Below are positions 1 through 20,030 of a DNA stretch of 20,030 nt, one piece after another. Made by a program: the position numbers and the translations under genes. The notes under the pieces are model-generated. The model had not been told where the DNA came from, did no database searches, and worked only from the letters and a program-made list of their open reading frames with translations. Within the stretch, counting starts at the first letter, position 1. Each line of letters starts with the position of its first letter. Origin of the DNA: Anaerolineae bacterium (GTDB lineage Bacteria; Chloroflexota; Anaerolineae; B4-G1); the NCBI GenBank assembly GCA_030612185.1, contig JAUWOI010000016.1:1-20030 (forward strand). Direction: 5' to 3'.

Positions 1-1
1 A

Positions 2-208
2 CTGGAAGGCTGTCACAAACCCCAAATCTACTGGCGAAAGAGCCGGTTGTCCTTCAGCCGGGTACAGGTCGGCAAAGTCCTCATCTCGGTACTTTGCATA
101 CAACTGATCTCCCACCAGCCGGTAGGGACTCTCTGGTGGCAGCAATTTGGCTCCAATTTGGGCCATCTCTTCCGATATTTCACGCGGCGGTTGCGGCTTC
201 AGCGACAT
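2..208 (-). CDS. IS1182-type transposase, 5' part only (runs off left edge)
   Basis: This is the first 69 codons of a transposase read leftwards from an ATG at 208-206; the rest lies outside the window. The peptide begins MSLKPQPPREISEEMAQ and contains YRLVGDQLYAKYRDEDFADL followed by YPAEGQPALSPVDLGFVTAFQ-like sequence. This is the typical N-terminal block of IS1182-family (DUF772) transposases, in which FADL-P-x-GQPA-x-P is the hallmark. A GGAGG site lies a few bases before the ATG, and an in-frame TGA just upstream fixes the start. The DDE catalytic core is not visible, so activity cannot be judged. It marks the left side of the window as an insertion-prone boundary. I recognise the family from memory of the N-terminal pattern only. 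Confidence 0.82.
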   Translation of the reverse strand, partial: MSLKPQPPREISEEMAQIGAKLLPPESPYRLVGDQLYAKYRDEDFADLYPAEGQPALSPVDLGFVTAFQ

Positions 209-248
209 CGAGCCTCCATTTACTCAGTGCACGCACTCCATCTACCAG

Positions 249-278
249 ATTATGCCACAATTGGTCAAAGTTCGCCAA
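249..278 (-). promoter_or_regulatory. Possible promoter of the IS transposase
   Basis: On the minus strand a TTGGCG (278-273) is followed after 18 bases by CATAAT (254-249), about 40 bases before the transposase ATG. Both hexamers are close to sigma-70 consensus. The insertion sequence boundary and terminal inverted repeat cannot be located because the other end is outside the window. Confidence 0.4.
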
Positions 279-320
279 CAGTATCCTTCAAACGCATATT
301 CACAACCTCGTGTTTGAAAG

Positions 321-354
321 CTCTGCGCCAGAGACTTTTCCGACGCAGAGTCTC
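321..354 (-). terminator. Hairpin just after the cupin gene, possible terminator
   Basis: Immediately downstream of the cupin stop codon two alternative stems can form: CTCTGCG (321-327) with CGCAGAG (344-350), and GAGACT (331-336) with AGTCTC (349-354). There is no strong T-run after the hairpin on the minus strand, so intrinsic termination is uncertain. It might instead belong to the end of the insertion sequence. Confidence 0.35.
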
Positions 355-359
355 CAAAA

Positions 360-740
360 TCACTCCTTAATCAGGTGATCTTTTTTGTACTTTTCCGGGA
401 TGAAAGGGGGAGCCACTGCCGAGACTACCTTGAGGATCTCATCTCCATCATTGATCAACTGGTGGGCGGCCTTTGGGGGCACATAGACCACGACGCCTGG
501 CTCTAGGGGAGCCTCCTCGTCATCCACCTTGATCCGACCCTTCCCTGACACGCAGTAAAAGACCTCCTCCTGGTCTTCGTGAGCGTGGATGTTGCTCGTA
601 AAGCCCGGATCCACCGAACTGGTCCCCAGCCACAGGTATTGACTGCCCATATTCTCAGGTGTGACCAAGTGCCGAATAACTCGTTGGTGTGGCGGCCCAA
701 TGCGGTCACCTTCGACGTCTTGCTCGCGGATGTATTTCAT
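360..740 (-). CDS. Small single-domain cupin protein
   Basis: A 126-residue cytosolic protein that is one conserved beta-barrel (cupin) domain. Cupin motif 1 is visible at about 46-66 (G-F-T-S-N-I-H52-A-H54, then E58/E59 and G66). Motif 2 is at about 82-97 with P88, P89 and H93. H52, H54, E59 and H93 would form the usual metal site. The start is the ATG at 740, not the more upstream ATG at 782, because AAGGAGG lies eight bases before it and the protein aligns from there. Small cupins of this kind include sugar isomerases, oxygenases and binding proteins, so the reaction cannot be assigned. It is transcribed divergently from the gntR gene behind a palindromic operator, which suggests that regulator controls it and that it belongs to the same pathway. 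Confidence 0.85.
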   Translation of the reverse strand: MKYIREQDVEGDRIGPPHQRVIRHLVTPENMGSQYLWLGTSSVDPGFTSNIHAHEDQEEVFYCVSGKGRIKVDDEEAPLEPGVVVYVPPKAAHQLINDGDEILKVVSAVAPPFIPEKYKKDHLIKE

Positions 741-791
741 CGTTGCATCCTCCTTGGCATCAAGATCTGCCAATCCAAACAATCAACATAG

Positions 792-812
792 AGAAATCGA
801 TTATCGATTTCT
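792..812. promoter_or_regulatory. Perfect palindromic operator (site 1) at the cupin promoter
   Basis: Two ten-base arms, AGAAATCGAT and ATCGATTTCT, flank a single central T and are perfectly complementary. The site sits directly downstream of the cupin -10 hexamer, about at the expected transcription start. A related copy lies at the mirror position by the gntR promoter. Size and symmetry suit a dimeric GntR-family regulator, most simply the one encoded next door. Confidence 0.75.
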
Positions 813-821
813 GCGCGCTTT

Positions 822-849
822 ATTTTAGTTCATTTTCCTCGAGTGTCAA
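822..849 (-). promoter_or_regulatory. Sigma-70 type promoter for the cupin gene
   Basis: On the minus strand a consensus TTGACA (849-844) is followed after 16 bases by TAAAAT (827-822). The predicted start falls at or beside the palindrome at 792-812, so regulator binding there should block transcription. Confidence 0.7.
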
Positions 850-878
850 GTCGGCTCATCTCCAAACAGGAATTCTAA

Positions 879-906
879 TTGACGAAAAACAGAATGATGG
901 TAAAAT
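879..906 (+). promoter_or_regulatory. Sigma-70 type promoter for the gntR gene
   Basis: TTGACG (879-884) is followed after 16 bases by TAAAAT (901-906). This mirrors the cupin promoter in spacing and in the -10 sequence; the two -35 boxes face away from each other about 30 bases apart. The expected start falls on operator site 2, which implies autoregulation. Confidence 0.7.
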
Positions 907-912
907 AACTCG

Positions 913-933
913 TGAAATCGATAATCGTTAGTT
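913..933. promoter_or_regulatory. Imperfect operator (site 2) at the gntR promoter
   Basis: GAAATCGATAATCG (914-927) is identical to 14 consecutive bases of site 1 read on the other strand, and about 16 of 21 positions match overall. The right arm is degenerate, so binding is likely weaker than at site 1. It lies between the -10 box and the gntR ATG. Confidence 0.65.
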
Positions 934-954
934 GCGAGACTGAAGAGACAAGAT

Positions 955-1647
955 ATGAGTTCTGGACAGCCACAATTAGACACCAACGGTGAAAGCAGTC
1001 ACCTCCCTCGCGTCGCTCTTAGCGACCGGGTCAAGGAGTATATCATTGAAGCGGTTCTGAATGGCGAGTTAAAGCCTGGAGATCGCATCGTCGAAAGCTC
1101 AATGGCCCGTCATCTTGGCGTAAGTCAAGCTCCCGTGCGCGAAGCCATCCGTGACCTGGTCCTGCTTGGGTTCTTGGAGACGCAACCGTACAAGGGAACG
1201 TCCGTACGCTCCTTCACGCCTGAGGAGTTGTGGGAGACCTATACAGTTCGCGCCGCTTTAGAGTCGCTTGCAGCTCGCCTGGCAGCCACTCACCTGACTG
1301 AGGACGATGTGAAAGCCCTGCAGGGCATCCTGGACGAAATGATGGAAGCCGCCCGCCAGCAAGATCGGGATACACTTGTAAAACTGGATAACAAATTTCA
1401 TGAGACTATTCTAAGAATTTCGAGAAACAAAACCCTGCATCAGTTGTGGAAGGCACTGCAGTTTGGAACATGGACCATCGTCACCTATCGCAAGTCCAGC
1501 TACGATCCAGCGTACCTGGCAGCCCGCCACGAGGAATTGCTGGAAGCTCTCCAGACAAGAGATCCGGAAAAGGCTATGCGTGCTATGCAACACCACATCG
1601 AGGACATGGGCAAGCCACCAGAGGATATGATCGTGGAAAACGAGTAG
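955..1647 (+). CDS. GntR-family transcriptional regulator, FadR/FCD subfamily
   Basis: A 230-residue DNA-binding regulator. The N-terminal winged helix spans about 20-88, with the GntR signature L-x-x-G-x-L-K-P-G-D-R-I at 35-46 and the recognition helix SQAPVREAIRDL at 57-68. The C-terminal FCD ligand domain spans about 92-218 and carries the usual metal-binding residues D145, H149, H192 and H214. Subfamily members of this kind bind a carboxylate through the metal and commonly control sugar-acid, lactate or uronate catabolism. The ATG at 955 places the winged helix at a normal distance from the N-terminus. It is divergent from the cupin gene, and palindromes at both promoters suggest repression of both, relieved by an organic acid. 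Control of the larger operons nearby is plausible but no third copy of the operator was seen. Confidence 0.93.
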   Translation: MSSGQPQLDTNGESSHLPRVALSDRVKEYIIEAVLNGELKPGDRIVESSMARHLGVSQAPVREAIRDLVLLGFLETQPYKGTSVRSFTPEELWETYTVRAALESLAARLAATHLTEDDVKALQGILDEMMEAARQQDRDTLVKLDNKFHETILRISRNKTLHQLWKALQFGTWTIVTYRKSSYDPAYLAARHEELLEALQTRDPEKAMRAMQHHIEDMGKPPEDMIVENE

Positions 1648-1676
1648 GCAATCCTGGTAGAAGGTTGAGCCTTTCC

Positions 1677-1711
1677 AAAGTCCCCTTTGGCAATCGATGC
1701 CAGGGGGCTTT
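1677..1711 (+). terminator. Terminator-like hairpin after gntR
   Basis: About 30 bases after the gntR stop, TGGCA (1688-1692) pairs with TGCCA (1698-1702) around a five-base loop. After a two-base bulge, CCCC pairs with GGGG, a T.G wobble follows, and AAAG (1677-1680) pairs with CTTT (1708-1711). The 3' T-run is short, so termination strength is uncertain. Confidence 0.55.
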
Positions 1712-1719
1712 CCAACGCA

Positions 1720-1982
1720 TCACCGACCACAAAGAGGCCAAAGGGATGGCCCGCAGCGTCATCATGCTCCTCATGGATGATTTCCGCGTCGAGTATAACC
1801 ACGTCAACTGCCGCGACCTGCTTGGCCTGGACATCTCATCCAAGGAGGGGCACGCTGCGTTCATCGAGGGACAGGTTTGGCACACCGTCTGCATGAACCA
1901 GATCGAACTCTCCATCCGCAATCTGGTTGTACCCCAAGACAAACAAGTCTGGCGGGAGACGATTCGTCAGCTCAAAACCTAA
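1720..1982 (+). pseudogene. C-terminal remnant of a C_GCAxxG_C_C-family redox protein
   Basis: An open stretch ending in TAA at 1980-1982 encodes a peptide with VNCRDLLGLDISSKEG and, about 20 residues later, HTVCMNQI. This is the typical C-terminal pattern of the C_GCAxxG_C_C family (a small cysteine-rich redox or metal protein): C-R-x-L-L-G-x-D-I-S-x-x-E-G, then a final Cys. The N-terminal half with the C...GCAxxG...C core is absent; upstream in this frame lie only the terminator hairpin and the gntR gene. An ATG at 1746 could in principle start a 78-residue product but has no good ribosome binding site. I read it as a 5'-truncated relic. The gene has probably been cut by a rearrangement that placed gntR upstream. 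Confidence 0.55.
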
Positions 1983-2090
1983 TCTCCTCTCCCTGGGAGA
2001 AGTAGCGGGGGAAGGGAAAAATTGGCTTGCTGGACACATCTTTTCCCTTTGTCCCAACACACTCTCCTTGCAAGAGGAAGGGGGTACGTC
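1983..2090. repeat. Short palindromic repeat-like spacer before the E2 gene
   Basis: This spacer contains TCTCCC-T-GGGAGA (1988-2000), then AGCGGGGGAAGGG, and a second imperfect copy, CTCTCCTTGCAAGAGGAAGGGG, split around 2067-2088. The pattern resembles the dispersed intergenic palindromes of the CTCTCCC/GGGAGAG kind seen in many environmental bacterial genomes. No convincing promoter was picked out here, although the plus-strand operon must start nearby. Confidence 0.4.
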
Positions 2091-2112
2091 ATCGCGACAC
2101 GGAGGAATGGTT

Positions 2113-3528
2113 ATGCCTTTTGAGATTACTATGCCCCAGTTAGGGCTGACCATGGAAAAAGGGACTGTAGTCGAATGGTTGGTCAAAGAGGGAGAGCAGA
2201 TTTCACCAGACCAAGAGATTCTTGACGTCGAAACAGACAAATCTGTCGTCGTCGTCGAGGCCCACCAGGCAGGGACCATCGCCCGCATCCTGGTGCCGCG
2301 GGGACAGGAAGTACCGGTGGGCACTGTCCTTGCAGTCGGTGTTAGCCCTGGCGAATCCTTGCCCGCCGCCTGGCAGCCCGACCAGCCAGCTATAGATGTG
2401 ACACCCAAACCCAAGCCCGCGCCAGTTACACAATCTCCTCAGACTCTAACGACTCTACCCAGAACAGGCCCCCAGCAGGCATCCTGGAAAGCCCGTGGGA
2501 TGGCCCGCGAGGCAGGCTTGGATCTGGGGGTGGTGAATGGTAGCGGACCTGGTGGTCGGATCGTGGCCAAAGATGTGGCTAAGGTGTTGTCAGCCCAAGC
2601 CCCTGCTCCACTGGTCGAGGTCAAAGCTACGCCCGTGGCTACCAACTTGGCTGCGGCATTGGGCCTGGATCTGTCCAGCACGACGGGCAGTGGCCTCCAA
2701 GGTCGAGTCACCCAGCAGGACGTGCTGGAAGCCGCAGCAGCCATCATCCGACAAAAGACTACTGTCCTTCGACAGGCTCAGGATGCTGCGCCCGAGCCCG
2801 GCCTGCCCAAAGCGGCGAGCACGTTGCCGCTCAAGGGCGTGCGCAAAATCGTCTCTGAGGGAATGGCGACCAGTGTCCACACCACAGCCCGGGTGACCCT
2901 TTTCCGGGAGGTGGACGTTACCGAATTCGTGAAACTGCGTGAGCGATTCAAATCTCAGGTCGAGCGCGTTTCGTACAACGACATCCTGGTCCAAATCTGT
3001 GCAATGGCTCTGCGTGAACACCCCGAGGCCAACGCGCGTCTGGGAGACGGCGGCCATTCCTCAGATTCAGATGGCTGGATCGAGCGCATGGACCGCATTA
3101 ATATCGGCCTAGCCGTGGATACCGAGCGGGGCTTGCTGGTGCCCGTCATCCATAACGCTGACCGGCTGACTATCGCCCAGATCGCCACCGAGCGCGCTCG
3201 GCTGGTCGAAGCGACCCGTACCGGGCGCAGCCTGCCCGATGACCTGGTCGGCGGCACCTTCACTATTACTAACCTGGGCATGTTCGGCGTCGAGGGCTTT
3301 ACGCCCATCATCAATCTGCCCGAGTGCTGTATCCTGGGTGTAGGGCGCATCGTGCGCAAGCCGATTGTGATTGATGAGGACGACACCGTGGTTGTGCGGC
3401 CGATGATGATCCTCAGTCTGGTCTTTGACCACCGGGTCGTCGACGGCGCCCCGGCGGCTCGTTTCTTGGATCGCATCGCCCAATTGGTCAAAGACCCAAT
3501 GCTGCTGCTGCTGATAAATGCAAAATGA
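2113..3528 (+). CDS. acoC: Dihydrolipoamide acyltransferase (E2) of a 2-oxoacid/acetoin dehydrogenase complex
   Basis: A 471-residue E2 core that moves an acyl group from the E1 thiamine adduct to CoA on a swinging lipoyl arm. One lipoyl domain spans about 1-78 with the lipoylated lysine K43 in DVETDKS. Two peripheral subunit-binding domains follow, at about 126-159 and 173-208, each ending in G-R-(I/V)-x-x-x-D-V; family members usually have one. A linker at about 212-235 precedes the catalytic domain (about 238-471), with the catalytic DHRVVDG at 439-445 (H440, D444). The start is the ATG at 2113 because GGAGG at 2101-2105 is well spaced for it and too close to the ATG at 2107. It leads an operon with E1alpha and E1beta downstream; no E3 gene is present. 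The acyl substrate (pyruvate, acetoin or other) is undecided. The symbol reflects the acetoin-like E1alpha. Confidence 0.93.
   Translation: MPFEITMPQLGLTMEKGTVVEWLVKEGEQISPDQEILDVETDKSVVVVEAHQAGTIARILVPRGQEVPVGTVLAVGVSPGESLPAAWQPDQPAIDVTPKPKPAPVTQSPQTLTTLPRTGPQQASWKARGMAREAGLDLGVVNGSGPGGRIVAKDVAKVLSAQAPAPLVEVKATPVATNLAAALGLDLSSTTGSGLQGRVTQQDVLEAAAAIIRQKTTVLRQAQDAAPEPGLPKAASTLPLKGVRKIVSEGMATSVHTTARVTLFREVDVTEFVKLRERFKSQVERVSYNDILVQICAMALREHPEANARLGDGGHSSDSDGWIERMDRINIGLAVDTERGLLVPVIHNADRLTIAQIATERARLVEATRTGRSLPDDLVGGTFTITNLGMFGVEGFTPIINLPECCILGVGRIVRKPIVIDEDDTVVVRPMMILSLVFDHRVVDGAPAARFLDRIAQLVKDPMLLLLINAK
2765..2783 (+). repeat. Short dispersed palindrome inside the E2 linker
   Basis: The 19-base sequence TCCTTCGACAGGCTCAGGA lies in frame in the linker between the second subunit-binding domain and the catalytic domain, encoding part of VLRQAQD. 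The same sequence type is a known dispersed intergenic palindrome in many environmental bacteria (from memory), so it appears to be an inserted repeat tolerated in a flexible linker. Confidence 0.6.
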
Positions 3529-3586
3529 GGGATGAGGAAGGAGTGGCGAGTCCCAAATATCGAATACCGAACATCTAGGAGGAATC

Positions 3587-4627
3587 ATGACTGGTGAGAT
3601 TAAGGAAGCACGCCCAAAAGATTTGACCAAAGAACAACTGCTGGCTATGTACCGTCGTATGCGGTTGATTCGTGGCTTTGAGAACACGGCTCAGAAGCAT
3701 TTTGAAGCGGGCGAGATCGCCGGGTTCTTGCACTTATCACAGGGGCAGGAGGCAGTGCCGGTGGGCACCTGCACTGCGCTGCGCAAGGATGACTACATCA
3801 CCAGCACCCATCGCGGCCACGGCGACGTGCTGGCCAAAGGTTGTGAAGTCAAGTATATGTTCGCCGAACTATATGGCCGGACCACTGGCTACTGCAAGGC
3901 CAAGGGCGGCTCGATGCATATCGCTGACTTTAGTCAGGGCATCATCGGCGCCAATGGCATCGTCAGCGGTGGCCTGCCGATGATCACCGGCGTTGGCCTG
4001 TCGATCAAGATGCGCGGCACCGACCAGGTGGCCGTTTGTTTCTTTGGCGACGGGGCAACGGCCGAGGGTGGCTTTCACGAAGCGCTGAACCTGTCCTCCT
4101 TGTGGCAGATTCCTGTTATTTTTGTCTGTCAGAATAACCTGTACGGGTTGTCGCACCCCTGGGAACGGACGGCCTACCAGTGTGACCTGGCCAACCGGGC
4201 GCGGTCCTATCACATGCCCGGAGAGTGTGTGGACGGTATGGACGCCATCGCCGTCTACCGTTCGGTCAAGGAGGCGGTGGACCGGGCGCGGGCGGGCGGC
4301 GGCCCCAGTTTTATCGAGGCCAAGACATATCGCTTTCTGGGCCACTATGTCGGCGATCCGGCGCTCTACATGCCGAAAGAGGAGCGGGAGGAATGGCGCA
4401 AAAAGGACGCCATCGTCAAACTGGGCAACCAACTCAAGGCGTGGGGCTACCTGACCATCGAGGAAGACGAGCAGATGGGCGCTGACGTCGAAGCCGAGTT
4501 GCTGGCCAGCATTGAGTACGCCCGGTCTAGCCCGATCCCTGCTCCAGAAGAGGCGCTCACCGACCTCTACGTCCACTTTGACTACTTGGGGAATCCGTTG
4601 GCTCCGCTGAGCCCGGTCGAAGTCTAA
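3587..4627 (+). CDS. acoA: Thiamine-dependent dehydrogenase E1, alpha subunit (acetoin/pyruvate type)
   Basis: A 346-residue alpha subunit that with E1beta binds thiamine diphosphate and decarboxylates or cleaves the substrate, then reductively acylates E2. The thiamine-binding motif begins at GDG (154-156) and ends at QNN (182-184). THRGHGD at 74-80 and RFLGHYVGDPALY at 249-261 are the conserved active-site segments. The GH-x-x-GDP-x-x-Y form resembles acetoin dehydrogenase AcoA more than pyruvate dehydrogenase (GHSMSDP), so an alpha-hydroxyketone substrate is possible. AGGAGG lies five bases before the ATG. It sits 58 bases after E2 and 15 before E1beta. Assignment to the E1alpha family is firm; acetoin specificity is inference. 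Confidence 0.93.
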   Translation: MTGEIKEARPKDLTKEQLLAMYRRMRLIRGFENTAQKHFEAGEIAGFLHLSQGQEAVPVGTCTALRKDDYITSTHRGHGDVLAKGCEVKYMFAELYGRTTGYCKAKGGSMHIADFSQGIIGANGIVSGGLPMITGVGLSIKMRGTDQVAVCFFGDGATAEGGFHEALNLSSLWQIPVIFVCQNNLYGLSHPWERTAYQCDLANRARSYHMPGECVDGMDAIAVYRSVKEAVDRARAGGGPSFIEAKTYRFLGHYVGDPALYMPKEEREEWRKKDAIVKLGNQLKAWGYLTIEEDEQMGADVEAELLASIEYARSSPIPAPEEALTDLYVHFDYLGNPLAPLSPVEV

Positions 4628-4642
4628 AGTAAGGAGGCGATT

Positions 4643-5629
4643 ATGCGTGAGATTACGTATCGAGATGCACTGAAAGAAGCCTTAATTGAGGAGATGAAGC
4701 GCGATGAGCGTGTCTTCCTGCTAGGTGAAGACATCGCCGATCCTTTTGGCAGCGCCTACAAGGTCACGCTGGGGCTGTCGCCCATCTTTGGCACTGACCG
4801 CGTCATTCAGACGCCCATTAGCGAGCAGGGATTCACCGGCGCGGCGGTCGGCGCGGCCATCACCGGGATGCGCCCTGTGGTGGAGTATATGTACATCGAC
4901 TTTACGACTATGGCTATGGATCAGCTCGCCAACCAGGCAGCCAAGATACGCTACATGTCGGGCGGACAGGCCAAAGTGCCGGTGGTCTTTCGTACCCAGG
5001 GCGGTCCGGGGCGCTCGTCGGCGGCACAGCATGCCCAGAGTTTGGAGGCCTGGTTCCACCATCTACCGGGCATGTTGGTGGCGATGCCGTCGACACCCTA
5101 CGACGCCAAGGGATTGCTCAAGACGGCTATCCGCCTCGACGACCCGGTCATGTTCATTGAGCAAAAGTTGCTCTATAACATCACCGGCCCCGTGCCGGAG
5201 GAAGAGTATACCATACCCTTCGGCGTAGCCGACGTCAAGCGCGAGGGCACCGACTGTACCGTCGTCGCCACGTCGATGGCGGTGGTCAAGGCTCTGAAGG
5301 CTGCTGACTTGCTGGAGAAGGAGGGCATCAGCGTCGAGGTGGTAGACCCGCGCACCCTCTTCCCGCTGGACATCGCTACCATCATCGAGTCGGTGAAAAA
5401 GACCTCAAGACTGGTTGTGAGCCACGAAGCACCGGAGCGGGGCGGTTTCGCGGCGGAAGTCGTTGCCCAGGTGTCCGACAAGGCCTTTGGCTACATCGAC
5501 GCGCCCATCCAGCGCGTCTGCGCCCCCTCTGTTCCACCGCCGTTCGCGCGGAATATGGAAGACTTTACGATGGTGGACGAGCACAAGATCGCGGATCGGG
5601 TGCGCAAACTCGTTCAAGGTGAAATTTAG
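4643..5629 (+). CDS. acoB: Thiamine-dependent dehydrogenase E1, beta subunit
   Basis: A 328-residue partner of E1alpha. Features: LGEDIADPFGSAYKVTLGL (27-45), catalytic Glu in PISEQG (58-63), the DFTTMAMDQLANQAAKIRYM segment (about 86-105) that contacts thiamine, and QHAQSLEAWFHHLPG (129-143) with a conserved His. The C-terminal transketolase domain begins near 190, with VVDPRTLFPLD and the SHEAPERGG segment. An AAGGAGG site precedes the ATG. The length is normal for the family. Together with E1alpha and E2 it should form a complete complex apart from E3, which must be supplied from elsewhere in the genome. Confidence 0.94.
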   Translation: MREITYRDALKEALIEEMKRDERVFLLGEDIADPFGSAYKVTLGLSPIFGTDRVIQTPISEQGFTGAAVGAAITGMRPVVEYMYIDFTTMAMDQLANQAAKIRYMSGGQAKVPVVFRTQGGPGRSSAAQHAQSLEAWFHHLPGMLVAMPSTPYDAKGLLKTAIRLDDPVMFIEQKLLYNITGPVPEEEYTIPFGVADVKREGTDCTVVATSMAVVKALKAADLLEKEGISVEVVDPRTLFPLDIATIIESVKKTSRLVVSHEAPERGGFAAEVVAQVSDKAFGYIDAPIQRVCAPSVPPPFARNMEDFTMVDEHKIADRVRKLVQGEI

Positions 5630-5650
5630 CAAATAAACAAGGAGAATCTA

Positions 5651-6673
5651 ATGGTTAAAGTTGGAGTCTTTGGCTATGGCACTATCGGCACACGGCTTGC
5701 CGATGGCGTGGCTTTGCAAAAAGATATGGAATTGGTCGGCGTGGTGGACGTGGCGCCGACGCTGGCTGTGCGGGCGCTTCACGAGAGCGGCATGGCTCAC
5801 GACCTGTACCTGGTGGATATGGCTCGCAAGCCTCAGTTTGACGAACTGGGTATCCCGGTGACGGGCAGTATGGATGATCTGTTGGAGCAAGTAAACGTTG
5901 CCCTGGACGCCACCCCGGCCGGCATTGGGGCCAAGAACAAGATGCTCTACGAAAAGCACGATGTCAAAGCTATCTTCCAGGGCGGCGAGAAGAATGAAAT
6001 CGTCGACGTCTTTTTCCACGGTTATGCCAATTACGAAAGAGGTCTCGGCCAAACCTTTTTGAAACTGACCTCGTGCAACACCACCGGCCTGATCCGCGCT
6101 GTGGACGCCATCGACCGTCTGGTTGGTGTGGAAAAGATCGCCATCACCATCGTCCGTCGCGTGGCCGACCCTGGAGATACGCATCGCGGCCTGACCAACG
6201 TGCTCAAGGTGGACAAGGTGCCCAATCACCAAGCAGTGGATCTGATGACCATCATGCCCCACGTGGAGGCGACCGGCTTCCTGGTACACACGCCCGTGAC
6301 ACACGGTCACATTATCAGCATCGTCGCTACGCCGAAAAATAATGTCAGCAAGGAGACGCTGCTGGATACCTTCCGTGAACACCCGCGCATCCGCGTTGTG
6401 CGCATTGCCGATGGCTTTAACTCTAATGCGGCGCTGTTCAAATACGCCCGCGACCTGGGCAACAAGCGAGGGGATATGTACGAGATTGCTGTATGGGAAG
6501 AGTGCATTGGTTTCTCCGGCAACGATATCCTGTTTGCGATCAACATCCCGCAAGAAGCGGTGACGATTCCTGAGACGGTGGATGGCATCCGTGCCTGCAT
6601 GAGCATGCAAACAGACCGTCTCAAAGCCGTTGGTCTGACCAACCAGTATCTGGGGATGGAATCGGGTCGCTGA
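5651..6673 (+). CDS. gap: Type II (archaeal-type) glyceraldehyde-3-phosphate dehydrogenase
   Basis: A 340-residue NAD(P)-dependent phosphorylating aldehyde dehydrogenase. The Rossmann fold starts at once with VGVFGYGTIGTRLAD (4-18; GYGTIG 9-14 region). QGGEKNE lies at about 110-116, catalytic C142 in SCNTTGL (141-147), VRRVADPGDTHRG near 168-180, and a C-terminal WEECIG segment. The pattern and length match archaeal class II GAPDH across the whole protein rather than the bacterial gapA class. It normally interconverts glyceraldehyde-3-phosphate and 1,3-bisphosphoglycerate. AAGGAGA precedes the ATG. The next gene is an archaeal-type PGK, so the two steps are coupled. An operon-embedded, archaeal-type copy suggests a dedicated role, possibly on another phospho-aldehyde, and likely horizontal transfer. 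Confidence 0.9.
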   Translation: MVKVGVFGYGTIGTRLADGVALQKDMELVGVVDVAPTLAVRALHESGMAHDLYLVDMARKPQFDELGIPVTGSMDDLLEQVNVALDATPAGIGAKNKMLYEKHDVKAIFQGGEKNEIVDVFFHGYANYERGLGQTFLKLTSCNTTGLIRAVDAIDRLVGVEKIAITIVRRVADPGDTHRGLTNVLKVDKVPNHQAVDLMTIMPHVEATGFLVHTPVTHGHIISIVATPKNNVSKETLLDTFREHPRIRVVRIADGFNSNAALFKYARDLGNKRGDMYEIAVWEECIGFSGNDILFAINIPQEAVTIPETVDGIRACMSMQTDRLKAVGLTNQYLGMESGR

Positions 6674-6678
6674 CCGGC

Positions 6679-6694
6679 CCCGAACTTGTTCGGG
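6679..6694 (+). repeat. Short perfect hairpin between gap and pgk
   Basis: CCCGAAC (6679-6685) and GTTCGGG (6688-6694) form a perfect seven-base palindrome with TT between them, six bases after the gap stop codon. Similar short palindromes occur as dispersed repeats in environmental bacteria. In mRNA it would give a compact stem that could influence decay or translation of the downstream gene. Confidence 0.5.
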
Positions 6695-6730
6695 ACCCGG
6701 GAGTCCTTAACTGATCGAGGTCATTTCGCC

Positions 6731-7978
6731 ATGGAAACTGGAACTCTCACCCTGGACGATTTTGATTTTCGCGGCAAGACGGTCATCCTGCGGGTGGACA
6801 TCAACTCGCCAATTGACCAGCAGACCGGCAGACTGGCCGACGATAACCGCATCCGCAAGAGCGTGCCCACCATCCGCGAGTTGTCGGACACGGGCGCGCG
6901 GACGGTCATCCTGGCTCACCAGGGCGACACTGAGGACTACAAGAGCCTGGTCTCGTTGCTACCTCACGCCGAGCGGCTGGCCGAATTGCTGGAGCGCCCG
7001 GTCGATTTCATCGACGACATTGCCGGGCCGTCTGCCATCGAGCGCATCCAGGCGCTGCAAAATGGCGAATTACTGCTGCTCAACAACGTGCGCTACCTGA
7101 CCGAAGAGGTGTCCACCTTTACCAAATTTGTCAAGCTCATGCCAGAGCAGATGGCTCAGACGCGGCTGGTGCGCAACCTGGCCCCACTGGCCGACGTTTT
7201 CGTCTGCGAGGCCATTGCCGCTGCCCACCGCTCAGCGCCGTCGTTGATCGGCTTTGCCGAGGTGCTCCCAGCGGCGGGCGGACGGCTCTTTGTAGACGAG
7301 TTGAGCGCGCTGACGCGCATCAAAGAGTCGCCTGTGCAGCCCTGCGTCTTTGTACTGGGCGGTAGCCGCATCGCCGACGCCTTTAGCATGATGGAACAGG
7401 TACTCTGTGAGGGTACGGCCCATCGCGTCCTCACCAGCGGGTTGACTGGCGAGGTGATGCTCCTGGCCCAGGGAGTCAAATTGGGCGAAACGACCGAACG
7501 ATTGATCCACGACAAGGGATTATGGCCGTTCATTGACAAGGCACGCGCCCTACTGGATGCCTACGGCGAGCGCATCCTCTTTCCCTCCGACTTTGCCATA
7601 GATGATGGTGGACGGGTAGAGATCGGGTTGGACGACTTGCCCGCGGACGATCTACTGGTGGATATCGGCGAGCAGACCATTGCTTGCTACATTGAGGTGC
7701 TCCAAGGCGCGGCGACTATTTTCGTGAACGGCCCGGCCGGCGTGTACGAGCAACAGGTCAGCGCAATAGGCACTGAGAAGCTATGGACGGCCATCGCCGA
7801 TGCCCCCGGCTACTCGGTCATTGGCGGGGGCGACAGTGTGGCTGCTGCCGGTCGCTTTGGCATCCGCGAGCGGATGGGCTACGTCTGCACTTCTGGCGGT
7901 GGGATGGTACGCTTCTTGTCGGGGCAAAAGCTGCCGGTGGTCGAGGCACTGCGGCGGGCAGCCCAGCGGTGGGGGTAG
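6731..7978 (+). CDS. pgk: Phosphoglycerate kinase homologue, archaeal type
   Basis: A 415-residue two-domain kinase that would move phosphate between an acyl phosphate and ADP. Recognisable blocks: VILRVDINSPI (18-28), VILAHQGD (59-66), LLNNVRYL (116-123), AAAHRSAPSLIGF (163-175), VLGGSRIADAF (208-218), IFVNGPAGVYE (330-340), GGGDSVAA (365-372) and CTSGGGMVRFLSG (386-398). The RVDINSPI and AHQGD forms are those of archaeal PGK. The usual nucleotide-site Lys in GGxK is Arg here (R213), so specificity or direction may differ from glycolytic PGK. The start is ATG 6731, with GAGGT upstream; an in-frame TTG at 6686 lies in the hairpin and is rejected. It partners the preceding type II GAPDH and is followed ten bases later by the larA-like gene. 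Confidence 0.85.
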   Translation: METGTLTLDDFDFRGKTVILRVDINSPIDQQTGRLADDNRIRKSVPTIRELSDTGARTVILAHQGDTEDYKSLVSLLPHAERLAELLERPVDFIDDIAGPSAIERIQALQNGELLLLNNVRYLTEEVSTFTKFVKLMPEQMAQTRLVRNLAPLADVFVCEAIAAAHRSAPSLIGFAEVLPAAGGRLFVDELSALTRIKESPVQPCVFVLGGSRIADAFSMMEQVLCEGTAHRVLTSGLTGEVMLLAQGVKLGETTERLIHDKGLWPFIDKARALLDAYGERILFPSDFAIDDGGRVEIGLDDLPADDLLVDIGEQTIACYIEVLQGAATIFVNGPAGVYEQQVSAIGTEKLWTAIADAPGYSVIGGGDSVAAAGRFGIRERMGYVCTSGGGMVRFLSGQKLPVVEALRRAAQRWG

Positions 7979-7988
7979 GGGTTGGGTA

Positions 7989-9254
7989 ATGGATGTGACT
8001 AGGGTAAAGTTGCCCTATGGACACGATGTGCTGAGTGCCGAGGTGCCCAGCGCCAATCTTCAGGCTATCTTGGTTCCAAAGCAGAGCGGAGAGGAGAGCA
8101 ACCAAGTCGAGGTCTTACGCGAGGCCTTGGCCCATCCCATCGGCACACTGCGCCTGCACGACATGGTCCAGCCAGGGCAAAAGGTCGTTATAGTTACCAG
8201 TGACCTGACCCGCCCCTGCCCCTCGGAGCGGCTGCTGCCGTCGGTGCTAGGCGAACTGTCGGCGGCGGGTGTACCTGACGACGACGTGATGGTCGTCCTG
8301 GCCCTGGGTCTACATCGCCCCATGACCGAAACGGAGATAGAGCAAGTAGTGGGCGGTGACGTTTGCCACTGCTTGCGGGTGATCAATCACGATCCAAACG
8401 ACACCGTTCGGCTGGGCGTCACCTCCGCCGGGACGCCGGTCGAGATATTTCGACCCGTTGTCGAGGCCGATTTCCGCATTTGTCTGGGCAACCTGGAATT
8501 GCATTACTTTGCTGGCTACTCTGGCGGGGCCAAGGCCATCCTGCCCGGCTGCGCGTCACGATCTGCGATCAATGCCAATCACGCTATGATGGTTAGCCCC
8601 GAAGCGGCTGCCGGACGCATAGCCGGCAATCCACTCCGCGCCGACATCGAGGAGGGGGTAGCGCTGCTCGGTGTGGATTTTATACTCAACGTTGTGGTGG
8701 ATGGTCAGCATCGCATCGTCGGCGCTGTGGCAGGCGAGGTGACCACTGCCCACCGTCGGGGCTGTGAGATGGTTGCCGAACGCGGCATCGTCGAGATCGA
8801 CGATCCAGCCGACCTGGTGCTAGTCAGCGCTGGCGGTTACCCCAAGGACGTTAACCTTTACCAGGCACAGAAGGCGTTGGATAACGCTGCCTATGCCGTG
8901 CGGGATGGAGGTATCATCATCCTGGTGGCCGAGTGCCTCGAGGGCCTGGGCAATCGGATATTCGAGGTATGGATGACTGGGGCCAGTTCTCCGGACGATC
9001 TGCTAGAGCGCATCCAGCAAGAGTTTGTGCTGGGCGGGCACAAGGCGGCAGCGGTCGCTGCGGTGCTAAAGCGGGCCCAGGTCTATCTGGTCTCAGTGCT
9101 GCCTGATGAGTTAGTTCGACAGTGTGGAATGGTGCCATTTGACAATTTGGCGACCGCACTGGATACGGCGCTCGATGAGATTGGGTCTGATGCCAGTGTT
9201 CTGGTGTTGCCACAAGGTGGCTCGATCCTGCCCGATTCAAGAAAGACACTGTAG
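7989..9254 (+). CDS. larA: LarA-family nickel-pincer racemase/epimerase (DUF2088)
   Basis: A 421-residue cytosolic enzyme of the lactate racemase family, which uses a nickel pincer nucleotide to racemise or epimerise 2-hydroxy acids through hydride transfer. The catalytic set is present with a shift of one to two residues from L. plantarum LarA: D72 and R75 in SDLTRP, H109 in GLHRP, H172 in ELHYF, cofactor-attaching K182 in GYSGGAK, nickel ligand H198 in NANH, and the later YPKDVNLYQAQKAL segment. All this argues for an active enzyme. Cofactor makers LarB, LarC and LarE are not in the window. LarA homologues act on lactate, malate, phenyllactate, sugar acids and others, so the substrate is open. 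It is ten bases after pgk and two bases before the MFS gene. Confidence 0.88.
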   Translation: MDVTRVKLPYGHDVLSAEVPSANLQAILVPKQSGEESNQVEVLREALAHPIGTLRLHDMVQPGQKVVIVTSDLTRPCPSERLLPSVLGELSAAGVPDDDVMVVLALGLHRPMTETEIEQVVGGDVCHCLRVINHDPNDTVRLGVTSAGTPVEIFRPVVEADFRICLGNLELHYFAGYSGGAKAILPGCASRSAINANHAMMVSPEAAAGRIAGNPLRADIEEGVALLGVDFILNVVVDGQHRIVGAVAGEVTTAHRRGCEMVAERGIVEIDDPADLVLVSAGGYPKDVNLYQAQKALDNAAYAVRDGGIIILVAECLEGLGNRIFEVWMTGASSPDDLLERIQQEFVLGGHKAAAVAAVLKRAQVYLVSVLPDELVRQCGMVPFDNLATALDTALDEIGSDASVLVLPQGGSILPDSRKTL

Positions 9255-9256
9255 CC

Positions 9257-10450
9257 ATGAATGAACCCTCAACAATAACTGCAGATTACCCCCTGACAAC
9301 CGCCCGTAACCGGCAGATGTTAATCGCCCTGTACACCGTGGTTGCCTTGATGTATTGGATGGCGTTGTACCTGTACGTGCCGACTCTACCGACTTATGTC
9401 CAGAGCAAGAGCGATAGCTTGTCGCTGGTGGGCGTGATTCTTGCCCAGTATGGCCTGTGGCAGGCTGTCATCCGGCTGCCGCTAGGCATTGCTGCCGATT
9501 GGTTGGGCTGGCGCAAGCCGTTCATTATCGCCGGCATCGCCCTGGCCGGACTGGGCGCCTGGATCATGGGCACCACAGATAGTGCGGGCGGAATGGCCGT
9601 CGGTCGGGCCATCACAGGACTGGCCGCCGGTACTTGGGTACCGCTGACTGTGGCTTTCAACGGCTTGTTCCCGGCCCAGGAAGCTATTCGGGCCACGGCC
9701 ATTCTCACCTTCGTCGGATCTATCGGACGGGTGACTGCCACCAGCGTCACAGGCTCGCTCAACGAGCTGGGTGGGTACTCGCTGGCCTTTTTTACGGCCA
9801 CTTGCGCCGCAGCGCTGGGTGTATTCGTTGCGCTGATGTCCAAGGAGCGGTCCCAGCCACTGCGACGTCCATCTGTAGCGGGAATCAGTCACCTGATTAC
9901 ACGTCGCGACGTGCTGCTGCCCTCTCTACTCGCGGCGGTCAGTCAATACGCCAACTGGGCCGTTACGTTTGGCTTTCTGCCGATTCTGGCCGGGCAACTG
10001 GGTGCGACAGACGTTACACTGAGCGTGTTGATGAGTATGCACATCGGCGTAGTCACCGTTATGACACTGGCGGCTGCCGCCATTGTCAACCGCATCGGCA
10101 CTCGGCGCCTGGCATTCGTTTCCTTCGCGCTCATGTCTGGAGGGATCGGGCTGGCTGCTTGGACCCCCTCGCTGGCATTCGTCTTTGTCGCGCAATTCTG
10201 TATAGGGGCCGCTCAAGGCTTTAGCTATCCGGTTCTGATGGGTATGAGCATCCGCGACGTGGCCGACGGCGAGCGTAGCACAGCGATGGGGCTACACCAA
10301 GCGGTGTATGCCATCGGCATGTTCGCTGGTCCATGGCTGAGCGGCCTGCTGGCCGACGCTACAGGTATCCGGCCGATGTTCGGCATGACGGCGTTCGCCT
10401 GCCTCGCCATCAGCGTGTTCTTGATTCGCTTACTGCCCAGAAAACAGTAG
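9257..10450 (+). CDS. Major facilitator superfamily transporter, 12 membrane segments
   Basis: A 397-residue inner-membrane protein with about 12 hydrophobic segments in two halves. The first segment starts near residue 22, and the central cytoplasmic loop lies near 194-212. MFS motif A is clear after segment 2: LGIAADWLGWRKP at about 76-88. A second version of this loop (NRIGTRR) follows in the C-terminal half. The ATG lies two bases after the larA stop, so translation is coupled and the protein most likely imports the substrate of this operon. Such single-gene MFS proteins usually carry organic acids, sugars or sugar acids with protons, or export drugs; sequence alone does not decide. It is the last gene of the plus-strand operon. 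Confidence 0.9.
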   Translation: MNEPSTITADYPLTTARNRQMLIALYTVVALMYWMALYLYVPTLPTYVQSKSDSLSLVGVILAQYGLWQAVIRLPLGIAADWLGWRKPFIIAGIALAGLGAWIMGTTDSAGGMAVGRAITGLAAGTWVPLTVAFNGLFPAQEAIRATAILTFVGSIGRVTATSVTGSLNELGGYSLAFFTATCAAALGVFVALMSKERSQPLRRPSVAGISHLITRRDVLLPSLLAAVSQYANWAVTFGFLPILAGQLGATDVTLSVLMSMHIGVVTVMTLAAAAIVNRIGTRRLAFVSFALMSGGIGLAAWTPSLAFVFVAQFCIGAAQGFSYPVLMGMSIRDVADGERSTAMGLHQAVYAIGMFAGPWLSGLLADATGIRPMFGMTAFACLAISVFLIRLLPRKQ

Positions 10451-10550
10451 GTGCGATGCATCCCTGGCAACACTTTGCTCGGGCAATCAAGCGCAAAAGG
10501 TAGAACATGGCTGAGAAGCACAGGTTCTACAAGGGATGCATCACTCCTAC
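10447..10550. repeat. Long imperfect inverted repeat at the convergent operon junction
   Basis: The left arm (10447-10465, from GTAGGTG to ATGCATCCCT) and right arm (10532-10550, AGGGATGCATC to CCTAC) are complementary at 17 of 19 positions, separated by 66 bases. Inside lies a second perfect seven-base pair, GTAGAAC (10500-10506) with GTTCTAC (10524-10530). The left arm contains the MFS stop codon and the right arm lies 14 bases past the ulaG-like stop. It could act as a bidirectional terminator or RNA-stability stem, or be a small non-autonomous mobile element; there is no T-run to support intrinsic termination. Confidence 0.6.
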
Positions 10551-10563
10551 AGAATATCAGGGC

Positions 10564-11643
10564 TTACCATACGTCCGGGCCGTACTCCACGCTCTTTTCC
10601 CAGTTCATCCGCTCGCGCCAGTCAGGGTAGACGTAGCGTTCCATGTCCATATCGGTGGGGTGCTCGTAGCGCGCGCCAGCAAACAGGGTGACGGTCCGCA
10701 GGTCAATTTGCTTCTCCTTGGCTTTGCGGGCGACGATGTATTCCAAGTAGGACGGATCTTCGTAGCAATTGGCCCAGTTGTCGTGGTGCATGGGAATGAC
10801 GACCTTGGCATTGAGCGCCTCAGAAATGCGCCACAAATCCCAGGGTGACATCTTGTCGGTATAGCCGGGGGCATTGTTGCCCATATTCATGGTGCACACG
10901 TCGATCTGGTACTTTTCGCCCACCATGCGGTAGCCGTTATGGTACAGCGTGTCGCCCAGGAAAGCGACGTTGCCGCCCTCAGTGTTGAAAATAAAGCTGG
11001 TGGCTACCTCTTCAAAAGGCGCGGGTGTGTCGAAACCGGTCTTGGTGGCGATGACGTCAAAGTTGGGCGCAAAGTCGATACGCATATCCTCGATTTCGAC
11101 GTACTCGCCGACTTGTGCGATGATCATCCGATCATCCGGCACGCCCATGTTTTTCTTCATCCGCCGGGCGGCCTCGGGCGGGGCGATGAATTTGCAATTG
11201 GTGGTCTGGAGCGCGGCGCTGATGGTGTAGAAGTCCATGTGATCCTGATGGTGGTGGGTGACGCACACCGCGTCCAAACGCTTGAACTTCCAGGGGTCGA
11301 TGACGTGGGGATTGAGGCGCATCCACCACAACTTGTCGGTACCGCTGGTGCGGCAGACACCACAGTAAGAATAGTCGGTAAAGATGCTGGGGCCGGCGTA
11401 CAGATCCACGGTGAACACTGCCCCGCCCCGCGACTTTAAAGCCCAGGATGGCCCGCCAAAATACCACATCACCCCCGTGCCGGGCTTGACGTCAAAGTGC
11501 TCGATCTCATAGTTAAGAAAGGTTCCCCATTCGGGAAATACCTCCTGCAGCCAGATGTCGCGTGTCATCTCGCGCGGCAGGCCGATGGTTCCGCCGTCCA
11601 TGACGCCCATTTCGTCGTACTTGACAACCTTATTTTCGCTCAT
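10564..11643 (-). CDS. ulaG: UlaG-family metal-dependent lactonase (beta-lactamase fold)
   Basis: A 359-residue metallo-beta-lactamase-fold hydrolase similar along its whole length to L-ascorbate-6-phosphate lactonase UlaG. Shared features: FPEWGTFLNYEIE (36-48), the metal-binding THHHQDHMD (129-137; H130, H132, D134, H135), FLGDTLYHN and the late ITDKM-type segment (here YTDKMSPWDLWRISEALNAKVVIPMHHD). UlaG opens a phosphorylated sugar lactone. No other ula genes (3-keto-gulonate-6-phosphate decarboxylase, epimerases, PTS) are present, so a different lactone or phospho-lactone is more likely than ascorbate. AAGGGGA precedes the ATG. It is the last gene of the minus-strand operon, 74 bases after ilvD. 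The family is firm; the symbol denotes the family, not ascorbate use. Confidence 0.85.
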   Translation of the reverse strand: MSENKVVKYDEMGVMDGGTIGLPREMTRDIWLQEVFPEWGTFLNYEIEHFDVKPGTGVMWYFGGPSWALKSRGGAVFTVDLYAGPSIFTDYSYCGVCRTSGTDKLWWMRLNPHVIDPWKFKRLDAVCVTHHHQDHMDFYTISAALQTTNCKFIAPPEAARRMKKNMGVPDDRMIIAQVGEYVEIEDMRIDFAPNFDVIATKTGFDTPAPFEEVATSFIFNTEGGNVAFLGDTLYHNGYRMVGEKYQIDVCTMNMGNNAPGYTDKMSPWDLWRISEALNAKVVIPMHHDNWANCYEDPSYLEYIVARKAKEKQIDLRTVTLFAGARYEHPTDMDMERYVYPDWRERMNWEKSVEYGPDVW

Positions 11644-11692
11644 TATTTTCCCCTTTCATCTATTTGTTTGTCAATCGTCAAGTTGATACACG

Positions 11693-11722
11693 GGTAGGTT
11701 GGGCAATACGTCCCAATCTACC
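11693..11722 (-). repeat. Hairpin overlapping the ilvD stop codon
   Basis: GGTAGGTTGGG (11693-11703) and CCCAATCTACC (11712-11722) form an 11-position stem with one imperfect pair and an eight-base loop. It overlaps the ilvD stop codon (TAG at 11720-11718). The outer bases (GTAGG) recall the repeat arm that overlaps the MFS stop codon. In mRNA it could shield the ilvD 3' end or reduce read-through into ulaG. Confidence 0.55.
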
Positions 11723-13385
11723 ATTCCTCTCTCAGAATCGCCCCCGCGCTCGCCGACGTTACCATCCGCGCATAACGGGCCAGGTAGCCATGCTTTACCT
11801 TGGGTTCAGGCGGGGTCCAGTGGGCGCGGCGACGGGCGATCTCGGCTTCATCGACCTCCAGGGTGAGAGTCCGGTTGGGGATGTCGATATGGATGGTGTC
11901 GCCCTCCTCGACCAGGGCCAGCAGGCCGCCCTCGGCTGCCTCAGGCGAGATGTGACCGATGGCCGCGCCGCGCGTCACGCCAGAGAAGCGCCCGTCGGTG
12001 ATTAGCGCCACGTCCTCGCCCAGGCCCATGCCCACAATGGCCGACGTGGGCGCCAGCATCTCGCGCATACCTGGCCCACCCTTTGGCCCCTCGTAGCGGA
12101 CGACGACCACGTCCCCCGGCTGGATGCGGCTGCCCAAGATAGCGTCGACGGCGTCCTCTTCGCAGTCAAAGACACGGGCCAGACACCGTCGCTGGCGCAT
12201 AGCGGGCGCGACGGCCGCCTGCTTGACCACCGCCCCGTCGGGCGCTAGATTGCCGGTCAGGATGGCGATACCGCCTTCGGAATGGACCGGCCGGTCAAAG
12301 GGGCGGATGATCTCCTCGTCGCGGATTTCGGCTGTTGCCAGATCCTGGCCCAGCGTCTGGCCGGTGGCGATCAGAACGTCGAGATCGACCAGGTCCCGCT
12401 CGGCCAGGCGCTTCATTACCCCTCGCACACCTCCCGCCCGGTCGAGGTCGTCCAGATGGTGGGGGCCGGCTGGGCTCATGTCGCACAGATGGGGCACGCG
12501 GTCGCTCACCTCCTGGAACAGGCTCTGGGGGATGGGGATATCGGCTTCGTGGGCAATGGCCGGCACGTGGAGGATGGTGTTGGTCGAGCAGCCCAGGGCC
12601 ATGTCCACGGCGATGGCGTTCATGAACGCCTGGCGCGTGGCAATATCGCGGGGCCGGATCCCTTTCTCCAACAATTCCATGACCTTCAGACCAGCCAACT
12701 TGGCGAGCCGCACCCGCGCCGCGTTGACCGCCGGGATGGTGCCATTGCCCGGCAAGGCTATCCCCAGGGCCTCTGCCAAACAGTTCATCGAGTTGGCAGT
12801 GAACATGCCGGCGCAGGAGCCACAGCCGGGGCAGCAGACCTTTTCCAGCTCAACCATCTCTTCGCCGGTCATGGTCCCAGCCGTGACTTTCCCGATCCCC
12901 TCCCAGACGGTGGTTAGATCAGTTTCACGGCCGCGCCAGTCTCCGGCCAGCATCGGCCCGCCGCTAAGCATCACCGCCGGGATATTGAGCCGCAGCGCGG
13001 CCATAAGCATACCCGGAGTGATCTTGTCACAGTTGGTGACCATCACCAGGGCGTCGAAGGGATGGGCCATAGCCATGATCTCCACCGAGTCGGCGATGTG
13101 CTCCCGGCTGGCCAGCACGTACTTCATACCCTCGTGGCCCATGGCCAGCCCGTCACAGATGCCAATGGCAGGAAAGACCACCGGCGTGCCGCCCGCCATC
13201 GCCACGCCTCGCACTACGGCGTCCACCAGGTTGTTGAGGTGGATGTGGCCGGGGACGATCTGGTTGAAGGCGTTGACCACGCCGACGATGGGCTGCTCGA
13301 TCTCGCGCCGGGTATAGCCCATCGAGTAGAGTAGCGCCCGGTGTTGGGCCCGCTTGAGCCCCTTTTTCATCTCGTCACTTCTCAT
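11718..13385 (-). CDS. ilvD: IlvD/Edd-family dehydratase (dihydroxy-acid or sugar-acid dehydratase)
   Basis: A 555-residue iron-sulfur dehydratase that removes water from a 2,3-dihydroxy acid to give a 2-keto-3-deoxy acid. Visible: cluster cysteines C119 in [10 protein letters not shown] and C191 in [19 protein letters not shown] at 76-79, KHGY-type C-terminal region, and [10 protein letters not shown] near 475-485 with the catalytic Ser. At the first cluster position the usual Cys is Gly (VPGHIHL, G46), as in a known subgroup of IlvD homologues. AGGAGGG precedes the ATG. The family covers branched-chain amino acid synthesis and sugar-acid catabolism. No other ilv gene is nearby, while BKACE, RLP and a lactonase are, so I favour a catabolic sugar-acid dehydratase. 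The symbol marks the family only. Confidence 0.88.
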
Positions 13386-13440
13386 ACTGTTCCCTCCTAT
13401 AGGTGCTCCCGCTGGACTGTCGTCCGCGTCGAGTAGAAAT

Positions 13441-14310
13441 CTATTCCCGAGGCAATCTCAGGATCTGACATGCCTCTTGCGGCGTGGCTGGGTCGCGCCC
13501 CGCGATGCGGGCGATCTGCACCGCTTTTTCCACCTGGTCCCAGTTTCCCTTGGATTTCGTCTTGGTCAACGGGTCGATGTAGACGTTGTCCTCCAATCCG
13601 ACGCGGATGTGGCCGCCAAAGATGGCGCTGGCCATCGCCACTGGGAAACAGTTCTGCCCGGCCCCGATGCCCTGCCAGGTTGAGTCTGGTGGGATAGCGT
13701 GGATGTAGCTGTTCACCATATCCGAGTTGAAGCGTACGCCGCCCATCACCCCAAAGACGAAGGAGAAATGCAGCGGCGCCACGAGAAAATCATAGTGCTC
13801 GAAAAAGAACATAGCGTTGTGGACGTGGGACAGGGCAAAGCACTCAATCTCAGGCTTGATCCCCTTGTCACGCATCAATGTGCCGAACTCCAGCGTGGCC
13901 CCGAGTGGGTTGTGATAGGTCTTGTCGTGGATGATACGGCCATCCCGGTAGCTGACAGTGCAAAAGTTCATCGTGCCTGGGTTCAGCGAGGCTATCTCCG
14001 GGTCGTGGTGGACGATGGGGCGCTTGCGCTCCTCTAGCGTTGACTCCAGGCTAACGCCGGTGCTGAGGTTCAACAGCAAGCCGGTGTTTTCCCGGATGCC
14101 CTCGACCACCTCTTTCATAACCACCGGGTCGGTCGTCGGTGTGCCGCTGACCGGGTCGCGAAAGTGAATGTGGACGACCGCCGCGCCGGCCTCCTCAGCT
14201 CGTACTGCCTCGCGGACAAACTCCTCGGGCGTGTAGGGCACATTGGGGTTGTGCTCCTTCATGGTCACGCTGCCAGAGAGCGCTGCCGTAATGATGACTT
14301 TCTTCTTCAT
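13441..14310 (-). CDS. Beta-keto acid cleavage enzyme (BKACE, DUF849)
   Basis: A 289-residue TIM-barrel zinc enzyme. The family condenses a beta-keto acid with acetyl-CoA and releases acetoacetate plus the CoA ester of the shortened acid (first known as 3-keto-5-aminohexanoate cleavage enzyme, Kce). Zinc ligands H47 and H49 are in VHIHFRD (46-52) and E240 in RVGLEDN (236-242), at the expected spacing. The N-terminal strand [24 protein letters not shown] (7-30) is typical. GAGAGGA precedes the ATG. It lies 16 bases after a 3-hydroxyacyl-CoA dehydrogenase-family gene, an arrangement known in carnitine degradation, where the dehydrogenase makes the beta-keto acid that BKACE cleaves. The acyl substrate is not predictable by eye. 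Confidence 0.92.
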
Positions 14311-14326
14311 GTTTGTCCTCTCTCTG

Positions 14327-15283
14327 CTACCGCTTCTGTATCTCTCGAATCAACATCAACTGCCGGACAAAGTACAGATCGCGATTGCGCAGGATCTCGT
14401 CGCGGGCATCAGCCTCGTACTGGTAAAAGCCTTCACCGGTCTTGATGCCCAGATTGCCCTCCTCGACTAGCCGGTCGAAAAACTCGGGCGTGGTCTGCAT
14501 GGTGCTTAGAGCCGGCAACAGATACTGGGCCACGCTGTGAAATGTATCCAGGCCACCTAGATCGGCTGTCTCCAGAGGACCAAGCCATGGATAGCGAAAG
14601 CCCACGCCGTTTTTGAGTGTGCGGTCCACATCCTCGGGACTGACGATGCCAGCCTCCACCATGTGCAAGGCCTCGCGTAGGACGGCGAACTGGAGCCGGT
14701 TACTGGCAAAGCCCGGTACGTCCTTCTTGACCACAACCGGCACCTTACCCAGTTTTTCCGTGACGCGGTAGATCACGTCCACCGTGTTGTCCGAGGTCTG
14801 TTCGCCGCGGATTACTTCCACCAGCGGCACGATCTCGGCCGGGTTAGCCCAGTGCATACCCCCCACTCGCTCGGGATGCTGGCAGACCGAGGCGATGACG
14901 GTGATACTCAATCCCGAGGTGTTGGTTGTCAGGACGGTGTCGGCCGGGCAGAGGGCCTCCATGTCCTGAAAGAGTCTCTGCTTCAGATCCAGTTTCTCCG
15001 GCGCGGCCTCCAGCACGTACTGAACCCCTTCCAAGGCTTCCACCAGCCGAGTCGTGATCGTGATCCGGTTCCGCGCCGCTTTCGCCTCCTGGGCCGAGAT
15101 CAGATCCTCTTCAATGAACACACGTTGGCTGTTCTCGATGCGGGACAGCGCCCAGTCGAGTTGCTCTGGCTTGATGTCGTACAGGGCCACCTCATAGCCG
15201 GCCTGGGCAAAGCACATGCTCATCCCGGCCCCCATTGTCCCGGCTCCCACCATTGCCATCCGCCGAACCTCTTCAAATCGCAT
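14327..15283 (-). CDS. 3-hydroxyacyl-CoA dehydrogenase-family oxidoreductase
   Basis: A 318-residue NAD-dependent dehydrogenase. The N-terminal Rossmann domain shows VGAGTMGAGMSMCFAQAGYEV (about 12-32) and an acidic residue shortly after in LYDIKPE. NTSGLSIT carries the conserved Ser. The catalytic segment reads GMHWANPAEIVPLVEVI. The C-terminal all-helical dimerisation domain includes DVPGFASNRLQ and GVGFRYPWLGPLE. In classical fatty acid enzymes the catalytic segment reads GxHFFNP; the HW-x-NP form is nearer to carnitine dehydrogenase and other free 3-hydroxy acid oxidisers. GAGGAGG before the ATG at 15283 fixes the start; an in-frame ATG at 15322 lies inside the upstream gene and is rejected. 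Its position between the AbfD-like gene and BKACE suggests it makes the beta-keto acid for BKACE. Confidence 0.88.
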   Translation of the reverse strand: MRFEEVRRMAMVGAGTMGAGMSMCFAQAGYEVALYDIKPEQLDWALSRIENSQRVFIEEDLISAQEAKAARNRITITTRLVEALEGVQYVLEAAPEKLDLKQRLFQDMEALCPADTVLTTNTSGLSITVIASVCQHPERVGGMHWANPAEIVPLVEVIRGEQTSDNTVDVIYRVTEKLGKVPVVVKKDVPGFASNRLQFAVLREALHMVEAGIVSPEDVDRTLKNGVGFRYPWLGPLETADLGGLDTFHSVAQYLLPALSTMQTTPEFFDRLVEEGNLGIKTGEGFYQYEADARDEILRNRDLYFVRQLMLIREIQKR

Positions 15284-15298
15284 AAGTCGACCTCCTCG

Positions 15299-15340
15299 AA
15301 CCCTAAATCTCGAATTCCCCAATCCCTAATATCCTCTTCA
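15299..15340. repeat. AT-rich repeat-like tail at the 3' end of the abfD-like gene
   Basis: The 3' end of the abfD-like gene and the bases before the next ribosome site carry CTAAATCTCGAATTCCCC and CAATCCCTAATATCC in tandem-like form. This resembles the dispersed GGGATT/AGGGATT intergenic repeats of environmental genomes. It supplies the last residues and stop codon. A similar spacer (CCCAAATATCGAATACCG) precedes the E1alpha gene near 3554-3571. Confidence 0.3.
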
Positions 15341-16763
15341 CCAGATTCATCTTCTCTTCCACATTCCCCTGCCGCCCGATCATAATCCGTTGGGCCATAG
15401 GTGATCCCGCACCATGCATAGACTCGATCAGGTAAGCCACCGCTCCGGATCCAACCACCAGGTTCTCGATGAGGCGCATAACCTTCACCCGGTCTATAGG
15501 GTCGACGCCTTCGGCAGCGACCATGTACTTTTTGATATAAGGTCCTACCTCTGGATCGTCCAACTCACCAGCCGAGGGCAGCGTGCCCAACAGGCCGCCG
15601 GCCACGTCGGTCGCCAGCCGGGCCATTTCGTAGGGGAAGCGAGTCACATTCAGCTTGCAAACGTTGGCCAGCAGCAAGTCGACCAGGTAGTTACCAGCGG
15701 GCGTCGGCTGTCCCCGCGCCGAGCAGGCGATGCCACAGGCGAACAGCGTCTCGTTGAGGTGGATCATCTCTACGATCTTGTCACGAATGTGGGAGGCGCG
15801 AGCCACACCGTTCATCTGGCCGATGAGGGCCGTCGCACCGATGAGCACGTCGCCGACGCCTACCTTGCAGCCACCGTAGCTCTGGCGGTGATAGGCGGCA
15901 AACTGCTCCACCAGCGGGCCACTGTGGCCCACCTCGCCATCGAGAAAGATGCGCTCCGCCGGGACGAACACGTTGTCAAAGACAGTCAGCACCTCCTGGC
16001 CACCGAAGGTAGGGTTGCCCACGTCCAGAGAGTTCCCCTCCATCTTGCGCGTATCGCTGGCCTGCCGACCTAGGATGTATCGAATCCCCTCTGTGTTCGT
16101 CGGTACAGCAAAGCAGATGGTCCAGTTCTCCTCGCCCGGCCGCAGGGCCAGGGTGGGCATAACCAGAATCTCGTGGGAGTTGATCATACCGGTCTGGTGG
16201 AACTTGGCACCGCACACCACCACACCATCGGACCGCCGATCCACGATCCGTAGGTAAAGGTCGGGGTCAGACTGCTCGCTCGGTCGCTTGCCCCGGTCCC
16301 CCTTGGGGTCGGTCATAGCTCCGTCCACCACTAGATCCTCACGCTGTACCCAGGCCCAGTAGTCACGGAAGCGCTGGTGATAGTTGGTACCGTGGCCTGC
16401 ATCGCACTCATAGGTCGTGCTAAAGATAGCGTTGGCCGCATCCATCCCCACGCAGCGCTGGAAGCAGCAGCCAGTGAGATTGCCACAGTGGCGCTGCATA
16501 AGCACTTTGTTCACCAGGTCATCGGGACTCTGGTGCAAGTGAGTGAAGCGATTGACCTCGTCGTCGATGAGGGGTGAGTAGACACGGAACAGCGCGCCGC
16601 ACTTGTCATCGTGGGCGCAGTCGTAGGTCACTGCCACAGCACGCAGCGAGGGACGGACCAGGGCGTGTCCGGTCAGGTCGCCGGTCCGCTCACCCAGGAT
16701 GTTGGCCTCCAGTCCCAACGACTTGATGGAAGCGACGTACTCTTTACCGGTCTTGAGCGCCAT
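15303..16763 (-). CDS. abfD: 4-hydroxybutyryl-CoA dehydratase/vinylacetyl-CoA isomerase homologue
   Basis: A 486-residue flavoprotein with a [4Fe-4S] cluster, matching AbfD of Clostridium aminobutyricum along its length. The cluster ligands are all present: C100 and C104 in CCFQRCVGMD, H292 and C299 in YHRQSYGGCKVGVGDV (AbfD: C99, C103, H292, C299). DGAMTDPKGDR (147-157), GAKFHQTG (185-192) and ESMHGAGSPMAQRIMIGRQGN near the C-terminus are family blocks. The reaction is radical dehydration of 4-hydroxybutyryl-CoA to crotonyl-CoA. The broader family includes 4-hydroxyphenylacetate hydroxylases, but those lack these ligands. GGAGGAGG precedes the ATG, which lies 20 bases inside the RLP 3' end. 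The gene for CoA activation of the substrate is not in the window, so a related 4-hydroxyacyl-CoA is possible. Confidence 0.9.
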   Translation of the reverse strand: MALKTGKEYVASIKSLGLEANILGERTGDLTGHALVRPSLRAVAVTYDCAHDDKCGALFRVYSPLIDDEVNRFTHLHQSPDDLVNKVLMQRHCGNLTGCCFQRCVGMDAANAIFSTTYECDAGHGTNYHQRFRDYWAWVQREDLVVDGAMTDPKGDRGKRPSEQSDPDLYLRIVDRRSDGVVVCGAKFHQTGMINSHEILVMPTLALRPGEENWTICFAVPTNTEGIRYILGRQASDTRKMEGNSLDVGNPTFGGQEVLTVFDNVFVPAERIFLDGEVGHSGPLVEQFAAYHRQSYGGCKVGVGDVLIGATALIGQMNGVARASHIRDKIVEMIHLNETLFACGIACSARGQPTPAGNYLVDLLLANVCKLNVTRFPYEMARLATDVAGGLLGTLPSAGELDDPEVGPYIKKYMVAAEGVDPIDRVKVMRLIENLVVGSGAVAYLIESMHGAGSPMAQRIMIGRQGNVEEKMNLVKRILGIGEFEI

Positions 16764-18045
16764 TTGCTTGCCCTCCTCCCCAACGTTCTAACGCCTTCCT
16801 CAGTTCCGGGTGCTCCTTTGCCTTGTCCGCTAGTGGAATCCCGGCCACTGCTGCGTCGATGGCCTGGCGCATAGCTCGGCCGCCAGCCGTCGCGCCATCG
16901 GGATGCCCCTGTATGGCGCCACCCACGGCCAGCATCACGTCAAAGCCAATCTCCTCGATGATGCGCACCGCGGTGGCCGGGTGGACCCCACCGCCTACAG
17001 ACGGCATAATTGGCTTGAGGTCGTATAGGGGCATGGTCTGAAAGTGAGCCGTGCGCAGGTACTTTTCACGAAGCAGAGGGTAGGAACTGTAGACCGAGCC
17101 GAACATTGCCACGTCAGCCCCCGCCAGCCGGTTCAGCTTGCCCAGCAGCAGGGGCGAGCTGATGCCGGCCCGCGGATTCTCCACCAGCGAACTGGCCCCG
17201 GCATAGTGACTCAGGATAGGGATGGTGACATTTGGGTCCTCAGCCACAGCCTGGATGACGCCTAACCCAGCACTGACGCCGTTGATCATCACCATACCTG
17301 CCCCCAGTTCCTGGGCACGCCGCGCGTTTTCCACCATCTTTTCGGGCCTGTCGGTGATATTGGGGCAGTAGACGGCCCGGCGACCGGTCTCCTCGTAGAC
17401 CTGCTCGGCCGCCCGGCGACAGGCTGCCACCCGATCGAGCATAGGGCTGAACGAGGTATGGCCCAGCAACTCGTCGTCCTTGATGATGTCCACGCCGCCG
17501 CGGGCCGATTCGGTGAAAAAGGCCGCACCCACTTCCGGGCCAAAGCCGGTGCAGGGTTTGATCATGTTCAATAGAATCGGACGCTTTGGGATGCCAAGAT
17601 GTTCGCGCAGGCCAGCGATGCCGAACTTGGGGCCGCCAAACCCGGCCACAAAGCCAGGTGACAATTGCAGATCTACCAGCTTGAGCTGCGCCGCGGTGGA
17701 GACGTCGTTGCCCAGCAAGGTCGTGAACAGCATGGGGAACTGGGAGCCAAAGTTGACTTGAGGAAAGGCGATCTGGATGAAAAAAGATCTCTTGCCGACA
17801 GGCAGATCGGGCTCGAGTTCGACGGGCGGCACATCGTAGATGGCAACGATGCGGGCCATGTGCCGCTCCAGCATCTCGCGGGTGACGCCTGGCACCGGCG
17901 TCCAGGTTCCCACACTCTGGCCCACAGCGAAAGAGGCTGCTTGGGCCACGATGTCTATTTCGGGGTTGGCCTCCAGGTAGTAGGTAGCGATGATGTACTC
18001 TTTGCCAACGAGGTCTTCAGCGTAGGCAAAGGTAAGGTCATTCAT
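16744..18045 (-). CDS. RuBisCO-like protein (RLP, form IV)
   Basis: A 433-residue homologue of the RuBisCO large chain. The N-terminal domain has AVGQSVGTWTPVPG (40-53) and LLGN (110-113). The TIM barrel carries K163 in MIKPCTGF (equivalent to K175) and GGVDIIKDDE at 183-192, so the carbamylated Lys and the two metal acids (K189, D191, E192) are kept. The residue equivalent to E60 is Gly (G42), HRAMH is HYAGA (280-284), and the loop 6 Lys and H327 are not recognisable (GADVAMFGSVYS, 309-320). It therefore should bind Mg and enolise a substrate but not fix CO2 like RuBisCO. Known RLPs act as enolases, isomerases, or decarboxylases and transcarboxylases in methylthioribose and branched-sugar acid routes. 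It overlaps the upstream gene by 8 bases and abfD by 20, so it is translationally coupled in the operon. Confidence 0.9.
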   Translation of the reverse strand: MNDLTFAYAEDLVGKEYIIATYYLEANPEIDIVAQAASFAVGQSVGTWTPVPGVTREMLERHMARIVAIYDVPPVELEPDLPVGKRSFFIQIAFPQVNFGSQFPMLFTTLLGNDVSTAAQLKLVDLQLSPGFVAGFGGPKFGIAGLREHLGIPKRPILLNMIKPCTGFGPEVGAAFFTESARGGVDIIKDDELLGHTSFSPMLDRVAACRRAAEQVYEETGRRAVYCPNITDRPEKMVENARRAQELGAGMVMINGVSAGLGVIQAVAEDPNVTIPILSHYAGASSLVENPRAGISSPLLLGKLNRLAGADVAMFGSVYSSYPLLREKYLRTAHFQTMPLYDLKPIMPSVGGGVHPATAVRIIEEIGFDVMLAVGGAIQGHPDGATAGGRAMRQAIDAAVAGIPLADKAKEHPELRKALERWGGGQANGAQDR

Positions 18046-19192
18046 GGGTCAACTCCCCGACTCTTTGCTTGAACCCGGCGGCGGCGTCCACCATCGCCAG
18101 GATATTCTCCGGCGGCACGTCTTCTTGGATGTTGTGCACCGGGGCCAGCACAAAGCCGCCGCCGGGCGATAGATCCCCGATGCGTCGCTGCACCTCAGCG
18201 TGGACATCCTCTGGAGATCCCAAGGGCAGAACCCGTTGGGTGTCAATCGCCCCCCAGAAGCAGATGCGGTCGCCAAACTTGGCCTTCAGTTTGGCGGTGT
18301 CCATGCCCGCCGACGAGACCTGGACTGGGTTCAGAGCATCCACGCCAATGTCAATGAACTCCTCAACGAGCGATTTGACCGCCCCGCAGCAGTGGTAGAG
18401 CACCTTGGCCTGCGACTTGGTTTTGATCAGGTCCACCATTCGTCGGTGGCGGGGCTTGAACAGCTTTCGATAGCGGCCCAGGTCGATCATGGGGCGGTCG
18501 TGGAAGGCCACGTCGTCCCCAAAAGCAACGACGTCCACATATGGCCCTACCTCGTCCAGTACCGCGTCCGCTAGTTCCAGCCACCAGTCGAGTGCCTGAT
18601 CCATGAGGGTGTTCAGGAACTCGGGATTGAGGACAATATCCATAAGCCACTGCTCGTAGCCGCGCAGGTACTGGCTGAGGTGTACAAAACCCACCGGCAG
18701 GGAGAGGACCACGGCATAGTTGGTCTCCTCGTGGAGCCGCCGGGCACGCTCGCACAGTCCGCGGGTCCGGCCTGGATTCCGCGGGTCTGGCCAGGAAAAA
18801 TGGTTGAGATCGGCCAAGGTTGCCTCGCGGAGCGGATTACCCGTCGGCGCATAGTGCCCGTCGCCAGCCTTGCGCCAAACCACGCTAAACTCATTGCGGA
18901 ACGAGCCATCGTCAAAGTAGACGTCTTGCCAGCCATCAGGGCCGCCGACCAGGAGCGGGCGGGTATCGGCGTGGAGCCGCTGGGAGACGTGCTCGTCCAG
19001 GATGGCGCTGCGCGACTTGCGCTTCATGTAGCGGGTCTCGCTCTTGATGCCCAGGAGTGTCTTTAGCCGCTCATACGCCTTACCGATGATCGTGCTAAAA
19101 GAACTGCCGCCCACATCGATGGGAACCCGGTCCGGCTCTCGATGCTCGATCGCGGCCAGCACCCGCTGCCGCGGTGTCATGGTCTTTGACAT
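18038..19192 (-). CDS. Uroporphyrinogen decarboxylase/MtaA-family protein
   Basis: A 384-residue TIM-barrel protein of the UroD fold: TPRQRVLAAIEHREPDRVPIDVGG at the start (6-29), FGDDVAFHDRPMID (224-237), YHCCGAVKSLVEEFIDIGVDALNPVQ (266-291) and WGAIDT (313-318). The H-x-C-G pattern (H267, C269) fits the zinc-binding site of corrinoid methyltransferases (MtaA, MtbA, CmuA), not haem-making UroD. No corrinoid protein gene is seen nearby. Such paralogues are common in carbohydrate clusters of anaerobes with unknown roles. The start is ATG 19192 with AGAGG eight bases upstream; a GTG at 19216 is rejected because its putative ribosome site abuts it. It overlaps the RLP gene by 8 bases. Confidence 0.83.
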   Translation of the reverse strand: MSKTMTPRQRVLAAIEHREPDRVPIDVGGSSFSTIIGKAYERLKTLLGIKSETRYMKRKSRSAILDEHVSQRLHADTRPLLVGGPDGWQDVYFDDGSFRNEFSVVWRKAGDGHYAPTGNPLREATLADLNHFSWPDPRNPGRTRGLCERARRLHEETNYAVVLSLPVGFVHLSQYLRGYEQWLMDIVLNPEFLNTLMDQALDWWLELADAVLDEVGPYVDVVAFGDDVAFHDRPMIDLGRYRKLFKPRHRRMVDLIKTKSQAKVLYHCCGAVKSLVEEFIDIGVDALNPVQVSSAGMDTAKLKAKFGDRICFWGAIDTQRVLPLGSPEDVHAEVQRRIGDLSPGGGFVLAPVHNIQEDVPPENILAMVDAAAGFKQRVGELTHE

Positions 19193-19240
19193 ATGACTTG
19201 CCTCTAAGATCGGCACTCCCCGAAGGATTGCCAGTTCTGG

Positions 19241-20029
19241 TTATCTCGCTGTCTCGCGCAGGCGCAAGAAGGTGTCCACGGTGGCGTCGGCGAATTTGCG
19301 GTCGTTGATGTGGGCATCCACTTGGATCAACTCTACGTCCGGCGATAGAGTTTGCTCCATTGCCTCTGCGTAGGCCATGTTGGACGCTTCGTCGTAGAGC
19401 ACCTTGCCCTCTTGGTTCAACATGCTAAAGCCGCGCAAGGGAATCATCACCGCCCGAGGTCCGCGCCCCTCATTCAGCCGCTCGGCCATGTAACGAGCCA
19501 CGGCGGCCATCTCCTCGGCGCTGGTTCGCACGTGGGTGTGGGTTGGCGTATGCTGCACGCAGGCCCGGCTGCGCAGTTCCTCCGGCACCTCCTCAAGACG
19601 CCCATGAAGCCTGATGTCGGTTGCGCCAGGGGTCACGATCTGCGGGATTCCCATCTGGCCGGCAGCTTCCAGGCGACCGGGCATAGCCGGCATCAGCCCG
19701 CCATACAGATGGTCAGTGATCTCGTGGGGTGAGAAATCGATGACGCCGCTGACCACGCCGTCTAGGATCAACTCCTCCATGGCCTGGCCGCCGATGCCGT
19801 TGCAATGGAAGGCGATAATCTCGAAACCCATCCCCTCCAGCCGCTCTTTGATGGCCATCACGCCCGGGGTGGTGATACCTGCCTGGGTAATGGCCACCAG
19901 TTCGCCTGCCACCTCTGCAGCGCCCTCGACTGAGGCCATGCCGATGACGGCGGCCGCTGCCTGGGCCAGGATGCGCTCTGTCACCCGGTTCAATCCCAGA
20001 ATGTCGGCCACTGAGTGGATCATTGTGAT
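19241..20029 (-). CDS. Tm-1-like (UPF0261) protein, C-terminal part; 5' end off the window
   Basis: The last 262 or so residues of a protein of the Tm-1-like/UPF0261 family, continuing past the right edge (the frame is open from 20029). The segment reads ITMIHSVADILGLNRVTERILAQAAAAVIGM at the edge, then FHCNGIGGQAMEELI, VSGVIDFSPHEITDHLYGG, and IVTPGATD, all typical of the C-terminal domain; the ATP-binding N-terminal domain (full proteins are about 400 residues) is missing from the window. An ATG at 20023 is internal. In plants and bacteria the family is known from the tomato Tm-1 virus-resistance protein, and the bacterial role is unclear; it is often found with TIM-barrel catabolic genes. 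It is 48 bases upstream of the UroD-like gene and is the first gene seen of the minus-strand operon. Confidence 0.85.
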   Translation of the reverse strand: MTMIHSVADILGLNRVTERILAQAAAAVIGMASVEGAAEVAGELVAITQAGITTPGVMAIKERLEGMGFEIIAFHCNGIGGQAMEELILDGVVSGVIDFSPHEITDHLYGGLMPAMPGRLEAAGQMGIPQIVTPGATDIRLHGRLEEVPEELRSRACVQHTPTHTHVRTSAEEMAAVARYMAERLNEGRGPRAVMIPLRGFSMLNQEGKVLYDEASNMAYAEAMEQTLSPDVELIQVDAHINDRKFADATVDTFLRLRETAR

Positions 20030-20030
20030 A

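What the first reader, a model, noticed from the sequence alone, without database searches (positions are those of the whole stretch)
10564..20030. An eight-gene operon pairing a RuBisCO-like protein with AbfD-, BKACE-, IlvD- and UlaG-family enzymes
Seen: eight minus-strand genes with short gaps or overlaps (UroD-like/RLP 8 bases, RLP/abfD 20 bases). Known: RLPs act in branched-sugar acid and methylthioribose routes, BKACE cleaves beta-keto acids, AbfD dehydrates 4-hydroxybutyryl-CoA, UlaG opens phospho-lactones, IlvD dehydrates sugar acids. Inference: together they form one catabolic route from a lactone or sugar acid to acetoacetate/acetyl-CoA and an acyl-CoA. I do not recognise this set from any characterised pathway, including methylthioribose, apiose-type or carnitine routes. 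This is the leading candidate for an undescribed system.
Basis: partly seen in the sequence, partly recalled or inferred. Interest (0 to 1): 0.88.

Follow-up and report, generated by a model that had tools for sequence, protein, structure and literature searches.

The report
Unstudied RuBisCO-like breakdown pathway genes
A bacterium related to the Chloroflexota carries a set of neighbouring genes, built around a cousin of the carbon-fixing enzyme RuBisCO, that several related genomes keep and that seem to share a control switch, most likely to break down an unidentified sugar-like acid or lactone.

Summary
The eight co-directional minus-strand genes are real; seven are complete and one is cut by the window edge.

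The set recurs. UPF0261-UROD-RLP-HCDH-BKACE-IlvD-UlaG is collinear in two other Chloroflexota genomes. In three more, UROD-RLP and HCDH-BKACE-IlvD-UlaG lie on separate contigs, yet both are present. A sixth, G360, has fragments. AbfD is optional. Parts of the convergent plus-strand operon (GntR, E1/E2, LarA; GAPDH and PGK in two of six) recur in the same genomes. A rare palindrome, ATCGATWATCGAT, lies by the regulator gene, before the unlinked HCDH block (three genomes) and before the RLP operon (one of five genomes), which suggests a shared GntR regulon.

The RLP lies outside MtnW and OiaX and lacks the RuBisCO loop-6 lysine. Best reading: a carbohydrate-acid or lactone catabolic pathway in which UPF0261 is the kinase feeding the RLP, with a BKACE arm. 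Co-occurrence is shown; substrate and reactions are inferred.

The parts
19241..20029 (-). UPF0261 protein (Tm-1-like), C-terminal 262 aa, 5' end beyond the window; proposed ATP-dependent kinase (inferred)
   Evidence: PF23189 244 bits, PF06792; homologues 77-81% identical in L001/L032; solved relatives of the L032 homologues are Tm-1 and Saro_1862 with bound acetovanillone
18038..19216 (-). UROD/MtaA-superfamily protein
   Evidence: PF01208 93.8 bits; HxC kept (H265, C267 in the numbering); His where MtaA 4ay7 has Cys near the end
16744..18045 (-). RuBisCO-like protein; metal/carbamate site kept, loop-6 Lys missing
   Evidence: PF00016 154.5 bits; residue table; trees
15303..16763 (-). AbfD-type (4-hydroxybutyryl-CoA dehydratase/vinylacetyl-CoA isomerase) enzyme, optional member
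   Evidence: 604 bits to 1u8v; C100, C104, H292, C299 kept; no match in G001, G002, G360
14327..15283 (-). 3-hydroxyacyl-CoA-dehydrogenase-type NAD enzyme (HCDH); best solved relative is FHMPC dehydrogenase 4om8
   Evidence: PF02737 199 bits; orthologues 69-77% in 5 of 5 genomes
13441..14310 (-). beta-keto acid cleavage enzyme (BKACE)
   Evidence: PF05853 283 bits; HIHFRDP and GLED motifs; 79-85% orthologues in 5 of 5 genomes
11718..13385 (-). IlvD, canonical dihydroxy-acid dehydratase type
   Evidence: TIGR00110 765.8 bits against cut-off 618
10564..11643 (-). UlaG-like metallo-beta-lactamase-fold lactonase
   Evidence: 220.5 bits to L-ascorbate-6-phosphate lactonase, below cut-off 306; 190 bits to 3bv6; HxHxDH present
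955..1647 (+). GntR/FCD regulator, proposed regulator of the set
   Evidence: PF07729, PF00392; orthologues 64-81% in 6 of 6 genomes
795..809 (.). palindromic operator candidate AATCGATTATCGATT
   Evidence: exact match to the pattern that was read from it; same palindrome at the same place in L142
916..930 (.). second operator copy, 2 mismatches
   Evidence: counterpart in L142 at 12401
2107..3528 (+). 2-oxoacid dehydrogenase complex E2 (listed by the ORF tool from 1927)
   Evidence: PF00198; below the NCBIfam cut-offs listed
3587..4627 (+). 2-oxoacid (pyruvate-type) dehydrogenase E1 alpha
   Evidence: PF00676; TIGR03182 347 bits against 394
4643..5629 (+). 2-oxoacid (pyruvate-type) dehydrogenase E1 beta
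   Evidence: PRK09212 387 bits against 321
5651..6673 (+). type II glyceraldehyde-3-phosphate dehydrogenase; found in 2 of 6 related genomes
   Evidence: PRK04207 397 bits against 185
6731..7978 (+). phosphoglycerate kinase; near full length in G004 and G042, a 64-residue match in G001
   Evidence: PF00162 338 bits
7989..9254 (+). nickel-dependent malate racemase, LarAH6 type
   Evidence: NF052593 536 bits against 500
9257..10450 (+). MFS transporter
   Evidence: PF07690
360..782 (-). cupin protein, divergent from the GntR gene; orthologue near GntR in three related genomes (G001, G002 with one gene between, G360)
   Evidence: PF07883

Best explanation
The window holds most of one catabolic pathway for a carbohydrate-derived acid or lactone, probably under one GntR regulator, made of three modules. 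(1) UPF0261-UROD-RLP (preceded in relatives by a lactonase, a second UPF0261 with a second UROD and/or a DhnA-type aldolase, and in G001 an SDR): a hydroxyl of the intermediate is phosphorylated by UPF0261, and the RLP uses its Mg-carbamyl-lysine site to enolise or isomerise this mono-phosphorylated compound. (2) HCDH-BKACE-IlvD-UlaG: lactone opening, dehydration of a 2,3-dihydroxy acid, oxidation of a 3-hydroxy acid, and BKACE cleavage of the 3-oxo acid with acetyl-CoA into acetoacetate and an acyl-CoA; in some lineages AbfD dehydrates that (4-hydroxy)acyl-CoA. (3) The plus-strand operon: the E1/E2 complex makes acetyl-CoA (or an acyl-CoA from the 2-oxo acid that IlvD makes), LarA racemises malate, and in some members GAPDH and PGK take up triose phosphate released by an aldolase. 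Shown: gene content, order, co-occurrence, shared palindromes, catalytic residues of RLP and AbfD. Inferred: all reactions, their order and the substrate. My estimates: one pathway 0.8; one regulator for all modules 0.55; carbohydrate-type substrate 0.6; UPF0261 as kinase 0.55; the exact steps above 0.1. The confidence given is for the outline without exact steps.
For: Gene order kept in L001 and L032 and, with modules split over contigs, in G003, G004, G042. Close RLP (67% identity or more) in 5 of 396 class genomes and UlaG in 6 of 396, all 5 RLP genomes among the 6; the sixth, G360, has an RLP fragment 64% identical. GntR orthologue in 6 of 6; E1 alpha, E1 beta and LarA genes follow it in G001, G004, G042 and G360, E2 in the last three. 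Exact core palindrome only 2, 2, 2, 3, 3 times per whole genome, reversed-pattern control 0; 9 of 12 sites lie in pathway loci, including about 170 bases before HCDH in 3 of 3 genomes with the split arrangement and just before the RLP operon in G001. The RLP keeps the K175, K201, D203, E204, H294, G380, G381, G403 equivalents. Among 81 RLP loci, 37 have UPF0261, 32 an FGGY kinase, 0 both. Saro_1862, a UPF0261 protein, was solved with bound acetovanillone. In 13 UPF0261-RLP loci the recurrent neighbours are ABC transporter parts, TIM, class II aldolase, lactonase-type and PEP_hydrolase proteins, with no kinase family among the 25 commonest of 85 families (rarer ones were not shown).
Against: No substrate or activity is known. 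No palindrome copy was found in the RLP-operon loci of G002 (L001, L111), G003 (L003, L103), G004 (L002, L104) and G042 (L105) at up to 3 mismatches. 3 of 12 exact sites lie where I recognise no pathway gene. GAPDH was found in 2 of 6 genomes, PGK near full length in 2 of the loci compared, no E2 match in the G001 locus, and in G002 only the GntR of the plus-strand operon was seen. So the triose-phosphate arm is weak. The UPF0261/FGGY exclusion rests on about 4 and 3 changes and is not significant on the tree. IlvD is of the canonical branched-chain type. The E1/E2 set could be an ordinary pyruvate dehydrogenase. The aldolase was seen in 2 of 81 loci. The G404 equivalent of the RLP is Ala and S379 is Gly in 13 of 13, so the phosphate site is not wholly conserved. 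A UPF0261 relative binding a phenolic compound could point to an aromatic substrate.
Confidence: 0.45

Rival explanations
1. A methylthioadenosine (methionine-salvage) operon: the RLP is an MtnW-type enolase or a DeepYkr-type isomerase acting on methylthio-sugar phosphates.
For: Best NCBIfam matches of the RLP are the two MtnW models (345.5 and 318.5 bits); MtnW is the closest reference in the tree without long branches. A cupin gene (360-782) is near the regulator, and a cupin enzyme works beside the DeepYkr RLP in R. palustris (PMC5893883, passages).
Against: Below both cut-offs, 409 and 513.6. The position of the MtnW lysine at the N123 site is Asn in 12 of 13 clade members. No gene annotated corresponds to mtnK, mtnX or the dehydratase of the mtnW locus L112. 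The cupin is 16 kb from the RLP. BKACE, IlvD and lactonases have no place in that route as I know it. A DeepYkr reference was not placed in the tree.
Confidence: 0.08
2. Two independent pathways: UPF0261-UROD-RLP does one job and HCDH-BKACE-IlvD-UlaG another, merely neighbouring in one lineage.
For: They are on separate contigs in G003, G004, G042; UPF0261-RLP occurs widely without module 2 (37 of 81 loci have UPF0261, 2 of 81 have IlvD); the palindrome precedes HCDH there but was not found before the RLP operon.
Against: In the class sample the two modules occur in the same genomes even when unlinked, and the palindrome precedes the joint operon in G001 and the separate HCDH block in three genomes. 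The genomes are related, so the naive P of 8e-11 overstates this.
Confidence: 0.2
3. An aromatic or methoxyl-aromatic route: UPF0261 phosphorylates a phenol as for acetovanillone, UROD is a demethylase component, and HCDH/BKACE cleave an aryl beta-keto acid.
For: Saro_1862 (UPF0261) with bound acetovanillone; acetovanillone routes start with a kinase and pass a beta-keto acid (PMC13101465, passages); UROD is in the MtaA/CmuA superfamily; in G003/G004 module 2 adjoins a pterin-binding methyltransferase, RACo and a CODH/ACS delta subunit.
Against: No biotin carboxylase or ring-opening gene among those annotated in the window. The neighbours of UPF0261-RLP loci elsewhere look of sugar type. Lactonases and the RLP are not explained.
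Confidence: 0.12
4. A fermentative amino-acid type route (lysine or gamma-aminobutyrate like) with AbfD and BKACE as core enzymes and the RLP incidental.
For: BKACE scores best with the lysine-fermentation Kce model (240 bits); AbfD residues are intact.
Against: 240 bits is below the cut-off of 382; no AbfD in G001, G002, G360; no aminotransferase, aminomutase or ammonia-lyase among the genes annotated in the window.
Confidence: 0.05

Closest known systems
MtnW, 2,3-diketo-5-methylthiopentyl-1-phosphate enolase (e.g. 2oek, 2zvi; L112)
   Same: RLP fold; carbamate lysine and Asp/Glu metal ligands; G381 and G403 equivalents kept
   Different: Score below both curated cut-offs; Lys at the N123 site replaced by Asn; sister to, not inside, the 43-row clade that holds the window RLP (97/93); no methionine-salvage neighbours annotated
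OiaX and acid-sugar-kinase-linked RLPs (3-oxo-isoapionate-4-phosphate decarboxylase; L113, L114, L116, L120)
   Same: RLP working beside a kinase in sugar-acid catabolism
   Different: 193 bits against a cut-off of 700; separate branch of the tree; a four-carbon acid sugar kinase there, UPF0261 here
L-carnitine-type module: 3-hydroxyacid dehydrogenase plus BKACE (recalled)
   Same: Adjacent HCDH and BKACE genes suggest oxidation of a 3-hydroxy acid followed by acetyl-CoA-dependent cleavage
   Different: Carnitine 3-dehydrogenase scores 145.7 bits against a cut-off of 592; IlvD and UlaG are added
4-Hydroxybutyryl-CoA dehydratase (1u8v; AbfD)
   Same: Fe-S ligand positions kept
   Different: Sits in an RLP operon; substrate unknown; optional
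UPF0261 / Tm-1 / Saro_1862
   Different: Next to UROD and RLP rather than a PEP_hydrolase barrel; activity untested
UlaG, L-ascorbate-6-phosphate lactonase
   Same: Homologous to solved UlaG structures, metal motif present; 190 bits to 3bv6
   Different: 220.5 bits against a cut-off of 306; no PTS or other ula genes annotated in the window

Membership tests
MtnW (DK-MTP-1-P enolase) | NCBIfam equivalog score above cut-off | tested here: not met
   345.5 against 409 and 318.5 against 513.6
MtnW (DK-MTP-1-P enolase) | Lysine at the N123-equivalent position (its catalytic role is recalled) | tested here: not met
   Asn in 12 of 13 clade members, Ser in 1
MtnW (DK-MTP-1-P enolase) | Methionine-salvage gene neighbourhood | tested here: not met
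   none among the genes annotated in the window, compared with L112
OiaX | NCBIfam equivalog score above cut-off | tested here: not met
   193.1 against 700
RuBisCO superfamily (form IV / RLP) | Carbamate Lys, Asp, Glu kept while loop-6 Lys is lost | tested here: met
   K201/D203/E204 kept in 13 of 13, K334 position S/R/T/H
Carboxylating RuBisCO (forms I-III) | Loop-6 Lys334 and Lys177 | tested here: not met
   K334 lost, K177 is Cys in 13 of 13
DeepYkr RLP (methylthioribulose-1-P isomerase) | Phylogenetic placement with R. rubrum/R. palustris RLP1 | not tested
   no such sequence was at hand; an RLP beside methylthioribose genes (L119) was a very long branch
BKACE | Pfam PF05853 above cut-off and metal/active-site motifs | tested here: met
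   283 bits; HIHFRDP, GLED
4-hydroxybutyryl-CoA dehydratase | Three Cys and one His binding [4Fe-4S] (ligand identity recalled) | tested here: met
   C100, C104, H292, C299 align with 1u8v
4-hydroxybutyryl-CoA dehydratase | Activity on 4-hydroxybutyryl-CoA | not testable with these tools
   needs an enzyme assay
Dihydroxy-acid dehydratase (IlvD) | TIGR00110 / PRK00911 cut-off | tested here: met
   765.8 against 618; 809 against 644
L-ascorbate-6-phosphate lactonase UlaG | NCBIfam equivalog cut-off | tested here: not met
   220.5 against 306
Malate racemase LarAH6 | NCBIfam equivalog cut-off | tested here: met
   536.3 against 500
MtaA/MtbA methyltransferase | HxC...C zinc site (motif recalled) and equivalog cut-off | tested here: not met
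   HCC kept, third Cys is His; 69.9 against 400
UPF0261 | Pfam N- and C-domains, common fold | tested here: met
   (fold tested on the L032 orthologue)
Small-molecule kinase (MarK-like) | ATP-dependent phosphorylation | not testable with these tools
   MarK is called a single-component kinase in PMC13101465; that MarK is Saro_1862 is my inference

The most novel reading that the evidence does not exclude
UPF0261 is a kinase family that supplies RuBisCO-like proteins with their phosphorylated substrate in place of FGGY or four-carbon acid sugar kinases, and this is a previously undescribed route in which one GntR regulator joins a phosphorylated RLP arm with a CoA-dependent arm (3-hydroxy acid to 3-oxo acid to acetoacetate plus acyl-CoA), with a radical 4-hydroxyacyl-CoA dehydratase recruited in some lineages.
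Probability: 0.32. Interest if true: 0.82.

Novelty: new variant of a known kind. Interest (0 to 1): 0.65.

Why it matters
RLPs are a test case for how new enzyme functions arise from RuBisCO, and the RLP clade met here has no assigned role that I could find. A clade with conserved partners, a predicted regulator and a candidate binding site becomes testable. It also offers a concrete role for UPF0261, a family best known through the tomato virus-resistance gene Tm-1, and links RLP chemistry to CoA-dependent beta-keto acid cleavage.

Tried and rejected
Rejected: MtnW or OiaX identity, ordinary RuBisCO, chance adjacency. AbfD as a core member was dropped, then partly restored as a recurrent option by the contig-length comparison: RLP and AbfD lists (the best 120 rows of each) share 5 longest-contig lengths of at least 4 kb, the window's own included, against a mean of 0.33 and a maximum of 2 over 120 shifts; RLP and HCDH share 10 against 0.21 (maximum 3).

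Papers: PMC5893883, PMC6302742, PMC7325909, PMC5028733 and PMC13101465 were seen as passages found by term; PMC11837543 and PMC12607616 likewise, with nothing relevant; PMC12167813 as abstract and opening text; the others only as search listings. The MarK paper (J Biol Chem 301:110606) was not held; I know it only from its citation and one sentence in PMC13101465. Carter 2018 and Zhang 2016 were not read (mentioned within PMC6302742 and PMC7325909).

Rows dropped: L024 was left out of the tree (a stop in the matched stretch); 13 rows, including three long references, were left out of the second tree; 24 of 70 loci with short flanks were left out; of 144 ORFs listed, 119 went into (left out: 13 RLPs, 10 UPF0261 proteins, 2 others). 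The class and phylum samples were drawn from larger groups. Gene calls in related loci come from my own simple ORF scripts.

Full report
1. What is there. The window carries two convergent operons. The minus-strand one is the finding: eight genes from 20029 down to 10564, seven complete and UPF0261 cut by the edge, each with a Pfam match above cut-off. The plus-strand one, 955-10450, encodes a GntR/FCD regulator, the E2, E1 alpha and E1 beta parts of a 2-oxoacid dehydrogenase complex, a type II GAPDH, PGK, a LarA-family racemase and an MFS transporter. NCBIfam places the GAPDH (397 bits against 185) and the racemase (LarAH6 malate racemase, 536 against 500) above cut-off; E1 alpha and E2 stay below the pyruvate dehydrogenase cut-offs, while E1 beta passes a subfamily model. 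The MFS stop (10450) and the UlaG stop (10564) face each other, so the promoter of the RLP operon probably lies beyond the window.

2. The enzymes one by one. The RLP scores best with MtnW models but below their cut-offs, and far below that of OiaX. AbfD has the three Cys and one His that align with the iron-sulphur ligands of 1u8v. The dehydrogenase at 14327-15283 is closest among solved structures to FHMPC dehydrogenase 4om8 (213 bits) and is below the listed NCBIfam cut-offs. BKACE has its family motifs but passes no specific equivalog. IlvD is of the canonical dihydroxy-acid dehydratase type. The last gene is UlaG-like but below the UlaG cut-off. UROD keeps HxC but has His where MtaA has a later Cys.

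3. The RLP. In an alignment with a form I RuBisCO (L117), MtnW (L112), OiaX (L114), acid-sugar-kinase-linked RLPs (L113, L116, L120) and a Photo-type RLP (L118), the equivalents of K175, K201, D203, E204, H294, G380, G381 and G403 are kept in 13 of 13 clade members; K177 is Cys, S379 is Gly and G404 is Ala in 13 of 13, the loop-6 K334 is lost, and the N123 position (Lys in MtnW) is Asn in 12 of 13. This predicts metal-carbamate enediolate chemistry without carboxylation, on a compound with one phosphate (inference). In the tree the window RLP falls in an 18-row clade (SH-aLRT 99) inside a 45-row set. Without the longest branches, MtnW is sister to the 43 rows that hold it (97/93). No DeepYkr reference was available.

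4. Does the set recur? From genome contigs 80 loci were kept of 508 confirmed. L001 and L032 (Chloroflexota) have UPF0261-UROD-RLP-HCDH-BKACE-IlvD-UlaG in the same order at 76-93% identity, without AbfD; L032 also has E1 alpha, E1 beta, LarA and MFS genes in the convergent place. L002 and L003 have UPF0261-UROD-RLP at 66-73%, without the rest nearby. A search of 396 genomes of the class found the RLP at E up to 1e-120 in 16, of which 5 (G001, G002, G003, G004, G042) at 67% identity or more; UlaG at E up to 1e-60 was found in 6, namely those 5 and G360. HCDH and BKACE orthologues were found in 5 of 5. In G003, G004 and G042 they lie together as HCDH-BKACE-IlvD-UlaG on a contig other than that of the RLP. 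G360 has part of BKACE with IlvD and UlaG, GntR-E2-E1a-E1b-LarA near part of a UPF0261, a lactonase and an SDR, and an RLP fragment 64% identical. The naive probability of the RLP/UlaG overlap is 8e-11, but these genomes are related and are not independent draws.

5. The plus-strand operon in relatives. GntR is in 6 of 6. E1 alpha, E1 beta and LarA follow it in G001, G004, G042 and G360; E2 in G004, G042 and G360, with only its beginning at a contig end in G003. GAPDH was found genome-wide only in G004 and G042 (2 of 6); PGK is near full length there, and in G001 only a 64-residue match remains between E1 beta and LarA. In G002 only GntR, cupin, ADH and molybdopterin-enzyme genes were seen. 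So GAPDH and PGK are not essential members.

6. AbfD. It was not found in G001, G002 and G360 and is on other contigs in G003, G042 and, in two pieces, G004; these are draft genomes. In the protein database the RLP and AbfD hit lists share the contig lengths 4615, 11421, 21523 and 43258 besides the window's own, and two of these (11421, 43258) also appear for HCDH. So AbfD has probably joined the operon in a sub-lineage, not only here.

7. A shared regulator. A palindrome AATCGATTATCGATT lies at 795-809, with a second copy (2 mismatches) at 916-930, between the cupin and GntR genes (the pattern was taken from this sequence). The same pair lies at the same place in G001. The exact 13-base core occurs only 2, 2, 2, 3 and 3 times in the whole genomes of G001, G002, G003, G004 and G042, and the reversed pattern never; about 0.02 per 4 Mb is expected from base composition. 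Of these 12 sites, 9 lie in the pathway loci: by the cupin gene (G001, G002), before the SDR that heads the RLP operon (G001), before HCDH in the unlinked block (G003, G004, G042; about 170 bases upstream), and in the module 3 locus (G004 twice, G042). Three sites (G002:C11, G003:C107, G042:C24) have no recognised link. Against a single regulator: at up to 3 mismatches no site was found in the RLP-operon loci of G002, G003, G004 and G042 (L001, L111, L002, L003, L103, L104, L105), so the RLP operon has it in 1 of 5 genomes; L104 has a UTRA-type regulator gene there instead.

8. UPF0261 as kinase. RLPs of known role act on phosphorylated compounds (recalled), and other RLP loci have an FGGY kinase (32 of 81) or a four-carbon acid sugar kinase. 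No FGGY gene was found near the RLP of the window, L001 or L032, but UPF0261 is there; over all 81 loci 37 have UPF0261 and none has both. On the tree this is 4 and 3 changes, too few for significance. In 13 UPF0261-RLP loci (119 neighbours scanned) the commonest families were PEP_hydrolase (11), BPD_transp_2 ABC permeases (10), ABC ATPases (9), TIM (6) and class II aldolase (5); no kinase family is among the 25 shown of 85. The AlphaFold model of the L032 orthologue (pLDDT 90) matches Tm-1 and Saro_1862 over its whole length; Saro_1862 was solved with bound acetovanillone. PMC13101465 (passages) states that acetovanillone breakdown in the same species, Novosphingobium aromaticivorans, starts with MarK, a single-component kinase. 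That Saro_1862 is MarK is my inference; the MarK paper was not held.

9. How it may work. See Best explanation. The chemical logic is: lactone opening (an AiiA-like lactonase in relatives, and the UlaG-like one), a phosphorylated branch (UPF0261, RLP, in two genomes a DhnA-type aldolase), and a free-acid or CoA branch (IlvD, HCDH, BKACE) using acetyl-CoA from the E1/E2 complex. An alternative order, in which the E1/E2 complex decarboxylates the 2-oxo acid made by IlvD into a 3-hydroxyacyl-CoA for HCDH, is equally open. Loci of the wider family with TIM-like and RpiB-like genes suggest tetrulose- or pentulose-type intermediates in relatives.

10. What is new. Searches of the paper library for RLP together with UPF0261, genome neighbourhoods, apionate, form IV/DeepYkr and DUF1537, and for BKACE with genomic context, and for UPF0261 alone, returned no description of this set that I could see; most hits were seen as listings only, and subscription journals are missing. 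PMC7325909 states that the functions of RLPs close to one found in a related locus type are unknown. I therefore rate it a new variant of a known kind: an RLP-centred catabolic pathway with new partners.

Noticed in passing
window 955-10450: Convergent plus-strand operon (GntR, E2/E1a/E1b, type II GAPDH, PGK, LarAH6 malate racemase, MFS) that belongs with the finding but lies outside its coordinates; GAPDH and PGK are missing in some relatives.
   Followed up: yes
window 795-809 and 916-930: Palindromic GntR-type operator candidate, very rare in related genomes and mostly placed near pathway genes.
   Followed up: yes
L007, L014, L021, L031 and other Syntrophomonadaceae-type loci: A different conserved RLP operon: RLP-PEP_hydrolase-ComB-like phosphatase-UPF0261-PEP_hydrolase; function unknown.
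   Followed up: partly
L036, L045, L050, L068 and relatives: A further RLP clade paired with an FGGY kinase and, in part, a class III aminotransferase or a saccharopine-dehydrogenase-like protein, in Chloroflexota, Bacillota and archaea.
   Followed up: partly
L004 and L006: UPF0261-RLP-triosephosphate-isomerase-like loci (Bauldia, Paenibacillus) with a large gene of one family nearby, a GH38 alpha-mannosidase in L006.
   Followed up: no
L138 and L139 (G003, G004): HCDH-BKACE-IlvD-UlaG follows genes for a pterin-binding methyltransferase, RACo and a CODH/ACS delta subunit on the same strand.
   Followed up: no
L142 and L166 (G001, G002): Molybdopterin-type oxidoreductase subunits and a zinc alcohol dehydrogenase near cupin/GntR, the ADH with its own near-match of the operator; perhaps the first oxidation steps.
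   Followed up: partly
L101/L142 (G001), between E1 beta and LarA: A 64-residue PGK match without GAPDH: looks like the remnant of a deletion of GAPDH and most of PGK.
   Followed up: partly
window 1665-1982: Small plus-strand ORF of 105 aa with coding-like composition between GntR and E2, unassigned.
   Followed up: no
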